Shown: positions 1-64,000 of the stretch, in pieces
Layout: every line of letters begins with the position of its first letter
How positions within the stretch are numbered: the first letter of the stretch is position 1
Assembly: GCF_004367585.1 (NCBI RefSeq)
Contig: NZ_CP038015.1
Location: 3,230,001 to 3,294,000, forward strand
Direction of reading: 5' to 3'
DNA length: 64,000 nucleotides
Origin: Paenisporosarcina antarctica
GTDB lineage: Bacteria; Bacillota; Bacilli; Bacillales_A; Planococcaceae
Notes under the pieces: generated by a model
Told to the model about the DNA's origin: nothing
The model's database searches: none
The model's input: only the letters and a program-made list of their open reading frames with translations
Translations under genes and position numbers: made by a program

Positions 1-48
1 CTCAGAAATAATTGATTTCAAGTCTGTTAAAAGATCTGTAACGTTCAA
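1..48 (-). CDS. Start of an unidentified gene, cut by the window edge
   Basis: A TTG codon at 48..46 on the minus strand is preceded by a GGAGGTG ribosome binding site (about 57-64) at proper spacing. It opens a frame that runs off the window, reading MNVTDLLTDLKSIISE. Sixteen residues are too few to name the protein. It lies just downstream of a FadR-type GntR regulator on the same strand, so it is probably the regulated target. A glycolate/lactate-oxidase-type gene would be one familiar partner, but nothing here proves it. Confidence 0.55.
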   Translation of the reverse strand, partial: MNVTDLLTDLKSIISE

Positions 49-131
49 AATACAAACACCTCCACTTGTTTTTTCATAGCAAACGCTCGTTCTTTATATT
101 CTACTAACATTCGTTTAACTGACATTCTTTC

Positions 132-836
132 CTATTTACGCGATGACTGTTGCAAAATGTGGCTTTGCAACATCTCCTCTTCAACAAAATTCAAATGTTC
201 GCTCATCATCCTATGTGCTTTAGCCGATTCTCTTTCTTTAATTGCTTCATAGATTTGAAGATGTTGGTTATCTATCTGTTTAACCGTGTCAGGGTTTTTC
301 TGTATGTATTGATGAAAATCAATCATTGCTTTTTTGGTCGTGGCAGAGATAAATTGCATGAACTGTATTAAAATTTCATTACCTGTAGATTTAGCCATCG
401 CCATATGAAATTGGTAATCAGATTCCCATTTATTCACTGATTGGTTGTAAATACACTCCTCCATCTTCAGCAAATCCTGCTCCGATCTGTGAATTGCAGA
501 TTTTTCAGCTATTCCAGTTTCTAAAATTTTTCTTACTTGAAATAGCTCGATGATTTCTTTAGAGCTTGGAAGCAATAGATGATAGTTAAATAATTTTGAC
601 GGATCAAACTCACAAATATACGTTCCTTCTCCCTGCTTCACGTACACGATTCCTTTTCCACTTAGTGTTGTGATTGCATCTCTTACAGAAGAACGTCCAA
701 CCCCAAACAAATCACAAAGCTCACGAACTGATGGCAGCATCTCCCCAGCCTTAAACGATCCCTTTTCAATTAGCTTTTCAATTTCTTCTGCAACCGTTTG
801 AGACACTTTCTTTGTAGTAATCTTTTCAACATTCAC
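132..836 (-). CDS. FadR-subfamily GntR transcriptional regulator
   Basis: DNA-binding one-component regulator. The N-terminal winged helix (about residues 5-70 of 234) contains the GntR pattern LPSVRELCDLFGVGRSSVRD, followed by GKGIVYVKQGEGTY. The C-terminal all-helical FCD-type ligand-binding domain includes the VRKILETGIAEKSA region and the HMAMAKSTGN segment typical of FadR/LldR-like sensors of small carboxylates. A GTG start at 848 is possible, but the GTG at 836 has the better ribosome site (AGGTGG, spacing about 8) and gives the natural start MNVEKITTKKV. It is followed at 83 bp by a same-strand gene that leaves the window. A perfect palindrome lies just upstream, so autoregulation is likely. 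The ligand is unknown. Confidence 0.85.
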   Translation of the reverse strand: MNVEKITTKKVSQTVAEEIEKLIEKGSFKAGEMLPSVRELCDLFGVGRSSVRDAITTLSGKGIVYVKQGEGTYICEFDPSKLFNYHLLLPSSKEIIELFQVRKILETGIAEKSAIHRSEQDLLKMEECIYNQSVNKWESDYQFHMAMAKSTGNEILIQFMQFISATTKKAMIDFHQYIQKNPDTVKQIDNQHLQIYEAIKERESAKAHRMMSEHLNFVEEEMLQSHILQQSSRK

Positions 837-859
837 GAAATATCCCACCTATTCTTCCG

Positions 860-879
860 CTTGTCACATATGTGACAAG
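860..879. promoter_or_regulatory. Perfect 20-bp palindrome, candidate GntR operator
   Basis: CTTGTCACATATGTGACAAG is a perfect inverted repeat 24 bp upstream of the chosen GTG of the GntR gene. Its position between promoter and gene and its two-fold symmetry fit the binding site of a dimeric FadR-type repressor, probably the neighbouring protein itself. Confidence 0.6.
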
Positions 880-1075
880 TGGAATCTTTCCATAATTAAA
901 ACACTTAACTATACAAATATCAATAGTTTTTTGAATTTAATAAATATTTAGTGAATTTTAATTGGAATTTGTTTTGGTTTATGTTTAAGAAAACACAGGT
1001 AAAGTTTTCCAGGTATTTAAGAAAGAACCGATAATTTAATTATCAGTTTAAAAGGATATTTCTTATAGTAATAAC

Positions 1076-1268
1076 CTTGATTTCCGTTACAGTCGGACGC
1101 TTTCCGCGGGCGGTCCGTGAGCCTCCTCGTCGCAAGCTCCTGCGGGGTCTCACTAGACTCGCTTTTCCCGCTGGAAAGATATTGGACGAACTGTAATTCG
1201 TCCAATATCCTTGCGACGAGTAACCGCAGGAGCACATGTTTTCTCGCCGCCTTTCACTACAATCATTC
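1076..1268 (+). repeat. GC-rich intergenic repeat, copy A (with hairpin insert)
   Basis: Family marked by the blocks GATTTCCGTTACAG, CGGACGCTTTCCGCGGG, GAGCCTCCTCGTCGC, TGCGGGGTCTC, CGCTTTTCCCGC and CGCCGCCTTTCACT-CAATCA. Further copies lie at 14.5, 48.0, 48.7, 50.2 and 60.9 kb. This copy contains a perfect hairpin at 1178-1209 (13-bp arms, GATATTGGACGAA and its complement) where other copies run straight through. Confidence 0.8.
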
Positions 1269-1380
1269 CCCTGTTTAAAAATAAATATAAAAAATCATCC
1301 TATCTACTAAAACCAAAGTACCCACACCCATATTTAGTGGACTATTTTTTATGTCTAATTCATTACTAAAAAAAGATAGA

Positions 1381-1516
1381 TCACTGAACAAAATTCACTT
1401 CCACTGAGGAAACTTGCGATTTTAAAAAGGAAGTCACGAATTCGAATTAACGAGAGTCACATCAAAAATAAATTTTGTTTTAGCATGTTAGTTTCCATAT
1501 ATTAAAAACACCATGA
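1381..1516. repeat. 136-bp dispersed repeat R2, copy 1
   Basis: Starts TCACTGAACAAAATTCACTT and ends ATTAAAAACACCATGAA. It matches 61404-61549 in the same orientation with a few substitutions and small indels; shared blocks include TTAACGAGAGTCACATCAAA and TTTAGCATGTTAGT. I see no open frame or transposon ends, so its nature is unknown. Confidence 0.75.
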
Positions 1517-1562
1517 ACACTAGGTTCGAGAAGTGAAGAAAATATCGTTACTTTTTCATAAC

Positions 1563-1706
1563 CCACGTTGAAAATTGTGGATTTTTTATTGATACTACTG
1601 GTGAGCGATTGGTCAGTTGGAAAATTTAGTGCTCACGTTGGAAAAATGATGGGCCAAGTTAGAATTTTTGGACGCCAAGTTGGAAAAATCCCTCTCCAAG
1701 TTGGAA
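1563..1706. repeat. Degenerate short tandem units around C(C/A)AAGTTGGAAAA
   Basis: Successive variants read CACGTTGAAAATT, CAGTTGGAAAATT, CACGTTGGAAAAA, CCAAGTTAGAATTTTT, CCAAGTTGGAAAAA and CCAAGTTGGAATAT, spaced irregularly by roughly 17-45 bp. The unit is too short and variable for CRISPR. Confidence 0.6.
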
Positions 1707-1793
1707 TATATAAAATATGGAAATTATTTGTCTTATTTTTCTAGACAAGTTCTAAGGGGAGTACCAAATCTATATTTTCTTATCTCATTAAAA

Positions 1794-1840
1794 AAAAGAC
1801 CTTTCAGCAGTTCAATTGAACTCCCAAAAGGTCTTTTGAA
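1794..1840 (-). terminator. Rho-independent terminator of the DUF6933-like gene
   Basis: Arms AAAAGACCTTT and AAAGGTCTTTT enclose a 22-nt loop. Read on the minus strand the hairpin is followed by a run of T, and it lies 78 bp past the stop at 1915. Confidence 0.75.
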
Positions 1841-1914
1841 ATTACAAATGATAGTATTTCAGAAAATTCTCGAATCGTGTGGAAAGGTCCTTCTTCATTC
1901 GTTAAACAGCAACA

Positions 1915-2418
1915 TCAAGAATATTGATTGTCCATCTCTTTAACCATCGTCCTACCCGAATAAGTCAGCGGGAGCTTCAACATAACAAACTTATTTAATT
2001 TTCGATTCAACTTAAATAGGTCTAAAGTAGCTTTATGCTCAAACCAGGAATTAATAAACAAGATCGCCTCATTCATCTGGCCAATAATGGCGCGTTCACT
2101 CGTTTTCAAATAACTGAGCACTTCCGCATGCTGCATATACTGCTCAATCTGATTCGCGGTCACATCGTCTGTAGCCAAATTTTCCCGGATTCCAACACAA
2201 ATCATCTCGTCCAAACCTTTCAAGTCCTTGGCAAACAATGGACCCAACACAAAATGATAGCGTGTCTTACTGTTCATCACGACTATGTACTTCTTACGAT
2301 TAAGGAGGAACAAATGCGAATGCCATGAATAGAATAAATCCTGATCGGCATGTGGTTTCTCCTGTAAATCCTTCTTCAAATAATCCCCTAGCTTCTTCGT
2401 GCATTGAATCGTTAACAT
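1915..2418 (-). CDS. DUF6933-like small cytosolic protein
   Basis: A 167-residue soluble protein without signal peptide or membrane span. The start MLTIQCTKKLGDYL, then WHSHLFLLNRKKYIVVMN (around residue 33) and LVLGPLF-like segments resemble DUF6933, whose members begin with a short strand plus CTKKL and carry an L-F-x-x-R-x-K-x-x-x-x-x-N block. The function of that family is unknown to me. The ATG has a GGGGG-type ribosome site about 8 nt upstream. The gene is monocistronic, with its own terminator at 1794-1837. The family assignment is from memory of the pattern and is moderate. Confidence 0.6.
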   Translation of the reverse strand: MLTIQCTKKLGDYLKKDLQEKPHADQDLFYSWHSHLFLLNRKKYIVVMNSKTRYHFVLGPLFAKDLKGLDEMICVGIRENLATDDVTANQIEQYMQHAEVLSYLKTSERAIIGQMNEAILFINSWFEHKATLDLFKLNRKLNKFVMLKLPLTYSGRTMVKEMDNQYS

Positions 2419-2726
2419 CCCATTACCCCCTTAACAAAACACTTTGTAAGATTTATCATACATCAATAACCTCAAGTTGGCAGACAAACACGAGTTACCT
2501 TCTAAATTGATAAAGAAAGCCACTTTGTGCCACAGCCTGACAAGCACAACTAAATAGAAAACCAATCGACTCTCGAATCTATATTATATTACGTTCATTT
2601 ACCATCTATTTTTTATGGGAATATAAGTATAAAAAGAAAATTTTATTATAATAACTATATTTTAGAATATAATGTATAATAAAGTAATTATTAATAAATA
2701 AATACCAAAAAATTGGAGGGATTATT
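2419..2726. other. Leader of the ice-binding protein gene
   Basis: No gene is seen. The last 120 bp are very AT-rich and contain two overlapping TATAAT-like boxes (about 2668-2680), a plausible -10 for the gene starting at 2727, without a convincing -35. GGAGGG at 2715-2720 is its ribosome site. Confidence 0.4.
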
Positions 2727-4085
2727 TTGAAAAACAAATCATTTAAACATTTATTCTCACTTTTGTTAGTTGTAAGCATGGTATTACATTCATTTAGCTT
2801 AGCATTTGCTGCTACTCCGACAGAAACATCGACAGATCTCGCAGAACCAACAGACCTTGTTGCTACTTCTGGAGATTCACAAGTCAATTTAACTTGGTCG
2901 TCGGTTACAGGAGCTACCTATTATAATGTTTATCAATCACTAGACGGTTTAACTTATAATTTAATTAGCACTCCTGCTACAGGAACTACAGCAACTTATG
3001 ATGTGACTGAACTAACAAATGGTACATTGTATTATTTCAAAGTATCTGCTGCAAACACAGTTGAGGAAAGTACTTATTCAACTGTTATAAGTGCAACTCC
3101 ATCAGTTGGACCCGCTCCAGTCAACCTAGGGATGGCTGGCAATTTTGCTATTTTGTCAAAATCAGGAATTTCTACCGTGCCCAATTCTTCGATTACTGGA
3201 AATATAGGCGTTAGCCCAATTAATTCTACAGCCATTACTGGATTTTCTCTGACAATTGATGCTACTAATGAATTTTCAGAATCCACTCAAATTACTGGAA
3301 AGGCATACGCTTCAGACTATGCTTCTCCAACTCCGAGTAACCTTACTACAGCGGTAAGTAACATGGAAACAGCGTATAGTGATGCTGCTGGCAGAGCTGC
3401 CGATTATACAGAACTTTATACTGGAGACATTAGTGGTCAAACACTTACAGCTGGTGTTTACAAATGGGGCACCGGTGTTTTAATAAATTCGGATGTTACT
3501 CTCCATGGAGGACCAAACGATGTGTTTATTTTCCAAATAGCTAAAGGAATTACTCAAGCCAATGGCACAAAAATTATCCTAACGGGTGGAGCACAAGCCA
3601 AGAACATATTCTGGCAATCATCTGAAACCGTTTCGATTGGTACCAATTCACATTTTGAAGGAATCGTACTTGGTAAGACAAATATCACTATGGGCACTAA
3701 TGCATCGATAAATGGCAGACTATTTGCACAGACTGCAGTCACTTTAATTAAAAGTACAGTTGTAGCTCCTTCAGTGGAACCTGTGGCACATAATTATTCT
3801 ATTGCGACTACAGGAAACTCAACTTTAGAACTTGGGCAAAGCGCATCTTATAGCAGTCAAATATTTGATAATGGTATAGAAGTGTTTGACCAATCTGTCC
3901 AATGGAGTTTGAGAAATCAAGACGACTCTACACCAACCATGGGTAGTATCACTGAAGTCACAGGAAATAGTGCAACAGTAAACGTTGGCAGTGATTCTAG
4001 CTATGTAAATAAATACCTCATATTATCTGCCACTTTGACAGATGATCCAAGTATCACCATAGAAAAGTTAATCAAAATCAAATAA
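2727..4085 (+). CDS. Secreted ice-binding protein (DUF3494) with FN3 domain
   Basis: A 452-residue exported protein. A Sec signal peptide (KNK..., hydrophobic core, cleavage near AFA-A at about 29) is followed by a fibronectin-III domain (about 36-125: PTDLVATSGDSQVNLTWSSV, Y-Y-F-K-V-S-A) and a DUF3494 ice-binding domain (about 130-345). The last shows LGMAGNFAILSKSGIS, SSITGNIGVSP, LTAGVYKWGTGV, VFIFQIAKGI and the IFWQSS..IGTNSHFEGIVL ladder of the right-handed beta-helix. An Ig-like C-terminal domain of about 100 residues follows. Family members inhibit ice recrystallisation. There is no LPXTG or membrane anchor, so it is probably released or weakly wall-bound. The TTG start at 2727 has GGAGGG upstream, and the gene ends in a strong terminator. 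It appears to be a stand-alone unit. Confidence 0.9.
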   Translation: MKNKSFKHLFSLLLVVSMVLHSFSLAFAATPTETSTDLAEPTDLVATSGDSQVNLTWSSVTGATYYNVYQSLDGLTYNLISTPATGTTATYDVTELTNGTLYYFKVSAANTVEESTYSTVISATPSVGPAPVNLGMAGNFAILSKSGISTVPNSSITGNIGVSPINSTAITGFSLTIDATNEFSESTQITGKAYASDYASPTPSNLTTAVSNMETAYSDAAGRAADYTELYTGDISGQTLTAGVYKWGTGVLINSDVTLHGGPNDVFIFQIAKGITQANGTKIILTGGAQAKNIFWQSSETVSIGTNSHFEGIVLGKTNITMGTNASINGRLFAQTAVTLIKSTVVAPSVEPVAHNYSIATTGNSTLELGQSASYSSQIFDNGIEVFDQSVQWSLRNQDDSTPTMGSITEVTGNSATVNVGSDSSYVNKYLILSATLTDDPSITIEKLIKIK

Positions 4086-4098
4086 GTTTCGTTTAGTG

Positions 4099-4130
4099 AA
4101 AAAGACTTACCCTCGGGTAAGTCTTTTTTT
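4099..4130 (+). terminator. Terminator of the ice-binding protein gene
   Basis: Perfect 14-bp arms AAAAAGACTTACCC and complement, a 2-nt loop and a T tract, starting 13 bp after the stop. The SDR gene ends just beyond it, so it may serve both strands. Confidence 0.85.
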
Positions 4131-4149
4131 CATTCTATGATAACTGCGG

Positions 4150-4905
4150 CTAACTGCGGTAAAACCCACCCTCTGAATTAATAATTTGACCAGTTATCCA
4201 TTTTGCATCGTCGCCAGCAAGAAAAGCTACTAGTCGGGCGGCATCTTCAGGAAGCCCAATTCTCCCCATCTTAAATTTAGGTAATAGATTCTCCCTTATT
4301 TCGCCTGTCATCCAAGTTGAATCTGTGGGACCTGGGTTTACACCGTTAACTGTAATTCCTATTGGGGCAAGTTCTACTGACAAAGACTCGGTAAAAGCTG
4401 AAATCGCAGCTTTAGTAGCAACATAAGCTAATTCACCAGGCATTGGACCTAACCCTTGGCCTGAAGTCATATTAATGATTCTTCCTGTCCCTAGATTCAA
4501 TTCCTTATAGCGACGAGCGAATTCTACACACAGAAGAAAAGTTGTCCTCATATTGACTTTATAGTGATCATCGAGAGTTTTAGCATCCAACTCTATATAA
4601 CCATCACTTGTTGAATGCGCAGCATTATTAACTAAAATTGTAGGAAATCCTAATTTACCTGCAATCGTATCATTTATTTCATATGCTGCATTTGCATCAG
4701 ACAAATCAATTTCCATGCTTTCGCAGCGTACGCCTAATTCCGTAATCTCTTTTTGAAAATTCTCGGACCAATCCGGAGCAGAACCCCAATGCGTAAAGAA
4801 AATATCTATACCATGGCTTGCTAATTTTCGGCAGATGGCCGACCCCATATCTCTTTGACTACTTGCACCAGTAATAAGAGCAATTTTATTTTGTAAATGA
4901 TTCAC
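4150..4905 (-). CDS. Short-chain dehydrogenase/reductase (SDR)
   Basis: A 251-residue classical-type SDR. The nucleotide-binding motif is TGASSQRDMGSA (residues 13-24), an expanded variant of TGxxxGxG in which the middle glycine is replaced, followed by the NNAA motif, a serine-containing strand (INMTSGQG) and the catalytic Y-V-A-T-K. The tail VNPGPTDS and NSEGGFY is typical of oxidoreductases of the 3-oxoacyl-ACP reductase-like group. The substrate cannot be assigned. It starts at GTG 4905 with a GGGGGAAAG ribosome site. It follows the VOC-fold gene by 35 bp on the same strand, so the two are probably cotranscribed. Confidence 0.8.
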   Translation of the reverse strand: MNHLQNKIALITGASSQRDMGSAICRKLASHGIDIFFTHWGSAPDWSENFQKEITELGVRCESMEIDLSDANAAYEINDTIAGKLGFPTILVNNAAHSTSDGYIELDAKTLDDHYKVNMRTTFLLCVEFARRYKELNLGTGRIINMTSGQGLGPMPGELAYVATKAAISAFTESLSVELAPIGITVNGVNPGPTDSTWMTGEIRENLLPKFKMGRIGLPEDAARLVAFLAGDDAKWITGQIINSEGGFYRS

Positions 4906-4940
4906 TTACTTTCCCCCAAACCAACCTAATACTTTGCACC

Positions 4941-5402
4941 TTATGCCTGTTTCAACTGTGCGATGTCCAACTTTTTCATTCCGAGCATTGCCGTTGTTAC
5001 ACGTTGGGCTTTTTCCGGATTTTGATCTTGCATCAATTGTCCTAATATCTTTGGAACTACCTGCCACGAAACACCATACTTGTCCGTCAGCCATCCACAT
5101 TGCCCAGGCTCTCCCCCTTCTGAAAGCTGATCCCAGTAATGGTCGACTTCCGCTTGTGTCTCGCAACTGATACTAAACGAAACCGCCGGCGTGAATGAGA
5201 AATGAGGTCCCCCATTAATCGCCATAAAATCATGCCCATTCAACGAATAAGAAATCGTCATCACTTTTCCCTTTTCACCTCTACCAGTCTCTCCATACCT
5301 CGAAACATTCTTCACCACTGCCTCTTTAAAAACAGAAACATAAAAACCCACAGCTTCCTCAGCTTGTTCATCAAACCATAAATTCGAAACAATTTTTTCC
5401 AT
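4941..5402 (-). CDS. VOC-fold (PhnB/glyoxalase-like) protein
   Basis: A 153-residue protein of the 3-demethylubiquinone-9 methyltransferase-like/PhnB branch of the vicinal oxygen chelate superfamily. Diagnostic blocks are NLWFDEQAEEAVGFYVSVF, FMAINGGPHFSFTPAVSFSI, WDQLSEGGEPGQCGWLTDKY and SWQVVPKIL. The last carries the usual W-Q-V-V-P strand. These proteins are often predicted metal-binding enzymes of unknown substrate. The ATG at 5402 is chosen over an upstream ATG because GGAGG lies 11 nt before it and the domain starts there. It forms a two-gene unit with the downstream SDR. Confidence 0.8.
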   Translation of the reverse strand: MEKIVSNLWFDEQAEEAVGFYVSVFKEAVVKNVSRYGETGRGEKGKVMTISYSLNGHDFMAINGGPHFSFTPAVSFSISCETQAEVDHYWDQLSEGGEPGQCGWLTDKYGVSWQVVPKILGQLMQDQNPEKAQRVTTAMLGMKKLDIAQLKQA

Positions 5403-6118
5403 ATCCCTTTCAACCTCCTTTGAATATTTACGCATACTCACATCTTCGCCAATGCATTCCAATGTCCTTTAACAGCTCATGTTAAGATCTATTTAATTAG
5501 TTTTGAAAAACTAATTATATTGACTACTTGAACAACAAAAACGGCTGAAGATGAAATCTCAGGAGCTCATTACTAATTGTATATTATCGAGAATAAACAA
5601 TCCGTATGTTTCAATTATAGAATTGTTTCTTAATTAATTGGCTTGTAATGGGTTTATTAGAATTGATCAAGTTGATTGCTCGTTCTTGTAACTCCTTACT
5701 CATATCTAAACCCTCTAGCTGCATAGTACACGATTAAACTCTTTTGAATGTAACTTCATCTTTTTCAATATGCTCACATCCTCTTCTTCTCTTCTATTTT
5801 TTATAAACCAAATTACAAATTTCTAAGTTCAAAAATAAAGTGATTTTAAATATTTAATTTGGGAGAAAAAGTATTTTTACCTGTATAATAAATGTGAAAT
5901 GTAAACATTTCTCTGTATAGGTGGTTACCCCAATGATGTACATTAACAAGTGCAATTTCGAGTTATTTCGGCCAAAAGACTACATTATCTCATGATAAAC
6001 AACTGTTAGAACTCCTACATTCAATTTAAAAATTCAGAACATATTACTGACGGAGATATAGACCTAATTCAGCTTTATTTAAAGAGGAAAATATAGTTCT
6101 ACAGGAGATGTACATACT
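5403..6118. other. Spacer with no secure gene
   Basis: About 700 bp. It contains one very short open frame with a ribosome site (5611-5703, minus) and AT-rich non-coding sequence, then the leader of the small membrane protein gene. No repeat, tRNA or hairpin terminator stands out. Confidence 0.5.
5611..5703 (-). CDS. Possible 30-residue peptide or gene remnant
   Basis: ATG at 5703 with AGAGGG seven nt upstream opens MSKELQERAINLINSNKPIT and ends at 5611. The helix-rich N-terminal look suggests either a small protein or the surviving start of a longer lost gene. Nothing else supports it. Confidence 0.25.
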   Translation of the reverse strand: MSKELQERAINLINSNKPITSQLIKKQFYN

Positions 6119-6486
6119 ATGAAATTAATGAAATACTTCGATTTATTGCTTTGATATCTATTACAATATTGTTGATTTTCTATTATTTTCCAAATATTCC
6201 GCTCGCTAGTTCAATTCCAAAAGGGACTCTAATTCTTCTCATTATTGTTCTGTGTATTTTCAGCATTCTATTTAGACGCTATATACATCCTTCTAGTTTA
6301 GAAATATTCAAGTGGAAGGTGCTTTCCACTATATATCTGCTTTTCTTGATGGTATTGTTGACTATACTAGGAGGGAAATCAACAGTTGGTATTGCATTTA
6401 ATAATGTTTTCCTTTGGATTGCTTTACTTTTAATAAACTATGAGATGTTCTCCCAATGGAAGAAAGTGAAAAAATTTGATGCCTAG
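6119..6486 (+). pseudogene. Small membrane protein, apparent frameshift at its start
   Basis: The long frame (6097-6486) has no ATG before TTG 6151 and encodes four hydrophobic segments separated by short basic loops (ISITILLIFYYF, LILLIIVLCIFSILF, IYLLFLMVLLTIL, VFLWIALLLINY). An AGGAG site at 6103-6107 is followed by ATG 6119, which is one frame off and stops after 11 codons. Adding one A to the AAA after that ATG would give MKINEILRFIALISIT, which joins the long frame. This suggests a one-base deletion, a sequencing error, or translation from TTG 6151 (111 residues). There is no recognised family. Confidence 0.45.
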
Positions 6487-6568
6487 GTTTTTGCACATAC
6501 AATGTCACACAAACCGCTAAATAAAATCCCGCTACCCAAAATTCAACACACACGAAAGGTGACACGCC

Positions 6569-6868
6569 ATGTCCTTCTTTTCAAAAATATTCGAAGCAAA
6601 AAATCGACGAAAAACCGACCGCTCTATTGAACAATACAACACGAAACACGGCCGGCTGATGAGCCAAGTTTCCGAATATGAGATGATTGAAAAAATTGAT
6701 CCAACCGCTGAAGCACTAATACTCAAACGTCAACTCATGAAAGAAAAAATCATTCTTATTGAACGTGAACGCAACCAACTTATCCAGCAGCTCCAAACCT
6801 ACATTGCAAAACATAAACCTGCGTCTAACTCACGCTACCACGTCATGCTCAATAAACTAAACAAATAA
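6569..6868 (+). CDS. Small coiled-coil hypothetical protein
   Basis: A 99-residue hydrophilic, strongly charged protein; AAAGGTGA lies 7-14 nt before the ATG. Residues 30-85 are predicted helical with a heptad-like pattern (ALILKRQLMKEKIILIERER). No signal peptide, membrane segment or known domain is recognised. It ends 26 bp before the signal peptidase gene on the same strand, so the two may share a transcript. Confidence 0.6.
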   Translation: MSFFSKIFEAKNRRKTDRSIEQYNTKHGRLMSQVSEYEMIEKIDPTAEALILKRQLMKEKIILIERERNQLIQQLQTYIAKHKPASNSRYHVMLNKLNK

Positions 6869-6894
6869 AAGTATAGGCATTGGAGGCAAACAAA

Positions 6895-7461
6895 ATGGAA
6901 CAAACTAAAAAAGAGAAAAACGAGTTTTGGGAATGGACAAAAGCATTACTCGTTGCATTTGCGCTTGCCGGGCTAATTCGTTACTTTTTATTTACACCTA
7001 TCGTAGTAGATGGCGAATCAATGATACCTACTCTTAAAGATGGTGACCGGATGATTGTTAATAAAATTGGCTACTACATAGGTGAACCAAACCGCTATGA
7101 TATCGTTGTATTTCACGCACCTGAAAATAAAGATTACATTAAACGAATAATTGGATTGCCAGGCGATCATGTTGCCTATAAAAATGATCAGTTATATATA
7201 AATGGTGAACCGCTGGATGAACCTTACTTAAAATCTCATAAAGAAGATTTAAGCGAAGGTGAAGGTACTTTTACAGAGGATTTCACACTTGAAGAAAGTA
7301 CTGAAAAGACCATCATTCCTGAAGGATACGTGTTTGTTATGGGGGATAATCGGCGAAATAGTAAAGACAGCCGCATTATTGGGTTGATTTCGATGGATGA
7401 AATGATAGGCAAAACTAGTGTTGTTTTTTGGCCACCCAATGAAATAGGTCTTGTTAAGTAA
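6895..7461 (+). CDS. sipT: Type I signal peptidase (SipT/SipS-like)
   Basis: A 188-residue membrane-anchored serine protease that removes signal peptides from exported proteins. A single N-terminal transmembrane segment (about 16-36, LLVAFALAGLIRYFLF) is followed by the catalytic serine box DGESMIPTL, the lysine box DYIKRIIGLPGD and the C-terminal box MGDNRRNSKDSR; all Ser/Lys dyad motifs are intact. The length matches Bacillus Sip proteins. The ATG at 6895 (GGAGG at 6882-6886) is preferred over the upstream TTG. A terminator follows. Bacilli usually carry several sip paralogues, so the symbol denotes the type only. Confidence 0.92.
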   Translation: MEQTKKEKNEFWEWTKALLVAFALAGLIRYFLFTPIVVDGESMIPTLKDGDRMIVNKIGYYIGEPNRYDIVVFHAPENKDYIKRIIGLPGDHVAYKNDQLYINGEPLDEPYLKSHKEDLSEGEGTFTEDFTLEESTEKTIIPEGYVFVMGDNRRNSKDSRIIGLISMDEMIGKTSVVFWPPNEIGLVK

Positions 7462-7521
7462 TATTATTGGAGAATTACCAAGTTGATTAAACAAATGACT
7501 ATTAGGTACTTGTACAAAATG

Positions 7522-7556
7522 AGGAGGCTGAAGATTTAATTCAGCCTCCTTTTTTA
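7522..7556 (+). terminator. Terminator after signal peptidase gene
   Basis: Arms AGGAGGCTGAA / TTCAGCCTCCT around a 7-nt loop with a six-T tail, 60 bp past the stop. Confidence 0.85.
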
Positions 7557-7662
7557 TGTATAAGAAATAACTTGAAGTAATAAATCATATAATTCCAATA
7601 CAATATTGTGAACACAGAATTCATTATTGAGAAAACCATTAACACTTTGGAGGATGAATAAC

Positions 7663-8553
7663 ATGAAGAAACTGATGTTCCTATCAATTCTTCTGATCAT
7701 GTATGGTTGTACACAACAACCACCACAACAACCACCCATTGAACGTCCTTCTTTACCGAATTATGATTTTCTCATCATCGCCCATCGCGGCGCATCAGCC
7801 TATACAACAGGTCATACACTTGCTGCTTATGAGATGGCCGTTCATATGGGAGCGGATTACATAGAGATTGATTTGCGCATGACAAAGGATGGAAAACTTG
7901 TCGCCCTACATGATTCAGTTGTCACGCTTCACAATGCCCAACAAGCAGTAGCTGACGTCACATTCGACGAAATTCAACTTCTTTTCCCAGGTAAAGAGTT
8001 TGATAAAAACCATCTAGCGTATACGTTACCAAATTTAGAAGATTTACGAGTAGTTGATTTGTCGGAGATTTTGTTTCACTTCGGTGACAGCGTTAATTAC
8101 TACATTGAAATGAAATCACCCGAAGAGTATCCAAATATTGAAGAAGAGCTGTTGCGACAACTTCGGGAACATCACTTACTTAATCGAGATGATGCCACTC
8201 CAAAAGTGATCATTCAATCCTTTGACGCTCCTAGTCTGAAGGAAATGTTTGCTTTAGAGCCTTCCATTCCATTAATACAACTATATAAGTTTAGCAAAGA
8301 AGCCAAGCTATCAAAAAAAGAACTTCGAGAACTGACTAAATATGCTTCGGGAGTCGGTGTAAATGTAGAAGTGGTGAATCGAAAATTTATTGATTCGATG
8401 CACCGCGCACGCTTGCTTGTTCACCCTTATACCGTCAATGATGAAGATTTGATGCGCAGTCTTAAGAAATTCGGTGTAAATGGAATTTTCACGGACAGAC
8501 CAGATGTCGCGTATCGTGTGAAAAACGAGAAAAGTAGTATAGATATTGACTAG
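7663..8553 (+). CDS. Lipoprotein glycerophosphodiester phosphodiesterase
   Basis: A 296-residue GDPD-family phosphodiesterase expected to cleave glycerophosphodiesters to glycerol-3-phosphate and alcohol outside the cell. The N-terminus (KKLMFLSILLIMYGC) is a short lipoprotein signal with the lipid-bearing Cys at 16, followed by a Pro/Gln-rich linker. The catalytic core is present: AHRGA, the metal-binding EIDLRMTKDG, the second histidine in LHD, and YIEMK. The usual PENT after HRG is replaced by TGHT (see findings). The start at 7663 has GGAGG nine nt upstream. It is a stand-alone gene with hairpins beyond its stop. Confidence 0.87.
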   Translation: MKKLMFLSILLIMYGCTQQPPQQPPIERPSLPNYDFLIIAHRGASAYTTGHTLAAYEMAVHMGADYIEIDLRMTKDGKLVALHDSVVTLHNAQQAVADVTFDEIQLLFPGKEFDKNHLAYTLPNLEDLRVVDLSEILFHFGDSVNYYIEMKSPEEYPNIEEELLRQLREHHLLNRDDATPKVIIQSFDAPSLKEMFALEPSIPLIQLYKFSKEAKLSKKELRELTKYASGVGVNVEVVNRKFIDSMHRARLLVHPYTVNDEDLMRSLKKFGVNGIFTDRPDVAYRVKNEKSSIDID

Positions 8554-8864
8554 TGGTATAGGTGCCGCATCATAACCTATAGAAATAAGAAATGAGCTGT
8601 GATTTGAACATGATTACAACTCATTACTTGTATTCCTGACGATATTCTTGGAACTTCCCACTTACCTCACAAAAACGTCGGCTGAAGATACAATTTCAGC
8701 CGGCTTTATATATTTCTACTAACCGATTTAGCTAGCAAAAATAATTAGTTATACGAAAGGACTGTTACCAGTAAAGATAACAGTCCTTTAAATTATTGTT
8801 AACCAAGTGTGAATTGAGTTTCTTCTATACGTTTTGAAACGATGGAAATTTAATTTATATTAAC
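8554..8864. other. Convergent spacer with two hairpins
   Basis: It lies between the ends of the GDPD and exopolysaccharide genes. Hairpins occur at 8679-8702 (CGGCTGAA/TTCAGCCG) and 8756-8789 (AAAGGACTGTTA/TAACAGTCCTTT). Both are plausible terminators for the converging transcripts although their T tails are weak. There is no gene. Confidence 0.55.
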
Positions 8865-11800
8865 CTATCTTTTAACTACTTGTCTAATTAAATTACCAGA
8901 GCGTTTTAATTTATTCCAGCCCACCCGTGTCCCTTTCAGAGCAGCTAAAATAGATTTCCAAGAAACCCATAATAACAAGTAACGGTAGAAAATTCTTTGA
9001 AAGAACAAAGGAATTAATGGTTTAAGACTTAACTTCTCTAACCTGAACGCGAATAAACAAATAAGGAAATCAGTTAGAAGGTAACATGAATAAAACAATA
9101 ATGATTTTTTTATATTCCCAGATAACATTCCCAAAACAAATACAATGTCTATAAATGGTGCAAACAAAGGGAATACAAATTGAAATAACATCATATTAGG
9201 GAGCGCAATAAAACCTAATGATTTTTGTTTAATTCCACAAAAGGCTTTTTTATGCTTCCAAAAACATTGTAACGTTCCAAAGTTCCATCTATAGCGTTGT
9301 TTAAGAAAATCATTACTGTTTTCTGGTACCTCCGTATAAGCATATGCCTGTTCATCAATGGTAATTTTATATCCCTTGCATAGTATCTTTAAAGACATGT
9401 CTGTATCTTCTGCTAGTGTGTCGTCTGTGAAATACCCAAGCTCTTCAATAACTTGTTTACGCCAAGCTCCGATTGCTCCTGGAACAACCGTAACGCAATT
9501 AAGCAAAGCAAAAGCACGTTTTTCTAAATTAAAACCTGTTACATACTCAACATGCTGCCAAATTGTTAATAAATTACGCATGTTTCCAACTTTAATATTT
9601 CCAGATACGGCAGCAACTTTTTCATCTATGAAATGGCGAACAAGATACGAAATAGCTTCAGGTGAAATAATGGTATCTGCATCAACAGCGATAATAATAT
9701 CACCATTTGCCTTTTTAATTCCCATATTAATTGCTGAGGCTTTTCCACCGTTCATCTTATTTATTAGATGAACCTTTTCACTATTAGCAAAATTCTCAGA
9801 TACAATCACTGAGGTTTGATCTATAGAACCATCGTCTACAACAATTACTTCAAAATTTACATAATTACTTTTTAAAACGGAATCTATAGTTCTACTTATG
9901 ACCTTCTCTTCATTGTAGGCGGAGATCACCACACTAACAAGTGGATTGATTGAACGTCCTACACTCGATATTTTAGTATGTTTTTTATGTTTAAATGCTA
10001 AGTAAAAAAGTATAGGAAGTCGAATAGCGAAAATAAATAATGCACTATAAATTATAATAAAAATAATATTGTTAAAACTAGCTACACTGACTAAAGCAAC
10101 TTTGATACTCTGCATCAATGGATTTTCTACCTTTGCAACATTAGGCATGATGCTTTCTCTTTTTGTATCCATCAGTTCACTAACTGTTACAAATTTAAAA
10201 CCTTTACTTTGTAATTTTTCAATAATTTCAGGCAGAGCTTGAACTGTGGAAGTCCTGTCTCCACCACCATCATGAAGTAAAATAATATCACCGTTAGAAG
10301 CGTTTTTTATAACATTATCAACAATTTCTTTACTATTGTCTGTCTGCCAATCCTTTGAGTCAATATCGTAATCAACAGTGATATATCCCATTTGAGTTAT
10401 CTCCATCATTCTTTGAAAATGGGATTTATCATAGATATTTTTATTATCGCCATTATATGTATTCTGGTCATCTCCATAGGGAGTTCGGTACAATAAGGGT
10501 GAACGTCCAGTAATACCTTGAATGATGCGCTGAGTAGTGTTCAATTCCAGTTTTAATTGATTATAAGATACTTTATTAATATTACTTGGATGGGAATATG
10601 TATGATTACCAATTTCATGACCCTCACTATATATTTCCTTAACCATACTTTGATGAACCTTCGCATTTTTACCAAGCATGAAGAACGTTGCCCTTATTTG
10701 ATGTTCTTTCAAAATGTCCAAAACAATTTTTGTGTATATAGGATCAGGTCCGTCGTCAAATGTTAAGACGATCTCTTTATTTTTTTTTGAGATTTTGCTT
10801 AAACGTTCTATCTCAGATACTTTTGGCATAGAAATATATGATTCTGCGGTAATTAAACCAGATTCATCAAAATCAAGGCTACGTTCCCCCACATGCTGAT
10901 CTGTTTTAGTACGAAAAATACTGCCTTCTCCAGAATAGTAGGTAATATCTCCATTCTTCACAGCAAGTAATTGATTGGTTTCATGACCTTTCACTATATC
11001 CCATATAGATGGATCCTCAGTACCTAATCTCCATAATGCAACCCCTTTAGCTCCACTTGAGATAGCCATTTTCCATTGATTGTGGAAAGTAGCACTGTCT
11101 AAAAACCATAGTTCATGCGATTTATTTTTATCCTTATATTTAATATAAGGATTTTTACTCATATCATCCCACTCTACCTTTAGGTTTGCTTTTTCTGCAA
11201 TTCTCATTATCTCTTCAAAGGATACTGCTTTTCCACCTTTCTTACTTTCCCAATCCCAATCGTATCCATAATTCCCTAGACTGACGATAAGCTTCTCCTT
11301 AGATGCTTTTGATAGACTTTCTACATACCATGATGATGAAGCAATAGGACCCGGATTTATGAAACTCTCATCATATAACATTAAAATCATACGATCAGAA
11401 TACTTTTCAAGATTATTATAATCAAATGCCTGATTATCCGGAGGTACATCTATCGTTACCAAAAGACCAGATGCATGAAAAGTGCTATAGAGCTCCTTCA
11501 TGAAGTTTGATAGCTTGTCTCTATCACTTTCCTTTATATTTTCAAAATCAATGTTAATTCCATGATAGCCATACTGTTCAATTTGTTTATGGAGATCTTT
11601 TATTAGTTTTAACTGTGCTTTAGGCGAATTCAATAATTTGTGAATAATTTCTTGATTCCACTCACCATCAACCGTATTGTTAATTAAAGGAAGAACTTTA
11701 GTATCATGCTTTTTTGCTAGATCGCCTATATCCTTTTGAATATCGCTTTCTAACCCTAACTCAGAATTTAAGTGAAACCATTGTGGAATAAGAACATCTA

Positions 11801-12215
11801 TCTGATCAATATTACGCCGTAATGATCGTTCACTATTTATATCCCAATTTACATAAAAAGCATAAAAATCATCTTTTGTAATTACGTTGTCTTTTAGAAA
11901 TTTTTCATTTGAAGTAGTATTTAAAGCCTTTGAATTATCTACACTTCTTTTTTCAGATTGACTAATAGTTGAAAATTCATTAATCTCCATTGTTTTCCAC
12001 TGGGGTAAGATAGGATTAATGTACACACTTAAACCTAATAAAAATGTTATTAAGAGAGCACAAATGACTAATAGTGAAAAAACACTTATTATTACGCTCC
12101 ATCTTTTGTTTGAATTATTTTCAAAAACAAAATGTTTATGACTGCCATCAAAATCTAAGTTAGTTTTTTTATTCTTCCTTCGACTGTAAATGTAATCAGA
12201 TATCTTTCTCAACAA
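8865..12215 (-). CDS. Trifunctional GH18-like / NodB deacetylase / GT2 exopolysaccharide synthase
   Basis: A 1116-residue membrane protein. Order: cytosolic N-terminus, TM (about 38-62), GH18-like TIM barrel (about 115-430, with YGYHGINIDFENI carrying the D-x-E acid), NodB deacetylase (about 470-685: TFDDGPD, the zinc motif GHEIGNHTYSHP, RTPYGDD), TM (about 710-730), cytosolic GT2 domain (about 760-985: VVDDGS, DADT, EDTD, QRYRW), then several C-terminal TMs. The GT2 motifs match processive beta-glycosyltransferases such as IcaA/PgaC/NodC. The family logic is polymerisation of GlcNAc-type chains and their extracellular deacetylation and trimming in one chain. The start is TTG 12215 with GGTGG. 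The LCP gene lies 190 bp upstream on the same strand, behind a terminator hairpin. The polymer is not proven. Confidence 0.85.
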   Translation of the reverse strand: MLRKISDYIYSRRKNKKTNLDFDGSHKHFVFENNSNKRWSVIISVFSLLVICALLITFLLGLSVYINPILPQWKTMEINEFSTISQSEKRSVDNSKALNTTSNEKFLKDNVITKDDFYAFYVNWDINSERSLRRNIDQIDVLIPQWFHLNSELGLESDIQKDIGDLAKKHDTKVLPLINNTVDGEWNQEIIHKLLNSPKAQLKLIKDLHKQIEQYGYHGINIDFENIKESDRDKLSNFMKELYSTFHASGLLVTIDVPPDNQAFDYNNLEKYSDRMILMLYDESFINPGPIASSSWYVESLSKASKEKLIVSLGNYGYDWDWESKKGGKAVSFEEIMRIAEKANLKVEWDDMSKNPYIKYKDKNKSHELWFLDSATFHNQWKMAISSGAKGVALWRLGTEDPSIWDIVKGHETNQLLAVKNGDITYYSGEGSIFRTKTDQHVGERSLDFDESGLITAESYISMPKVSEIERLSKISKKNKEIVLTFDDGPDPIYTKIVLDILKEHQIRATFFMLGKNAKVHQSMVKEIYSEGHEIGNHTYSHPSNINKVSYNQLKLELNTTQRIIQGITGRSPLLYRTPYGDDQNTYNGDNKNIYDKSHFQRMMEITQMGYITVDYDIDSKDWQTDNSKEIVDNVIKNASNGDIILLHDGGGDRTSTVQALPEIIEKLQSKGFKFVTVSELMDTKRESIMPNVAKVENPLMQSIKVALVSVASFNNIIFIIIYSALFIFAIRLPILFYLAFKHKKHTKISSVGRSINPLVSVVISAYNEEKVISRTIDSVLKSNYVNFEVIVVDDGSIDQTSVIVSENFANSEKVHLINKMNGGKASAINMGIKKANGDIIIAVDADTIISPEAISYLVRHFIDEKVAAVSGNIKVGNMRNLLTIWQHVEYVTGFNLEKRAFALLNCVTVVPGAIGAWRKQVIEELGYFTDDTLAEDTDMSLKILCKGYKITIDEQAYAYTEVPENSNDFLKQRYRWNFGTLQCFWKHKKAFCGIKQKSLGFIALPNMMLFQFVFPLFAPFIDIVFVLGMLSGNIKKSLLFYSCYLLTDFLICLFAFRLEKLSLKPLIPLFFQRIFYRYLLLWVSWKSILAALKGTRVGWNKLKRSGNLIRQVVKR

Positions 12216-12272
12216 TTAACCACCTGTCTATTTTCACCTATGGACCAACCCAAAATAATGAGACATGGATAA

Positions 12273-12330
12273 AACACCCACTGAATCGTTTTTTCCTTTA
12301 TTAGGAAAAATAAACAGTGGATGTTTTTTC
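12273..12330. terminator. Bidirectional terminator hairpin after the LCP gene
   Basis: Imperfect arms AACACCCACTG and CAGTGGATGTTTT enclose an AT-rich middle that forms a second small hairpin (TTTTTCCTTTATTAGGAAAAA). T runs leave on both strands. It lies between the LCP stop at 12405 and the start of the exopolysaccharide synthase. Confidence 0.65.
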
Positions 12331-12404
12331 ATCTTTATTATCCTTTTCTTTCAGCACATATTAAAACAATATATAGGTTTAGATTGACCTATATCTTGTT
12401 TTAA

Positions 12405-13349
12405 TTAGTTAACATTTAAATGCTGTTTTAACATGGAAGAAAGTTCTGTTCGCACTGATTGAGATACGACGTAATAGTAGACGCCATTGATTTCTGTTCC
12501 CTCACCATTAATTTGTACTTGTTGTATATTCTGACGAGCTGCTTTGTAGTTACTCTGAATGTCTTTCATGTCATTAAACGTTAAATTTGTTCTTACATTT
12601 TCAGCAATTACATCTAAAAAATCATTATAATTTGCAAGAGATTTTATGTTTGCTCCTTTGTTAATAACAGCTTGAATGATTAGGCGTTGCCGATCTTGAC
12701 GACCTAAGTCACCACGTGGATCTTCAGAACGCATACGAGAATATTTTAATGCATCTGTACCGTTTATTTGTAGCTGACCTTCAGGGAAACGCTTACCATC
12801 ATATGTAAAATCATGTGCATTATTTACTTTTACTCCCCCTAATGCATTTACAATATCTTTAAAACTTTCCATATTTAATTCAATATAGAAGTCAATTGGT
12901 ACGTCTAAGAAATCTTCTACAGTTTCAATAGTCGTTTCTACACCACCAAACGAATAAGCGTGGTTAATTTTATCTTCCTTTCCTTGACCAGCAATTTCGG
13001 TACGTGTATCACGCGGAATGCTAACCATTTTAGAAGATTGATCTTTAGGGTTCACTGTCAATAAAATGAGTGAATCTGAACGTCCACGATCAGACTCACG
13101 TTCATCAACACCTAGTAATAAAATCGAAATAGAATCTTGCTCGCTGAAATTTATCTTTAGGTCACGGTTTTTTGAAACTTCATGATTTAATGGTTCATGT
13201 GTACTATTTAATGTATTTGCTACTGATCTGTAAACTGAAAATCCATATACACATACACCTATAATTAGAAATAAACTGATACCAATTATTATATTAAAGG
13301 TTAGTTTCCGGCTTTTCTTGCCTTTTTCCTGTTTCGAATTTCCTTCCAT
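12405..13349 (-). CDS. LytR-CpsA-Psr (LCP) family ligase
   Basis: A 314-residue membrane-anchored phosphotransferase of the family that attaches teichoic acid or other glycopolymers from lipid carriers to peptidoglycan. It has a basic cytosolic tail, one TM (about 20-42, FNIIIGISLFLIIGVCVYGF), then the LCP domain. The key blocks are ILLLGVDERESDRGRSDSL, LTVNPKDQSSKMVSIPRDTR, INHAYSFGG and KYSRMRSEDPRGDLGRQDRQ, with the conserved Arg/Asp set intact. The ATG has AAAGGGAGA upstream. Proximity to the exopolysaccharide synthase suggests cell-surface glycopolymer work, although a terminator separates them. Confidence 0.9.
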   Translation of the reverse strand: MEGNSKQEKGKKSRKLTFNIIIGISLFLIIGVCVYGFSVYRSVANTLNSTHEPLNHEVSKNRDLKINFSEQDSISILLLGVDERESDRGRSDSLILLTVNPKDQSSKMVSIPRDTRTEIAGQGKEDKINHAYSFGGVETTIETVEDFLDVPIDFYIELNMESFKDIVNALGGVKVNNAHDFTYDGKRFPEGQLQINGTDALKYSRMRSEDPRGDLGRQDRQRLIIQAVINKGANIKSLANYNDFLDVIAENVRTNLTFNDMKDIQSNYKAARQNIQQVQINGEGTEINGVYYYVVSQSVRTELSSMLKQHLNVN

Positions 13350-13739
13350 ACTCAGTCTCCCTTTAATTTAATATTATGGTATTATATTACTTATGTTACA
13401 AAGTGAACAATTACAACTCTATTTTACCAGGAAAACTAATTAGTTTAGTAAACTTATTGTAAATATTGAAAAAATGGTAGTATACTATGCAAAAAAAAGA
13501 AATAGGAGGTAATTATCAATTACTTTTGTATCGCTTATTGGCTAGTTCAAAAAGAACGTTAGCAACTAGACCTGAGATTAATCAGAATAAGAAACTAATA
13601 ACCTCATAGCTCTAGATTCTTTCAATTTCAAGTTCAAATATTCTTACTCTGATTTACGTCAACCTAAAATAAAAATAAGTTGACATATAATTTAGTTCTC
13701 TATTATACTATTGCTATATTGATTTTCGGGAGGGTTCAC
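13350..13739. other. Upstream region of bioY and of the divergent LCP gene
   Basis: About 390 bp without a gene. A possible plus-strand promoter at about 13453-13488 (TTGTAA, 18 bp, TATACT) is followed by AGGAGGT and a 27-codon open frame of doubtful reality. The bioY promoter is listed separately. I looked for a biotin-repressor (BirA) inverted repeat and did not find a convincing one. Confidence 0.45.
13680..13709 (+). promoter_or_regulatory. Sigma-A promoter of bioY
   Basis: Consensus -35 TTGACA at 13680-13685 and -10 TATACT at 13704-13709, spacer 18 bp, 30 bp before the bioY ATG. A decayed copy of this region precedes the bioY pseudogene near 42.7 kb. Confidence 0.7.
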
Positions 13740-14324
13740 ATGACTAGTTCCGCTGCTGCAAGAACAGCAAACCATTCACGGACATTATTATTGGTTCAAA
13801 CGTCAATGTTTGCAGCATTAATGATGGTTGGTGCCAATATTTCTTCTTTTTTAATTATCGGTGGCGTCCCGATTACACTTCAAACATTCTTTGCCATACT
13901 AGCTGGTCTCCTACTAGGAAAACGTACAGGTGCAATTGCCATGATTGTATATGCACTAATTGGTTTGGCTGGATTGCCTGTCTTTGCTAGGTTTTCTGGC
14001 GGTCTAGACACAATCTTAAGCCCGACTTTTGGATTTATTATTTCCTTTATATTTGTCGCATACGTAGCTGGTTATATTGTTGAAAAGTTTCCAACTAAAG
14101 TTGGGTTTGTAGTAGCCGCATTAGCTGGCACTGCACTTAACTACCTTTTTGGGACCAACTGGATGTACGCTGCCTACAAAATTTGGTTTTCAGCTCCAGA
14201 AGGCTTTTCCTACAAAATGGCTTGGGCTTGGATGACCGTTCCCCTGCCTAAAGATCTCTTACTCGCAGTACTTGCCGGCTTGTTCGCCTTTAGATTAAGA
14301 CCGATACTTCAAAAACAGAAATAG
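13740..14324 (+). CDS. bioY: BioY, biotin ECF transporter substrate-binding component
   Basis: A 194-residue S-component with about six membrane segments. It takes up biotin, usually with shared EcfA/A'/T energising proteins that are not in this window. BioY hallmarks are ALMMVGANIS, GGVPITLQTFFAILAGLLLG, YALIGLAGLPVFA and FSGGLDTILSPTFGFI. The ATG at 13740 is preceded by GGGAGG and a consensus promoter. It is a stand-alone gene with a very strong terminator. Its last 147 coding bases, stop and terminator recur almost unchanged at 42887-43099. Confidence 0.92.
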   Translation: MTSSAAARTANHSRTLLLVQTSMFAALMMVGANISSFLIIGGVPITLQTFFAILAGLLLGKRTGAIAMIVYALIGLAGLPVFARFSGGLDTILSPTFGFIISFIFVAYVAGYIVEKFPTKVGFVVAALAGTALNYLFGTNWMYAAYKIWFSAPEGFSYKMAWAWMTVPLPKDLLLAVLAGLFAFRLRPILQKQK

Positions 14325-14390
14325 ATTAATACTGTACGAAAATACCCCCAGCTATCGGGTTCATCTCCGATAGCTGGGGGTATTTTTTTG
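14178..14390 (+). repeat. Direct repeat DR-left: 3' end and terminator of bioY
   Basis: 213 bp matching 42887-43099 in the same orientation without gaps. I count six mismatches, all in the first 84 bp; 14262-14390 (129 bp) is identical to 42971-43099. The pair brackets 28.5 kb containing the complete sugar-acid region. Confidence 0.93.
14342..14389 (+). terminator. Terminator of bioY
   Basis: 17-bp perfect stem (ATACCCCCAGCTATCGG and complement), an 8-nt loop and a T7 tail. An identical copy lies at 43051-43098. Confidence 0.95.
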
Positions 14391-14485
14391 TTTATCAACT
14401 GAGTCAAGTTCATAAATAATATGTATATTATACGAATATTTTAAGTTTATTCCTTTAAATTTATTAAGAATTTTTATCATTAGAG

Positions 14486-14645
14486 TGAAAGGTGGCGACT
14501 CCAACGGGAATAGTGTGTTCAGGTGTGACCCCACAGCCGCACACACGAAGGCTACAGACGCCACCTCATGTGGCAACGCCTTCGCGACCAAATCCTGTTG
14601 GCCTGAGGAGGCACACTTCGTCCATAAACATAACTCCATAATTAT
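14486..14645 (-). repeat. GC-rich intergenic repeat, copy B (diverged, reverse)
   Basis: Reverse-orientation relative of the GC-rich family: AGTGAAAGGTGGCGACTCC, CGGGAA, GACCCCACAG and GAGGAGGC recur in the order expected from the other copies, with many substitutions between them. It sits between the converging bioY and larC genes. Confidence 0.55.
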
Positions 14646-14659
14646 ATAAAAATTTCCCT

Positions 14660-15967
14660 TTAAATTATCACTTGCTCTCTAGCAGCTTGTTGAACGACCA
14701 AATATACATCGACGAATGGAACGTCATATTGATAGGCAGCTTTTTTTACATCTTCATATTCAGGATAAATTTTTATTATTTCACCTTCAAGCATACCTAC
14801 TTTGACAGTTATTTTTCCATAAACAGTTTGAATCTCTTTAAACTCCCGAGATAAAATCCGTCTTGACCACTCAGATTTACGAACGCCAAATGTACTTGTT
14901 TCGCGCAATAAAAGTTCCTCTAATACAAAAGTATTTTCTGGTTTTGTTAAAATAGTAATTAACGTCCCTGGTCTGCTTTTTTTCATTGTTACTGGCGTGA
15001 AATAAACGTCTAAAGCTCCTTGATTCAACGCTTTTTCCATTATAAAGCCCATTGCCTCACCAGTGAAGTCATCTAATTGGCACTCAAGAATGGTAATTTG
15101 TTCTTGTTGTGGAGTTTCTTCTACATTAAATAGAACAACTCTTAAAACATTTGGGTGCTCAAAATCTTTTTTCCCTGCTCCATAACCGATTTTCTCCATT
15201 GCTAGCGGAGGCATGTTACCATATTCGTCTACCAAAGCTTTAATGAAAGCAGCACCTGTTGGAGTCGTTAACTCTCCTTTTACATGAAAATCGGCTAAAG
15301 GAACACCAATTAATATTTCTGCGGTTGCTGGGGCAGGAATCGGATAAAGTCCATGTGCTATCATTATTTTTCCATATCCTGTAGGAACAGGTGAGGCAAC
15401 GATTCTACCAATATCTAGACTCTCCAGGGCAAGACAAACACCGATTACATCAATTATCGAATCCATTGCACCCACTTCATGAAAGTGTACTTCTTCCGGA
15501 TCCATCCCATGTATTTTCCCCTCGGCTTCTGCAATAACTCGGAAGACAGCTAAACTTCTTTCCTTTGCTCGAAACGGAAGTTCACTGTTTTCTATCATTT
15601 GTAATATAGTAGAAGCTTTTCGGTGAGAATGACTATGATGTCCAATATCGTGTGAATGTTCGTGACCATGGTTATGAGTGTGGGTGTGCCCGTGATCGTG
15701 GCTATGTTCGTGTGTATGCCCCCTCTCAAGCGCATGAGAAGGAGGTTTCAGTTGCTCCTCAGAATCGGTTACATAAAATCGTAAATCCAACTGCTTAGAT
15801 GATATCCCTTTCTTATCCACTATTTTTATGTTTAATGAAAATGGATCGATTGGTAGTTTCCTTAAATGTTCTCTAATATAGTTAATATCTGCTCCAAGAT
15901 CAATCAGAGCTGACAGAGTCATATCTCCTGAGATTCCTGATTGACAATCAAGAAATAGTAATTTCAT
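14660..15967 (-). CDS. larC: LarC, nickel insertion enzyme for the pincer cofactor
   Basis: A 435-residue CTP-dependent nickel insertase that completes the nickel-pincer nucleotide cofactor of LarA-family racemases. Family features are the start LFLDCQSGISGDMTLSAL, a long His-rich metal-binding stretch (about residues 83-117, H-x-H repeats), EVHFHEVGAMDSIIDVIG, the SPVPTGYG block, GELTTPTGAAF and a C-terminal domain ending near the stop. In Lactiplantibacillus plantarum LarC is made by a programmed frameshift; here it is one uninterrupted frame. It overlaps larB by 20 bp and is the last gene of the larE-larB-larC run, with a repeat copy beyond it. Confidence 0.95.
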   Translation of the reverse strand: MKLLFLDCQSGISGDMTLSALIDLGADINYIREHLRKLPIDPFSLNIKIVDKKGISSKQLDLRFYVTDSEEQLKPPSHALERGHTHEHSHDHGHTHTHNHGHEHSHDIGHHSHSHRKASTILQMIENSELPFRAKERSLAVFRVIAEAEGKIHGMDPEEVHFHEVGAMDSIIDVIGVCLALESLDIGRIVASPVPTGYGKIMIAHGLYPIPAPATAEILIGVPLADFHVKGELTTPTGAAFIKALVDEYGNMPPLAMEKIGYGAGKKDFEHPNVLRVVLFNVEETPQQEQITILECQLDDFTGEAMGFIMEKALNQGALDVYFTPVTMKKSRPGTLITILTKPENTFVLEELLLRETSTFGVRKSEWSRRILSREFKEIQTVYGKITVKVGMLEGEIIKIYPEYEDVKKAAYQYDVPFVDVYLVVQQAAREQVII

Positions 15968-16643
15968 TATTTACCCCCTCTGAAGCAAGTTTAAGGATAA
16001 GCGTCGCTTGATAGGCTGCACCAAATCCGTTATCTATATTGACAACACTCATTCCTGAAGCACAAGAAGATAACATCGCTAGCAAAGGCGTTAACCCTTG
16101 CAGGTGTGCTCCATACCCCACTGAAGTTGGTACGGCTATCACAGGTCTTTGTACTAAACCACCTACGACACTTGGTAAAGCCCCTTCCATTCCAGCAACA
16201 ACAATCAGTACGCTTGCCGTGGTAATCTGATCACGATATGCCAGCAACCTGTCGATTCCAGCTACGCCAACATCATATAATCTATTAACCTTACACCCCA
16301 TCCACTCTGCTGTAATAGCTGCTTCTTCTGCCACAAATAGATCTGAAGTACCAGCACATAACACCATTATTTCTCCGGCAAACTGCTGTTTTGGTTCGCC
16401 ATACAATAAAATACTTGATACACTATCATATTTAGATAAAGGAAAGGCTTCAATTAATAGTTGACCTTTCTCTTTGTCTACTCTCGTGACCATAACTCTC
16501 CCATGTTTTTCAATCAACTTACTCATAATCAAATGAATTTGTTCAATTGATTTTCCTTCACCATAAATAACCTCGGGAAAGCCTTGACGCTTTTCTCTAT
16601 CATAATCAACTTTACTAAAACCTAAATCTTCAAATTTCTCCAT
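15948..16643 (-). CDS. larB: LarB, NaAD carboxylase/hydrolase of pincer cofactor synthesis
   Basis: A 231-residue enzyme that carboxylates nicotinic acid adenine dinucleotide and cleaves it to the pyridinium dicarboxylate mononucleotide, the first step of pincer cofactor synthesis. The PurE-like C-terminal half is clear: VLCAGTSDLFVAEEAAITAE, DVGVAGIDRLL, VVAGMEGALPSVVGGLV, VIAVPTSVGYGA, and the end NIDNGFGAAY. The N-terminal part holds FPEVIYGEGKS. It overlaps larC and starts 59 bp after larE, all on one strand, so the three enzymes are coproduced. Confidence 0.95.
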   Translation of the reverse strand: MEKFEDLGFSKVDYDREKRQGFPEVIYGEGKSIEQIHLIMSKLIEKHGRVMVTRVDKEKGQLLIEAFPLSKYDSVSSILLYGEPKQQFAGEIMVLCAGTSDLFVAEEAAITAEWMGCKVNRLYDVGVAGIDRLLAYRDQITTASVLIVVAGMEGALPSVVGGLVQRPVIAVPTSVGYGAHLQGLTPLLAMLSSCASGMSVVNIDNGFGAAYQATLILKLASEGVNNEITIS

Positions 16644-16702
16644 GTCATCACCAGCTGTCTTAGAATTGATAATATAGTTCTTAATTTATGCTCTATATTC
16701 TT

Positions 16703-17533
16703 TCAGTTAACTTCTGCAAATTTATTTTCCGATAATACCTCGTTCATACTTCCAGTACGATAACCAAGCAAATCAACAGATACATAATTAAAGCCAAGTT
16801 CTGTTAACTTCAATTGTATTTGATCCCGATGCTTCAACAATTCGATAATTTCTTCAGAAGCCACTTCAATTCGAGCAATATTATCATGATAGCGTACACG
16901 GACCATATCGAATCCGAGTTTGACAATGAATTTTTCCGCACGATTAACTTGGTCAATTATTTCTATGCCAAGTTTTGTTCCGTATGGGATTCTAGAAGCT
17001 AGACTACACGATGCCGGTTTATTCCACACTGTTAACTTTAGTTCTTTTGAAAGTTGGCGAACTTCTCGTTTATATAAATTAGCTTCTTGTAAAACGCTAC
17101 GAACTCCTGCTTCGGTTCTTGCTTTCAATCCTGGGCGAAAATCATCCATATCATCCATAATCATTCCGTCTAGAACATAGTCATATCCCAGCTCTTTAGA
17201 TAACTCGTTTAAATGAGAATACAGCATCATCTTGCTGAAATACCAACTATCAGGAGTATTCGCTACTATTCTTTCATCTGCCAATTCTTTGATTTCAGTC
17301 TGATAGACGTTTACTCCTATACTTTCTGCTAATTTGACAGCACCTTCAAATTCTTCTTTACGGAATAATTCTGAAGCAACTACTACCGCAAGTACGTTGT
17401 TCTGCCCTAATTCCTGTTTTGCTCTTGTCAACACTAATGTACTGTCAACTCCGCCTGAAAAAGCTACAATTACGCGATTCATTCCCTGAAGAATTTCTCC
17501 AAGTTTATGGTTTTTTTGATTTGTTTGATACAT
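16703..17533 (-). CDS. larE: LarE, sacrificial sulfur transferase
   Basis: A 276-residue ATP-dependent (PP-loop) enzyme that converts the LarB product to its dithio form. The adenylation loop FSGGVDST is at 25-32, and FRPGLKARTEAGVRSVL and KPASCSLASRIPYG follow. The cysteine of the last motif is residue 176, the same number as the sacrificial sulfur-donating Cys176 known in L. plantarum LarE, so this is probably the one-sulfur-per-protein type. GAGGCC precedes the ATG. It lies 65 bp after the FAH-family gene on the same strand, which makes it likely that the lar genes are the tail of the sugar-acid transcript. Confidence 0.94.
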   Translation of the reverse strand: MYQTNQKNHKLGEILQGMNRVIVAFSGGVDSTLVLTRAKQELGQNNVLAVVVASELFRKEEFEGAVKLAESIGVNVYQTEIKELADERIVANTPDSWYFSKMMLYSHLNELSKELGYDYVLDGMIMDDMDDFRPGLKARTEAGVRSVLQEANLYKREVRQLSKELKLTVWNKPASCSLASRIPYGTKLGIEIIDQVNRAEKFIVKLGFDMVRVRYHDNIARIEVASEEIIELLKHRDQIQLKLTELGFNYVSVDLLGYRTGSMNEVLSENKFAEVN

Positions 17534-17598
17534 ATCATCGGCCTCACTTTACTGTAGTATGTTCTTTTTTTCTTCTATTGAAATTGGTAAAGACTTAG

Positions 17599-18474
17599 TT
17601 AATTGGTTTGTCTGTTTTGAACAAAATTAGTCAGTGTACCAATTTTTTCAATTTTCACATTCATCTCATCCCCGTTTTTCAGCCATACTTTCGGGTTTCT
17701 TCCCATACCTACTCCAGGTGGTGTTCCTGTCGCAATTAAATCACCTGGCTTCAATGTCATAGATTGAGATAAAAATGATATTATTTGCGGGACGGTGAAA
17801 ATTAAATTATTTGTATTCGAATCCTGCATGATTTCGCCATTTAATACAAGTGAAATGGATAACTGGTGTGGATCTCCTACTTCATCTTGTGTCACTACGA
17901 TAGGACCAATTGGGGCAAAGGTATCCGCAGTTTTACCACGTGACCACTGACCATCGTTAAATTGCAAATCACGGGCACTGATGTCATTCATAATCGTATA
18001 ACCGAATACATGGTTATTCGCCTCTTCTTCTGACACACATTTCGCTTCTTTCCCGATAACAACTACAAGCTCAGCTTCAAAATCAACTTCGTTTGAATTG
18101 ATTGGAATTTCGACGGCATCATTGTGACCAATAATCGCATTAGCATATTTAGAAAAAATGACTGGAGAGGCAGGTGGCTCCATACCCGTTTCTTTGCAGT
18201 GGTCAATATAATTTAAACCAACACAAATGATTTTCTCTGGCTGAGAAATTGGCGGAAGGATTTTTACATCTGACAAAGTAAATACAGAATTTTCATTGTT
18301 CCGCTGTTCAAGTAGCTGTTCTGCATGTTTCCTAAGATCGTCACTACCTTCAATAAAAGTTTTTATACACGGCGGAAACCTACTGGGATTAAGCACCGTT
18401 AAACTAATGATTTTATCGTCTTGTACAACACCAATATGTTTTTCTTTTTGTGCGCAAAAAGCGATGATCTTCAT
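17599..18474 (-). CDS. Fumarylacetoacetate hydrolase (FAH) family protein
   Basis: A 291-residue FAH-fold enzyme with an N-terminal cap (1-70) and a catalytic domain. Motifs are IICVGLNYIDHCKETG, PVIFSKYANAIIG, the metal-binding EVDFEAELVVVIGKEAK, GYTIMNDISARDLQ, KTADTFAPIGPIV and LIATGTPPGVG. The glutamates of E-x-E and the later Asp form the usual Mg2+/Mn2+ site. Family members cleave or hydrate 2-keto acids (acylpyruvases, ureidoglycolate lyase-like, 2,4-diketo-3-deoxy-sugar-acid hydrolases). In this operon a beta-diketo-acid hydrolase of a sugar-acid route is the natural guess. The ATG at 18474 follows AGGAGGATTTTAT. Confidence 0.8.
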   Translation of the reverse strand: MKIIAFCAQKEKHIGVVQDDKIISLTVLNPSRFPPCIKTFIEGSDDLRKHAEQLLEQRNNENSVFTLSDVKILPPISQPEKIICVGLNYIDHCKETGMEPPASPVIFSKYANAIIGHNDAVEIPINSNEVDFEAELVVVIGKEAKCVSEEEANNHVFGYTIMNDISARDLQFNDGQWSRGKTADTFAPIGPIVVTQDEVGDPHQLSISLVLNGEIMQDSNTNNLIFTVPQIISFLSQSMTLKPGDLIATGTPPGVGMGRNPKVWLKNGDEMNVKIEKIGTLTNFVQNRQTN

Positions 18475-18581
18475 ATAAAATCCTCCTATTTTCAAATCAT
18501 TCTATGTATGTTCATCTTCTAAAATATGACGTTTATTTTAGAAAAGGAGATTCCCATTTCGGAAACCTCCATTAAATTAAA

Positions 18582-20048
18582 TTAAGACCCTTTAATGAAG
18601 ACTGTTTTGATGGCTGTGTAAAAGTCTTTCGCTGCTTCGCCCTGTTCTCGTGAGCCGGAGCTTGATGCCTTCATCCCACCGAAAGGAGCTTGAAGTTCAA
18701 CACCTGCACTTTCCGCATTAATACGGACAAGGCCAACTTCAATTTCGTCAATAAATTCGAGTATTGAGTTAATGTCTGACGTAAATATTGAAGCGGATAA
18801 TCCATATTTCGTGTTATTTGCTAATTCAATCGCATCTTCAAGATCCCTTGCTTTAATAAGAGCAATAACTGGACCGAAAATTTCGTCCTGTGCAATGTCC
18901 ATCTCTGTCGTTACTTCATCAAAAATTGCAGGTGTAACGAAGTACCCTTTATCATATTTGTCGCCTGTCAGTACTTCCCCACCATGGACAAGATTTGCTC
19001 CTTCTTGATTCCCTTTTTTAATGTATTTTTTAAACGTATTAAACTGCCCTTCACTTGCGCAAGGTCCCAACCAGATACCCTCTTCTAGACCATCGCCGAT
19101 CGTTATTTTTGAGGATTCCTTAATAAGTTTTTGTTTAAATTCATCAAATACTTTTTCTTCAACGATAACGCGGCTTGTAGCAGTGCATTTTTGACCTGAA
19201 GAACGAAACGCCCCACTAATGACACCTTCTACAGCTTGATCAATGTTGGCATTTTTCGTGACGATAACCGGGTTTTTCCCGCCCATCTCAAGTTGAAATT
19301 TAATCCCGCGTGCTGACGCTGATTTCGCTACACTTTGGCCAACACTCTCTGAACCTGTAAATGTGATGGCATTTAATTTCGGATGGTCAATTAACCCTTG
19401 ACCAACTACAGACCCTGAACCTGTAACAAAGTTAAAAACTCCTGCAGGGAATCCTGCTTGTGCAAAGCACTCTACTACTTTTGAAGCTGTTACTGAAGCT
19501 TCACTTGCAGGCTTGAAGACAATAGTGTTCCCGTAAACAAGAGCAGGAGCAATTTTCCAAATAGGAATAGCAACTGGGAAGTTCCACGGGGTAATCACTC
19601 CTACGACACCAAGTGGCGTACGTTTCGTAAACATAAGTGCATCTTTATCTGATGACGGAATGACATCGCCATCTTTGCGCATACCTTCTCCCGCATAGTA
19701 TCGAAGAATCGCAATGCCCCGTGCTGTTTCTCCTTTTGCTTCTGGAAGTGTTTTACCCATTTCTTTTGTCATGGATTCGGCAATATCATTTAAATTCTCT
19801 TCCAAGATATTTGCTGTTTTGAATAACAGTTGTCCACGGGCTGACTGGCCAATCTTACGCCACCCTTTTTTGGCATTGTATGCGGCTTCTACAGCTTGGT
19901 TCAATTCTTCGTTTGTTGAACTTTGTGTATAGCCATGTATTTTTTTATTGGCTGGGTTAATGCTCGCAAATGTTTTACCAGAAGCAGTTTCCACCCATTC
20001 ATTATTAATATAGTTACTATATGTTTTTGCTGAAATTGTAGTTGTCAT
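18582..20048 (-). CDS. gucD: 2-oxoglutarate semialdehyde (2,5-dioxovalerate) dehydrogenase
   Basis: A 488-residue NAD(P)+-dependent aldehyde dehydrogenase, the same length as and closely similar to B. subtilis YcbD/GucD. Shared blocks include [61 protein letters not shown] (catalytic Glu), [13 protein letters not shown] (catalytic Cys) and [20 protein letters not shown]. That enzyme oxidises 2,5-dioxopentanoate to 2-oxoglutarate, the last step of glucarate and oxidative-pentose (Weimberg) routes. The neighbouring dehydratases would supply the substrate. AAAAGGAG lies before the ATG; it starts 20 bp after the UxaA-type gene. Confidence 0.88.
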
Positions 20049-20068
20049 GTTTTGTTAACTCCTTTTTC

Positions 20069-21250
20069 TTAAAATGTTGGGCCAATTCTCCAAATACCAA
20101 AATCGTGCTGTTTCAAGATTTCCGCTTTGGTCAATTTGCCGTTTGATACATCTTGAATTTCCTGCATGATACGATTACCAACCTCAGCAACCGTTTCTTG
20201 ACCATCTATTATCGTACCGGCATCAAGATCCATGTTTTCGTTCATACGTTCAAACATTGGTGTATTTGTAGAAATTTTAATAACAGGGACAATTGGTGAG
20301 CCAGTTGGTGTTCCACGTCCACTAGTAAAGAGAACAACTTGCGCCCCGCCTGCAACCATTCCAGTTAATTGCTCAATATCATGGCCTGGTGTATCCATCC
20401 AAACCAACCCTTTTTTCGTTGGAACCTGTGCGTAATCAATGACTTCTTCCAATCTTGTCGTTCCTGATTTTGTCGCAGCCCCTAGAGATTTTTCTTCGAG
20501 CGAACTGATGCCACCTTCAATATTTCCTGGGCTTGGGTTGCCTGTACGGATATCAACGCCCATTTTGATGGAGCGATTCTCCATCATTTTAATGACCGCA
20601 TATGCTTTTTTGGCAACCTGATCGTTAGCAGCACGGTTAGCAAGCAAATGCTCTGCACCGATTAACTCAGTCGTTTCTGCTAAAATTGCCGTTCCGCCTT
20701 GATTGACGATTAAGTCACTTGTGCGTCCAACTGCTGGATTTGCGGAAATACCAGAGCATGCATCTGACCCACCACATTCTGTTCCAACGATTAGTTCACT
20801 AAAATCACATAGCTCTCGTTGCACCATTGATGCTTCTTGTACCATTTTCACTGCGATTTTCGCCACCTCAGCAATTGTTTGAAGTGTTCCACCATTGTCC
20901 TGTATAGATACCGTTTGCACAGGCTTACCGCATTTAGCAATCTCGTCGGCAACACTATGTGCCTGATGAGTTTCACAACCAAGACCTAGGACGATGACAC
21001 CGTATACATTGGGATTCATCCCCATCCCTGCATATGTCCTAAACGTTTGATCGTAATCGATACCAACTTGTGCACAGCCATGTTGGTGAATGAAAGTGAC
21101 CGTTCCACTTACTAATTCCGTCACTCGTTGTGCTGTTTGTGTTGCACATGTAATCGTGGGTAATATCAATACGTGATTACGTACACCGACACGGCCATCT
21201 GCACGGCGATAACCCCAAAATTGCATCTTGTCGTTAAACAACCTTGTCAC
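20069..21250 (-). CDS. UxaA/SuyB-type lyase, large subunit
   Basis: A 393-residue catalytic part of the altronate/galactarate dehydratase family. Signature blocks are WGYRRADGRVGVRNHVLILP, HQHGCAQVG, GLGCETHQA, GTECGGSDACSGISANPAVG, GNPSPGNIEGGISSLEEKS, MDTPGHDIE and TSGRGTPTGSPI; the cysteines fit the iron-binding site. The SAF domain is a separate gene, overlapping by 17 bp upstream, instead of being fused as in E. coli UxaA. The split is also that of the sulfolactate sulfo-lyase SuyAB. Context favours a sugar-acid dehydratase. Confidence 0.82.
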   Translation of the reverse strand: MTRLFNDKMQFWGYRRADGRVGVRNHVLILPTITCATQTAQRVTELVSGTVTFIHQHGCAQVGIDYDQTFRTYAGMGMNPNVYGVIVLGLGCETHQAHSVADEIAKCGKPVQTVSIQDNGGTLQTIAEVAKIAVKMVQEASMVQRELCDFSELIVGTECGGSDACSGISANPAVGRTSDLIVNQGGTAILAETTELIGAEHLLANRAANDQVAKKAYAVIKMMENRSIKMGVDIRTGNPSPGNIEGGISSLEEKSLGAATKSGTTRLEEVIDYAQVPTKKGLVWMDTPGHDIEQLTGMVAGGAQVVLFTSGRGTPTGSPIVPVIKISTNTPMFERMNENMDLDAGTIIDGQETVAEVGNRIMQEIQDVSNGKLTKAEILKQHDFGIWRIGPTF

Positions 21251-21530
21251 CTCTTCCTCTTTTGCCCTCTAAATTGTGAACATGGACGTGTTCCCCAACT
21301 TGAATCGCGACCACGGCCGCTCCGATTACTTCTCCATATTTAATAATGTCTGCCCCCTGCTCAATTGCTTTGACAGCAAATTTATGCCCAAAGCTAATTG
21401 GTTCAATTATTGTCACCGAGATTTCTATTTCGTTGACTTTTACAATGACAGTAGTGTGTTCAGGAATCTCATTCAAAGCAACAGCAACACTATCTTTCTC
21501 ACTTAGATAAAGCGTTTTATATTTGCTCAT
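21234..21530 (-). CDS. UxaA/SuyA-type lyase, small SAF-domain subunit
   Basis: A 98-residue SAF domain. Typical strands are DSVAVALNEIPEHTTVIV, the conserved ISFGHKFAVKAIEQGADIIKYGEVIGAA block (shown to be G-H-K-F-A and I-K-Y-G) and the terminal VGEHVHVHNLEGKRGRGD, where histidines of V-H-V-H-N may reach the active site. It pairs with the overlapping large subunit to make one dehydratase/sulfo-lyase-type enzyme. TTAAGGAG precedes the ATG; it begins 11 bp after the next upstream gene. Confidence 0.85.
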   Translation of the reverse strand: MSKYKTLYLSEKDSVAVALNEIPEHTTVIVKVNEIEISVTIIEPISFGHKFAVKAIEQGADIIKYGEVIGAAVVAIQVGEHVHVHNLEGKRGRGDKVV

Positions 21531-21541
21531 TTAAGCACTCC

Positions 21542-22432
21542 TTAAACTACTTGTTTGGCTTTTTCACTTAGGACAACAGGATTATTTAAAATACCGATAC
21601 CTGGAATTTCAATTTCGATACGGTCATGTTCGTTTAATGTGAAGTCATTTGGTGGCACAATACACGTTCCTGTAAGCAGGACAGTACCATCAAAGATATG
21701 ATTATCAAGCGTTAAATAATGGACGAGCTCTTCCAGTTTACGTTTCAATTGATTTACCTGCGCATCGCCACTAAAAATCAACTCGTCATTGCGATAAATT
21801 CGGCAAATAATTGTAAATTCGTATGGATCTAAGACCGCCTCTTTCAATAAAATCGATGGTCCGATAGAGCAAGAGTTTTTCCATACTTTCGCCTGTGGCA
21901 AGTAAAGTGGATTTTCTCCTTCAATATCACGGCAACTCATGTCATTTCCAACAGTGTAACCGAGAATTTCACCCTCTTTATCAATGACCAGACCAAGCTC
22001 AGGCTCTGGAATTTGCCAGTTTGAATCTGAGCGTAAATTAACAGGATCATCCGGTCCTACAGTTCTTGCAGCGGTAGACTTGAAGAATATTTCTGGTCGC
22101 ACTGCATCATACACTTTGTCGTAGAACGTTTCAGCGTCAAGCTTTCCTTGTGTCGCTTCATAGTTGCGCGCTTCTTTGCTTTTTTTGTATGTCACACCAG
22201 CTGCCCAAACTTCTGGAGCATCTATTGGTGTTGTCAATTGTAGACCTTCTAATGGTTGTTTAACTTCTTCATCCGCCATTTGTTTGACTATATCAAACGC
22301 GGTTTTGTTAATTTTACGTGCTTCCGCAACCAAAGAAATAAAGTCTGCATATGGAAGATCGAATACTTCATTTTCAGTCGTAACAGCGGCAAGCTGTTTT
22401 GCATTTTCTTTTATATAGCGAATAATCCTCAT
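21542..22432 (-). CDS. FAH-family 2-keto-3-deoxypentonate dehydratase candidate
   Basis: A 296-residue FAH-superfamily protein whose blocks APEVWAAGVTYKKSKEAR, RPEIFFKSTAARTVGPDDPV, the metal-binding IPEPELGLVIDKEGEILGYT, GNDMSCRDIEGENPLYLPQA and LTGTCIVPP resemble the archaeal/bacterial 2-keto-3-deoxy-arabinonate/xylonate dehydratases. Those convert a 2-keto-3-deoxypentonate to 2,5-dioxopentanoate, exactly the substrate of the adjoining dehydrogenase. This places it as step two of a Weimberg-type oxidative pentose-acid route. GGGGGATTTTATT precedes the ATG. Confidence 0.75.
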   Translation of the reverse strand: MRIIRYIKENAKQLAAVTTENEVFDLPYADFISLVAEARKINKTAFDIVKQMADEEVKQPLEGLQLTTPIDAPEVWAAGVTYKKSKEARNYEATQGKLDAETFYDKVYDAVRPEIFFKSTAARTVGPDDPVNLRSDSNWQIPEPELGLVIDKEGEILGYTVGNDMSCRDIEGENPLYLPQAKVWKNSCSIGPSILLKEAVLDPYEFTIICRIYRNDELIFSGDAQVNQLKRKLEELVHYLTLDNHIFDGTVLLTGTCIVPPNDFTLNEHDRIEIEIPGIGILNNPVVLSEKAKQVV

Positions 22433-22519
22433 AATAAAATCCCCCTAATAGTTGGTGTTATTCGTAATTCTTATTTACACATAAATTTGTTCCTACTATT
22501 AATCATGAAGATCCTTTAC

Positions 22520-23287
22520 CTAATTAGACTGAAAACCAAAGCCCAATTTTTTAGATATTTTACCAGCAGTTATTTTTAAATTCTCAACACTTTTTTCCAA
22601 TTCATGATTTGTTATCTGACTTGCAGCTGTCGAACTACTAATAGCGGCGATTACTTGACCTGTGTAATCATGGACTGGCATGGCTACACAATAAACGCCA
22701 GGCTCATTTTCTTCATTGTCAATCGCATATCCTCGCTCTCGAATCGTATTCAATTCAATCAAAAAGGATCCCTTATCAGTAAGCGTATTTTGTGTTTGCT
22801 GAATGTATTCATAACCATCCAAGATCTTTTCTAGCTCATCAGGAGTTTTAAATGCAACAAGAGCTTTTCCAACACCACTACTGTGAATCGGAACCCTTCT
22901 TCCAATCTTAGAATACAAAACGGTAGCATTTGAGTTTTCCACCTTATCGATATATATTCCTTCTTTTCCGTCAAGGATAACAAGGTGGACTGTTCGTTTT
23001 GTTTCCTTTGAGAGCTCAACAAGATACTCTTTGGCTGCTGTCCGTAAATCTAAGCTTTGGATAACATAGTTACCTCGTTCAAAAAGCTTCATTCCCAAAC
23101 AATATTTCCCGTTTTCGGGGTTTTGTTCAATGTAATGATGCATTTGCAATGTTTTTAATAGAGAATGGACTGTGCTTTTATGAAGGCCCATTCGTTCATT
23201 TATTTCTGTTAATTTTAGTTCTTTATCGTACTCGTCAAATAAATCGAGTATTCTTAGAGCGCGGTCTACAGATTGTATAATTGGCAT
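22520..23287 (-). CDS. IclR-family transcriptional regulator 1
   Basis: A 255-residue regulator. The N-terminal winged helix (SVDRALRILDLFDE, EINERMGLHKSTVHSLLKTL) is followed by the IclR effector domain (RTVHLVILDGKEGIYIDKVE, RVPIHSSGVGKALVAF, RGYAIDNEENEPGVYCVAMP, GQVIAAISSS). It lies inside the minus-strand catabolic run, between the FAH and U32-like genes, 87 bp before the former. The start at 23287 (AAAAGGATG, spacing about 8) is favoured over an ATG nine bases upstream that would overlap the ribosome site. It is a paralogue of the regulator at 41.8 kb and probably senses a keto-deoxy acid or aldonate. Confidence 0.88.
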   Translation of the reverse strand: MPIIQSVDRALRILDLFDEYDKELKLTEINERMGLHKSTVHSLLKTLQMHHYIEQNPENGKYCLGMKLFERGNYVIQSLDLRTAAKEYLVELSKETKRTVHLVILDGKEGIYIDKVENSNATVLYSKIGRRVPIHSSGVGKALVAFKTPDELEKILDGYEYIQQTQNTLTDKGSFLIELNTIRERGYAIDNEENEPGVYCVAMPVHDYTGQVIAAISSSTAASQITNHELEKSVENLKITAGKISKKLGFGFQSN

Positions 23288-23359
23288 GTTGTTCATCCTT
23301 TTCTCATCACTTACCGTGAGTTTTCATCACTGCAAGTCTATACGTATATCAATGACATC

Positions 23360-24304
23360 TCAAGAATGAACTACTGTCCCTACAGGAACGCCTAAGCCTT
23401 CTGCACCTTTTTGAGATGTTTTTAAGTCTGGAGCATAGCGCTTAAGAAGATCAAGGCCAATTTTGGCACGACGAACCCGTTCTTTGCACAACGCAATTGA
23501 AACACTTTCAAGATGAGTCCCAGAGGGATAAATATTTGGTGAATTTCTCAAGCCAAATTTAATGTACACCGGTGCAGCGACTCGGATAATCTCAGCGATT
23601 TCATAATGACGCACATATCCTCCGATGTCATCTGGAGCTTCAATATAAATGTCGATTGGCATATGAATTGCCTGACGAATTTCCGATAATTTAGCTAGTG
23701 TTAAATCAGTTGGAACATTGTACGTATCTGCTCCTGCATCTTGAATGAGTTTAATTGAAACTGGATTAGACTGTGCCATTTGAACAGATATTTTCACTAC
23801 AAGATCCGATGGTAACTCCCCAGCCTTTTTAAATTCATTAACTAGCGTTAACAACCCCTCGTCTGAAACAAGAATGCTACGGATACCGAAGTGACATGCG
23901 CGTTTGACATCTTCAATTGCATAGACCAGTTGATCCATACCTTGTGAACGAAGTCCAGCAATTTTCCCGCTACTTGCATGTTGCATTGAAGTAACATCAT
24001 AGGTACCACGAGGCCCTACAAATAGACTCACTTCTAAATTTTCTCTTTGACCAATTTCAGCCATTTGTTTTAACTCTTCATCAGTTAAAAGCATAATTCC
24101 GCTTCCTTGAGAAATGCGATGAATATACACATCATATTTTTCGCATGCTTCAATTAAAGCTTCAAAAGAAGCCGGTCCTTCTACACTTGGAAGTTCAACC
24201 CGATACTGGGCACCGTCAGGGAAAGTCTTTGTAGAAGAAGGTATATCTTGGGTACCTCCTGCAGGGTAACCTAGTTTCTCAATAAAATCGCGAGTTTCTT
24301 TCAT
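23360..24304 (-). CDS. Conserved barrel-like protein of unknown role (U32-like)
   Basis: A 314-residue soluble protein. The pattern of alternating strands and helices (YDVYIHRISQGSGIMLL, NLEVSLFVGPRGTYD, FGIRSILVSDEG, LVVKISVQMAQSNPVSIKLI, DAGADTYNVPTDLT, MPIDIYIEAPDDIGGYVRHY) suggests a TIM barrel. I associate it loosely with proteins annotated as U32-like peptidases, but the U32 signature is absent, so peptidase activity is not supported. The end (KTSQKGAEGLGVPVGTVVHS) is distinctive. Its place between an aldonate dehydratase and the IclR gene suggests a lyase, aldolase or epimerase step. AGGAGGATTTATT precedes the ATG. Confidence 0.6.
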   Translation of the reverse strand: MKETRDFIEKLGYPAGGTQDIPSSTKTFPDGAQYRVELPSVEGPASFEALIEACEKYDVYIHRISQGSGIMLLTDEELKQMAEIGQRENLEVSLFVGPRGTYDVTSMQHASSGKIAGLRSQGMDQLVYAIEDVKRACHFGIRSILVSDEGLLTLVNEFKKAGELPSDLVVKISVQMAQSNPVSIKLIQDAGADTYNVPTDLTLAKLSEIRQAIHMPIDIYIEAPDDIGGYVRHYEIAEIIRVAAPVYIKFGLRNSPNIYPSGTHLESVSIALCKERVRRAKIGLDLLKRYAPDLKTSQKGAEGLGVPVGTVVHS

Positions 24305-24328
24305 AATAAATCCTCCTATCCCAATTCA

Positions 24329-26521
24329 CTATTTAGTATTTAGCACTAAAGTTTGAACGTCTGTTTTATAATCTAGTATTGCCTCTTCAGCCACTGCGAT
24401 TGGAACAACTCCATTGGCTGCATCCGTGTGGCCAATCATACGATTACTTGCCGCAACTAGTCTTTGACGTTTGTTAATTAACTCAAGTCTTGTCTGTGCG
24501 AGATCCGTTCTGTGTGCTTTAGTTTTATCGAATTCGAATTCTAATGTGCCTCTTCGCAATGCCGCTTCATCAATGAAATCGATTTTGCGCTCACGTAAAC
24601 TTAAATATAATAAATCACCTGTTTGAAGGAATAAAATTCCCCCACCTTCTTTTGCTTCAGGTGTCATGTGACCAATAGCAGCGCCATAAGTAACACCCGA
24701 ATATCGACCGTCACTTATTAGTGTTGCAAGACGTTTCAGCTGGCGGTTTGCATTGATATGTTGCATCGATGTAAACATTTCAGGCATTCCGAAAGCTACA
24801 GGACCTTGACCAGATACAATAATGGCAATTTTCAGCACAGCATCTTTAACCATTTTATCGAAAAGGGTATCATAGTCATCAGCTTTCCACTCATTGTATT
24901 GGCTAGGTGAATTCTCTCTTAGTAGCGCTATCATGTTTTCGTGACTGAAACTTCTATTCACTTTTAATTTTGAAAGAAGTTCAGCGTCTAGTAAATTACG
25001 AATGGCTTCATCTTCATTTTCAAAGTAAAGAACAAATGCCACTTTCTTATCAAATTGATCTAATTGCAGTGTTGTCATTCCACTAATTTTCACAACAGCA
25101 GTTTCAAAGAAATTCCCAGTTAATACATCCACCCCACTAAAAGCACGTTTAGGCTTCGATAAAATCACTTGATTGTCTTTTACATTATCAGCAGGTAGAC
25201 TATCAGTTTTCACTAATCGGTCACGCCATGTTCCTCCAGTAACAGTTGGTGCATCTAAATCCATTGGCACTCCATTTTGAAGAAGTTCATAGAATAAGCT
25301 CTCCATCCCCCTGCTATCACTGTCACAACATTGCATCGCCAGAGAGAAGATATCTCGACCTTCCGTCAAGCTATAGTTGAATAAATCAGGGATTGGGTGA
25401 GAATGATGGATTTCATCTAAATCATCCAGACTGAATTTATAACCACCGTATAACATCCCAGCTACAATATGCATCATTAAATTCGTTGATCCTCCTGAAG
25501 CACTGTGTATACGGATTGCATTTTTAATGTTCGTTGCCATGATATTTGCAGCTCCATAGACAGGATTATTAATCATTATTGCCATGCTATCTAGTGCTTC
25601 ATTTACTTGTAATTGATTAGGAGATTCCGTAAGAAGTTCTAAAGATGGATGAACCAATCCCATTCCTGCTACTAGATGACGAGAACTATTCCCTGTCCCA
25701 TTGAAGGCACAAACCCCGCCACTACCATCACATGTTGCGACTGCTAAACGTTTTTCAAAATCTTTGTGTTCAACTTTTGTGATAATTCCTCTTTCAGTTG
25801 CACGTTCAAGTACTCCTTGAAATGCTGTGTTGGAAGAACATTGTAGAATATAAGCCATCGCATCTCTTAAATCGTCCGCAATGTCCAAAGCTTGATTTTT
25901 TTCAGCCATTTTAGCTACTTCTTCCAACTCTGCAAATAAATCAGTGGGAATCGTACCGCCTTGTAATACATGTGATGGTGCAAATGTTGCGAAGAATGGC
26001 GCTTCACCTCGATACTGGCGAATACGATCCAGATGAACTAGAGCACTGACAACTCCAAGTGGTTGCTTATCACACCCTTGGATGACAAACGCGCCATGAT
26101 AGCTATGAGCTTCCAACTGATTGACAACCATTTGTGCTACAGCATTTCTGCTTTGAAGTGAATAACTCATGCCTTGGTTACTTTGTGCCGTCCCATCACA
26201 CATAACAGGGGTTGAGAAATAGAAGGGAACTCCACCATTTTGCCAAATACGAATTGCTGCATGTGAAGATGTTTTAAAATCCATAATGTGAGCAGGGTGA
26301 TCGGAAGACCCACCAATAATTGCAATTCGCGGTGCATTTTCCTCTAATCGGTTATATATTTCTTCTAGAGTCCAATCCGGTGCTGGACCTTTGTATTCGG
26401 AACCAAGAGTTTGTTTCGAACGATCAAGCAAACCGGCAACTGTGATTGGTTCATTCGCTTTTCCTTGTACGTTGTCTCTATACGGATTTACTTGATTGCT
26501 AATATTCGGATAATGTGACAT
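24329..26521 (-). CDS. IlvD/EDD-family sugar-acid dehydratase
   Basis: A 730-residue Fe-S dehydratase of the IlvD/EDD superfamily, closest in style to the YjhG/YagF (D-xylonate dehydratase) branch and longer than dihydroxy-acid dehydratases (about 560). Cluster-ligand cysteines appear in the order VMCDGTAQSNQGM, VIQGCDKQPLGVV and CDGSGGVCAFNGTGNSSRH, with SASGGSTNLMMHIVAG and the C-terminal RLATLISDGRYSG block. The expected reaction is dehydration of a pentonate or hexonate to the 2-keto-3-deoxy acid. The ATG at 26521 follows TTGGAGG at 26528-26534. It is expressed with dctP1 upstream, across a hairpin. Confidence 0.82.
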   Translation of the reverse strand: MSHYPNISNQVNPYRDNVQGKANEPITVAGLLDRSKQTLGSEYKGPAPDWTLEEIYNRLEENAPRIAIIGGSSDHPAHIMDFKTSSHAAIRIWQNGGVPFYFSTPVMCDGTAQSNQGMSYSLQSRNAVAQMVVNQLEAHSYHGAFVIQGCDKQPLGVVSALVHLDRIRQYRGEAPFFATFAPSHVLQGGTIPTDLFAELEEVAKMAEKNQALDIADDLRDAMAYILQCSSNTAFQGVLERATERGIITKVEHKDFEKRLAVATCDGSGGVCAFNGTGNSSRHLVAGMGLVHPSLELLTESPNQLQVNEALDSMAIMINNPVYGAANIMATNIKNAIRIHSASGGSTNLMMHIVAGMLYGGYKFSLDDLDEIHHSHPIPDLFNYSLTEGRDIFSLAMQCCDSDSRGMESLFYELLQNGVPMDLDAPTVTGGTWRDRLVKTDSLPADNVKDNQVILSKPKRAFSGVDVLTGNFFETAVVKISGMTTLQLDQFDKKVAFVLYFENEDEAIRNLLDAELLSKLKVNRSFSHENMIALLRENSPSQYNEWKADDYDTLFDKMVKDAVLKIAIIVSGQGPVAFGMPEMFTSMQHINANRQLKRLATLISDGRYSGVTYGAAIGHMTPEAKEGGGILFLQTGDLLYLSLRERKIDFIDEAALRRGTLEFEFDKTKAHRTDLAQTRLELINKRQRLVAASNRMIGHTDAANGVVPIAVAEEAILDYKTDVQTLVLNTK

Positions 26522-26564
26522 TATGTGAACCTCCAATTCCTTAATTTATTGCCTTAAACTTCAG

Positions 26565-26612
26565 TACAAGTAAGCAGGAGAGAATATTAATCTCTTCCCC
26601 TCCTTACTTGTA
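26565..26612 (-). promoter_or_regulatory. Intercistronic stem-loop after dctP1
   Basis: Arms TACAAGTAAG (26565-26574) and CTTACTTGTA (26603-26612), with inner pairing GGAG/CTCC. There is no T tract on either side, so it looks more like an mRNA-stabilising or processing element than a terminator. This would let the binding-protein gene be expressed above the enzymes downstream. Confidence 0.55.
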
Positions 26613-26638
26613 AAGTGATTAAGCCTCTTAATTAAATT

Positions 26639-27688
26639 TTAGCTACCAGCGATTTCTTCAATGGCATTTAAATATTCATCCACAAGTTCAGCGCCGATAC
26701 CATCAGCATGCTTATCAATAACTGGTTTTACAGCCTTTTGGAAACGTTTATGTTCCTCAGGAGTAACTTCTGTATAGGACATACTTTTTTTCAACTTCTC
26801 TAGACTTTCATCAGCAACTTCGCGGTTACGCTGACGGTTAAACTCACCCGCTTCAACTGCTGCTTCAGATAAAATCGTCTGTTGTTCTTCTGTTAATTTG
26901 TCCCAAATTGTTTTGCTGAACAAGAAAATAAACGGCGTGTATACATGATTGGTATTAGATACATGTTTTTGAACTTCTGCATACTGACTTAACTCAATTG
27001 TCGGAAATGGATTTTCTTGTCCATCAACAGTACCTTGTTGCATAGCTGTAAATAATTCTGTAAAGGCCATTGGTGTTGGGTTTGCTCCAAGAGCTTTCCA
27101 AGCATCTAAATGAATCTCATTTTCCATTGTTCGAATTTTCAGACCATCTACATCTTCAATTTTTGCAACTGGTCGAATGTCATTCGTTAAATTACGGAAA
27201 CCATTTTCCCACCAAGCAAGTGCAACAAGATTTTGACCTTCAACCATATCAAGCATTTTATCTCCAAATTTTCCATCTAGTAATTCATCCGCTACTTTTT
27301 CGTTCGGAATTGTAAATGGTAAATCAAATACACCAAACTCTTTTACAAAGTTGACTAATGGTGAAGTTGATGGAATCGTGATATCTAATGAGCCAAGTTG
27401 TAACATTTCAATTGCTGAACGGTCATCGGCAAGTTGTCCAGAATGGTAGAGTTCAATTTCAAAATCATCAGTTTTACTTTCAACTAACTCTTTAAATTTT
27501 TCAACTCCTTCGTATTCAGGATGTTGATCATTAACCCCAATGCTTACTCGCAGAATTTGTGGTTTACCAGAAGTAGATGCAGTAACTTTTTCTTCCGAAC
27601 CTTCAGAAGCATTACCTCCACTGCAAGCGGCTAAAAATAGTGCTGTAACCATGACTAAACTACTCAATTTAACCCATTTTCTTTTCAT
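26639..27688 (-). CDS. TRAP transporter solute-binding protein DctP, paralogue 1
   Basis: A 349-residue extracytoplasmic receptor. The lipoprotein signal ends LFLAACSGG (lipid Cys about 21). The DctP fold follows: VSIGVNDQHPEYEGVEKFKE, HSGQLADDRSAIEMLQLGS, PLVNFVKEFGVFDLPF, WWENGFRNLTNDIRP, and the substrate-clamping arginine strand DGLKIRTMENEIHLDAWKAL, then MQQGTVDGQENP. It is highly similar to the DctP at 38.7 kb. No DctQ or DctM adjoins it, so it probably docks on the membrane pair at 36.7-38.5 kb. It is the first gene of the downstream catabolic unit. Confidence 0.92.
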   Translation of the reverse strand: MKRKWVKLSSLVMVTALFLAACSGGNASEGSEEKVTASTSGKPQILRVSIGVNDQHPEYEGVEKFKELVESKTDDFEIELYHSGQLADDRSAIEMLQLGSLDITIPSTSPLVNFVKEFGVFDLPFTIPNEKVADELLDGKFGDKMLDMVEGQNLVALAWWENGFRNLTNDIRPVAKIEDVDGLKIRTMENEIHLDAWKALGANPTPMAFTELFTAMQQGTVDGQENPFPTIELSQYAEVQKHVSNTNHVYTPFIFLFSKTIWDKLTEEQQTILSEAAVEAGEFNRQRNREVADESLEKLKKSMSYTEVTPEEHKRFQKAVKPVIDKHADGIGAELVDEYLNAIEEIAGS

Positions 27689-27775
27689 ATGAACATCCCC
27701 CAGTATTGTTTTCTGACTTGCACATTATTTGAGCCAATTCCGTAACAACCTTTACACCTCCCTTCAAAAAAATAT

Positions 27776-27791
27776 ATAGTTCTATATTATA
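27776..27791 (-). promoter_or_regulatory. Promoter/operator element before dctP1
   Basis: ATAGTTCTATATTATA, 88 bp upstream of dctP1, recurs exactly at 30620-30635. On the minus strand it reads TATAAT followed at once by ATAGAACTAT (ATAG-AA-CTAT, a small palindrome). That is a -10 box fused to a candidate operator. No good -35 is evident, which would fit activator dependence. Confidence 0.5.
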
Positions 27792-27969
27792 AAACTCAGT
27801 TCTCGTTTATAAGTAGTTTTAATTAGATAAAACAACGGTTACAACGCTGCAAAAATATATTAATTCTAAATCGTTAGACTTTTTAATTTTAACAAATAAT
27901 ACATTATATTGTAATTTTAGTCAATTTTTTCGAGAGCTTTGTCTACATAAAATCATTTATACTTTAAAT

Positions 27970-29223
27970 CTAATGATTAAAGTCCCATTCCATTGGATCA
28001 CTTAATATTTGAATATCCCTCAATCCCCTTGAATCTTCCAGTAAACTTTCAGAAATCCAAATCTCTCCAATGTCGAGTGTGTTCTTTATACGTACTACCT
28101 TTGCCTTCGTTAAATCCAATGCATTGCATGTTTTAATTGCAGCTTTAACAGCTAGCTCGTTGCTTTCTAACACCATGGGGAGTTTGATGACGTCGATAAC
28201 AGTACTAGTAAGTGCATTTGCATAGCCCTTTTCCCACTTGATCTTATCGTAAACCTCTTTTGTAGTAATATCAGCCAATCCAATTCCATTGGCATTGCCT
28301 TCTGATTTTTCCGTTAAGCTTAATACTGCAATACGTTTCACATCAGGCCCGCCACTTGCATATGGAGTAGGGTAACGGCCAGTAATATTAGGGTCCATTC
28401 CATCCCCCGAAATTTCTTTCCCAAGTTCATTTACTACCAAGACATCAATTGAATCGAATTGAATTTTTGGCATTAAAGATTTTGCCTCTTTTAGCAATAA
28501 AGACTCTTTTTCTAATAATTCTTCTATAGGAATAGCCATAACTTTTGCAGGACGATCATACGCATTTTCAATGGTTGCTAATCCAAATATGAGTGGTGTT
28601 TTTTCAATGGATATTTTTGTCATATCGAGTATGTGTTCCGCCATATACTTAAAACTAAATGAATGGGCAGCTTCAGCACCTTTTTGTTTGCCAAGGCCGA
28701 TTGTAATCATTTTCATTAGTCCACTCTCTACGGGTCCTCTAAAACAAGTATGTGGTTTCACCCTGTTTATAACAACGATTTTATCAGCTTCGTATGCGTT
28801 CTTATCAAAATATACAGGCAAGCCATTTGGCAATTCTCCAATCTTTACTACTTCCATTGAAGATTTTACAGGTGCCCCAACTGTTTCTTCTTCCACTCCA
28901 AGTTGTTTCAAAACACCTCTCTGTCCTTCTGCAGTTGCTCCCCCATGGCTACCCATAGCAGGAACAATAAACGGGTTCCCGCCAACACCTTTAATCGCAT
29001 TTACAGTTTCTCTAACCAGAACAGAGATATCCGCAACACCTCTACTTCCTACAGCAATAGCTACGTTATCTCCTTCTGAAATTCTTTCTAATACATTTGA
29101 ATCATTTAATGTTTTTCGGACTTCAAAGCTAACATCTGCCAATTCTGGAGCATGGAATCTTTGTTTGATTTTAATCATTTTAGGAACAGGTATATCTTTC
29201 AATAATTCTTCAATAATGCTCAT
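27970..29223 (-). CDS. LarA-family nickel-pincer racemase/epimerase homologue
   Basis: A 417-residue protein of the lactate racemase (DUF2088) superfamily. Blocks are AVGSRGVADISVLV, AMGSHGGATAEGQRG, INRVKPHTCFRGPVESGLMK, ITIGLGKQKGAEAAHS and GKEISGDGMDPN. Relative to L. plantarum LarA (Arg75, His108, His174, pincer-bearing Lys184, Ni-ligand His200), this protein offers R61, H93, H158, K171 and H187 with nearly the same spacings. The lar cofactor genes lie 10 kb further along the same strand, and all neighbours are aldonate genes. A C2 epimerase of a sugar acid is therefore more likely than lactate racemase. It stands alone between a promoterless-looking gap and dctP1. Confidence 0.82.
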   Translation of the reverse strand: MSIIEELLKDIPVPKMIKIKQRFHAPELADVSFEVRKTLNDSNVLERISEGDNVAIAVGSRGVADISVLVRETVNAIKGVGGNPFIVPAMGSHGGATAEGQRGVLKQLGVEEETVGAPVKSSMEVVKIGELPNGLPVYFDKNAYEADKIVVINRVKPHTCFRGPVESGLMKMITIGLGKQKGAEAAHSFSFKYMAEHILDMTKISIEKTPLIFGLATIENAYDRPAKVMAIPIEELLEKESLLLKEAKSLMPKIQFDSIDVLVVNELGKEISGDGMDPNITGRYPTPYASGGPDVKRIAVLSLTEKSEGNANGIGLADITTKEVYDKIKWEKGYANALTSTVIDVIKLPMVLESNELAVKAAIKTCNALDLTKAKVVRIKNTLDIGEIWISESLLEDSRGLRDIQILSDPMEWDFNH

Positions 29224-29264
29224 GTCGATTAGTTCTCCAATCTTCTAAAAATTGATAGTAAATT

Positions 29265-29273
29265 TAGAACTAT
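29265..29273. promoter_or_regulatory. Partial operator-like match before the LarA homologue
   Basis: TAGAACTAT, the reverse of the ATAGTTCTA core seen before dctP1 and the YvcT-like gene, lies 42 bp upstream of this start. It is weak evidence by itself because the 9-mer also occurs by chance elsewhere in the window. Confidence 0.3.
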
Positions 29274-29288
29274 TTTTCTCTTAATCTA

Positions 29289-29583
29289 GTTATTCAAATA
29301 ATTGATTTTCGGCCCCTTCAGTCATGCCAACAGCGTCACCACCGTTTTTTTACTACACCTATTGATTCACCTAAGTTTTTTCATCTGAGCTTGCAATCGC
29401 TCTTCCAACCGCATCGGTTCCTCTACCAGTGGAATTTGGAACAATTAGTGTTGCTGCTATAGTAGGGAAATCAATCTTCTTGCTGCTATCACTTGCAGAA
29501 ACTACTTCATCGCCTTTAGAACTAAAAGCCCCTACAATTAACATTGCAATTATAATTGCATACAACAGACAAGATTTCCTCAA
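29289..29583 (-). pseudogene. Decayed TctC-type solute-binding protein gene
   Basis: The first 70 codons (29583 down to 29371) keep a signal-like segment (LLYAIIIAMLIVGAF) and the tripartite-tricarboxylate receptor block ATLIVPNSTGRGTDAVGRAI, close to the LIVPFxxGGGTD pattern of TctC/Bug proteins. After a stop, traces continue in shifting frames (LGESIGVV, GGDAVGMTEGAEN) and then vanish. Most of the roughly 320-residue protein is missing, and no TctA/TctB is present. This is the relic of an earlier transporter, now replaced by the TRAP system. Confidence 0.65.
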
Positions 29584-29600
29584 TTTTGTTAAACCAATTT

Positions 29601-30584
29601 TTATATTTTTACAATAGTTTTCAATTCGTTTACTACGTTCGAATGCTTTTTATGAATAATTGCGTTGACTAAGTTTTCTGCAGCAAGCTGTGCCATTTCT
29701 TCTCTTGTTTTATCAGTAGCAGAACCAATATGAGGCGTTAAAACCACATTATTTAGCTTTAATAAAGGATTGGTTGAATTGATGGGTTCTTGCTCAAAGA
29801 CATCTAGACCGGCAGCAAAAATTTTCTTTTTGTCCAATGCATCAATCAAAGCCAGTTCATCAACGATTGGTCCTCTTGAAGCATTGATGAAAATAGCTGT
29901 ATCTTTCATCAACTCAAATTGTTTTTTCCCAATTAAGTGGAATGTATCCTTATTCAGTGGAGTCATCACAATTACGAAGTCCGATTTAGTCAGTACATCT
30001 TCCATTTGTTCATATTGAACACCCCACTGCTTTTCAAGTTCGGTCTTGCGACTACGATTATGATAGAGAACATCCATATTGAAACCGCTTACAGCACGAT
30101 GAACAATAGACTCTCCGATTCTTCCAAGTCCGATAATACCGAGTGTTTGGCCGTAAACATCCATACCAAACAGATTACGATCATCGCCACTTGTCCATTC
30201 ACCATTTCTCATATAAGTATCAAGTTCATTTATTCTTCTGGCAGTTGAAAGCATTAAACCAAAAATTAAGTCAGTTACCGTTTCATCTAAAACACCTTGT
30301 GTATTCGTACCTATGATGCCATTTTCTTTCATCACTTCTATATCGAAATTATTGTAGCCTACAGAAATGTTACTAACTACTTTCAGATTTATTGCTTGCG
30401 ACAATAATTCTTGGTTAATTTCTATCCCAGCTGTTAGTAGTCCCTCTGATTCTTGAATTTTCTTATATAAGGTTTCTCTAGGTATAATTTCTTGTTGTTC
30501 CCATATCTCCACAGTGAAATAATTCTCTAAATATACTTTCACCGTGTCAGGAATTAATTGCGTGACGAAGATTTTAGGTTTCAA
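29601..30584 (-). CDS. D-2-hydroxyacid dehydrogenase, 2-ketogluconate/glyoxylate reductase type (YvcT-like)
   Basis: A 327-residue NAD(P)H-dependent reductase similar along its length to B. subtilis YvcT. Blocks are KVVSNISVGYNNFDIEVMKE, the Rossmann loop GIIGLGRIGES, HNRSRKTELE, INASRGPIVDE, GLDVFEQEP and the catalytic-His block LTPHIGSAT. It reduces 2-keto acids such as 2-ketogluconate or glyoxylate to D-hydroxy acids. The TTG at 30584 follows GAGGGG at eight nt and yields the YvcT-like start LKPKIFVTQ; an in-frame ATG 18 bases earlier overlaps the ribosome site. The upstream 16-bp element matches that before dctP1. Confidence 0.88.
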   Translation of the reverse strand: MKPKIFVTQLIPDTVKVYLENYFTVEIWEQQEIIPRETLYKKIQESEGLLTAGIEINQELLSQAINLKVVSNISVGYNNFDIEVMKENGIIGTNTQGVLDETVTDLIFGLMLSTARRINELDTYMRNGEWTSGDDRNLFGMDVYGQTLGIIGLGRIGESIVHRAVSGFNMDVLYHNRSRKTELEKQWGVQYEQMEDVLTKSDFVIVMTPLNKDTFHLIGKKQFELMKDTAIFINASRGPIVDELALIDALDKKKIFAAGLDVFEQEPINSTNPLLKLNNVVLTPHIGSATDKTREEMAQLAAENLVNAIIHKKHSNVVNELKTIVKI

Positions 30585-30619
30585 AACGTTTACCCCTCTC
30601 ATTCATCTGAACACATTAA

Positions 30620-30635
30620 ATAGTTCTATATTATA
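30620..30635 (-). promoter_or_regulatory. Promoter/operator element before the YvcT-like gene
   Basis: Second exact copy of ATAGTTCTATATTATA; the match extends to ACT two bases further on. Minus-strand reading gives TATAAT then ATAGAACTAT, 36 bp before the TTG start, a sensible distance for a -10/operator. Confidence 0.5.
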
Positions 30636-30765
30636 GCACTAGGTTTTCGAATAACTGTATCTATTACTAGACTAAATCCTAATATTGTTTATGTCAATGT
30701 TTTTTAGAAAATTATAAATAATTAATTTAATTAATATTTAATCGATTGGATTAGGTATCATAGTT

Positions 30766-30800
30766 ACTAAAAAACCAGTAACTTCAGGGCTACTGGTTCT
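30766..30800 (-). terminator. Terminator of the upstream aldonate operon
   Basis: Arms AACCAGTA / TACTGGTT around a 10-nt loop; on the minus strand T6 follows. It lies 37 bp past the rpiA stop and marks the end of the unit that starts at 41.4 kb. Confidence 0.75.
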
Positions 30801-30836
30801 CAAATGCCTATGAAAATTTCATAAAAAATCGAATCC

Positions 30837-31529
30837 TCATATTTGGTTTGTTTTATTTATTACTTTAACGCCTTTAGCACCGGCGAGGATGACCATATCT
30901 GTCATATTGACAAATAAGCCGGTTTCAACAACTCCAAGGAGTTGCTTTAGGCTATGGTGAAGTTTTTCTGGATCAGGAATGGAGTTAAATTCACAATCCA
31001 AAATATAGTTGTCATTATTAGACACAAAGAAGCACCCGTCTCTTTCTCTTAATACTGGTTTTGCTCCTAGGTCAGCAATTTTCTGAGCCGTTACCTGCCA
31101 CCCGAATTGAAGTACTTCTACTGGCAAAGGAAATTTACCCAATTCGTCTACCATTTTCGATTGGTCTGCAATAATGATTACTTTCTTTGCATGGAAATTG
31201 ACCATTTTCTCCCTTACAAGAGAACCACCACCACCTTTGGTGAGGTTGAAGTTCGGATCAATTTCATCAGCACCGTCTATTGCTAAATCTAAAACTTGAA
31301 CATCAGAAAAGTCAGTGAGAGGAACATTAAAATATTTAGCCCAACCTTCAGTTCGTAAAGAAGATGGAATGCCCTTGATGTTCAATCCTTGTTCAATTAA
31401 TCCGCCGAGTTTCTTTAATGTCCAATAGACAGTAGATCCAGAACCCAATCCAAGCACCATGCCGTCTTCAATATATTCGACTGCTTTCTCACCTGCTATT
31501 TTCTTGTATAAATCGACCTGATCTGTCAT
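30837..31529 (-). CDS. rpiA: Ribose-5-phosphate isomerase A
   Basis: A 230-residue enzyme interconverting ribose-5-phosphate and ribulose-5-phosphate. Motifs are LGLGSGSTVYW, SLRTEGWA, AIDGADEID and the catalytic TKGGGGSLVREKMV. The ATG at 31529 follows AAGGGG; a GTG nine bases upstream overlaps that site. Last gene of the upstream unit. Together with the operon's 6-phosphogluconate dehydrogenase, which makes ribulose-5-phosphate, it links a phosphogluconate branch to the pentose phosphate pool. It is probably a catabolic paralogue of a housekeeping rpi gene. Confidence 0.92.
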   Translation of the reverse strand: MTDQVDLYKKIAGEKAVEYIEDGMVLGLGSGSTVYWTLKKLGGLIEQGLNIKGIPSSLRTEGWAKYFNVPLTDFSDVQVLDLAIDGADEIDPNFNLTKGGGGSLVREKMVNFHAKKVIIIADQSKMVDELGKFPLPVEVLQFGWQVTAQKIADLGAKPVLRERDGCFFVSNNDNYILDCEFNSIPDPEKLHHSLKQLLGVVETGLFVNMTDMVILAGAKGVKVINKTNQI

Positions 31530-31541
31530 TTCTTGCACCCC

Positions 31542-31808
31542 TTACGATTGGCAAAGATATTGAACCACGTCTGCCAGTGCTTCTTCACAATCTTCTCCCA
31601 CAGTGCGGACAGTCAGTTGATCACCATTTCGCAACTGCAAAGTAATTAAGCCAAGGAAACTCTTTAAATTGATTTCATGGATTGAGCCATTCACATTTTT
31701 CATAAGATAGATTTCGGATTCATACTTCTGTGTGGCTTTACTAACTTCAACAATTGTCACGTTGTCAGATATATCAACAATAATTTTTCTAGTGCTATTC
31801 TTTTCCAT
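31542..31808 (-). CDS. HPr-like protein without the phospho-histidine motif
   Basis: An 88-residue HPr/Crh-fold protein. The second half fits HPr well: IHEINLKSFLGLITLQLRNG matches the NLKSIMGVMSL region, with a serine (residue 50) at the HprK phosphorylation position, then DQLTVRTVGEDCEEALADVV. The GxHARPA active-site motif, normally near residue 15, is replaced by DNVTIVEVSKA, so PTS phosphotransfer through His15 is impossible. Crh likewise lacks His15 and acts only as a CcpA cofactor. A regulatory role for this cluster is the best guess. AAAGGAGG precedes the ATG at 31808; it lies 12 bp before rpiA. Confidence 0.8.
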   Translation of the reverse strand: MEKNSTRKIIVDISDNVTIVEVSKATQKYESEIYLMKNVNGSIHEINLKSFLGLITLQLRNGDQLTVRTVGEDCEEALADVVQYLCQS

Positions 31809-31852
31809 CAATTAACCTCCTTTAATTAGCAAAAATAATTTTAGCCATTATA

Positions 31853-32845
31853 CTATTTATCTTTTAGACAAACCTTATCTTTGACCGCTTTATTGACTAG
31901 GTAAGTTGGATAATATCCGGATAATACATCAGCTACATTCTCGGCTGTTTTCCGTTTCAACTCAATTTCAGCTTCAACCGAATAGAAGGCTGAATGAGGA
32001 TTGATAATAACGCAGTCCATTTTCAACAGTGGATTGTCTTTGTTGATTGGTTCTGTTTCTAGAACATCTAGACCAGCTCCTGCAATTTTCCCTTCTTGCA
32101 GTGCTTGAATCAGTGCCTGTTCGTCAATGATTGGTCCACGTGAAGTATTGATGATGAACGCTCCTTTTTTCATTTTATTGAATTGATCGTGGCTGATCAT
32201 TTTTTCCGTATGTTGATTTAACGGAACATGAACCGATAAATAATCTGAGCGTTCGCAAAGCTCATCCAAAGTCACTAGCTCAACATTTTTGCTTACTGCG
32301 ACTTCTTCCGATACAAATGGGTCATAAGCAATTACTTTTAAATCGAATGCTTGTGCTTTTCTCGCAACTGTCTGTGGAATATTTCCGAACCCGACCAGAC
32401 CGAGAGTGCGTCCTTTAAGTCGGTACATCGGTACGGCCACTTTGAAATCCCAGTTGCCGTTTTTCACAGCATTATTCAACAACGTCACTTTTCGGGCATT
32501 TGAAAGAATTAAAGCCATTGCATGATTAGATACTTCATCTAAGCAATAATCTGTTACATTCCCAACAATGATTCCTTTTTCTGTACAAGCTTCCACATCA
32601 ATCGTATTAAAGCCAACTCCGTAGCGTGAAATGACTTTACACTTTTCAAGTTTGTCTATGACTTTGCGAGAAATTGGAGCATATTGGTTGATCAGAGCAT
32701 CGGCATCTTTGCATGCTTCAATGACATCATCTTCTGTTTTGCATTGTGCAAATGTAAGCTCGATACCAAGGTTGTTTAATACTTCTTCTTCTGGGACGAA
32801 TGAGCTGTATTCATAATCTGTAACAACCACTTTAAATTGACTCAC
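31853..32845 (-). CDS. D-2-hydroxyacid dehydrogenase (CtBP/PGDH-like)
   Basis: A 330-residue NAD-dependent dehydrogenase. Blocks are VISRYGVGFNTIDVEACTEK, CLDEVSNHAMALILSNAR, Rossmann loop GLVGFGNIPQTVA, INTSRGPIIDE, GLDVLETEP and INPHSAFYS, where the catalytic His is followed by SAFYS as in the C-terminal-binding-protein branch. The fourth codon of the long frame, GTG 32845, lies eight nt after AAGGAG and is taken as the start. Between the AEC permease and the HPr-like gene. Probably interconverts a 2-keto acid and a hydroxy acid of the aldonate route; the substrate is unknown. Confidence 0.85.
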   Translation of the reverse strand: MSQFKVVVTDYEYSSFVPEEEVLNNLGIELTFAQCKTEDDVIEACKDADALINQYAPISRKVIDKLEKCKVISRYGVGFNTIDVEACTEKGIIVGNVTDYCLDEVSNHAMALILSNARKVTLLNNAVKNGNWDFKVAVPMYRLKGRTLGLVGFGNIPQTVARKAQAFDLKVIAYDPFVSEEVAVSKNVELVTLDELCERSDYLSVHVPLNQHTEKMISHDQFNKMKKGAFIINTSRGPIIDEQALIQALQEGKIAGAGLDVLETEPINKDNPLLKMDCVIINPHSAFYSVEAEIELKRKTAENVADVLSGYYPTYLVNKAVKDKVCLKDK

Positions 32846-32874
32846 TGTATGCACTCCTTAGATATGAATTGATT

Positions 32875-33771
32875 TTATCCCAATAAAAACAACATGATTG
32901 TAACCGTAAATATGCTACATAACGTCGTAATCAATGTGATACTCGAAACCAGATCAGGCTCGGTTTCGTATTGTACTGCAAATATAACTGTGTTTGCTGC
33001 TGAAGGCATTGCTGCTGTCAAAATCAGCACTTTTGCAAGAACCGGATCCATTGGCATCAGCCAGATAATTCCTACAGCAATGGCTGGCGAAAGGAACAAC
33101 CTGATTATGACCGCCATGGAAATTTTCTCCCATTGAAGCTTGGATAGATTAATCTCTGCTAGTTGCATCCCTAATATCAACATGACTAACGGAATTGTTA
33201 CAGGTCCCAACAAGTCTACTGCAGACATGAGGTTATCAGGAATTTGGATATCCCATACTTTAATTAAAATTGCGATAAGAACGGCATAGGTTGCTGGCAT
33301 TTCAATTACAGCTTTTAACGCTGTTTTACCACCTTCATTTCCTCTGGCTGCATAGTAAATACCAAAGAAATTCATTAATACGGCGTGTAAAACCAATAGA
33401 GAAACTGCATAGACAAACGCCTCTTCTCCATAGGCAAACAACACGATGGGAGCACCGTAATTGCCGGAATTCATAAATGCAGTAGCCAATATGAGTCCAC
33501 TTTCGGTCGAACAATCATATTTACGGAAGTAACAATAAATTTTACAAATTAATATTAAGACCAATAACAAAATCATTGAAAATATAAGCATATTGAGATA
33601 TTGCTTATCTAGATCAGTACGATAAAAAGTCTGAATTACCAACATTGGCGTGAAAATGTAGAGTGCAGCAGTAGAAAGAGCTTTTATATCAAGCCTTTTC
33701 CATCTCTGAAGTCCATATCCCGCTAAAAATATTAGCAGTACAGGTAATACGACTTGAATAAAAATTGTCAT
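32875..33771 (-). CDS. AEC-family (auxin efflux carrier-like) permease
   Basis: A 298-residue integral membrane protein with about ten hydrophobic segments in two five-helix halves. Hallmarks are VVLPVLLIFLAGYGL at the N-terminus, ILATAFMNSGNYGAPIVLFAYG (the crossover N-x-G-N-x-G-x-P), and AAMPSAANTVIFAVQY near the C-terminus. Family members move malonate, malate and other carboxylates. Its start is 3 bp after the stop of the galactonate-type dehydratase gene, so translation is coupled. It may export or import a hydroxy acid handled by the same operon, beside the TRAP importer. Confidence 0.87.
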   Translation of the reverse strand: MTIFIQVVLPVLLIFLAGYGLQRWKRLDIKALSTAALYIFTPMLVIQTFYRTDLDKQYLNMLIFSMILLLVLILICKIYCYFRKYDCSTESGLILATAFMNSGNYGAPIVLFAYGEEAFVYAVSLLVLHAVLMNFFGIYYAARGNEGGKTALKAVIEMPATYAVLIAILIKVWDIQIPDNLMSAVDLLGPVTIPLVMLILGMQLAEINLSKLQWEKISMAVIIRLFLSPAIAVGIIWLMPMDPVLAKVLILTAAMPSAANTVIFAVQYETEPDLVSSITLITTLCSIFTVTIMLFLLG

Positions 33772-33774
33772 CTA

Positions 33775-34923
33775 TCACCACTCCGCAATGGAACCGTCTT
33801 TATGTCGCCATACTGGATTTTTCCAGTTGTGTCCAATTTTTGCTTGTTCGCGGACAAATTCTTCATTTATCGATATACCAAGTCCAGGGTTTTTCAGCAT
33901 ATCAACATAACCTTCTTTGTACTCGAATACTTGTTTGTCGTTCAAATAATCTAGTAAATCACTTCCTTGGTTATAGTGAATGCCTAAGCTTTGCTCTTGG
34001 ATAAACACGTTATGGGATGTTGCGTCAACTTGCAAACACGATGCCAAAGCGATTGGACCAAGTGGGCAATGGGGAGCAACTGCAACATCATAAGCCTCAG
34101 CCATAGCAAAAATTTTCTTGCATTCCGTGATTCCTCCAGCATGGGATAAATCCGGCTGAATGATATCTACATAACCGTCTTGTAATATCTTCTTAAAATC
34201 CCATTTCGAGTACATTCTTTCACCAGTGGCAATTGGTATATTGGTTACACGCGCAATATCGCGAAGCGCTTCGTTATTCTCAGGCAATACAGGTTCTTCA
34301 ATGAACATGGGTCTAAATTGTTCCAATTCTTTAACCAATATTTTAGCCATCGGTTTATGAACACGACCATGGAAATCAATCCCAATTCCAATATATTCGC
34401 CAACAGCCTCTCGAACAGCTGCAATTCTCGCAACAGCTTGGTCAACTTTTTCATATGAATCTATATATTGAAGCTCTTCGGTACCGTTCATTTTGACTGC
34501 AGTAAACCCTGCTTTTACTGCCTCAGACGCTGCTTTTCCTACATCATTTGGACGGTCTCCGCCAATCCATGAATAGACACGGACAGAATCCCGGCAAGCC
34601 CCTCCCATTAGATCAGCGACGGGTGCATTATGGTATTTCCCTTTAATATCCCACAAGGCTTGGTCAATACCGGAAATTGCACTCATCAAAATCGGACCTC
34701 CACGATAAAAACCTGAACGGTACATCATTTGCCATAAGTCCTCTATTCGGCGAGGATCTTTTCCAATCAAATAGTCACTTAGTTCTTCAACGGCTGCTTG
34801 GACTGTTCTTGCACGTCCTTCTACAATCGGCTCTCCCCAACCTGAAATACCTTCATCAGTTTCGATTTTCAAAAATAGCCATCTTGGTGGCACGATAAAT
34901 GTTTCCATTTTTGTGATTTTCAC
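33775..34923 (-). CDS. dgoD: D-galactonate dehydratase-type enolase (DgoD-like)
   Basis: A 382-residue member of the mandelate racemase branch of the enolase superfamily, the same length as E. coli DgoD. Blocks are [115 protein letters not shown] and [12 protein letters not shown]. The D/E/E metal ligands and catalytic His are in place. It dehydrates D-galactonate (or a close aldonate) to 2-keto-3-deoxygalactonate, handing it to the kinase and aldolase next door. GTG start with GAGAGG upstream. Confidence 0.9.
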
Positions 34924-35040
34924 GATATAACCTCTCTTTTTCTTATTTTAAATGCTTCAGAAACACGAACCAGCGTAAAAAGCAAAATCGCATTCTTTTT
35001 AGTACTTGTACCCGACAAGCGGACGTTTTTCAATTCTCCT

Positions 35041-35685
35041 TTAGCTTCTTGCGTTTTGTATTCGTTTGATAAACTCTTTTGATATCTCAGTCAGCACTTC
35101 ATAACGTTCTTCAGCAATCGCTTTTGCATCCACTAATGACCCGCCAGCTCCAACAGCCACTGCACCATTTTTGATGAATGTTTCCACATTGTCGAGATTT
35201 ACGCCACCAGTAGGCATCATTGGAATATGGCCTAGTGGACCTTGTAAATCTTTAATATAGTTTTCACCAAGAGCACCACCGGGGAAAATTTTCAGCAAAT
35301 CGGCCCCTGCTGAATACGCTTGAACAATTTCTGTTGGTGTCATGACTCCCGGAATGGAAATTTTCCCGTAACGGTTGGTCATCTGAATTGTTTCGACATC
35401 AAAGCTTGGACAGAAAATAAAGTCTGAACCTGCATCAATTGCACTTTTGGCTGAAACTGCATCTAATACAGTCCCTGCACCTACAAGAACTAGATCATTG
35501 AATTTTTCTTTTAATTCACTGATCATTTCCAAAGCTCCTGGTGTATCAAGTGTTATTTCAAGTGCACCTGTGCCACCTTCTACAAGTGCTTCAGCAATAT
35601 AATGAATCTGTGATTTCTTTGGTCTCCGAATAACAGCTATAAGGCCTGATTCTTTCAGGCGAATTAGATCTTCCCACTTCTTCAA
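35041..35685 (-). CDS. 2-keto-3-deoxy-6-phospho-sugar-acid aldolase (Eda/DgoA type)
   Basis: A 214-residue class I aldolase that splits KDPG or KDPGal to pyruvate and glyceraldehyde-3-phosphate. Motifs are GLIAVIRR, the catalytic-Glu strand GALEITLDTPGAL, VGAGTVLDA, FIFCPSFD, PGVMTPTEI, the Schiff-base strand DLLKIFPGG and MPTGGVNLDN. TTG start with AAAGGAGG. Between the kinase (20 bp upstream) and the dehydratase. DgoA versus Eda specificity cannot be told from the sequence, but the neighbours favour KDPGal. Confidence 0.9.
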   Translation of the reverse strand: MKKWEDLIRLKESGLIAVIRRPKKSQIHYIAEALVEGGTGALEITLDTPGALEMISELKEKFNDLVLVGAGTVLDAVSAKSAIDAGSDFIFCPSFDVETIQMTNRYGKISIPGVMTPTEIVQAYSAGADLLKIFPGGALGENYIKDLQGPLGHIPMMPTGGVNLDNVETFIKNGAVAVGAGGSLVDAKAIAEERYEVLTEISKEFIKRIQNARS

Positions 35686-35705
35686 TTTAATTAACCTCCT
35701 TTGAA

Positions 35706-36674
35706 TTAGCGTTTTACATCTCTTATATTTCCTGCAGGTTTCATGAATCGTTCAACGGCTTCGTATGTTGGTAAACCTTCTACATCACCATAAACACCAA
35801 TGACCATTGCTCCAATCGCATTCGCTCGTCTAACCACTTTGTGGAGCGGTTCTTCCCGTAAAATTCCACTAATGATTCCCGCTGCAAAGCCGTCTCCTGC
35901 ACCAACTGGATCGACGATTTGCTTGACAGTGAATCCATCAATATACGCCTTCTCATTTTTTGTATGCAAATATGCACCTTTGCTACCTAGTTTGATAATT
36001 ATGGTTTTATTGCCATCCCCCATTAAAGCTTCAGCCACTTCTTCTACTTCTATTTTCCCAGTCATTAATTGACCTTCATCTAGACCTGGAAGGATAACAT
36101 CTGCGCTGGCTGCAATCTCGTTAAATACTCTTTTTGCCTTTTCCGACGACCAAAGCTTTAGACGAAGATTAGGATCAAAGACAATCTTCGTGCCGTTCTG
36201 TTTTGCGATTTCAATCGCTTTTATCACCGTGACATAACAAGTTTCACTTAACGCGGGTGTAATTCCGCTAATATGTAGGATTTTTGCCTGAGCGATGGAT
36301 GTTACATCTAAATCTTCAGGTTTCATCAAACTGGCTGCAGAACCTTTTCGGTAGTAGTAGACATTCATGTCTTCAGGGGACAATTGCTCTTTAAATAATA
36401 TTCCTGTCTGAGCCTTGTCGGTAAAAAGGCAAGAAGAGGTATCGACTCCTTCCCCACGGACATATTTATGAATGTAGCGTCCAAATGAATCATTCCCGAG
36501 TTTACTAAACCACATTACAGAATGTCCCAGTTTGGTTAATCCAATTGCAACATTCGATTCGGCACCACCGATTCGCTTCGGAAATTGGTGCACATATTCT
36601 AGTGGCATCATTTGTTCCGGCTGAAAAAGAACCATAGTTTCACCAAACGTAAATACATCTAAATTTCTCATCAT
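35706..36674 (-). CDS. kdgK: 2-keto-3-deoxy-sugar-acid kinase (PfkB family, KdgK-like)
   Basis: A 322-residue ribokinase-fold kinase. The features are FTFGETMVLFQPE, the sugar-binding GGAESNVAIGLTKLG, YYYRKGSAASLM, VFDPNLRLKLWS, and the anion-hole signature DPVGAGDGFAAGIISG with the catalytic Asp. It phosphorylates 2-keto-3-deoxygluconate or -galactonate at O6 for the adjacent aldolase. The ATG pair at 36674/36671 follows AGAAGG; I take 36674. It follows dctM by 36 bp. Confidence 0.9.
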   Translation of the reverse strand: MMRNLDVFTFGETMVLFQPEQMMPLEYVHQFPKRIGGAESNVAIGLTKLGHSVMWFSKLGNDSFGRYIHKYVRGEGVDTSSCLFTDKAQTGILFKEQLSPEDMNVYYYRKGSAASLMKPEDLDVTSIAQAKILHISGITPALSETCYVTVIKAIEIAKQNGTKIVFDPNLRLKLWSSEKAKRVFNEIAASADVILPGLDEGQLMTGKIEVEEVAEALMGDGNKTIIIKLGSKGAYLHTKNEKAYIDGFTVKQIVDPVGAGDGFAAGIISGILREEPLHKVVRRANAIGAMVIGVYGDVEGLPTYEAVERFMKPAGNIRDVKR

Positions 36675-36710
36675 GCACAACCTTCTAAAATATATTTCTT
36701 ATTCACTAAA

Positions 36711-37979
36711 TCAGAGGAATAACAATGTGATTTTCGGAATAAATGTTAAGAACAGCAATGTAATTAACATCGCTATCAAGAAAGGTAAAACTGCTTTAGA
36801 CAATGCTTCTATAGATACACCAGATATTCCAGAAGCAACAAATAAGTTTACACCTACCGGAGGTGTGAAGAAACCGATTGCTAAGTTAATGACCATCAAA
36901 ATACCAAAGTGAACAGGATCATACCCGATTTGAATTGCGATTGGTAATAATATTGGCGTTAAGATGATAATCGCTGCAAGTGTGTCCATAAACATCCCAA
37001 CAATTAACAATAAGACAGTAATCAGCAAGATAATAACGATAGAATTTGTTGAGATAGACAATAATCCTTCTGCAATTTCATTCGGGATTTGTTCAATCGT
37101 CAAAAGTCTTCCAAATGCATTAGCTGTCCCGACTATAATCAATACCGTCGCTGTCGTTAAAGCTGAATCTGTTACTACTTTTGCAAGATCTTTAATTTTA
37201 AGTTCACGGTACAAAACCATTGAGGCAAACAGACCGTATACTACTGCTATAACAGCAGCTTCTGTAGGTGTGAAAATCCCTCCGTATATTCCACCTAAAA
37301 TGATGATTGGAATTAACATAGCCCACTTTGCGTCCCATATTGCTTTTCCGATTTTCTTCAAAGAGGTCGGTTCATCCATACCTTTGTAGCCTTTTTTCTT
37401 TGAGTAAATATAAGCCCAAATTATCATTGCAAGACCAACTAAAATCCCGGGAACGATACCGGCGATAAACAAATCACCAATCGAAACACTTCCGGTTACC
37501 CCATAAATAACCATTGGAATACTTGGTGGGATAATAACCCCGATGGATCCGGCTGAAGCTACGACAGCTGTCGCAAACTTAATATCATAACCTTGACGTA
37601 CCATCGCTGGAATCATAATTCCTCCAATTGCGGCAACGGTTGCAGGACCTGAACCTGAAATAGCCGCGAAGAACATACATGTAACAATTGTAGCAATTGC
37701 GAAACCACCCGTTCTATTACCTACAAGTGCTTTTGCTACATTAAATAATCTTTCAGATATTCCTCCTTTACCCATAATTTCTCCTGCAAGGATAAAGAAC
37801 GGAACTGCCATCAATGGAAACGAGTCAACTGATGTAACCAATTCTTTTGCCAAAAACTCTACCGGTAGAGTACCAGAGTACACAATGGTAGCGAGTGTAG
37901 ATAAACCAATGGCAATTCCGATTGGCACAGTGAGTAATAACAAAAGCGCAAAACTACCAAACAATACAAAAATAGTCAT
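36711..37979 (-). CDS. dctM: TRAP transporter large permease DctM
   Basis: A 422-residue membrane protein of about 12 segments in the DctM/ion-transporter superfamily: SVDSFPLMAVPFFILAGEIM, GGFAIATIVTCMFFAAISGS, GSGPATVAAIG, IPPSIPMVIYGV, GIYGGIFTPTEAAVIAV and GFFTPPVGVNLFVASGISGV. It forms the Na+-coupled translocation channel with DctQ, which starts the preceding gene. AAGGAGG lies before the ATG. The only DctM in the window, so it must serve both DctP paralogues if DctP1 is functional. Confidence 0.95.
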   Translation of the reverse strand: MTIFVLFGSFALLLLLTVPIGIAIGLSTLATIVYSGTLPVEFLAKELVTSVDSFPLMAVPFFILAGEIMGKGGISERLFNVAKALVGNRTGGFAIATIVTCMFFAAISGSGPATVAAIGGIMIPAMVRQGYDIKFATAVVASAGSIGVIIPPSIPMVIYGVTGSVSIGDLFIAGIVPGILVGLAMIIWAYIYSKKKGYKGMDEPTSLKKIGKAIWDAKWAMLIPIIILGGIYGGIFTPTEAAVIAVVYGLFASMVLYRELKIKDLAKVVTDSALTTATVLIIVGTANAFGRLLTIEQIPNEIAEGLLSISTNSIVIILLITVLLLIVGMFMDTLAAIIILTPILLPIAIQIGYDPVHFGILMVINLAIGFFTPPVGVNLFVASGISGVSIEALSKAVLPFLIAMLITLLFLTFIPKITLLFL

Positions 37980-38006
37980 ATTATATACCTCCTTAATGAT
38001 TCATCC

Positions 38007-38513
38007 CTAAATCTTTTCTACTTCTGTATTAACAACAAAATCACCTCGTAAGGCTTTTATCTGTTTGATTATGTTTTGAATAAGTCTAATGAGCGTTAAT
38101 CCCATACCAATTGGAGTAGCCATATATACTAAGCCCATTGGAATCTGATTTGCCGGGGATTTTTGACCGAAATTCAACAACTGCAATGCAATGTCAAAGC
38201 CATATCGGATAACAAATAGTGCAAAAAACAAAACAAGTAAATTTGAAATTATAGATAAAATGATTTTCTTCTTATCATTAAGTAGTAGTAGTACAACATC
38301 CACTTTAATGTGTCGATCTTTTTTCACTCCATAACTAATCCCAATATAAACCAACCAAATAAATGCATAACGTGCCAATTCTTCGGACCATGATAAAGAA
38401 CTATCGAATTGTCTCATGACTACTTGTAAAAAAATAACCGCTACCATAATGGTAGAAAAAATAATTAACAAGGTTTCTTCAATATGTCGATCTAACCATT
38501 TTAGGATTTTCAT
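38007..38513 (-). CDS. dctQ: TRAP transporter small permease DctQ
   Basis: A 168-residue four-helix protein: ILKWLDRHIEETLLIIFSTI, the conserved SWSEELARYAFIWLVYIGIS, a third helix (IILSIISNLLVLFFALFVIR) and PMGLVYMATPIGMGLTLIRL. It partners DctM 27 bp downstream. The ATG at 38513 follows GAGGAGATC; the longer frame adds a 14-residue leader without a ribosome site. A hairpin separates it from dctP2. Confidence 0.93.
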   Translation of the reverse strand: MKILKWLDRHIEETLLIIFSTIMVAVIFLQVVMRQFDSSLSWSEELARYAFIWLVYIGISYGVKKDRHIKVDVVLLLLNDKKKIILSIISNLLVLFFALFVIRYGFDIALQLLNFGQKSPANQIPMGLVYMATPIGMGLTLIRLIQNIIKQIKALRGDFVVNTEVEKI

Positions 38514-38604
38514 TTTGATCTCCTCTTCATTAAAAATGTTATTAAGGACGGGCATCTTCTAGGTCGAAATATGTATGACATAGTTCTCTCTATACTGTTT
38601 TTTT

Positions 38605-38640
38605 AAAAACGACTTCTAAGGGAGGTTCCCTCTCAAAGTC
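38605..38640 (-). terminator. Leaky terminator/stem-loop between dctP2 and dctQ
   Basis: On the minus strand GACTTTGAGAGGGA pairs imperfectly with TCCCTTAGAAGTC, followed by GTTTTT. Its place after a binding-protein gene and before the permease genes suggests partial termination that lowers dctQM expression. Confidence 0.55.
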
Positions 38641-38650
38641 ATTAATTTCT

Positions 38651-39670
38651 TTACCTAGTAGCTTTCTCGATTGCATCATATACTTCTTGTACTGTATCTA
38701 TACCGATTTGTTCAGCGTACTTATCAATAGTAGGCTGTACAAGATCTACCATTTCTTGACGCGCTTCTGGCGTGATTTCAGTGTAATTCATACCAGTTTC
38801 CTTAAGATCTTCTAGGTTTTGTTTATTTGCTTCACGGTTTAATTCTCTTTCATACTTGCCTGCTTTTACAGCCGCTTCTTTAACGATTACTTGTTGATCT
38901 TCAGTTAATTCGTCGAAGAATGATTTGCTCATTAAAAATACGAATGGGCTGTAAATATGGTGTGTATTAGATACATAATCTTGAACTTCATAGAATTTTT
39001 GGAGATAAATCGTTGGAACAGGATTCTCTTGACCATCTACTGTTCCTTGTTGCATCGCTGTAAATAGTTCACCAAGGGCCATTGGAGTTGGGTTTGCACC
39101 CAGTGCTTTGAATGCTTCAAGATGAAGCTCATTTTCCATTGTTCGCAATTTCAAACCCTTAAAATCTGCTGCAGTTTCGATTGGAAGTTTGCTATTTGTT
39201 ACATCACGGAAACCATTTTCCCAATAAGCAAGTCCAACTAAGTTTTGGTCTTCTAATTTATCAAGGAACTTTTGTCCAACTTCTCCATCAAGTACAGCAT
39301 CTGCCACTTCTTCATTTGGGAATAGGAATGGAAAATCAAAAATACTAAATTCAGGAACAAAGTTTGCTAATGGGGCTGTAGAAGGAATCGTCACTTCCTG
39401 AGAACCTAATTGTAATGCTTCAGTCATTGATCGGTCATCACCAAGTTGGCCACTGTGATACGTTTCCACTTTGATTTTGCCCTCTGTTTTTTCTTCAACA
39501 ATTTCTTGAAACTTTACTAGTGCTTTAAATTGCGGATGTTGATCGTTTAAACCGATACCTGCCCGTATTGTTTTAACTTCTTTCGCGTCTGCGCTTTTTT
39601 CATCTCCACCACATGCTGCTAGAACTAATATCATCATCACTAGTAAGAATAAAGAAACAATCTTTTTCAT
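38651..39670 (-). CDS. dctP: TRAP transporter solute-binding protein DctP, paralogue 2
   Basis: A 339-residue lipoprotein receptor (LVLAACGGD lipobox, Cys about 20). The body is the same as that of paralogue 1: GIGLNDQHPQFKALVKFQEI, HSGQLGDDRSMTEALQLGS, PLANFVPEFSIFDFPFLFP, LKLRTMENELHLEAFKALGA and MQQGTVDGQENPVP. The conserved Arg of K-L-R-T-M-E-N binds the carboxylate of the ligand. AAAGGAG precedes the ATG. It is followed by the stem-loop, then dctQ and dctM, a complete TRAP system, most likely for aldonates given the enzymes around it. Confidence 0.94.
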   Translation of the reverse strand: MKKIVSLFLLVMMILVLAACGGDEKSADAKEVKTIRAGIGLNDQHPQFKALVKFQEIVEEKTEGKIKVETYHSGQLGDDRSMTEALQLGSQEVTIPSTAPLANFVPEFSIFDFPFLFPNEEVADAVLDGEVGQKFLDKLEDQNLVGLAYWENGFRDVTNSKLPIETAADFKGLKLRTMENELHLEAFKALGANPTPMALGELFTAMQQGTVDGQENPVPTIYLQKFYEVQDYVSNTHHIYSPFVFLMSKSFFDELTEDQQVIVKEAAVKAGKYERELNREANKQNLEDLKETGMNYTEITPEARQEMVDLVQPTIDKYAEQIGIDTVQEVYDAIEKATR

Positions 39671-39709
39671 TTAAAAAACTCCTTTTATTTTCTGTTTTTA
39701 TTTTTATTT

Positions 39710-40606
39710 TTATTTTTTTACAACCTCATGGCCACCAAATTCATTTCGTAAAGCAGCAACTATTTTTCCAGTAAAGGTGTTATTCTCCAAAGAACGGTAT
39801 CGCATTAAAAGTGCTAACGTGATAATCGGTGCCGGGACTTGCAAATCCAAAGCAGTTTCGACTGTCCATTTTCCACTACCGGAAGAATGCATAATCCCTT
39901 TAATTTCATCCAATTTTGGATCCTTAGAAAATGCACTTTCAACTAATTCCATTAACAATGAACGAATGATCGAACCATTGTTCCAAACTTTGGCTACCGC
40001 TTCCAAGTCATAGTCAAATTCACTTTTTTCAAGAATTTCAAAGCCTTCAGCTATGGCTTGCATCATGCCATATTCGATCCCATTGTGAATCATTTTCAAG
40101 AAATGTCCGCTACCTAACTCTCCCGTATACATGCAACCGTTCTCAACTGAAATATCGATCAAAACTGGTTCAAGAATTTTATACGCCTCAGAATTCCCGC
40201 CAATCATGAGGCAAATTCCATTTCGGGCTGCTTCAACACCGCCGCTCGTTCCACAGTCAAGAAAATGGATTCCCTTTTCCAACAAATCTTTTCCAATACG
40301 AAGAGACTCTTTATAATTGGAATTTCCGCAATCAATGATAATGTCACCCTCATCTAACAGTGGCTTTAATGTTGTGATAACGCTTTCAGTAATTTCACCA
40401 TGAGGCACCTGTAACATAAAGATACGAGGTATTTCTAATTGCTTCACAATTTCTTCCAAAGTTCTTGCAGCAATTGCACCTTCTGCCACAATTTTATCTA
40501 TTTGTTCTGCGTTTGCATCATAGGCTACTACTTCATGACCATGTTCCAATAAGTTCTGGGCTAAGTTATAGCCCATTTTGCCAAGACCAATCATGGCTAA
40601 CTTCAT
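39710..40606 (-). CDS. 6-phosphogluconate dehydrogenase, short YqeC/GntZ-like type
   Basis: A 298-residue decarboxylating dehydrogenase, shorter than the 470-residue housekeeping Gnd and matching the YqeC/GntZ-like class. Motifs are the cofactor loop MIGLGKMGYNLA, VPHGEITESVI, IIDCGNSNYKES, the substrate strand DCGTSGGVEAARNGICLMIG and GSGHFLKMIHNGIEYGMMQA with the catalytic Lys. It converts 6-phosphogluconate to ribulose-5-phosphate and CO2, matching the rpiA gene at the end of the operon. GAAAGGGG precedes the ATG. A 6-phosphogluconate source (gluconate kinase) is not seen here. Confidence 0.88.
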   Translation of the reverse strand: MKLAMIGLGKMGYNLAQNLLEHGHEVVAYDANAEQIDKIVAEGAIAARTLEEIVKQLEIPRIFMLQVPHGEITESVITTLKPLLDEGDIIIDCGNSNYKESLRIGKDLLEKGIHFLDCGTSGGVEAARNGICLMIGGNSEAYKILEPVLIDISVENGCMYTGELGSGHFLKMIHNGIEYGMMQAIAEGFEILEKSEFDYDLEAVAKVWNNGSIIRSLLMELVESAFSKDPKLDEIKGIMHSSGSGKWTVETALDLQVPAPIITLALLMRYRSLENNTFTGKIVAALRNEFGGHEVVKK

Positions 40607-40685
40607 TTTGTCACCCCTTTCTTTTCTCTCTAAAATCTCAAGAATTTTTTACACCGAAACTCTACTAGAATGACATTACGTATTA

Positions 40686-41441
40686 TTATCTGCTTAACCA
40701 TCCACCATCCACAGGAATCGTAATACCATGAACATAATCAGAGGCACTCGATGCTAGAAAAATAACTGCTCCTTGCATATCTTTCGGTTTCCCCCATCTT
40801 CCTGAAGGAATACGCTCAAGAATTTGCCGGCTTCTTGTCTCGTCTGCTAATAGAGCTGTGTTCATTTCTGTATCCATATAGCCTGGAGCAATAGCATTCA
40901 CGTTTACACCCTGATGAGCCCACTCATTGGAAAGAGATTTTGTAAATTGCATAACCGCTCCTTTACTGGCAGCATACGCTGGTACTCGCAAACCTCCCTG
41001 AAACGATAACAAAGATGCCATATTAATAATTTTCCCAGAGCCGTTTTCTAGCATGTGAGCACCAACTTTTTGACAGAGGAAAAATGAAGCATTAACATTT
41101 ACATCCATTACAAAATCCCAATCTTCTTTTGGAAAATCAACGGAATCATGCCGTTTTTGCACACCTGCATTATTGACAAGAATATCAATTTTCCCCATTA
41201 TCGAAATAATCTGATTAAATAAGGTGCTATAATCCTTAAAATTCAGTAAGTCAAACTGAATCCCTACAGCTTTTACTCCACATTTTTCAATTTCCGGGAT
41301 GACATGATCTTCTATCTTGCGTGCAATTACTACTACATTTGCTCCTGCATTCGCGAGACCAAGTGCAATTTCTTTACCGAGACCTCTGTTCCCACCAGTT
41401 ACTACTGCAACTTTGCCAGTTAAGTCAAATAAATTATTCAT
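40686..41441 (-). CDS. SDR, 2-deoxy-D-gluconate 3-dehydrogenase / gluconate 5-dehydrogenase type
   Basis: A 251-residue classical SDR: TGGNRGLGKEIAL nucleotide loop, NNAGVQKRHDSVDFPKEDWD, INMASLLSFQGGLRVPAYAA, Y-A-A-S-K catalytic pair, GVNVNAIAPGYMDTEMNTAL and VHGITIPVDGGW. The pattern matches KduD/IdnO-like enzymes that oxidise keto-deoxy-hexonates or gluconate. First gene of the upstream unit, 190 bp from a good minus-strand promoter. GAAAGAGGT precedes the ATG. The exact substrate cannot be fixed. Confidence 0.85.
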   Translation of the reverse strand: MNNLFDLTGKVAVVTGGNRGLGKEIALGLANAGANVVVIARKIEDHVIPEIEKCGVKAVGIQFDLLNFKDYSTLFNQIISIMGKIDILVNNAGVQKRHDSVDFPKEDWDFVMDVNVNASFFLCQKVGAHMLENGSGKIINMASLLSFQGGLRVPAYAASKGAVMQFTKSLSNEWAHQGVNVNAIAPGYMDTEMNTALLADETRSRQILERIPSGRWGKPKDMQGAVIFLASSASDYVHGITIPVDGGWLSR

Positions 41442-41597
41442 TTCGGTTACCTCTTTCTCTCCGCAGTTGTCTACATTTATATATAACTCTCAAATTTTAT
41501 AGTTCCTCTATTAAGTAAATAAAAAGTAAGATCATATATATCAACAATAAATAGTGAGCATAACGCGCTTACTTAGAATCAACTTAGAAACCATTTC

Positions 41598-41622
41598 GTT
41601 CCACATAGTAGAACATTGTTCC
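41598..41622. promoter_or_regulatory. Candidate IclR operator (GAACA-T-TGTTC)
   Basis: The palindrome GAACATTGTTC (41611-41621) is flanked by a second GTTCC (41598-41602), so that GTTC...GAAC and GAACA-TGTTC repeat. It begins 10 bp downstream of the minus-strand -10, a position for repression. KdgR-type IclR proteins bind related GAAACA/TGTTTC symmetry. Confidence 0.5.
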
Positions 41623-41631
41623 ATAAATTAT

Positions 41632-41659
41632 ATTATATCTTGTAAAAAATTAATTTCAA
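41632..41659 (-). promoter_or_regulatory. Promoter of the upstream aldonate operon
   Basis: On the minus strand -35 TTGAAA (41659..41654), spacer 16 bp, -10 TATAAT (41637..41632). It drives the KduD-like gene 190 bp downstream and, with few gaps after that, the run to rpiA. Confidence 0.6.
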
Positions 41660-41801
41660 TAGTTTTCTAACTTGTTTGACAATTATTTTTGTTGACCAAG
41701 TTATTTAAATTTTACAAAGTGAGAAAAGGGACTTATGATTATTAAGAAGTTTGTTGATAATCTTTGTTAAAAATATCTACAAACAAAGAAAGAGGTGTAC
41801 A

Positions 41802-42584
41802 ATGTCAAATGTGCAATCAGTAGAGCGGGCGTTAAAGCTTTTGGAATCGTTGTCAGAATATCCCGATGGAATTCAAATCACACGATTGGCTGAAAAAGTA
41901 AACTTGTCCAAAAGCACTGTACATCGACTTTTGGCAACGCTGATTAATATGCATTATGTCATTAAAGACCAAGAGTCGGAAAAATATAAATTAGGATATC
42001 GTTTGCTCTTCTTGTCCCGCAATATCATAAATAATATTGATATCATATCTATCGCAAAACCTTCTTTAGAAGAACTCGCTGAAAAAGTAAATGAAACAAT
42101 ACATTTATGCATACATGATATGGGCGAGGTTCTTTATATTGATAAAATAGAGAGTAGCCAAACTATCCGTATGTTCTCTAAAATAGGGAACAGAGCACCT
42201 ATGTATTGCACAGGCGTCGGGAAGGTTCTCCTTTCAGGTATGGATCAGGAAGAATTCAATCAAGTAACTGATAAAACTAATTTTATTGTTAAGACGCCTT
42301 CAACCATAACAAGCAAAGAACAGTTAAGTATCGAACTTGAAATTATCAGAAACCAAGGATTCGGACTTGATAATATTGAACACGAAGAAGGAATCCGCTG
42401 TATTGCAGCCCCTATTTTTGATTCAGAAGGCAAAGTAATTGCAAGTTTCAGCATTGCTGGACCTAGTAACCGCATTACCATGGAACTTATCAACAATGAA
42501 CTTATTGAGATTATTAAAAAAACATCTTTGGAAATTTCTCAAATAATAGGATATCAACAACACCGACAAGTAAGCAATGAGTAA
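41802..42584 (+). CDS. IclR-family transcriptional regulator 2
   Basis: A 260-residue regulator. The winged helix (SVERALKLLESLSEYPDGIQ, LAEKVNLSKSTVHRLLATL) is followed by the effector domain (TIHLCIHDMGEVLYIDKIES, NRAPMYCTGVGKVLLSGM, GFGLDNIEHEEGIRCIAAPI, GKVIASFSIAGPSNRIT). It is transcribed divergently from the aldonate operon, so it most likely controls that operon through the GAACA-TGTTC repeats between them. The ATG at 41802 follows AAAGAGGTG; upstream in-frame codons lack a site. It is closed by a perfect terminator. Confidence 0.9.
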   Translation: MSNVQSVERALKLLESLSEYPDGIQITRLAEKVNLSKSTVHRLLATLINMHYVIKDQESEKYKLGYRLLFLSRNIINNIDIISIAKPSLEELAEKVNETIHLCIHDMGEVLYIDKIESSQTIRMFSKIGNRAPMYCTGVGKVLLSGMDQEEFNQVTDKTNFIVKTPSTITSKEQLSIELEIIRNQGFGLDNIEHEEGIRCIAAPIFDSEGKVIASFSIAGPSNRITMELINNELIEIIKKTSLEISQIIGYQQHRQVSNE

Positions 42585-42591
42585 TTATTAG

Positions 42592-42634
42592 AAACGAAAA
42601 GACTGACGATTTACTGCGTCAGTCTTTTCGTTTA
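42592..42634 (+). terminator. Terminator of iclR2
   Basis: Perfect 17-bp arms AAACGAAAAGACTGACG and complement around an 8-nt loop, 7 bp past the stop. Confidence 0.85.
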
Positions 42635-42702
42635 ACGTTTTAGTTCTCTTCAATTGAAATAGCATAGTATTTGATTTCTATCTTTTATTTTTCACGTTAT
42701 CT

Positions 42703-43033
42703 TAGAATAAAAATAAGTTTACTTATAAACCCATTTCTATTGCAATATTAAGTTTTGGAGGGTTCACATGACTATTTCCGAAGTGCAAATCCAGTTGGTG
42801 CCAAAAAGATAGTTAAGTGTTCCAGCTAATTCGCTACTATAAACCCAACTTTAGATGGAAACTTTAAACAATGTCCAGCTATGTTAAAAATTTGGTTTTC
42901 AGCACCAGAAGCCTTTTCCTACAAAATGGCTTGGGCATGGATGGCCGTTCCCCTGCCTAAAGATCTCATTCTCGCAGTACTTGCCGGCTTGTTCGCCTTT
43001 AGATTAAGACCGATACTTCAAAAACAGAAATAG
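42703..43033 (+). pseudogene. Decayed second bioY
   Basis: The upstream AATAAAAATAAGTT, the leader GGAGGGTTCACATGACT and the last 147 coding bases correspond to the intact bioY. The middle is shrunken to about 120 bp: traces such as CAGTTGGTGCCAA remain, then stops (AGATAG) and deletions. The remnant ATG is at 42768 and the stop at 43031-43033. The promoter copy has lost consensus (TTTACT). No functional product is possible. Confidence 0.88.
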
Positions 43034-43099
43034 ATTAATACTGTACGAAAATACCCCCAGCTATCGGGTTCATCTCCGATAGCTGGGGGTATTTTTTTG
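42887..43099 (+). repeat. Direct repeat DR-right: bioY 3' end and terminator
   Basis: Partner of 14178-14390, 207 of 213 positions identical by eye, with 129 bp exact from 42971 to 43099. Sequence identity stops abruptly after the T tract on both sides. Confidence 0.93.
43051..43098. terminator. Duplicate bioY-type terminator, convergent with the helicase operon
   Basis: Stem, loop and T7 tail identical to 14342-14389. Its lower-strand reading also ends in TTTT, so it can stop the winged-helix gene that ends at 43128. Confidence 0.85.
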
Positions 43100-43127
43100 A
43101 TTTAAAGCCTTGCACAAAATATATTAT

Positions 43128-43910
43128 CTAACCAACATAAAGCTTCCTCAATCTACTAGCTTCCTTATGATTAAGTTCGTCTTCAAATCGCGGGTCAAAT
43201 TTCCCAGTCCATGTATTCCAAACCCGAATAAAAAAACTGTCCTCCGTACGGTCATGCAAATGGAATTCGAGACACACCACTCGTAAGCTCTCTTTCAGAT
43301 CAACCGAACAAATTTCTTCAATCAGTTTCTGACCATTCTCTACTAAAAATTCATAACCCGAGTCCTCTATCATCTGTTTGATGTGTAACTCATCCAGGTT
43401 CTTGACATCGACCAAGTCGGTTTCATTTTCAAACCGAAAATCCGGTACATTTCCGTCTTCATCAAATACATTGCGACTATAATCTCGCTCCAAAGATTCA
43501 TTATGGTAAGAGCTAAATGCAATTTCCACATGCTCTTCCATTGGATCATGCGCAAATGTACCTTTGGTTAAATGCATCGAGCCACTAGTGGTTAGTTGAT
43601 AGATGGTCTCTAATTTTTCAACCATCTTATTTTGCATCATTAACTCTAGCATATGCTCAACAAAAATGGTTTCAACCGTCAATAATTCGCTAATTTCATT
43701 CGCCTGCTTTACTTCCAATCTGTCCAATATTTTCAGAATCATTTTCATCAGTACATCCATTTGACTTCGAACAACCGTTTTCATCTGAATGTCCGCTAAT
43801 TGAAGAGGAAAAGTCCAGCTGTCGCTACCTAGCAAGCGCAAGTGGGATTGCTCTACTAACATGGCTGATATTTTCGACATTTCTGTCTCTACTTGTAGAT
43901 TTTTGCTCAA
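43128..43910 (-). CDS. Winged-helix-like partner of the SF1 helicase
   Basis: A 260-residue soluble protein I do not recognise. Residues about 60-125 look like a winged helix (MILKILDRLEVKQANEISEL, TVETIFVEHMLELMMQNKMV, LETIYQLTTSGSMHLTKG). The rest is acidic and ends with an FFIRVWNTWTGKFDPRFEDE segment. The start, TTG at 43910, is 4 bp after the helicase stop and its GGAAG ribosome site lies inside the helicase gene, so the two are translationally coupled and probably act together. Function is unknown. DNA/RNA repair or defence are options only by association. Confidence 0.65.
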   Translation of the reverse strand: MSKNLQVETEMSKISAMLVEQSHLRLLGSDSWTFPLQLADIQMKTVVRSQMDVLMKMILKILDRLEVKQANEISELLTVETIFVEHMLELMMQNKMVEKLETIYQLTTSGSMHLTKGTFAHDPMEEHVEIAFSSYHNESLERDYSRNVFDEDGNVPDFRFENETDLVDVKNLDELHIKQMIEDSGYEFLVENGQKLIEEICSVDLKESLRVVCLEFHLHDRTEDSFFIRVWNTWTGKFDPRFEDELNHKEASRLRKLYVG

Positions 43911-43914
43911 ACTA

Positions 43915-46900
43915 TCACTTCCTGCCTACGCTAGTTTCCAATTGTTTCAGTCCTTCATGTTGCTTCACTACTTTTAATACGTGTTGGAACATAGCCTTTT
44001 GCGATTCACCATGTGCTTTTTGTGTAAACATGTCCACGCTGCCCACAATCATTAGAAGTTCACGTGCCCTAGAGAGCGCTACGTTCAATCGTCGGTAATC
44101 CTTTAAGAAACCAATGTTCCCGTCAGGTTGATGATGATTGCGTACAAAGCTCAGGATAATAACGTCCATCTCCATGCCCTGGAACTTGTCCACAGTACCT
44201 GTTCTGCAGTGTAGATGCGGAAGGTTCAGTTCTTGACTGAGTAAGCGATTCACTTTCTTCACTTGCTCCCCGTAAAAACTGATGATGCCCACCTTTTTCT
44301 TCACAGTAGGATCCAAGAGACCTGTCCGTTTCGCAGATGCAGTAGCCTCGTCCAAGTCTAGCAATAATTCTCGGATTTGCTTCAGCTCAGCTGCATTGTA
44401 ATAGCTACGGCTATGCTGCTCACGTTCCTCTAAGAACCCTCGCTCATTGGGCATGTCGTACCAGAGAATATGCTGACCTCGTTTGAATAGCTTGCCATCA
44501 AGTAAGTGATCCCGCTCCTTGTTGGAATTGACTATACCGCAGGCCAATCCATAATTTTTCTCCTGGTAAAAAGGATTGATGGTTTCCATAATGTGCTCAT
44601 GCATTCGATATTGGATACGAAGCGTTGTTTTGCTATCTTCAGGTAAATCCTTAAATAAACGTTCAAAAATGGATTCCTTTAAAATCGATTTCAATTCGGC
44701 TTTCTCAGTTGGATCTTTTATATCCTCCAGCGTCTCATCCATCGTGTCCTGCCCAACTAAGGGAGGAAGTTGATGATGATCACCTACCAAAATGATTTTC
44801 TTTCCTTTTAACATCGGCAGTAGTAGCTCAGGTGGTGTTGCTTTTGAAACCTCATCGATAATAACGACGTCAAAATCGGGGTATTGGTTCACAAAATCTT
44901 TACTTGCTGAAATCGAACAAGTTACGCCAATCACATTAGCGTACTGGATGTATAACTTTTTAATTTCATCTAAATCGTATGCAGTTGATTCCTCCAACAT
45001 GCTCTTCCATTCCAAACGAATGTCATTAGACACTGAGAGGAATGTTTCTTTACGTTTCAACTCGTCTAATTGCAAGACCGTTTCCTTGTACGTAAATTGA
45101 ATTCTCTTCAGTTCATCTTCAACTTGAAGCGCCAAAATGACTGCCAGTTGTGACATTTGCTCTTTTAAAAAAGCTTGACTAGCTAGTTTAACGTCCATTT
45201 GTTGTTCCAATTGCACGATATCTTCTTGAAACTGAGTAATTTCTTGTTGTTGTTTTGAAACTTTTTCATTATACGAGTTCATGGAACGCACCAGTGAGTC
45301 AACAAAGGCATCTTCAGTTCCCATTTGCACAAGCAAACGTTGTTTTTCAGCAAACTCCTTTTTCATCTCAACTTCGGTTCCAAAGCTTCCTTTATGGTTC
45401 AAATTCTTGCGTAAATCCGATAAGACTATGTCCCATTCAGAGATTTCGCTATCCTTTTTTTCTACATGAGATTTCATATAAGTGAATTCTTCACTCAGCT
45501 CTTTTAAGCGCTTAGTCATTGCTTGTCCAACTGCTTCTTTCAGCAGCTCAAACGTCTGCAGTATTTCCTTTTTCAATTGCTCATTGTCACTATTGGTTAC
45601 GCGTTTACTACGACTGAAAGCATCTCTTGATTTTTTGGCAATCATCAGATTTTCATAAAACGTGGAGAGCGTCATCCTATCTGTCTGATTCAACGGTTCA
45701 CGGAAACCAAGCATTTTTTTCGCATAATCACGGAATTCGTCGACCAGTTCCTTTACGTGAGAATCTGTCACTTCGGACTTATTTAGTGGTGGATTCATCA
45801 TAATTTTCTTCGCCAACATTTTCATATTGTAATTCTGTGCATTCAGTTGCTGCTCGGCATAGTCTAACGCCTTTTTAAGGGTGTCATCCACTTCAGGCGA
45901 ACCTTTAAATGTTTGATTCAATTTTTCATATGTGAACTGCTGTTTTTCCAATTGACGTTTTACTGACAGTATTCCATGCGAATACGTCCACGATTCGTCA
46001 CCCATCAGTTCCTTTAAGTCAGCAAGTTTTTTGACGGTTGTCACTTCACTCATTCCAACCTGCACCGCTAGTTCTTTTACATGAATAGCCTTAAGTTTAC
46101 CAACCAGTACTTGACGATCAATTTTTTTATCCGTTAGGGTTAGCTCAGCATCGATGTACTTCAGTTGATTTTCAATTTCGTTCATTTCCAATTGAATCTT
46201 GGCCTGCATAGTCGAAAACTTGTCAGTTCCATTAAAGAGAGTCACTTGTTCTTTTGCGTTTTTATAGTGATTTTGCGCATCTTTCAAAATCTCACGAGCC
46301 GTTAGCACTTGAGCCTCGAATGCCTCTTTTTTTCGGTATGTCTCAGCCACAGTTGAATGAAGCGCTGATACTTCACGTTTCATGTGTTCAAGTTTAACTT
46401 CAGCTTCCCGCTTCTCTTCAAGCTGTAACTCTAGATGTACTTTTTCAGTCAAAAGTGTGTCCAGTGTTCCTTGTGTTTTTACAATGGCAATTTGAATAGC
46501 TGGACCATTTTTTTCAAACTGATTTACATGAGTTTGAATGGACGAAAGCGTCTGGTGTTTCCAGTACAATGCCACTTGTTCCTCGACAAAACGTTGGCCT
46601 TCTTCTTCAATGCTTTCAGTTCGCCCAATCCGTAAAATGCGGATTTCCTGATCAGTAAGCAATTTTCCGAGTGCGTTGTCCACAGCCAAATTGGACTGTG
46701 AAGCAACAAGCGTTTTTAACCCCATTTTCGCATGTTGATAACAAATTTCAGAAATCACCGTGGTCTTACCTGTTCCAGGTGGTCCTTGGATGACATATAA
46801 ATCCTGTGCCGCCATCGCACCTTCTACCGCTTGACGTTGGAAATCGTTAAGGTTTTGCTTGAAGGTTAAATCTTCCGGAACTTTCCCTTTTCGTACCGTT

Positions 46901-47754
46901 GGACGTTTCTCAAACAAGAGTTTTTCTAGGTTCGGATTGACAGCCCAACCGTTTTCTAGACGTTTAAAGCCATCCTTTAGGCGATTGATTTGCGCCATTT
47001 CTGCTACATTATCAAAAGCGAGCTTTCCGTTTACGGGTACTCTCCATTTTCCTTCTCTCGCCTTTTCTTGAAGATCTTTACCAAGTTCCACATCAATTGT
47101 TCGTTTTCCCATTTGGACTTGTACGACACTTCCGAGGTTTTGGTTCGTCTCGACCAATTTAACTGCTGATTTTCGATAGTATTTATCAAATCCGTTAGGC
47201 AGCTTCTGTAGCTCAAATGTTACTTTACGAAAATCTAGACTTATACGAGCGCTACGAATCCCGATTTCAAGTCTCTCTACATCTGCATTTCGTTCCATCA
47301 CACGTAAATAAGATTCCCAGCTTGAAATCCGTTTCTTTACGTACTCCGACTGTTCTGAAGCTATGGGTAAAGCCTGAATGATTCTGTATAGAGAAAGCGT
47401 CATTTCTGTTGATACAAGACCCTTTCGATCAAACGCCATCTTTGCTTTCATATGTCTATTATTGCCTAATTGCAAACGCTTTTTAGTCACATAGAAATGA
47501 GCGACCTCAAGTCCATTACCAATCCATTCGCACTCCATTACCGGGGTACCTGAAACTGTATCTGATTCTATATATAATGACACACGTTTTTGATTCACTT
47601 GGCCATCTGAAAGGCGTTCCATATGAACATTAAGGATCGGAGACGCATTTAACAAGCTAGTCATCTCTTCAGCCATTTTCGGTTTACTTTTTCTAAACCG
47701 GCTGCTCACGGACAAATTACACCGCGTTACATCCGAACTTTTAACCACACTCAC
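43915..47754 (-). CDS. Large SF1 (Upf1/DNA2-like) helicase with coiled-coil insertion
   Basis: A 1279-residue protein. After an N-terminal region of about 300 residues comes the Q-like motif NLNDFQRQAV, Walker A GPPGTGKTTVIS (324-335) and motif Ia VASQSNLAVDNAL. Then about 550 residues (about 400-940) are rich in charged heptads: a long antiparallel coiled coil. Walker B VIIDEVSKATPPE (about 965), motif III GDHHQLPPLVGQD, IQYRMHE, GTVDKFQGMEMDVIILSF and RRLNVALSRARE follow. The NTP-binding and helicase motifs are intact, so an ATP-dependent 5'-3' nucleic acid translocase is expected. GTG start with AAGGAG. Two-gene operon with the winged-helix-like protein. Confidence 0.87.
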   Translation of the reverse strand: MSVVKSSDVTRCNLSVSSRFRKSKPKMAEEMTSLLNASPILNVHMERLSDGQVNQKRVSLYIESDTVSGTPVMECEWIGNGLEVAHFYVTKKRLQLGNNRHMKAKMAFDRKGLVSTEMTLSLYRIIQALPIASEQSEYVKKRISSWESYLRVMERNADVERLEIGIRSARISLDFRKVTFELQKLPNGFDKYYRKSAVKLVETNQNLGSVVQVQMGKRTIDVELGKDLQEKAREGKWRVPVNGKLAFDNVAEMAQINRLKDGFKRLENGWAVNPNLEKLLFEKRPTVRKGKVPEDLTFKQNLNDFQRQAVEGAMAAQDLYVIQGPPGTGKTTVISEICYQHAKMGLKTLVASQSNLAVDNALGKLLTDQEIRILRIGRTESIEEEGQRFVEEQVALYWKHQTLSSIQTHVNQFEKNGPAIQIAIVKTQGTLDTLLTEKVHLELQLEEKREAEVKLEHMKREVSALHSTVAETYRKKEAFEAQVLTAREILKDAQNHYKNAKEQVTLFNGTDKFSTMQAKIQLEMNEIENQLKYIDAELTLTDKKIDRQVLVGKLKAIHVKELAVQVGMSEVTTVKKLADLKELMGDESWTYSHGILSVKRQLEKQQFTYEKLNQTFKGSPEVDDTLKKALDYAEQQLNAQNYNMKMLAKKIMMNPPLNKSEVTDSHVKELVDEFRDYAKKMLGFREPLNQTDRMTLSTFYENLMIAKKSRDAFSRSKRVTNSDNEQLKKEILQTFELLKEAVGQAMTKRLKELSEEFTYMKSHVEKKDSEISEWDIVLSDLRKNLNHKGSFGTEVEMKKEFAEKQRLLVQMGTEDAFVDSLVRSMNSYNEKVSKQQQEITQFQEDIVQLEQQMDVKLASQAFLKEQMSQLAVILALQVEDELKRIQFTYKETVLQLDELKRKETFLSVSNDIRLEWKSMLEESTAYDLDEIKKLYIQYANVIGVTCSISASKDFVNQYPDFDVVIIDEVSKATPPELLLPMLKGKKIILVGDHHQLPPLVGQDTMDETLEDIKDPTEKAELKSILKESIFERLFKDLPEDSKTTLRIQYRMHEHIMETINPFYQEKNYGLACGIVNSNKERDHLLDGKLFKRGQHILWYDMPNERGFLEEREQHSRSYYNAAELKQIRELLLDLDEATASAKRTGLLDPTVKKKVGIISFYGEQVKKVNRLLSQELNLPHLHCRTGTVDKFQGMEMDVIILSFVRNHHQPDGNIGFLKDYRRLNVALSRARELLMIVGSVDMFTQKAHGESQKAMFQHVLKVVKQHEGLKQLETSVGRK

Positions 47755-47967
47755 TGCGTTACACTCCTTACCCGATCAAACCATATCTTCCTATTGTAAA
47801 GGATTATCGCCCTCAAATCGACCGCTCATCAAGAAACCTTTTTGTCAGTTTTGGCAAATAAACCATCGCCACCTTCGAACACAGAGAAACGTAACTGATG
47901 TAAACCCGAACAAAGATTTCGTCGATTTCCGTTACGGGTGGTCCGTGTGCCTCCTCAATCGCGATGC

Positions 47968-48320
47968 TGAGGCCACTGAAAAAGTTAATTTATCATCTCT
48001 TAGCTTATGGAATAGTATAGGTGATTTCCGTTACAGCGCACTTTCATGTTTCGAAGCTAGCGTAGCGATGCAGAAACAGGCGGACGCGTTCCGCGGGGCG
48101 ATCGCCAAGCCTCCTCGTCCGCTTAAAAACTCTTGCTCCTGCGGTTACTCGTCGCAAACGAATTGTTCACAACTCGTTTCCTGCGGGGTCTCGTCTGTCT
48201 CGCTTTTCCCGCCGGAGTCGCCGCCTTTCACTACAATCACTTGTACATATATTTTCCTTTTTTCTAAAAAAAGGAAGGTTCCTTTATCTGTTCAAAATCT
48301 ACAGTATGTGCGAAAAGTAA
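47968..48320 (+). repeat. GC-rich intergenic repeat, copy C (long, two inserts)
   Basis: Begins GAGGCCACTGAAAAAGTTAA, runs through GTGATTTCCGTTACAG and CGGACGCGTTCCGCGGGG, and ends TTTCACTACAATCACTTGTA, ATATTTTCC and GGTTCCTTTATCTGTTCAAA. Compared with copy F it carries extra hairpin-like segments, TGTTTC...GAAACA near 48050-48085 and AAACGA...TCGTTT near 48157-48180. A truncated tandem piece (47925-47967) precedes it. Confidence 0.8.
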
Positions 48321-48330
48321 GACCTATTCT

Positions 48331-48548
48331 GTGACCATAAAATCGCCAGAACATAAAGATATAGAAGTCTTTCAAAGTAGTGAGGAATTTAAAGGAAAAG
48401 CGAAAGAATACATAGTGAGTTGAAACATAGACACGAGTATTATGTAGCATCATATGCAGGTCTATTTGGTATGAAGTTGCAAGGAGCCATAGAGATATTT
48501 GCCTTAAACCTCAAACAAATTCTGTCCTTAATGAAGGAATCAGAGTAA
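48331..48548 (+). pseudogene. C-terminal remnant of a DDE (IS1182-like) transposase
   Basis: One frame reads VTIKSPEHKDIEVFQSSEEF. After a frame change near 48400 it continues as ERIHSELKHRHEYYVASYAG and LQGAIEIFALNLKQILSLMK to the stop. This order (short tail, E-R-x-H-S-E-L-K-x-R-H, A-G-L, aliphatic N-L-K) is that of the end of IS1182-type transposases. The N-terminal four fifths are missing. It directly abuts repeat copy C. Confidence 0.55.
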
Positions 48549-48560
48549 GCAATACGAAGG

Positions 48561-48606
48561 AAAAGGCGACATCTCGTTCACAATCGAACGAGATGTCGCC
48601 TTTTTC
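48561..48606 (+). terminator. Perfect terminator-type hairpin
   Basis: 19-bp arms AAAAGGCGACATCTCGTTC and complement with a 6-nt loop and T5, 13 bp after the transposase remnant's stop; probably the old terminator of that element. Confidence 0.8.
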
Positions 48607-48689
48607 AATTTAAACACACCTATAAATTCTAATAACGTAAGTTTTTCAGTGCCTTACGCGATGCTCTCTGTGTTGTCACACCTGGACAC

Positions 48690-48745
48690 ACTTTTCCCGC
48701 CGCAGGAGCACATGTTTTTTTCGCCACCCTTCACTCCAATCAAAT
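48690..48745 (+). repeat. GC-rich repeat fragment, copy D
   Basis: CTTTTCCCGCCGCAGGAGCACATGT-type sequence ending CACTCCAATCA matches only the last quarter of copy A (1230-1268). Confidence 0.5.
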
Positions 48746-49094
48746 AACCGGAATTATTAAAAAATTCAAAGGATTACACATCAAATATTCGTGTATCATT
48801 CATCAAAAGGCATTTATGAAATTGATTCAACTATACGATATTCTCTAGTTAATTTTGATGCAATCTCATGAAAGTATTTAATAGAATCCACCCTAATTCT
48901 AAAGTATAAACAATTGTCAGCATTCTAATTACTACTAATTGACACTAAATTCTTTCTTTATAGAAGATAAAAGAAAATTGTAGAAGTTCCTGGCATTTCT
49001 AGAGTTTGGAGTATGTATTATATTCCTTCTTTCTGGTTTTTTGTGTAAAATTAAGAAATATCATGAACACTCTTTAATCGATGGAGGAGATTCT

Positions 49095-50063
49095 TTGAAA
49101 TTCAAAAAAGTATTAAAAGGCTTGTTCATTTTTATATTATTTCTAGTTGTATTTATGTTCTTGAATAATAGCTCTCTATTCACGAAGGAAAGGCAAACTG
49201 AACCATTCTTACTTGCACATCGCGGCCTTCCCCAAACCTTCAGCATGAAAGGGATCGAAAGTGATACATGTACAGCCGAACGTATATATGAGCCTGAGCA
49301 TCCTTACATTGAAAATACGATTCCATCTATGGAAGCAGCATTTGACGCAGGCGCCGATATGGTTGAACTTGATATTAAGCCCACAAAAGATGAACAATTC
49401 GCAGTTTTCCATGACTGGACTCTCGATTGTCGAACAAACGTTAAAGGAATGGTAGCCGATTATACTCTCGAGGAACTGAAAAAAATTGATATTGGGTATG
49501 GCTATAAAGATGGGGGGAAAACATATCCCTTCCGTGGACTAGGTATCGGTCTAATTCCTTCACTGGACGAAGTATTAAGGCAGTTTCCAGATAGGTTATT
49601 TTTAATTCATATCAAAAGTAATGACTCGAAAGAGGGAGAGCAACTAGCGGACTTCCTTTCAAATCTCCCAGCAAATCGACTTGAGCAATTAACGGTCTAT
49701 GGTGGAGATGAACCAATAGCCTCACTAAAAGACCGTTTACCAAAATTGCGCGTAATGTCGATCGAAACACTAAAAAGCTGCTTGCTCTCCTATATAGGCG
49801 TTGGTTGGACAGGTGTGATGCCTGATGAGTGTAGACATACCGAAGTACATATCCCTGAAAAATATGCACCCTGGATTTGGGGATGGCCCGATAAATTATT
49901 AAACCGGATGGATGCGGTCGATACAAGGGTCATTCTAGTTGCAGGTAATGGTAATTGGTCAGAAGGGTTTGATTCGGAAGAAGATATGAAAAGATTACCC
50001 ACTAACTATTCTGGTGGGATTTGGACAAATCGGATCGACCAGATTGCGCCGATTGTAAAATAA
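49095..50063 (+). CDS. Membrane-anchored GDPD-family phosphodiesterase
   Basis: A 322-residue protein. N-terminal anchor (about 6-26, VLKGLFIFILFLVVFMFL), then a glycerophosphodiesterase barrel: LLAHRGLPQTF, IENTIPSMEAAFDAGADMVE, LDIKPTKDEQFAVFHDWTLD, a long middle section and LIHIKSNDS. The catalytic HRG, E-x-D (VELDIKPTKD) and HD are present, while the N-T of the P-E-N-T equivalent follows a 28-residue insertion with two cysteines (SDTCTAERI, and a later LDCRT). Extracellular phosphodiester cleavage is expected. TTG start with GGAGGAGA. It is unlinked to the other GDPD at 7.7 kb, which is a lipoprotein. Confidence 0.83.
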   Translation: MKFKKVLKGLFIFILFLVVFMFLNNSSLFTKERQTEPFLLAHRGLPQTFSMKGIESDTCTAERIYEPEHPYIENTIPSMEAAFDAGADMVELDIKPTKDEQFAVFHDWTLDCRTNVKGMVADYTLEELKKIDIGYGYKDGGKTYPFRGLGIGLIPSLDEVLRQFPDRLFLIHIKSNDSKEGEQLADFLSNLPANRLEQLTVYGGDEPIASLKDRLPKLRVMSIETLKSCLLSYIGVGWTGVMPDECRHTEVHIPEKYAPWIWGWPDKLLNRMDAVDTRVILVAGNGNWSEGFDSEEDMKRLPTNYSGGIWTNRIDQIAPIVK

Positions 50064-50619
50064 GCAGAGTTTGCGGTTGGTTGACGAGCACATAAAACGA
50101 GGCTGACAAATACCCTCACAACTCACGCTATTTTTGCGACTTCTTTTATTATTGTTTAAATTTTTATTAGTATTGTAGTAACTCTAAAGTTTCCTTACAC
50201 TTTACTGCACAAAAAAAAAGTCGACGAGTTCATTGATTAGCGTAGCATATTATTTTCTGGCACAACGATATCGTAAATCACCATAAATGGTTTAAAGATT
50301 CTAGATTGGAAATCATCGGGACACTACCTGTTATTAGTACACTTATTATACAACAAAAAGAAGCGATTCTTTAGATTGAAAAGCCGGCACATTCTGTTAG
50401 ATGATTTTGAATAAATAAAGGAACCTCACCATTTTTTAGATGAAAGAAAATATATGTACAAGTGATTGAAGTGGAAGGCGGCGACTCCGGCGGAAAAAGC
50501 ATGAGCCTGAAACGGAAATCACCCATATATAAATTGACTTTTCCAGTGACCTCAGATGCATCTTCAGCCGTTATTTGCCTCTATTATTGACCGTTACAAA
50601 TGGTCATATTATCGCAATG
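50064..50619. other. Spacer formed largely by repeat copy E
   Basis: No gene. The first 140 bp are AT-rich with no clear terminator. 50207-50553 is the reverse-oriented repeat. The rest borders the end of the aldehyde dehydrogenase gene. Confidence 0.55.
50207..50553 (-). repeat. Inverted repeat IR-left (intergenic repeat copy E)
   Basis: Reverse complement of 60880-61324: AAGTCGACGAGTTCATTGAT, GATATCGTAAATC, AAAGCCGGCACATTCT, AAAATATATGTACAAGTGAT, GGCGGCGACTCCGGCGG, AACGGAAATCACC and TATATAAATTGACTTTT all have counterparts in order. The GC-rich core is mostly deleted here. Similarity is about three quarters by eye outside the core. Confidence 0.75.
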
Positions 50620-52044
50620 CTACCAGTTTTGATTCCAGACGATTAATTTTAACTCAGTCATTTCTTCGATTGCATATTTAATTCCTTCTCGTCCCGTTCC
50701 GCTTTCCTTAACACCACCGTATGGCATGTTATCGACACGGAATGTTGGCACATCGTTAATCATGACGCCACCCACATGGAGATTTTCTGCTGCAGTCAAG
50801 GCGTTTTTTACATTGTTCGTGTAAATTCCTGCTTGAAGACCGTAGAGCGAGTCATTAACGTAGGAAATGGCTTCGTCAATTGAACTTATTTTATTAATTA
50901 ATACGATTGGAGCAAATACTTCCTGGCATGAAACTTTTAATTGTGGTTCGGCATCTAAAATAACGGTTGGTTCAAGTATTGTCTCTTGTGCTTTTCCACC
51001 TATGACAACTTTTGCGTTACCTCTTTTTGCTTCTTCAATCCAACTAAGAGATCTCTCCACATCTCCCATTGAAATTAAGGAAGAGATATATGTTTCTGAA
51101 TCCAGTGGATCACCTAACTTTAACTTTTTGGTTGCTTCTACAAATTTCTCTACAAATTCTTCATATAGAGCTTCGTGAACATATATTCTTTGCAGAGAAA
51201 TACATACTTGTCCTTGATTCGAAAAAGCGCCCATGATGCAGCGATCAATCACTCGATCAATTTCTACGTCTTTATCAATTATCAGTGATGCGTTTGAACC
51301 TAGCTCTAAGGTAGTCCGTTTTAGACCTGCCTTATTACGAATACCAATTCCAACACCAGGACTCCCTGTAAACGTAACCATTTTCACACGATCATCTTCA
51401 ACAATAGCATCGCCTATAATACGACCCGCTCCTGTTATAACGTTTAATGCGCCATCAGGTAAGCCTGCTTTTTGCAAAAGATCCGCAATAAATAGTGCAG
51501 ACAATGGAGTTTGAGAAGCTGGCTTTAAGACAATCGAATTTCCAGACGCAATAGCCGGACCCACTTTATGAGCAACTAAATTCATCGGGAAATTAAACGG
51601 TGTAATCGCCCCAATGACACCAATTGGTTTACGTACTGTGTAACCAATTCTACCTACTCCTCCTGCAGATGCATCTAAAGGAATGGTTTCGCCGTGAATT
51701 CTTTTTGCTTCCTCAGCTGCAAACTTATAGGTGTCAATCGTACGCGCTACCTCTGCTTTTGAAAACATGATTGGTTTAGCTGTCTCTAGTGTAATAATTT
51801 TTGCTGCATCGTCTTCTTGTTCTTTTAAAAGTTCTACTAGCTTTTCTAAAATACGTGCTCGCTCATGGGCAGGCATATTAGCCATCACATGCTGAGCTTC
51901 GTAAGCGGCTGTAATTGCTTGTTTCACATGATCTTTATTTGCCACTGCAACTTCTGCAATAACCTCTCGTGTATAAGGTGAGTAAAGAAGAGAATATTCC
52001 TTTGTCTCAACTTGTTCACCATTGATTAACAAGTGTTTTTTCAA
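50620..52044 (-). CDS. Aldehyde dehydrogenase (lactaldehyde/phosphonoacetaldehyde-type)
   Basis: A 474-residue NAD(P)+-dependent enzyme. Blocks are LLINGEQVETKEYSLLYSPY, VRKPIGVIGAITPFNFPMNL, VTFTGSPGVGIGIRN, catalytic Glu in TTLELGSNASLIIDK, catalytic Cys in FSNQGQVCISLQRIYV, and VDNMPYGGVKESGTGREGI. ELGSNA plus QGQVC recalls ALDHs for lactaldehyde, sulfo- or phosphonoacetaldehyde and glyceraldehyde-3-phosphate. Next to omega-type aminotransferases it would oxidise the semialdehyde they release. TTG 52044 follows GAGGTG. The longer frame would overlap the next gene and lacks a site. Confidence 0.83.
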   Translation of the reverse strand: MKKHLLINGEQVETKEYSLLYSPYTREVIAEVAVANKDHVKQAITAAYEAQHVMANMPAHERARILEKLVELLKEQEDDAAKIITLETAKPIMFSKAEVARTIDTYKFAAEEAKRIHGETIPLDASAGGVGRIGYTVRKPIGVIGAITPFNFPMNLVAHKVGPAIASGNSIVLKPASQTPLSALFIADLLQKAGLPDGALNVITGAGRIIGDAIVEDDRVKMVTFTGSPGVGIGIRNKAGLKRTTLELGSNASLIIDKDVEIDRVIDRCIMGAFSNQGQVCISLQRIYVHEALYEEFVEKFVEATKKLKLGDPLDSETYISSLISMGDVERSLSWIEEAKRGNAKVVIGGKAQETILEPTVILDAEPQLKVSCQEVFAPIVLINKISSIDEAISYVNDSLYGLQAGIYTNNVKNALTAAENLHVGGVMINDVPTFRVDNMPYGGVKESGTGREGIKYAIEEMTELKLIVWNQNW

Positions 52045-52120
52045 GCTTTTCACCTCAATTTTATTATTCCAAGCCAAAGCACCATTTAAACAAATTGTTA
52101 TTTGTGAAGAAAAATAAATA

Positions 52121-53458
52121 CTATTTAGTTTTTTCCTGCTGCTTTTCAATCGTAAGGATAGAATCATAAAGGATGGACATCATTTTTTCAATTTCAGTTT
52201 TATCGATAATTAATGGTGGCGCAAATACAAGGGTATCTTGATTATCGAAAACGATAGCTCTACAAATGACTCCACGTTTTGCTGCTTCTACAACAATTAA
52301 TGGAGACAAAGGAGATTCAAATCTTTCTTGAGTTACTTGATCTTTTACGATTTCAATGGCACCCATTAATCCTAAACCTCTAACATCACCGACAATGCCC
52401 AGATTGTTTTGTAGCCATTGAAAACCAGTTAACATTTCCTGGCCCATTACTCTTGCATTTTCAATTAAGTTTTCATTTTCAATAATCTCAATATTCTTCA
52501 ATCCAACCGCACAAGCTGTTGCATGACCACTATACGTATAGCCATGTAAAAGTGTACCCGTAGAAAGTTCAATGAGATCTTGATGGATTTTTTCTGAAAG
52601 TATGATACCGCCTAAAGGCAGATACCCACTACTAACGCCTTTTGCAAAACACATGACATCTGGTGTAACCCCATAGTGTTCGATACCGAAGTATTTACCT
52701 GTTCTTCCGAATCCTGTGATTACTTCGTCCGTGATAAATAAAATCTCAAACTCATTACATATTTCTCTTACTTCCTTGAAATAGTTCTCTGGCGCTATAT
52801 GAACACCACCAGCACCTTGTACAGGTTCTGCAACGAATGCAGCAATGGTATGTGATCCCTCTGCTTCAATTAATTCACGAAGCGCTTGAGAGGAAAAGTT
52901 ATCTACATGATAAAAGTCAGGGGCTAATGAATTGGTAAAATCTCGAAAAGGTTTTAACCCAGTTGCGCTGGTCGCTCCCATAGCAACGCCGTGATAGGAC
53001 TTAGTTCGTGAGATAATTTTCTTTTTACTTGGTTTTCCTTTTAATATCCAATAATGCCGAACAAGTTTATACGCCGTATCATTAGATTCCGAACCGCCAG
53101 ATGTAAAGAAAGTAGCACTTAAACCTGGTGGTGCAATTTGGGCAAGTTTAGCTGAGAGTCGAATGGCAGGTTCATTACTAAATGTAGAAAAACAAGAGTT
53201 AAAAGCTAACTTATTCATTTGATCCATTGCCGCTTTACCTAATTCTTTTCTACCGTGACCAACGTTGACATTCCACAGGGAGGACATGGCATCAATAAAA
53301 CAATCACCATTCACATCATACAGATAAACTCCTTTTCCTTCTGTAAAAATTAGTGCAGCTCCCTGTTCTTGTTGTTGCTTAATTGGCGATGTGGGGTGGA
53401 TAAAATGCTTTTTATCTAGATCTACTAATTCTTGAATTAAATTCACATCTTTTTGCAT
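52121..53458 (-). CDS. Class III omega-aminotransferase 1
   Basis: A 445-residue PLP enzyme of fold type I. Blocks are GKGVYLYDVNGDCFIDAMSS, FTSGGSESNDTAYKLVRHYW, SYHGVAMGATSATGL, FVAEPVQGAGGVHIAPENYF, FITDEVITGFGRTGKYFGIE, and the Schiff-base lysine strand MCFAKGVSSGYLPLGG. This pattern is that of beta-alanine/taurine/omega-amino acid:pyruvate aminotransferases. AAAGGAGG precedes the ATG. It lies 76 bp before the ALDH gene, which probably uses its aldehyde product. Confidence 0.88.
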   Translation of the reverse strand: MQKDVNLIQELVDLDKKHFIHPTSPIKQQQEQGAALIFTEGKGVYLYDVNGDCFIDAMSSLWNVNVGHGRKELGKAAMDQMNKLAFNSCFSTFSNEPAIRLSAKLAQIAPPGLSATFFTSGGSESNDTAYKLVRHYWILKGKPSKKKIISRTKSYHGVAMGATSATGLKPFRDFTNSLAPDFYHVDNFSSQALRELIEAEGSHTIAAFVAEPVQGAGGVHIAPENYFKEVREICNEFEILFITDEVITGFGRTGKYFGIEHYGVTPDVMCFAKGVSSGYLPLGGIILSEKIHQDLIELSTGTLLHGYTYSGHATACAVGLKNIEIIENENLIENARVMGQEMLTGFQWLQNNLGIVGDVRGLGLMGAIEIVKDQVTQERFESPLSPLIVVEAAKRGVICRAIVFDNQDTLVFAPPLIIDKTEIEKMMSILYDSILTIEKQQEKTK

Positions 53459-53601
53459 TCTGATAACCTCCTTTACGTGTTAACTAAATTTTAAGGGAAT
53501 TTCAAACGTATCACTTTTAAATTTATAGATCAGTTTTAGCAGAGTAAATTTAACTGACTTCACAAAGTTAAATAGTTGATGTAGCATTCTAGCGAACTTC
53601 A

Positions 53602-54906
53602 TTACGGTTGTGATGATCCAGCGCGTACCCCACACCAATCCAGAATAAAGGCTGCATACGTTTTGGTTACCTCTTTAACGCTATTTAAATCTACCCATTC
53701 ATCTGCACCATGCATGTTATCTCCCACTGGTCCATAACAGGTTGTTGGAATATCGTAATATAAATTATATAATCGAATGTCTGTGGTAGCGGTGATTACT
53801 GTATAATCCATTTTTTCTCCAGTCGTACGTTCATGAGCCATCTCTAGAGTTTTAAATAATGCCTGATTGGTGTCAAGAGAAACTCCTGCTGCATGAAATC
53901 CATAAAATGTAATTTGTGGTTCCATATTACGCAACCACTCATCTTTGCGTGCCTCTTCTAATAAGAAAGCTTTAACCTCATCCTTGATCTTTTGTGGATC
54001 TTCTCCTGGATAAAAACCAACTCTTGCTTCAATGGTACATTCTGAGGGTACATTCGATGGCCAATCACCTGAATGAATCATGCCAATATTTACATTTAGC
54101 GGATGATTCACATTGGAAAAATCCGGATGTTTAGGCTGGGAATTAATATGCTTACGGTACGTTTGTAAAGCTTCTATTAGGACATACGCCTTTTCTATCG
54201 CATTAACTGCACGATCTGCACGTTCCACATGAGCACCAGAACCAGTAACCTTTATCCTCAACCATATAACTCCTACCTGAGCTTTCAAACCAACGAGTCC
54301 GAATGGTTCAGGTATAAGAGCTCCATCAGCTATATACCCTTCAGCCAATGTAGTCAGTGCTCCATTACCGGTACATTCTTCTTCAATAACCGACTCTAGA
54401 ATCACATCCGCGCCTAATTCAATTCCGCATTCTTTTATTGCTTTTAGTGCATAACAAAATGCGGCAATCCCGGACTTCATATCCTGAATTCCTCGTCCAT
54501 ACATCTTGTCTCCTACAATGGTTGCTCCCCATGGATCATAGTTCCACAAGGAAGCAGGCTCAGCACTCACGACGTCCACATGCCCTTGAAGAATGAGACT
54601 CTTTCCTTCTTTAGGTCCATCACTTTTCCATGTACCAATGACCACAGGCCTGTTTTCATACGTCCATTCTGGTGGTGAATATCCAGGTAATTTAGAGATT
54701 TTTTCTACATCAGGAACAATCGATTCCGTGACAAGACCCAATTCATTCTTAAAAAATTGCGCCATAAATTCTTGAATAGGTGCTTCATTGCCTAATGTGC
54801 TTGGAAATTGGCCCATTTTTTGCAGAAACGAAACCTCTCCCTCCCATGACTCATCAATATGAGTAAACACTTTTTTAAGTGTATGTTTATTCCAATTAGT
54901 CCCCAA
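53602..54906 (-). CDS. M20-family deacylase (ArgE/DapE type, YodQ-like)
   Basis: A 434-residue zinc amidohydrolase, close in length to B. subtilis YodQ (about 436). Motifs are LQGHVDVVSAEP (first zinc ligands), YGRGIQDMKSGIAAF, LESVIEEECTGNGALT (catalytic Glu pair), VTGSGAHVERADRAVNAIEK (dimerisation domain His), ITATTDIRLYNLY and GDNMHGADEWVDLNS (last zinc His). It should remove an N-acyl group from an amino-acid-like substrate. TTG start with GGAGGAATACTT. Same order relative to the CoA-transferase genes as in the yod operon. Confidence 0.87.
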   Translation of the reverse strand: MGTNWNKHTLKKVFTHIDESWEGEVSFLQKMGQFPSTLGNEAPIQEFMAQFFKNELGLVTESIVPDVEKISKLPGYSPPEWTYENRPVVIGTWKSDGPKEGKSLILQGHVDVVSAEPASLWNYDPWGATIVGDKMYGRGIQDMKSGIAAFCYALKAIKECGIELGADVILESVIEEECTGNGALTTLAEGYIADGALIPEPFGLVGLKAQVGVIWLRIKVTGSGAHVERADRAVNAIEKAYVLIEALQTYRKHINSQPKHPDFSNVNHPLNVNIGMIHSGDWPSNVPSECTIEARVGFYPGEDPQKIKDEVKAFLLEEARKDEWLRNMEPQITFYGFHAAGVSLDTNQALFKTLEMAHERTTGEKMDYTVITATTDIRLYNLYYDIPTTCYGPVGDNMHGADEWVDLNSVKEVTKTYAAFILDWCGVRAGSSQP

Positions 54907-54936
54907 AAGTATTCCTCCTCTTGCAATCGTTTATTA

Positions 54937-56118
54937 TCAAACTTGCATATTTTCATAAATAACGGTCAATCCCATACCACCTGCCATGCATAACGTGACC
55001 ATTCCGTATTTCACACCTGTTCGGAGCATTTCATGAATTAATGTCACAGTAAGTTTCCCACCAGTAGCTCCTACAGGGTGACCTAACGCAATCGCTCCCC
55101 CGTTGACATTAACCTTGGCTGGGTCAAGATTCAATTCCCTTATAACGGCTAACGCCTGAGCGGCAAAAGCTTCATTTAGCTCAATCAAACCTATATCGTC
55201 TAGTGTTAAATCAGCCTTTTTCAATGCCTTTCTCGTAGCAGGGACTGGGCCAATTCCCATCACTGCCGGATCAACTCCGACACTCGCAAAAGCTTTAATC
55301 TTGACTAGCGGTTTTAGATTATATTGTTGTGCCTTATCTTCGGACATCAACAATAACGCAGAAGCCCCGTCATTCATTGGACATGAATTTCCCGCGGTAA
55401 CATCTCCGTCTTTTTGAAACATGGGTTTAAGACTTTTTAGTGCTGTTAGATCGATATCTTCACGAACCGATTCATCCGTATCAAATATAACTATTCCTTT
55501 TCGTGAATTTATTTCTAAAGGAACAATCTCATCTTTAAAGCGTCCTTCACGAATGGCTGTCGCAGCTTTTATATGACTGTCATAAGCATAACGGTCCTGA
55601 TCTTCCCGGCTAATGCCGTACCGTTTTGCTAAGGTTTCTGCTGTACACCCCATATGCTCCTTTTCTAATGAACAAATAAGTCCGTCTGATAATAGAGCAT
55701 CTTCCATTTCTACATTACCGAACTTACTTCCCCATCGATTTTTAACCACATAAGGTACGTTACTCATATTTTCTACACCACCGGCTATGATGACATCTTC
55801 CTGTCCAGCCATGATAGCTAATGCGCCATTTGTAATCGCCTTTAAACCAGATCCGCAGGCCTTAATAACAATATGCCCCGGGGTTGTGATGGGGAAGTTC
55901 GCTAATTGAGAGGATACCCTTGCAGCATTTAACCCTGTACCATGGACGTATCCATGACCAAATATAACTTCATCTACATAGTCTTTAGTTAGAGAAGATT
56001 TTTGCATCAAACCTTCCAGCACTTGTCTACCCATTTCAGTGGCCGAAACATTTTTTAACGATTTACCAAACGCTCCTACAGCGGATCGAACCCCTGCCAC
56101 GATTACTACATCATTCAT
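54937..56118 (-). CDS. Thiolase (acetyl-CoA C-acetyltransferase)
   Basis: A 393-residue thiolase. Blocks are VIVAGVRSAVGAFGKSLKNV, nucleophile strand HIVIKACGSGLKAITNGALA (Cys about 88), GGVENMSNVPY, AGNSCPMNDGASALLLMS, IELNEAFAAQALAV, GGAIALGHPVGATGGKL (catalytic His) and LCMAGGMGLTVIYEN (second Cys). It cleaves a 3-ketoacyl-CoA with CoA, or acetoacetyl-CoA to two acetyl-CoA. It follows the CoA-transferase genes by 13 bp and would act on their product. This gene is not part of the B. subtilis yod set. Confidence 0.92.
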   Translation of the reverse strand: MNDVVIVAGVRSAVGAFGKSLKNVSATEMGRQVLEGLMQKSSLTKDYVDEVIFGHGYVHGTGLNAARVSSQLANFPITTPGHIVIKACGSGLKAITNGALAIMAGQEDVIIAGGVENMSNVPYVVKNRWGSKFGNVEMEDALLSDGLICSLEKEHMGCTAETLAKRYGISREDQDRYAYDSHIKAATAIREGRFKDEIVPLEINSRKGIVIFDTDESVREDIDLTALKSLKPMFQKDGDVTAGNSCPMNDGASALLLMSEDKAQQYNLKPLVKIKAFASVGVDPAVMGIGPVPATRKALKKADLTLDDIGLIELNEAFAAQALAVIRELNLDPAKVNVNGGAIALGHPVGATGGKLTVTLIHEMLRTGVKYGMVTLCMAGGMGLTVIYENMQV

Positions 56119-56131
56119 TTTTTTCTCTCCT

Positions 56132-56776
56132 TTATATGTCCACTATTAATTCTGCACTTGTATTCTCGAGAACATCCTGAACGCTATAAGGTGGCATAAT
56201 TTCTTTTAATAATAATCCTTTATTTGTAACCTCAATAACCGCCATGTCAGTGATAATTAAATTTACACAGGCCTTTGCAGTTAAGGGTAAAGAACACTCG
56301 GTAAGGATTTTAGGCTGACCGTTACTGTTAACATGACTCATAACTACAATAACTTTCTTCGCTTTTTGTGATAGTTCCATAGCCCCACCAATGCCGGGAA
56401 CCCTTTTCCCAGGAACAATCCAATTGGCCAAATCCCCAGTTTCGCTTACTTCTAAAGAACCTAAAATCGTCACATCCAAATACCCACGACGTATAATTCC
56501 AAAGGATATCGTACTGTCAAAATAGGATACCCCTTTAACAGTCGTTGCCGGTAATCCAGCTGCGTTGCATAGGTCTGGATCTTCATTTCCCTTCTTAGGG
56601 GTCGGACCAATTCCTAAAACACCGTTTTCCGCATGAAACATCACTTGAATATCGTCAGGGAGATGATTTAGAACTAGCGAAGGAATCCCTATTCCGAGGT
56701 TCACAATCATTCCGTCCTTGATTTCCTGTGCAGCCCTCTTCGCAATTCGATTTCGAACATCTACTCCCATACCCAT
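56132..56776 (-). CDS. 3-oxoacid CoA-transferase, subunit B (YodR/ScoB-like)
   Basis: A 214-residue beta subunit with the catalytic glutamate in FHAENGVLGIGPTP, the GIGIPSLVLNHLP loop, LDVTILGSLEVSETGDLANW and GIGGAMELSQKAKKVIVVMS. It exchanges CoA between an acyl-CoA and a 3-oxo (or related) acid. Start ATG 56776 follows AAGGAG at ten nt; an upstream TTG overlaps the site. It overlaps subunit A by 16 bp. Length agrees with B. subtilis YodR (about 217). Confidence 0.9.
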   Translation of the reverse strand: MGMGVDVRNRIAKRAAQEIKDGMIVNLGIGIPSLVLNHLPDDIQVMFHAENGVLGIGPTPKKGNEDPDLCNAAGLPATTVKGVSYFDSTISFGIIRRGYLDVTILGSLEVSETGDLANWIVPGKRVPGIGGAMELSQKAKKVIVVMSHVNSNGQPKILTECSLPLTAKACVNLIITDMAVIEVTNKGLLLKEIMPPYSVQDVLENTSAELIVDI

Positions 56777-57435
56777 TTCCAATTCACTCCTTCACTTGGA
56801 ACCACTTTATCTACGAATACACCGGGAGTTATGATCATATCCGGATCAAGTTCACCTAAATCTACAATTTCCTCTGCTTCAGCAATTGTAAAGTTCCCCG
56901 CCATCGCAACCAGGGGGTTCGTATTTCGTGCACTTTTGTTATACACTAAATTCCCGAATGGATCCGCCTGTTTAACAAGCACAATGGATACATCTGCAGT
57001 CAGTGCAGGCTCAATTAAATACTGCTTTCCATCTACCCATACTTGTTCTTTTCCTTCGCCTACCATGCTATCTATTCCAATATCAACAAGAATTCCACCT
57101 AGGCCAACTCCGCCTGCTCGTATTTTTTCAGCTAATGTTCCCTGGGGATAAAATTCTACTTCTATTTTACGATCTGACATCTGTTGACCTGCGCTTGGAT
57201 TTGACCCAATATGTGAGACAATCAACTTTCTTGCTCTCCCATTGCTGACAAGACGCCCAATTCCGATATCTGGAAAACCTGCATCATTGCCGATTAACAC
57301 TAGATCTTTTACACCTTTTTCTAATATCGCATCAATCAATGTGGGAGGAGACCCAATTCCGCCAAAACCGCCATACATAAGAGTTATGCCATCATGAATA
57401 TGTGATAATGCTTCTTCAATACTACAAACTTTCAT
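56761..57435 (-). CDS. 3-oxoacid CoA-transferase, subunit A (YodS/ScoA-like)
   Basis: A 224-residue alpha subunit. Motifs are GITLMYGGFGGIGSPPTLID, LVLIGNDAGFPDIGIGRL, FYPQGTLAEKIRAGGVGLGG, and the end VITPGVFVDKVV. The GxGGxG loop binds CoA. ATG 57435 with GGAGG overlaps the end of the aminotransferase gene by 14 bp and is itself overlapped by subunit B, so all three are tightly coupled. Matches YodS (about 228). Confidence 0.9.
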   Translation of the reverse strand: MKVCSIEEALSHIHDGITLMYGGFGGIGSPPTLIDAILEKGVKDLVLIGNDAGFPDIGIGRLVSNGRARKLIVSHIGSNPSAGQQMSDRKIEVEFYPQGTLAEKIRAGGVGLGGILVDIGIDSMVGEGKEQVWVDGKQYLIEPALTADVSIVLVKQADPFGNLVYNKSARNTNPLVAMAGNFTIAEAEEIVDLGELDPDMIITPGVFVDKVVPSEGVNWKWVWE

Positions 57436-58804
57436 TTATTTCGACCTCCTCTTGCGCTAATGAATTTAATAGACCTAATTCTTCTTCAACTTCATCAATT
57501 ACTTCATTCAATATAGCTAAGAGTTCATCTACCTCTTTTTTCGTAATCACAAGTGGCGGGGAAATGATAATTGCATCACCAGTCACACCTTCCTCACCTG
57601 CATTTGCTTGGTATACGAGCAAACCTTTTTTCATCGATTTCTTAATAACGAGTCCCGAAATATTGAATGCTTTATTAAATGAACGCTTTTCAATTTTATT
57701 AGTAACAAATTCAATTCCTAATAAAAGCCCTTCTCCACGTACATCCCCAATGATGGAACTCTTTTTAGCAATTTCTTGTAATTTTTCTTTTAAATATTTC
57801 CCAGTGTCAGCAGCCACATCAACTAGCTGATGTTTTTCAATAAATTCCAATACAGCAAGTGCCACTGCAGTTGACAGTGGATTGGCACTATACGTATGGC
57901 CACTCATTATGGATTTTGAACCTTTTAATATCGGATCCATAATACGATCACTAACTAAAGTTGCCGCAATCGGTGTATATCCCGCACTCATCCCCTTGCC
58001 AAGAGCTACAATATCAGGTTGAACTTCCCAATGTTCTATAGCTAACATTTTCCCCGTACGACCTATACCTGTCATAACTTCATCAGCGATAAATAAGACG
58101 TTGTAACGATCACATATTGTTTTTATTTTTTCGTAATATCCTGCAGGTGGCACTAAAGCTGCAGCTGATGCTCCAACGATAGGTTCAGCAATAAAAGCAG
58201 CTATTTTATCTTCACCGGTACGTTGGATCACTCGTTCTAACTCGCTTGCACAAAGAAGATCACAACTTGGATAGGTCAGGTTGAATGGACAACGGTAACA
58301 ATACGGAGCAGAAACGGAAGGTAAATCGTCGAGTAACGAGACAAATCTCTCTCTTCTAGCCACATGCCCAGACATTGATAATGCCCCCATCGTAATTCCG
58401 TGGTAACTCATCCAGCGTGAGATTACTTTAGTTTTTGTATAAACTCCTTGTTCTTGCCAATATTGAATGGCAATTTTCATAGCGGTTTCCGTTGCCTCTG
58501 ACCCGCTATTTACAAAAAAAGACCAATTTAAATCACCAGGCATAATCTCACTTAGCTTTTTAGCTAAAGCTTCTGCAGGTTCACTTGTAAACTGTGAGCG
58601 ATAAACAAAGGAAACTTTTTTCGCTTGCTCATTCATGGCATTAATAATTTCTTGTACACCGTGTCCGATACTTGCAGTAACTGCGCCAGAAGAACCATCT
58701 ATATATTTTTTGTTGTCCTGGTCATATAGGTACACACCTTTACCGTACTTAACCATTGGGTAGTCAGCTTCTAATATTGGTTTTATTAAATGGTCACGAT
58801 TCAT
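57422..58804 (-). CDS. Class III aminotransferase 2 (YodT-like)
   Basis: A 460-residue PLP aminotransferase, similar in size and setting to B. subtilis YodT. Blocks are YGKGVYLYDQDNKKYIDGSS, FVNSGSEATETAMKIAIQYW, SYHGITMGALSMSGHVARRE, AFIAEPIVGASAAALVPPAG, FIADEVMTGIGRTGKMLAIE, and the PLP-lysine strand VALGKGMSAGYTPIAATLVS. A four-cysteine segment (YCYRCPFNLTYPSCDLLC) sits after the SYHG block. First gene of the minus-strand module and divergent from the PucR regulator. GGGAGGACCGAAA precedes the ATG. Confidence 0.88.
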   Translation of the reverse strand: MNRDHLIKPILEADYPMVKYGKGVYLYDQDNKKYIDGSSGAVTASIGHGVQEIINAMNEQAKKVSFVYRSQFTSEPAEALAKKLSEIMPGDLNWSFFVNSGSEATETAMKIAIQYWQEQGVYTKTKVISRWMSYHGITMGALSMSGHVARRERFVSLLDDLPSVSAPYCYRCPFNLTYPSCDLLCASELERVIQRTGEDKIAAFIAEPIVGASAAALVPPAGYYEKIKTICDRYNVLFIADEVMTGIGRTGKMLAIEHWEVQPDIVALGKGMSAGYTPIAATLVSDRIMDPILKGSKSIMSGHTYSANPLSTAVALAVLEFIEKHQLVDVAADTGKYLKEKLQEIAKKSSIIGDVRGEGLLLGIEFVTNKIEKRSFNKAFNISGLVIKKSMKKGLLVYQANAGEEGVTGDAIIISPPLVITKKEVDELLAILNEVIDEVEEELGLLNSLAQEEVEINESL

Positions 58805-59139
58805 TTTCGGTCCTCCCTTATTTATTGAATTAACTAAGATATATTTTTTATTTTTATAAGTTAAATTTTCAGAATTTTCCTTCTTGTGAATATTTTAATG
58901 TAATTTTCGGGAATTTTCTATTCGACACCGTCGATAAATTAGAACAGGATTTTTGTACACCTTGTATAAAAATTTGCTATTTAGAGTCCTTTATATTTAT
59001 GATAAAATAACTAAAATCATTTGTATTTTAATTAAATATCAATCGACATAAGGATTAGTTAATTTATCCAAAACTAGTGACTTATGATTTGTTTTAAGGG
59101 ATGTATTGGAGCACTTTTCACATGGGGGGCATGAACAAA
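58805..59139. other. Divergent control region of the aminotransferase module
   Basis: 335 bp, AT-rich, no gene. It contains the inverted repeat at 58950-58972 and several TATAAT-like boxes (for example ATGATAAAATAA near 58998) that could serve the PucR gene. Confidence 0.45.
58950..58972. promoter_or_regulatory. Candidate operator in the pucR/aminotransferase gap
   Basis: TTTTTGTACA and TGTATAAAAA form 10-bp arms with one mismatch around CCT, midway between the divergent genes. Confidence 0.4.
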
Positions 59140-60801
59140 ATGGCAATTAGCATACAGGAAGCAATGGCGTTACCTATTATGAAAGAAACAAGGTTAGTTG
59201 CTGGACAGGATGGATTATCCAATTTAATTAAGTGGGTAACAATTGTCGAAGTGTTAGAAGATATTAACCGACTCCAAGAAGGGGAATTTTTAATTACTAC
59301 TGGCTTTGGATTGTTGGAAAGTAATGACAAGAAGGAAAAATTTATTCAACTCCTCGGACAAAAAAAATTATCAGGTGTAGCCATGTATACAGGGTTTTAT
59401 TTACCAGAAATACCTGATTCGCTTATCACTGCTGCTAACGAACATAACTTGCCTCTCATTGAGATTTCCACAGATATTAACTTTTCGAAGATAACTAAAG
59501 CAATATTAGAGCAAATAATAAATAACCAAATGCAGTTGCTAGAGGATTCTTTAAGTATCCATAAAGAATTAACAAGGCTTGTACTAGAAAATAAGGGTGC
59601 TAAAGAAATTACAACTACATTAGCAAACCTTACAGACGCGGCGATTATTGTTTACAATGACATTCAAACGATCGAAAATATCGTAACCAAAAATATTACT
59701 CTAAATATACTGGCTAAGACTGGGCTCAATATTGATGGAGAAGAGTTCAACTTAAAAGATAAACTTGAAAGTAGTTCAAAATCGAGAATTCCGTCACATT
59801 TCCACACCCTAAATTACCATGTTTCCATTTATCCGATTATTGCTAACAACCAATCCTATGGATCGATTGTTGCCATTAAACGAAGTGACATGTGGCGTGA
59901 GATGGACGACATAGCTATCGAACATGCAGGGACTGTGTTCGCGATTGAAGCGTTAAGAAAAGTAGCGATTGAAGAAACTAGGCTGCGCCTACAAGGTAAC
60001 TTTTTAGATGAGATTATTGATGATCACATTACAAATAAAGCGTATGCTCTTGAACAAGGAAAAAAACTCGGCTACGACCTTTCTAGTAGCCAAGCATTTT
60101 TTTACCTATATATTCAAAAAAATAAATCAGAATCTAGCGAGCACCATTCATTAGAGTCAAAGCTATTTCAAACCGTTAATGAAGTGCTAAAGAATAAAAA
60201 TCAAGCCTACATGGGTCGAGCTAAGCTAGACTCGTTAATGTTATTAGTTAATATAGTTGGGGAAACGGATCAGGAAAAAGAGCAAAACTGTTATTGGCTC
60301 GCAAAAGAAATCAACAAACAATGGCTTTATTTCTTTCCGAAAGATCCTTTAATTATTGGGATTGGCAGATGCTATGACGGTATAAGTATGCTATCTCAAA
60401 GTGCAAAAGAAGCTCAACTAGCTGTTTCCTTATCAGGGGTACTGATTAAACCTAATACAATCGTTCATTATAAAGAGCTTGGGACTTACCATTTACTTAT
60501 TAACATGAAAGAAGCCGGTATCGATTTAGAAAAGTTATACAGTGATACGTTAGATCCACTGCTCAAACATGCTCGTCAAGGTACTGATTTGCTTGAAACG
60601 TTAGACGTTTATCTGTACAATAACCAAAATATACAGATAACAGCAGGAGAGTTATTCATACATCGTCATACACTAAAATATCGACTCAACCAAATTGAAA
60701 CAAAAACTGGATTACAGTTAAAATCAGCCGATGACCGTATGCAGATTCAACTGGCCATTATGGCTTATAAATTACTTACTCAAATAGGAGAAATACATTA
60801 A
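59140..60801 (+). CDS. PucR-family transcriptional regulator
   Basis: A 553-residue regulator. An N-terminal PucR domain (about 1-125: ISIQEAMALPIMKETRLVAG, WVTIVEVLEDINRLQEGEFL, LITTGFGL) is followed by a GGDEF-like/GAF-like middle section and a C-terminal PucR-type helix-turn-helix (ETLDVYLYNNQNIQITAGEL, FIHRHTLKYRLNQIETKTGL). Family members activate purine or amino acid catabolic genes on sensing the substrate. Divergent from the aminotransferase/CoA-transferase genes, its probable targets. The ATG at 59140 has GGGGGG about ten nt upstream; earlier ATGs at 59101 and 59131 are less well placed. Confidence 0.87.
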   Translation: MAISIQEAMALPIMKETRLVAGQDGLSNLIKWVTIVEVLEDINRLQEGEFLITTGFGLLESNDKKEKFIQLLGQKKLSGVAMYTGFYLPEIPDSLITAANEHNLPLIEISTDINFSKITKAILEQIINNQMQLLEDSLSIHKELTRLVLENKGAKEITTTLANLTDAAIIVYNDIQTIENIVTKNITLNILAKTGLNIDGEEFNLKDKLESSSKSRIPSHFHTLNYHVSIYPIIANNQSYGSIVAIKRSDMWREMDDIAIEHAGTVFAIEALRKVAIEETRLRLQGNFLDEIIDDHITNKAYALEQGKKLGYDLSSSQAFFYLYIQKNKSESSEHHSLESKLFQTVNEVLKNKNQAYMGRAKLDSLMLLVNIVGETDQEKEQNCYWLAKEINKQWLYFFPKDPLIIGIGRCYDGISMLSQSAKEAQLAVSLSGVLIKPNTIVHYKELGTYHLLINMKEAGIDLEKLYSDTLDPLLKHARQGTDLLETLDVYLYNNQNIQITAGELFIHRHTLKYRLNQIETKTGLQLKSADDRMQIQLAIMAYKLLTQIGEIH

Positions 60802-60879
60802 TAGTAGTTCTCAAAATTTACCCAATTATATAACCTTTAGTAATCTTTGGACTGCATATAAAAAATCGTACTATCTAAA

Positions 60880-61324
60880 TGAAGCCACTGAAAAAGTTAA
60901 TTTATATATAGGTGATTTCCGTTTAAGGCGGACGCTTTCCGCGGGCGAGCGACGAGCCTCCTCGTCGCTTTCGCTTCCTGCGGGGTCTCGTCTGTCTCGC
61001 TTTTCCCGCCGGAGTCGCCGCCTTCCACTTCAATCACTTGTACATATATTTTCTTTCACCTAAAAAATATGGTGAGGTTCCTTTATCTGTTCAAAATAAT
61101 CTAAGAATGTGTCGGCTTTTCAATCTAAATAAGCAAATCTTTCCTCTATTGTAGAGGAAAGATTTGCTTGTTTTTGTTTTATGATAAGTGTACTAATTTC
61201 GGGTGATGTACCGATAATTCCCAATCAAAAATGTTATCCCAATTATGGCGATTTACGATATCATTGTACTAGAAAATGATATGCAACACTAAATCAATGA
61301 ACTCGTCGACTTTTCTTTTGTTCT
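60880..61324 (+). repeat. Inverted repeat IR-right (intergenic repeat copy F, complete core)
   Basis: The most complete copy: TGAAGCCACTGAAAAAGTTA, TATATATAGGTGATTTCCGT, GGCGGACGCTTTCCGCGGGC, GAGCCTCCTCGTCGC, CCTGCGGGGTCTCG, CGCCGCCTTCCACTTCAATC, then the AT-rich tail to AACTCGTCGACTTTTCTTTT. Inverted relative to 50207-50553. Confidence 0.8.
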
Positions 61325-61403
61325 TGAAGAATTGAAACTTGCCCGATTTTTCTTAAGTAGATTCATTTATAATAATAGACAATCAAAATTCCCAAACAAT
61401 ATA

Positions 61404-61549
61404 TCACTGAACAAAATCCACTTCCACTGAGACGAAACTGCGTTTCTAAAAAAGGAAATCACGACTTCACATTAATTGAATTAACGAGAGTCACATCAAA
61501 GAAATTCCGTTTTAGCATGTTAGTCTACATATACTAAAAACACCATGAA
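61404..61549. repeat. Dispersed repeat R2, copy 2
   Basis: TCACTGAACAAAATCCACTT to ACTAAAAACACCATGAAG, colinear with 1381-1516 and slightly longer through small insertions. Confidence 0.75.
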
Positions 61550-61635
61550 GGATTCTTGGCAATACTTTCTTATGTTTATAAGAAAAAACGGGAACACTGA
61601 ATTCACGGCTCACTAAATTTATATTCTTTCTTATT

Positions 61636-61682
61636 TCACAAAAAAGGCCTCACCTTCCAGTTACTGACAAATGAGGCCTTTC
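61636..61682 (-). terminator. Terminator of the amino acid ABC operon
   Basis: Arms AAAGGCCTCA (61643-61652) and TGAGGCCTTT (61672-61681); on the minus strand T6 follows. It begins 4 bp past the ATPase gene stop. Confidence 0.85.
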
Positions 61683-61685
61683 TAT

Positions 61686-62408
61686 TTAATCAACTAACTG
61701 AATGAATTGTCTCGTTCGTTCGTGACTCGGATTCCCAAAGAATGTCTCTGGATCAGCGGACTCAATGATACGTCCTTCATCCAGCATAATGATGCGATTA
61801 GCTACATTACGTGCGAACTTCATTTCATGCGTCACGACGATCATGGTCATGCCTTCTTGCGCTAATTGCTGCATAACTGCCAACACTTCTCCCACTAATT
61901 CCGGGTCGAGTGCTGACGTGGGTTCATCGAATAATAATACTTTTGGTTCCATCGCGAGTGAGCGGGCGATGGCAACACGCTGTTTTTGTCCACCTGATAG
62001 TTTACTCGGATACACATCTGCTTTATCAGACAATCCGACTTTTTCAAGCAGCTGTTTCGCCAAAGTAATGGCATCGGCTTTCTTCATCTTCTTCACAATC
62101 ATCGGCGCTTCTATGACATTTTCTAATACCGTCATATGTGGGAATAAGTTAAAGTGTTGGAACACCATTCCTACTTCAGCTCGAATTTTTGAGAGCTTAT
62201 CATTCTTTGGGTTGACTAAGTGTCCATCAATTTCGATGGTTCCTTCATTAATACGTTCTAAAAAGTTAAAGCATCTAAGCAATGTACTTTTACCTGACCC
62301 ACTAACCCCGACCAGAACGACCACTTCAGAAGGAGCGACTTCGAGATCAATGCCTTTTAATACTTCTAAATCGCCAAACGATTTATGAATATTCGTCCCT
62401 TTTAACAT
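61686..62408 (-). CDS. Polar amino acid ABC transporter ATPase
   Basis: A 240-residue GlnQ/ArtM/TcyC-type ATPase. Walker A is GVSGSGKSTLLRCF (residues 34-47), Q-loop EVGMVFQHFNLFPHMTVLENV, signature KLSGGQKQRVAIARSL, Walker B VLLFDEPTSALDPELVGEVL, H-loop VVTHEMKFARNV. All motifs are intact. It energises the permease encoded 15 bp upstream. AAGGAGGGACGC precedes the ATG. Last gene of the three-gene operon. Confidence 0.95.
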   Translation of the reverse strand: MLKGTNIHKSFGDLEVLKGIDLEVAPSEVVVLVGVSGSGKSTLLRCFNFLERINEGTIEIDGHLVNPKNDKLSKIRAEVGMVFQHFNLFPHMTVLENVIEAPMIVKKMKKADAITLAKQLLEKVGLSDKADVYPSKLSGGQKQRVAIARSLAMEPKVLLFDEPTSALDPELVGEVLAVMQQLAQEGMTMIVVTHEMKFARNVANRIIMLDEGRIIESADPETFFGNPSHERTRQFIQLVD

Positions 62409-62423
62409 ATGCGTCCCTCCTTC

Positions 62424-63086
62424 TTATTTGTCGACATTTAGTTTGTTTTCATACAGTTTCAATAAATAGGTGAAGATCATCACGAGCACTAAATAATACA
62501 CCCCGACCACTAAATACGTTTCTAATGATTGGAATGACTGCGCTGCTTCACGGTTTGCGATGGAGAATAACTCTGACACCCCAATAATATAAACTAAAGA
62601 TGAATCTTTCAATGTAATAATAAACTGATTACCAAGCGGCGGAATCGAGCGTTTTAAAGCTTGCGGGAAAACAATACGACGCATACTTTGCGTTCTTGTC
62701 ATTCCTAGTGAGCTACTCGCTTCACGCTGCCCTTTATCAATCCCTTGTATAGCTCCACGGAAAATCTCCGCGATGTATGCCCCGTTATGAATACCGAGTG
62801 CAATCGCTCCTGCCCAGAAACCCGAGAGGACGATGAGTGTCGTAATCCCAAAATATAAAAACATAATTTGGACAATTAACGGTGTACCTCGAATAATCGT
62901 AATGTATAAATTAGCAATTGTTTGTAGTATTTTGGAGCGTGAAATTTTCATTAGTGCAAAGATTAACCCGAGAGATGTACCTAAAACGAGAGCGACAGCC
63001 GTAATTTGCAAGGTGGTGAGTGTCGCTTCTAGGAAACCTGGATACGTTCGCAAAAAGACTTCAACTACCGTTTTTAAAAGTTCCAT
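62424..63086 (-). CDS. Polar amino acid ABC transporter permease
   Basis: A 220-residue HisM/GlnP-type permease with about five membrane segments: YPGFLEATLTTLQITAVALV, IVQIMFLYFGI after the NLYITIIRGTPLIV entry, and the ATPase-coupling loop ASSSLGMTRTQSMRRIVFPQ. SAYIAEIFRGAIQGI-like spacing (NGAYIAEIFRGAIQGIDKGQ) is characteristic. It probably homodimerises, since only one permease is encoded. AAAGGGAGATTACT precedes the ATG. Confidence 0.94.
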   Translation of the reverse strand: MELLKTVVEVFLRTYPGFLEATLTTLQITAVALVLGTSLGLIFALMKISRSKILQTIANLYITIIRGTPLIVQIMFLYFGITTLIVLSGFWAGAIALGIHNGAYIAEIFRGAIQGIDKGQREASSSLGMTRTQSMRRIVFPQALKRSIPPLGNQFIITLKDSSLVYIIGVSELFSIANREAAQSFQSLETYLVVGVYYLVLVMIFTYLLKLYENKLNVDK

Positions 63087-63110
63087 AGTAATCTCCCTTT
63101 CTCTTCCAAA

Positions 63111-63944
63111 TTAATTCAGAATGTCAATACCTTCTAAATCAACATCAAGAAGATTACGTTCGAACCATTTGTTTGAGATTTCTTCATATGTGCCATCTGC
63201 CACTATTTCTTCAATCGCTTTATTAATACCTTCTAATAATTCCTTATCTTCTTTACGTAAAGCCACTGCCGCTTGTTCAATCCACAATGGTTCGCCTACA
63301 TCTTTAATTTCCAACCCAGCTGCAATGGCTTCAAAACCAACTACGTCCGCTGTAATGACGGCATCTAATCGGCCTTCAACCGTTAAATCATTTAACGCCA
63401 CAACATCACTATTATAGTACTTAACATCATCCGTATATCCTTTTGCCGCAGTATCGTACGTACTTTGTGCAACAACACCGATTCGTTTACCTTCTAAATC
63501 TTCTGCAGAAGTGATTTCATCACTACCTTCTGGCACGAAAATCATCCCACCCGAGTAGTAGTAAGGATCTGAGAAGTTTACGCGTTCTGCACGTTCAGCT
63601 GTAATGGCCATTGATCCAATAATGACATCAAAATTACTAGCCAGTAGAGATTGTGTAATGGTTTCCCATGGTGTTGTGATTGGATTTGGTTCTAAGCCCA
63701 TTTTTTCGGCAATAGCTGCGCCGATTTCCACGTCAAAACCAGTAAGTTCACCAGCTTCTTCATAGTTAAATGGTTTGTATAAACCACTTGAAGCATATGT
63801 TAACTTGCCATCTTCTTTTAAGTTATATCCTGACTCTTCGCCTGATCCAGCGTTATCTGTCGTTTCTTCTTTATCACTTCCGCAACCTGCGATTAACATA
63901 GCTGTAGCAGCGACTGCAGTTAAAAATGAGAACTTCTTTTTCAT
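63111..63944 (-). CDS. Polar amino acid ABC transporter binding lipoprotein
   Basis: A 277-residue receptor. The lipoprotein signal ends AMLIAGCGS (Cys 21), with an acidic linker, then the class III binding-protein fold: LTYASSGLYKPFNYEEAGEL, GFDVEIGAAIAEKMGLEPNP, WETITQSLLASNFDVIIGSM, ITAERAERVNFSDPYYYSGG and GKRIGVVAQSTYDTAAKGYT. The R-x-x-x-V-x-F-S-x-P-Y motif binds the amino acid alpha-groups. Ligand (glutamine, arginine or cystine type) cannot be decided. First gene of the operon; GGGGAGATTCATT precedes the ATG. Its promoter lies mostly outside the window. Confidence 0.93.
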   Translation of the reverse strand: MKKKFSFLTAVAATAMLIAGCGSDKEETTDNAGSGEESGYNLKEDGKLTYASSGLYKPFNYEEAGELTGFDVEIGAAIAEKMGLEPNPITTPWETITQSLLASNFDVIIGSMAITAERAERVNFSDPYYYSGGMIFVPEGSDEITSAEDLEGKRIGVVAQSTYDTAAKGYTDDVKYYNSDVVALNDLTVEGRLDAVITADVVGFEAIAAGLEIKDVGEPLWIEQAAVALRKEDKELLEGINKAIEEIVADGTYEEISNKWFERNLLDVDLEGIDILN

Positions 63945-64000
63945 AATGAATCTCCCCTTATACGTTTAGTTTTGTAATTTCGCAAGTTTTATATGTACCC

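Follow-up and report, generated by a model that had tools for sequence, protein, structure and literature searches.

Gene content of the locus

The window analyzed here is a stretch of 64,000 nucleotides from the genome of Paenisporosarcina antarctica (contig NZ_CP038015.1, positions 3,230,001 to 3,294,000). It contains a run of sugar-acid catabolic genes in which three genes for synthesis of the nickel-pincer cofactor (NPN) and a gene for a LarA homologue are embedded. The genes relevant to the analysis are as follows.

14660–15967, reverse strand: larC, nickel insertion in NPN synthesis (TIGR00299, 221.5 bits, cut-off 90; NF052512, 149.4 bits, cut-off 50)
15948–16643, reverse strand: larB, first step of NPN synthesis (NF033503, 295.3 bits, cut-off 175)
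16703–17533, reverse strand: larE, sulfur insertion in NPN synthesis (TIGR00268, 360.4 bits, cut-off 150)
17599–18495, reverse strand: FAH1, second FAH-family protein (PF01557, 260 bits; NF053535, 244 of 500 bits)
18582–20048, reverse strand: KGSADH, alpha-ketoglutarate semialdehyde dehydrogenase (NF042993, 835.9 bits, cut-off 770)
20069–21250, reverse strand: UxaA/GarD-family dehydratase, catalytic subunit (PF20629, 333 bits; 252 bits to GarD, 6u7l)
21234–21530, reverse strand: SAF-domain small subunit of a UxaA/GarD-type dehydratase (PF08666, 31 bits, cut-off 21)
21542–22432, reverse strand: FAH2, FAH-family, predicted 2-keto-3-deoxypentonate dehydratase (236 bits to the Sulfolobus 2-keto-3-deoxy-D-arabinonate dehydratase 2q18)
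22520–23296, reverse strand: IclR-family regulator, KdgR-like (PF01614, 186 bits; NF011671, 204 of 275 bits)
23360–24304, reverse strand: U32-peptidase-like predicted TIM barrel (PF01136, 29 bits, cut-off 22.4; otherwise generic barrel matches only)
24329–26536, reverse strand: long (735 aa) IlvD/EDD-family dehydratase, predicted pentonate/aldonate dehydratase (PF00920, 119 bits)
26639–27688, reverse strand: dctP1, TRAP solute-binding protein (PF03480, 307 bits)
27970–29223, reverse strand: LarA homologue (LarAH22), predicted aldonate C2-epimerase (NF052515, 559.9 bits, cut-off 400; Lar_N, PF09861, 39.6 bits, cut-off 23.3)
29601–30602 and 31853–32854: two 2-hydroxyacid dehydrogenase genes
33775–34923, reverse strand: DgoD, galactonate dehydratase of an adjoining hexonate module (NF010624, 714.5 bits, cut-off 311)

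The coordinates and the common strand that the first-pass annotation gave for larC, larB, larE (14660–17533) and the LarA homologue were correct, and each of the three cofactor genes scored above its family cut-off. The spacing of 65 bp that it described separates FAH1 from larE, and the LarA homologue precedes dctP1 on the same strand with a gap of 281 bp; dctP1 separates LarAH22 from the long IlvD gene. The larC and larB genes overlap by 20 bp. One promoter-like site and one terminator-like site fall in the 281-bp gap, and KGSADH is separated from FAH1-larEBC by a terminator-like hairpin. Because sites of this kind occurred in about the number expected by chance, they count neither for nor against co-transcription. 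Upstream of the LarA homologue, a 75-residue segment judged by eye to be a solute-receptor remnant had no Pfam match, and this candidate was rejected. The genome encodes larB, larC and larE, with a single copy of LarC. The window protein was its sole Lar_N match at E ≤ 0.001, and no separate larA, which the first-pass annotation had listed as counter-evidence, was found elsewhere.

The long IlvD/EDD protein reached no NCBIfam cut-off (best, 187 of 644 bits), and its scores on the D-xylonate (106 of 808 bits) and L-arabinonate (101 of 882 bits) dehydratase models indicate superfamily membership only. The structure model of the U32-like protein was of moderate confidence (pLDDT 77); its structural matches were generic barrels, which indicate no role.

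Identity of the LarA homologue

The LarA homologue was assigned to NCBIfam NPN isomerase group 22 (NF052515), with the next family at 33.7 bits and the lactate racemase model NF033504 far below its cut-off (20.2 of 460 bits). A weak DUF362 match was also above the cut-off (25.7 vs. 24). The protein is thus a member of the LarA superfamily that scores as group 22 and not as a published gluconate-epimerase group. The GntE D-gluconate 2-epimerases are LarAH19 and LarAH20 (PMC7583248); they share with the window protein the superfamily, the NPN cofactor, action at C2 of an aldonate (predicted for the window protein) and the sugar-acid context.

In the structure model (pLDDT 89), 19 PDB entries matched at E ≤ 0.001 with TM-scores of 0.47–0.56, and 18 of these are titled LarA-type enzymes. 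The other, 4nar of Thermotoga maritima, which we take to be GntE2, matched in fold at 14% identity. The LarA lactate racemase (5huq) shares the fold, the two catalytic histidines and the NPN-holding lysine and histidine, but identity over the model is 14–15% and the window protein has no counterpart of F175/F176.

By alignment, R61, H93, H158, K171 and H187 correspond to LarA R75, H108, H174, K184 and H200, of which R75, K184 and H200 bind NPN and H108 and H174 are catalytic. Each of the 119 group-22 sequences in the alignment has all five, so that the idea of a degenerate LarA lacking NPN residues was rejected. The profile alignment to LarA reaches residue 280 only, stopping just short of the substrate residues Y294, Q295 and K298; near this region, K269, S272, G273, D277 and N279 are invariant in the 119 sequences. 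Counted from the second catalytic histidine, the next residues are T159 and C160 (in group 22, T in 116/119 and A in 91/119), whereas the GntE enzymes have E,V (PMC11770544). Opposite LarA F175/F176 the profile alignment has a gap, which may reflect a different loop; in both readings the protein lacks E,V. The GntE residues A,H at the LarA W358/T359 positions belong to the C-terminal domain, beyond the aligned part. The single-histidine LarAHs of group 17 are, like group 22, a LarA subfamily without a known substrate in a carbohydrate context, but they lack the second catalytic histidine (PMC12611868), which group 22 has in 119/119.

No group-22 member appears by number among the 13 homologues assayed in Table 1 of PMC7583248, if the NCBIfam number is taken to be equal, and the nine enzymes of PMC11770544 carry another numbering. 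Neither "LarAH22" nor "group 22" occurs in the main text of PMC11770544, PMC7583248 or PMC11796402, and among the openly licensed papers listed we recognized none on group 22, on an assay of it or on a nickel pentonate epimerase.

Gene neighborhoods of group 22

We collected 120 group-22 loci, consisting of all 16 further matches in the order, 24 among the best matches in the phylum and the best 80 of 583 stretches, a sample that leans to window-like sequences and in which several loci come from the same genome (e.g., L066/L117, L069/L128, L071/L158 and L051/L135). After 13 loci of < 15 kb were left out, 88 of 107 loci contained at least one sugar-acid gene of the query set and 19 contained none. 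The same query set was matched at 1 of 19 lactate-racemase-family loci (20 loci, 17 above and 3 below the NF033504 cut-off, less one of 8 kb) and in 1 of 20 control stretches placed arbitrarily in the same genomes by coordinate shift, so that the linkage is more than chance. Part of the query set comes from the group-22 loci themselves, and these loci were chosen among the best matches and include near-copies; the evidence therefore lies in the contrast and not in the p-value (1e-10).

The window protein fell in a clade of 20 rows (support 100), 16 of which (15 loci and the window) have a long IlvD gene. This gene was found near LarAH22 in 15 of the 19 relatives, on the same strand in 15/15 and directly downstream in 12/15 (−26 to 188 bp). 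The four relatives without the long-IlvD label were L100, L103, L105 and L106, and no other module gene was seen at L103 and L105. Among the 15 loci with a long IlvD, FAH2 was present in 15, KGSADH in 12, DgoD in 7, and relatives of KDG kinase and KDPG aldolase in 3 each. At L093, L095, L099 and L102, LarAH22 and the long IlvD were kept, and the UxaA-type gene was not in the stretch seen. Labels A and B were defined by neighboring genes, label B denoting a gluconokinase-like gene, or mannonate-oxidoreductase-like plus glucuronate isomerase genes, nearby; it applied to 50 of the 63 rows of another clade, which includes Sporosarcina and Paenibacillus and outside which the window protein lies. 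Because one clade is accompanied by a dehydratase and the other mostly by gluconokinase-like and mannonate-dehydrogenase-like genes, group 22 seems to be an aldonate 2-epimerase family whose partner genes differ from clade to clade, although gene context is not always predictive of LarAH activity (PMC7583248).

Distribution of the epimerase and cofactor genes

Group 22 was found above the cut-off in 85 of 398 genomes of the phylum sample. In 261 genomes of the order, LarC was found in 17, a group-22 LarAH in 17 and both in 13. Of the 20 genomes of the order with a long IlvD, 18 had no LarA homologue or larEBC in the surrounding stretch, three of them (G613, G633 and G634) having a group-22 protein elsewhere. 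Near the long IlvD, larE was present at 9 of 15 loci with LarAH22 and 0 of 18 without it, and a UxaA-type gene at 11 of 15 and 0 of 18; the Fisher values for this contrast (window not counted) ignore kinship, and with three independent pairs it is not significant.

The first-pass annotation had proposed from the linkage that nickel-dependent C2 epimerization is an integral step of the pathway. The sugar-acid linkage and the full catalytic set agree with such a reaction, but with neighboring LarAH22 and larEBC missing in 18 of 20 genomes an integral step is not supported, and the enzyme seems to be an accessory extending the substrate range. The widened range, also proposed there, fits both the locus and the distribution. 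That the pincer cofactor is used only by LarA-family enzymes was not established, given that larB, larE and larC are present without a larA homologue in about 15% of analyzed genomes (PMC11796402).

Proposed reaction and alternative substrates

We consider it probable (roughly 0.6) that the LarA homologue is an NPN-dependent aldonate C2-epimerase, most likely of pentonates, which would use the cofactor made by larEBC and feed the dehydratases of the run. The families, residues and linkage are visible in the sequence; the reactions, their directions and the substrate are proposed from homology and stereochemistry. LarB, LarE and LarC from the same run would supply NPN, and, by the LarA mechanism, the two histidines would act as acid and base while hydride passes to and from the pincer and C2 is inverted. 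Acids that the dehydratases cannot use would be converted to usable C2 epimers. The IlvD/EDD enzyme, for example, would receive D-xylonate made from D-lyxonate, or L-arabinonate made from L-ribonate, and the UxaA/GarD enzyme might receive D-arabinonate made from D-ribonate. The dehydratases would produce 2-keto-3-deoxypentonate (KDP), which the FAH dehydratase would convert to alpha-ketoglutarate semialdehyde and KGSADH to alpha-ketoglutarate.

The likeness of FAH2 to 2-keto-3-deoxy-D-arabinonate dehydratase and the KGSADH score above the cut-off, both matters of homology, point to a C5 route. The non-phosphorylative Route II (Weimberg-type) pentonate pathway shares the IlvD/EDD, UxaA/GarD, FAH-type KDP dehydratase and KGSA dehydrogenase components: its IlvD/EDD enzymes act on D-xylonate and L-arabinonate, its UxaA/GarD enzyme on D-arabinonate, and its FAH enzymes convert KDP to the semialdehyde (PMC6336799). 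However, a dedicated C2-epimerase does not figure in the account of Route II in PMC6336799, which mentions such a conversion only as a side reaction of an enolase-type dehydratase, from D-arabinonate partly to D-ribonate, and, unlike the Route II dehydratases, the window IlvD belongs to a long subfamily without an assigned substrate.

An alternative that we regard as unlikely is a hexonate 2-epimerase, converting for example D-talonate to D-galactonate for the adjoining module of DgoD, KDG kinase and KDPG aldolase, or D-mannonate to D-gluconate. DgoD, with kinase and aldolase genes, adjoins the run; in L093 and L097 a DgoD gene stands between those for LarAH22 and the long IlvD, in L069 one follows LarAH22, and label B predominates in the other clade. 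In the window clade, however, DgoD, KDG kinase and KDPG aldolase (7, 3 and 3 of 15 loci) are outnumbered by FAH2 and KGSADH (15 and 12). UxuA, UxaC and GntK are encoded elsewhere in the genome, so mannonate has another route, through UxuA; with the protein also outside the gluconokinase-linked clade, mannonate/gluconate is the less likely substrate here.

It is improbable that the protein racemizes a small downstream 2-hydroxy acid (such as glycerate or lactate) for the D-2-hydroxyacid dehydrogenases encoded nearby, one of which directly follows LarAH22 in L056. Besides the low lactate racemase score, relatives of the second dehydrogenase were present at 14 of the 18 long-IlvD loci that lack LarAH22 and at 8 of the 15 that have it, and so do not depend on LarAH22, and a dehydratase is the commonest direct partner in the window clade. 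That the protein acts on an aldarate (glucarate, galactarate or arabinarate) and so supplies the UxaA/GarD-type dehydratase and KGSADH is very improbable: the sole PDB match of the UxaA/GarD protein is GarD 6u7l and the LarA homologue LarAH32 epimerizes arabinarate slowly (PMC11770544), but the DapA-type gene needed is not among the genes typed in 14660–41441, three c14 proteins of other loci scored 92–98 bits against the keto-deoxyglucarate dehydratase model (cut-off 374), FAH2 indicates KDP, and no UxaA-type gene was seen at L093, L095, L099 and L102, which keep both LarAH22 and the long IlvD.

Returning to pentonate epimerization, we tentatively suggest a broader scheme, in which a single nickel-pincer epimerase might work with two dehydratases whose C2/C3 preferences are opposite, IlvD/EDD (xylonate-type) and UxaA/GarD (arabinonate-type), as a stereochemical funnel that brings all four D-pentonates (D-xylonate, D-lyxonate, D-arabinonate and D-ribonate) into one 2-keto-3-deoxy-D-pentonate pool leading to alpha-ketoglutarate. 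Group 22 might then be a second, large aldonate 2-epimerase family with pentonate and mannonate/gluconate branches.

Group 22 consists of little-studied nickel-cofactor enzymes, and the conserved partner dehydratase reduces the candidate substrates to a short list. If the proposed reading is true, acids that differ only at C2 would share one pathway, larEBC beside a dehydratase gene would help to predict the use of C2 epimers, and nickel-pincer enzymes would be a general means of extending sugar-acid catabolism to C2 epimers.

Gene run in the window

The first-pass annotation had placed the three cofactor genes in one run with a LarA homologue, and this was confirmed: the coordinates were right, all genes are on the minus strand, and the LarC, LarB and LarE proteins passed their NCBIfam cut-offs. 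The order along transcription is as follows, with the gap to the next gene.

LarAH22 (LarA homologue), 27970-29223, minus strand: 281 bp
dctP1 (TRAP solute-binding protein): 102 bp
long IlvD (IlvD/EDD-family dehydratase), 24329-26536: 24 bp
U32-like, 23360-24304: 63 bp
IclR: 87 bp
FAH2 (FAH-family protein), 21542-22432: 11 bp
SAF (small subunit of a UxaA/GarD-type dehydratase): -17 bp
UxaA-type: 20 bp
KGSADH (alpha-ketoglutarate semialdehyde dehydrogenase): 86 bp
FAH1 (FAH-family protein): 65 bp
larE: 59 bp
larB: -20 bp
larC: end of the run
Terminator-like hairpin: 18570-18546
Promoter-like site: 27924-27896

Because both classes of site were close to the shuffled expectation (53 sites vs 50.9 expected in one class, and 14 vs 11.4 in the other), the run may form one transcription unit or several. 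Upstream of LarAH22 (29224-29600), there is a short open piece that by eye resembles a decayed solute-receptor gene; a Pfam search with it matched no family. A second sugar-acid module (33775-41441) contains a galactonate dehydratase, relatives of KDPG aldolase and KDG kinase, a TRAP transporter, and Gnd-related and KduD genes.

LarAH22 as a group-22 enzyme

LarAH22 scored 559.9 bits on the model of group-22 nickel-pincer cofactor (NPN) isomerases (cut-off 400), and the runner-up family scored 33.7 bits. When residues were mapped with alignments to LarA structures and a profile of 14 lactate-racemase-family relatives, R61, H93, H158, K171 and H187 aligned with R75, H108, H174, K184 and H200 of LarA, and these five were invariant in 26 sequences of one set and in 119/119 of a larger set. 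Judged on these NPN-binding or catalytic residues, LarAH22 looks like a LarA-type isomerase; its score places it in group 22. In a structure search, 19 PDB entries matched its predicted model (pLDDT 89) with E ≤ 0.001; the titles of 18 name LarA-type enzymes, and the remaining entry, 4nar, is the D-gluconate 2-epimerase GntE. The TM-scores of 0.47–0.56 and rmsd of 6–11 Å show that in the model either the two domains are arranged otherwise than in the matches or the C-terminal part differs. A lactate racemase identity was rejected (20.2 bits vs a cut-off of 460), and LarAH22 lacks the E,V pair with which the signature of GntE begins.

We compared 120 group-22 loci (40 from the order and the phylum, plus the best 80 of 583 named stretches), and counted sugar-acid genes in the 107 loci of at least 15 kb. 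At least one gene of the query set occurred in 88 of these 107 vs 1/19 lactate-racemase-family loci, and at least two in 76 vs 0/19, which is a contrast rather than a blind test because the queries came partly from the same loci and the loci were chosen among good matches. The remaining 19 of the 107 had none of the query genes. Among 20 arbitrary stretches, one had a sugar-acid gene, a weak DgoD match (77 bits).

The tree had 119 rows, the window and 118 of the 120 loci. The LarAH22 of G606, a genome from the window's family, is identical to one in a Sporosarcina record of the Caryophanaceae, to which the window's organism probably belongs. The clade of the window protein contained 20 rows (support 100), and 15 of the 19 other members had the long IlvD in the locus; L100, L103, L105 and L106 were the loci without it. 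Both genes were on a common strand in 15/15 loci having both, and the long IlvD was directly downstream in 12 of these (spacing -26 to 188 bp). In a second clade of 63 rows, 50 had a nearby gluconokinase-like gene, or mannonate-oxidoreductase-like and glucuronate isomerase genes. In single representatives, the glucuronate isomerase model was passed (663 bits, cut-off 387); the gluconokinase (500 bits, cut-off 649) and D-mannonate oxidoreductase (279 bits, cut-off 281) models fell below theirs. PMC7583248 assigns the mannonate-to-gluconate step to GntE2; the gene context of the second clade appears to be that of this step, but the enzyme there belongs to another group, group 22.

In the order (261 genomes), a group-22 protein was found in 17 genomes, LarC in 17, and both in 13. 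G500, G532, G633 and G634 had the group-22 protein and no LarC match at E ≤ 1e-10; G485, G497, G536 and G595 had LarC and no group-22 protein. The LarA homologues of the former four genomes (L064, L063, L061 and L062 in that order) keep all five key residues. Their neighbours include an SDR and two aldehyde dehydrogenases; visual inspection suggested an iron alcohol dehydrogenase as well.

Probable accessory role of the predicted epimerase

The long IlvD occurred in 20/261 genomes of the order; among 398 genomes sampled from the phylum, only that of the window had it. In two of the 20 genomes of the order, G481 and that of the window, LarAH22 was in the same locus. In the other 18 loci (stretches of 14–20 kb), FAH2 was present in 16, KGSADH in 18 and IclR in 14, and larE, larB, larC and the UxaA-type gene were each found in 0/18. 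The 15 relatives having LarAH22 contained larE in 9, larB in 7, larC in 7 and the UxaA-type gene in 11. KDG kinase and KDPG aldolase showed the opposite trend (3/15 with LarAH22, 13/18 without). This contrast suggests that the predicted epimerase tends to arrive as part of an extension that also brings larEBC and the second dehydratase, although after correction for kinship the contrast comprised three independent pairs, none contrary, and was not significant. A near-copy of IlvD, U32, IclR and KGSADH is found in G505, in a stretch without the epimerase, the cofactor genes, the second dehydratase or FAH2. Nickel-dependent C2 epimerisation had been proposed as an integral step of the pathway; since 18 of the 20 long-IlvD loci of the order are without LarAH22 and larEBC, this is not supported, and the epimerase looks accessory.

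The U32-peptidase-like protein, a predicted TIM barrel, was seen in 10/15 relatives with LarAH22 and 13/18 long-IlvD loci without it. The long IlvD (735 aa) scored far under every NCBIfam cut-off among the models matched.

Predicted substrates

The nearest solved structure to FAH2 is the Sulfolobus 2-keto-3-deoxy-D-arabinonate dehydratase (236 bits), and the aldehyde dehydrogenase scored 835.9 bits on the alpha-ketoglutarate semialdehyde model (cut-off 770). Both dehydratase types, IlvD/EDD and UxaA/GarD, are present in the window. By textbook stereochemistry, the configuration is 2R,3S for the substrates of IlvD/EDD enzymes and 2S,3R for D-arabinonate; the C2 epimers are D-lyxonate or L-ribonate for the former and D-ribonate for the latter. 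By sequence, FAH2 and KGSADH jointly fit C5 route II as given in PMC6336799, where D-xylonate and L-arabinonate are dehydrated by IlvD/EDD enzymes and D-arabinonate by a UxaA/GarD enzyme.

The number 22 is borne by none of the 13 homologues in Table 1 of PMC7583248, and we found no published work on this group in the open-licence literature. For group 22, so far an unassigned branch of the known LarA superfamily, the evidence supports a predicted reaction class, and such an epimerase would admit the other C2 epimer of each pair to the pathway.
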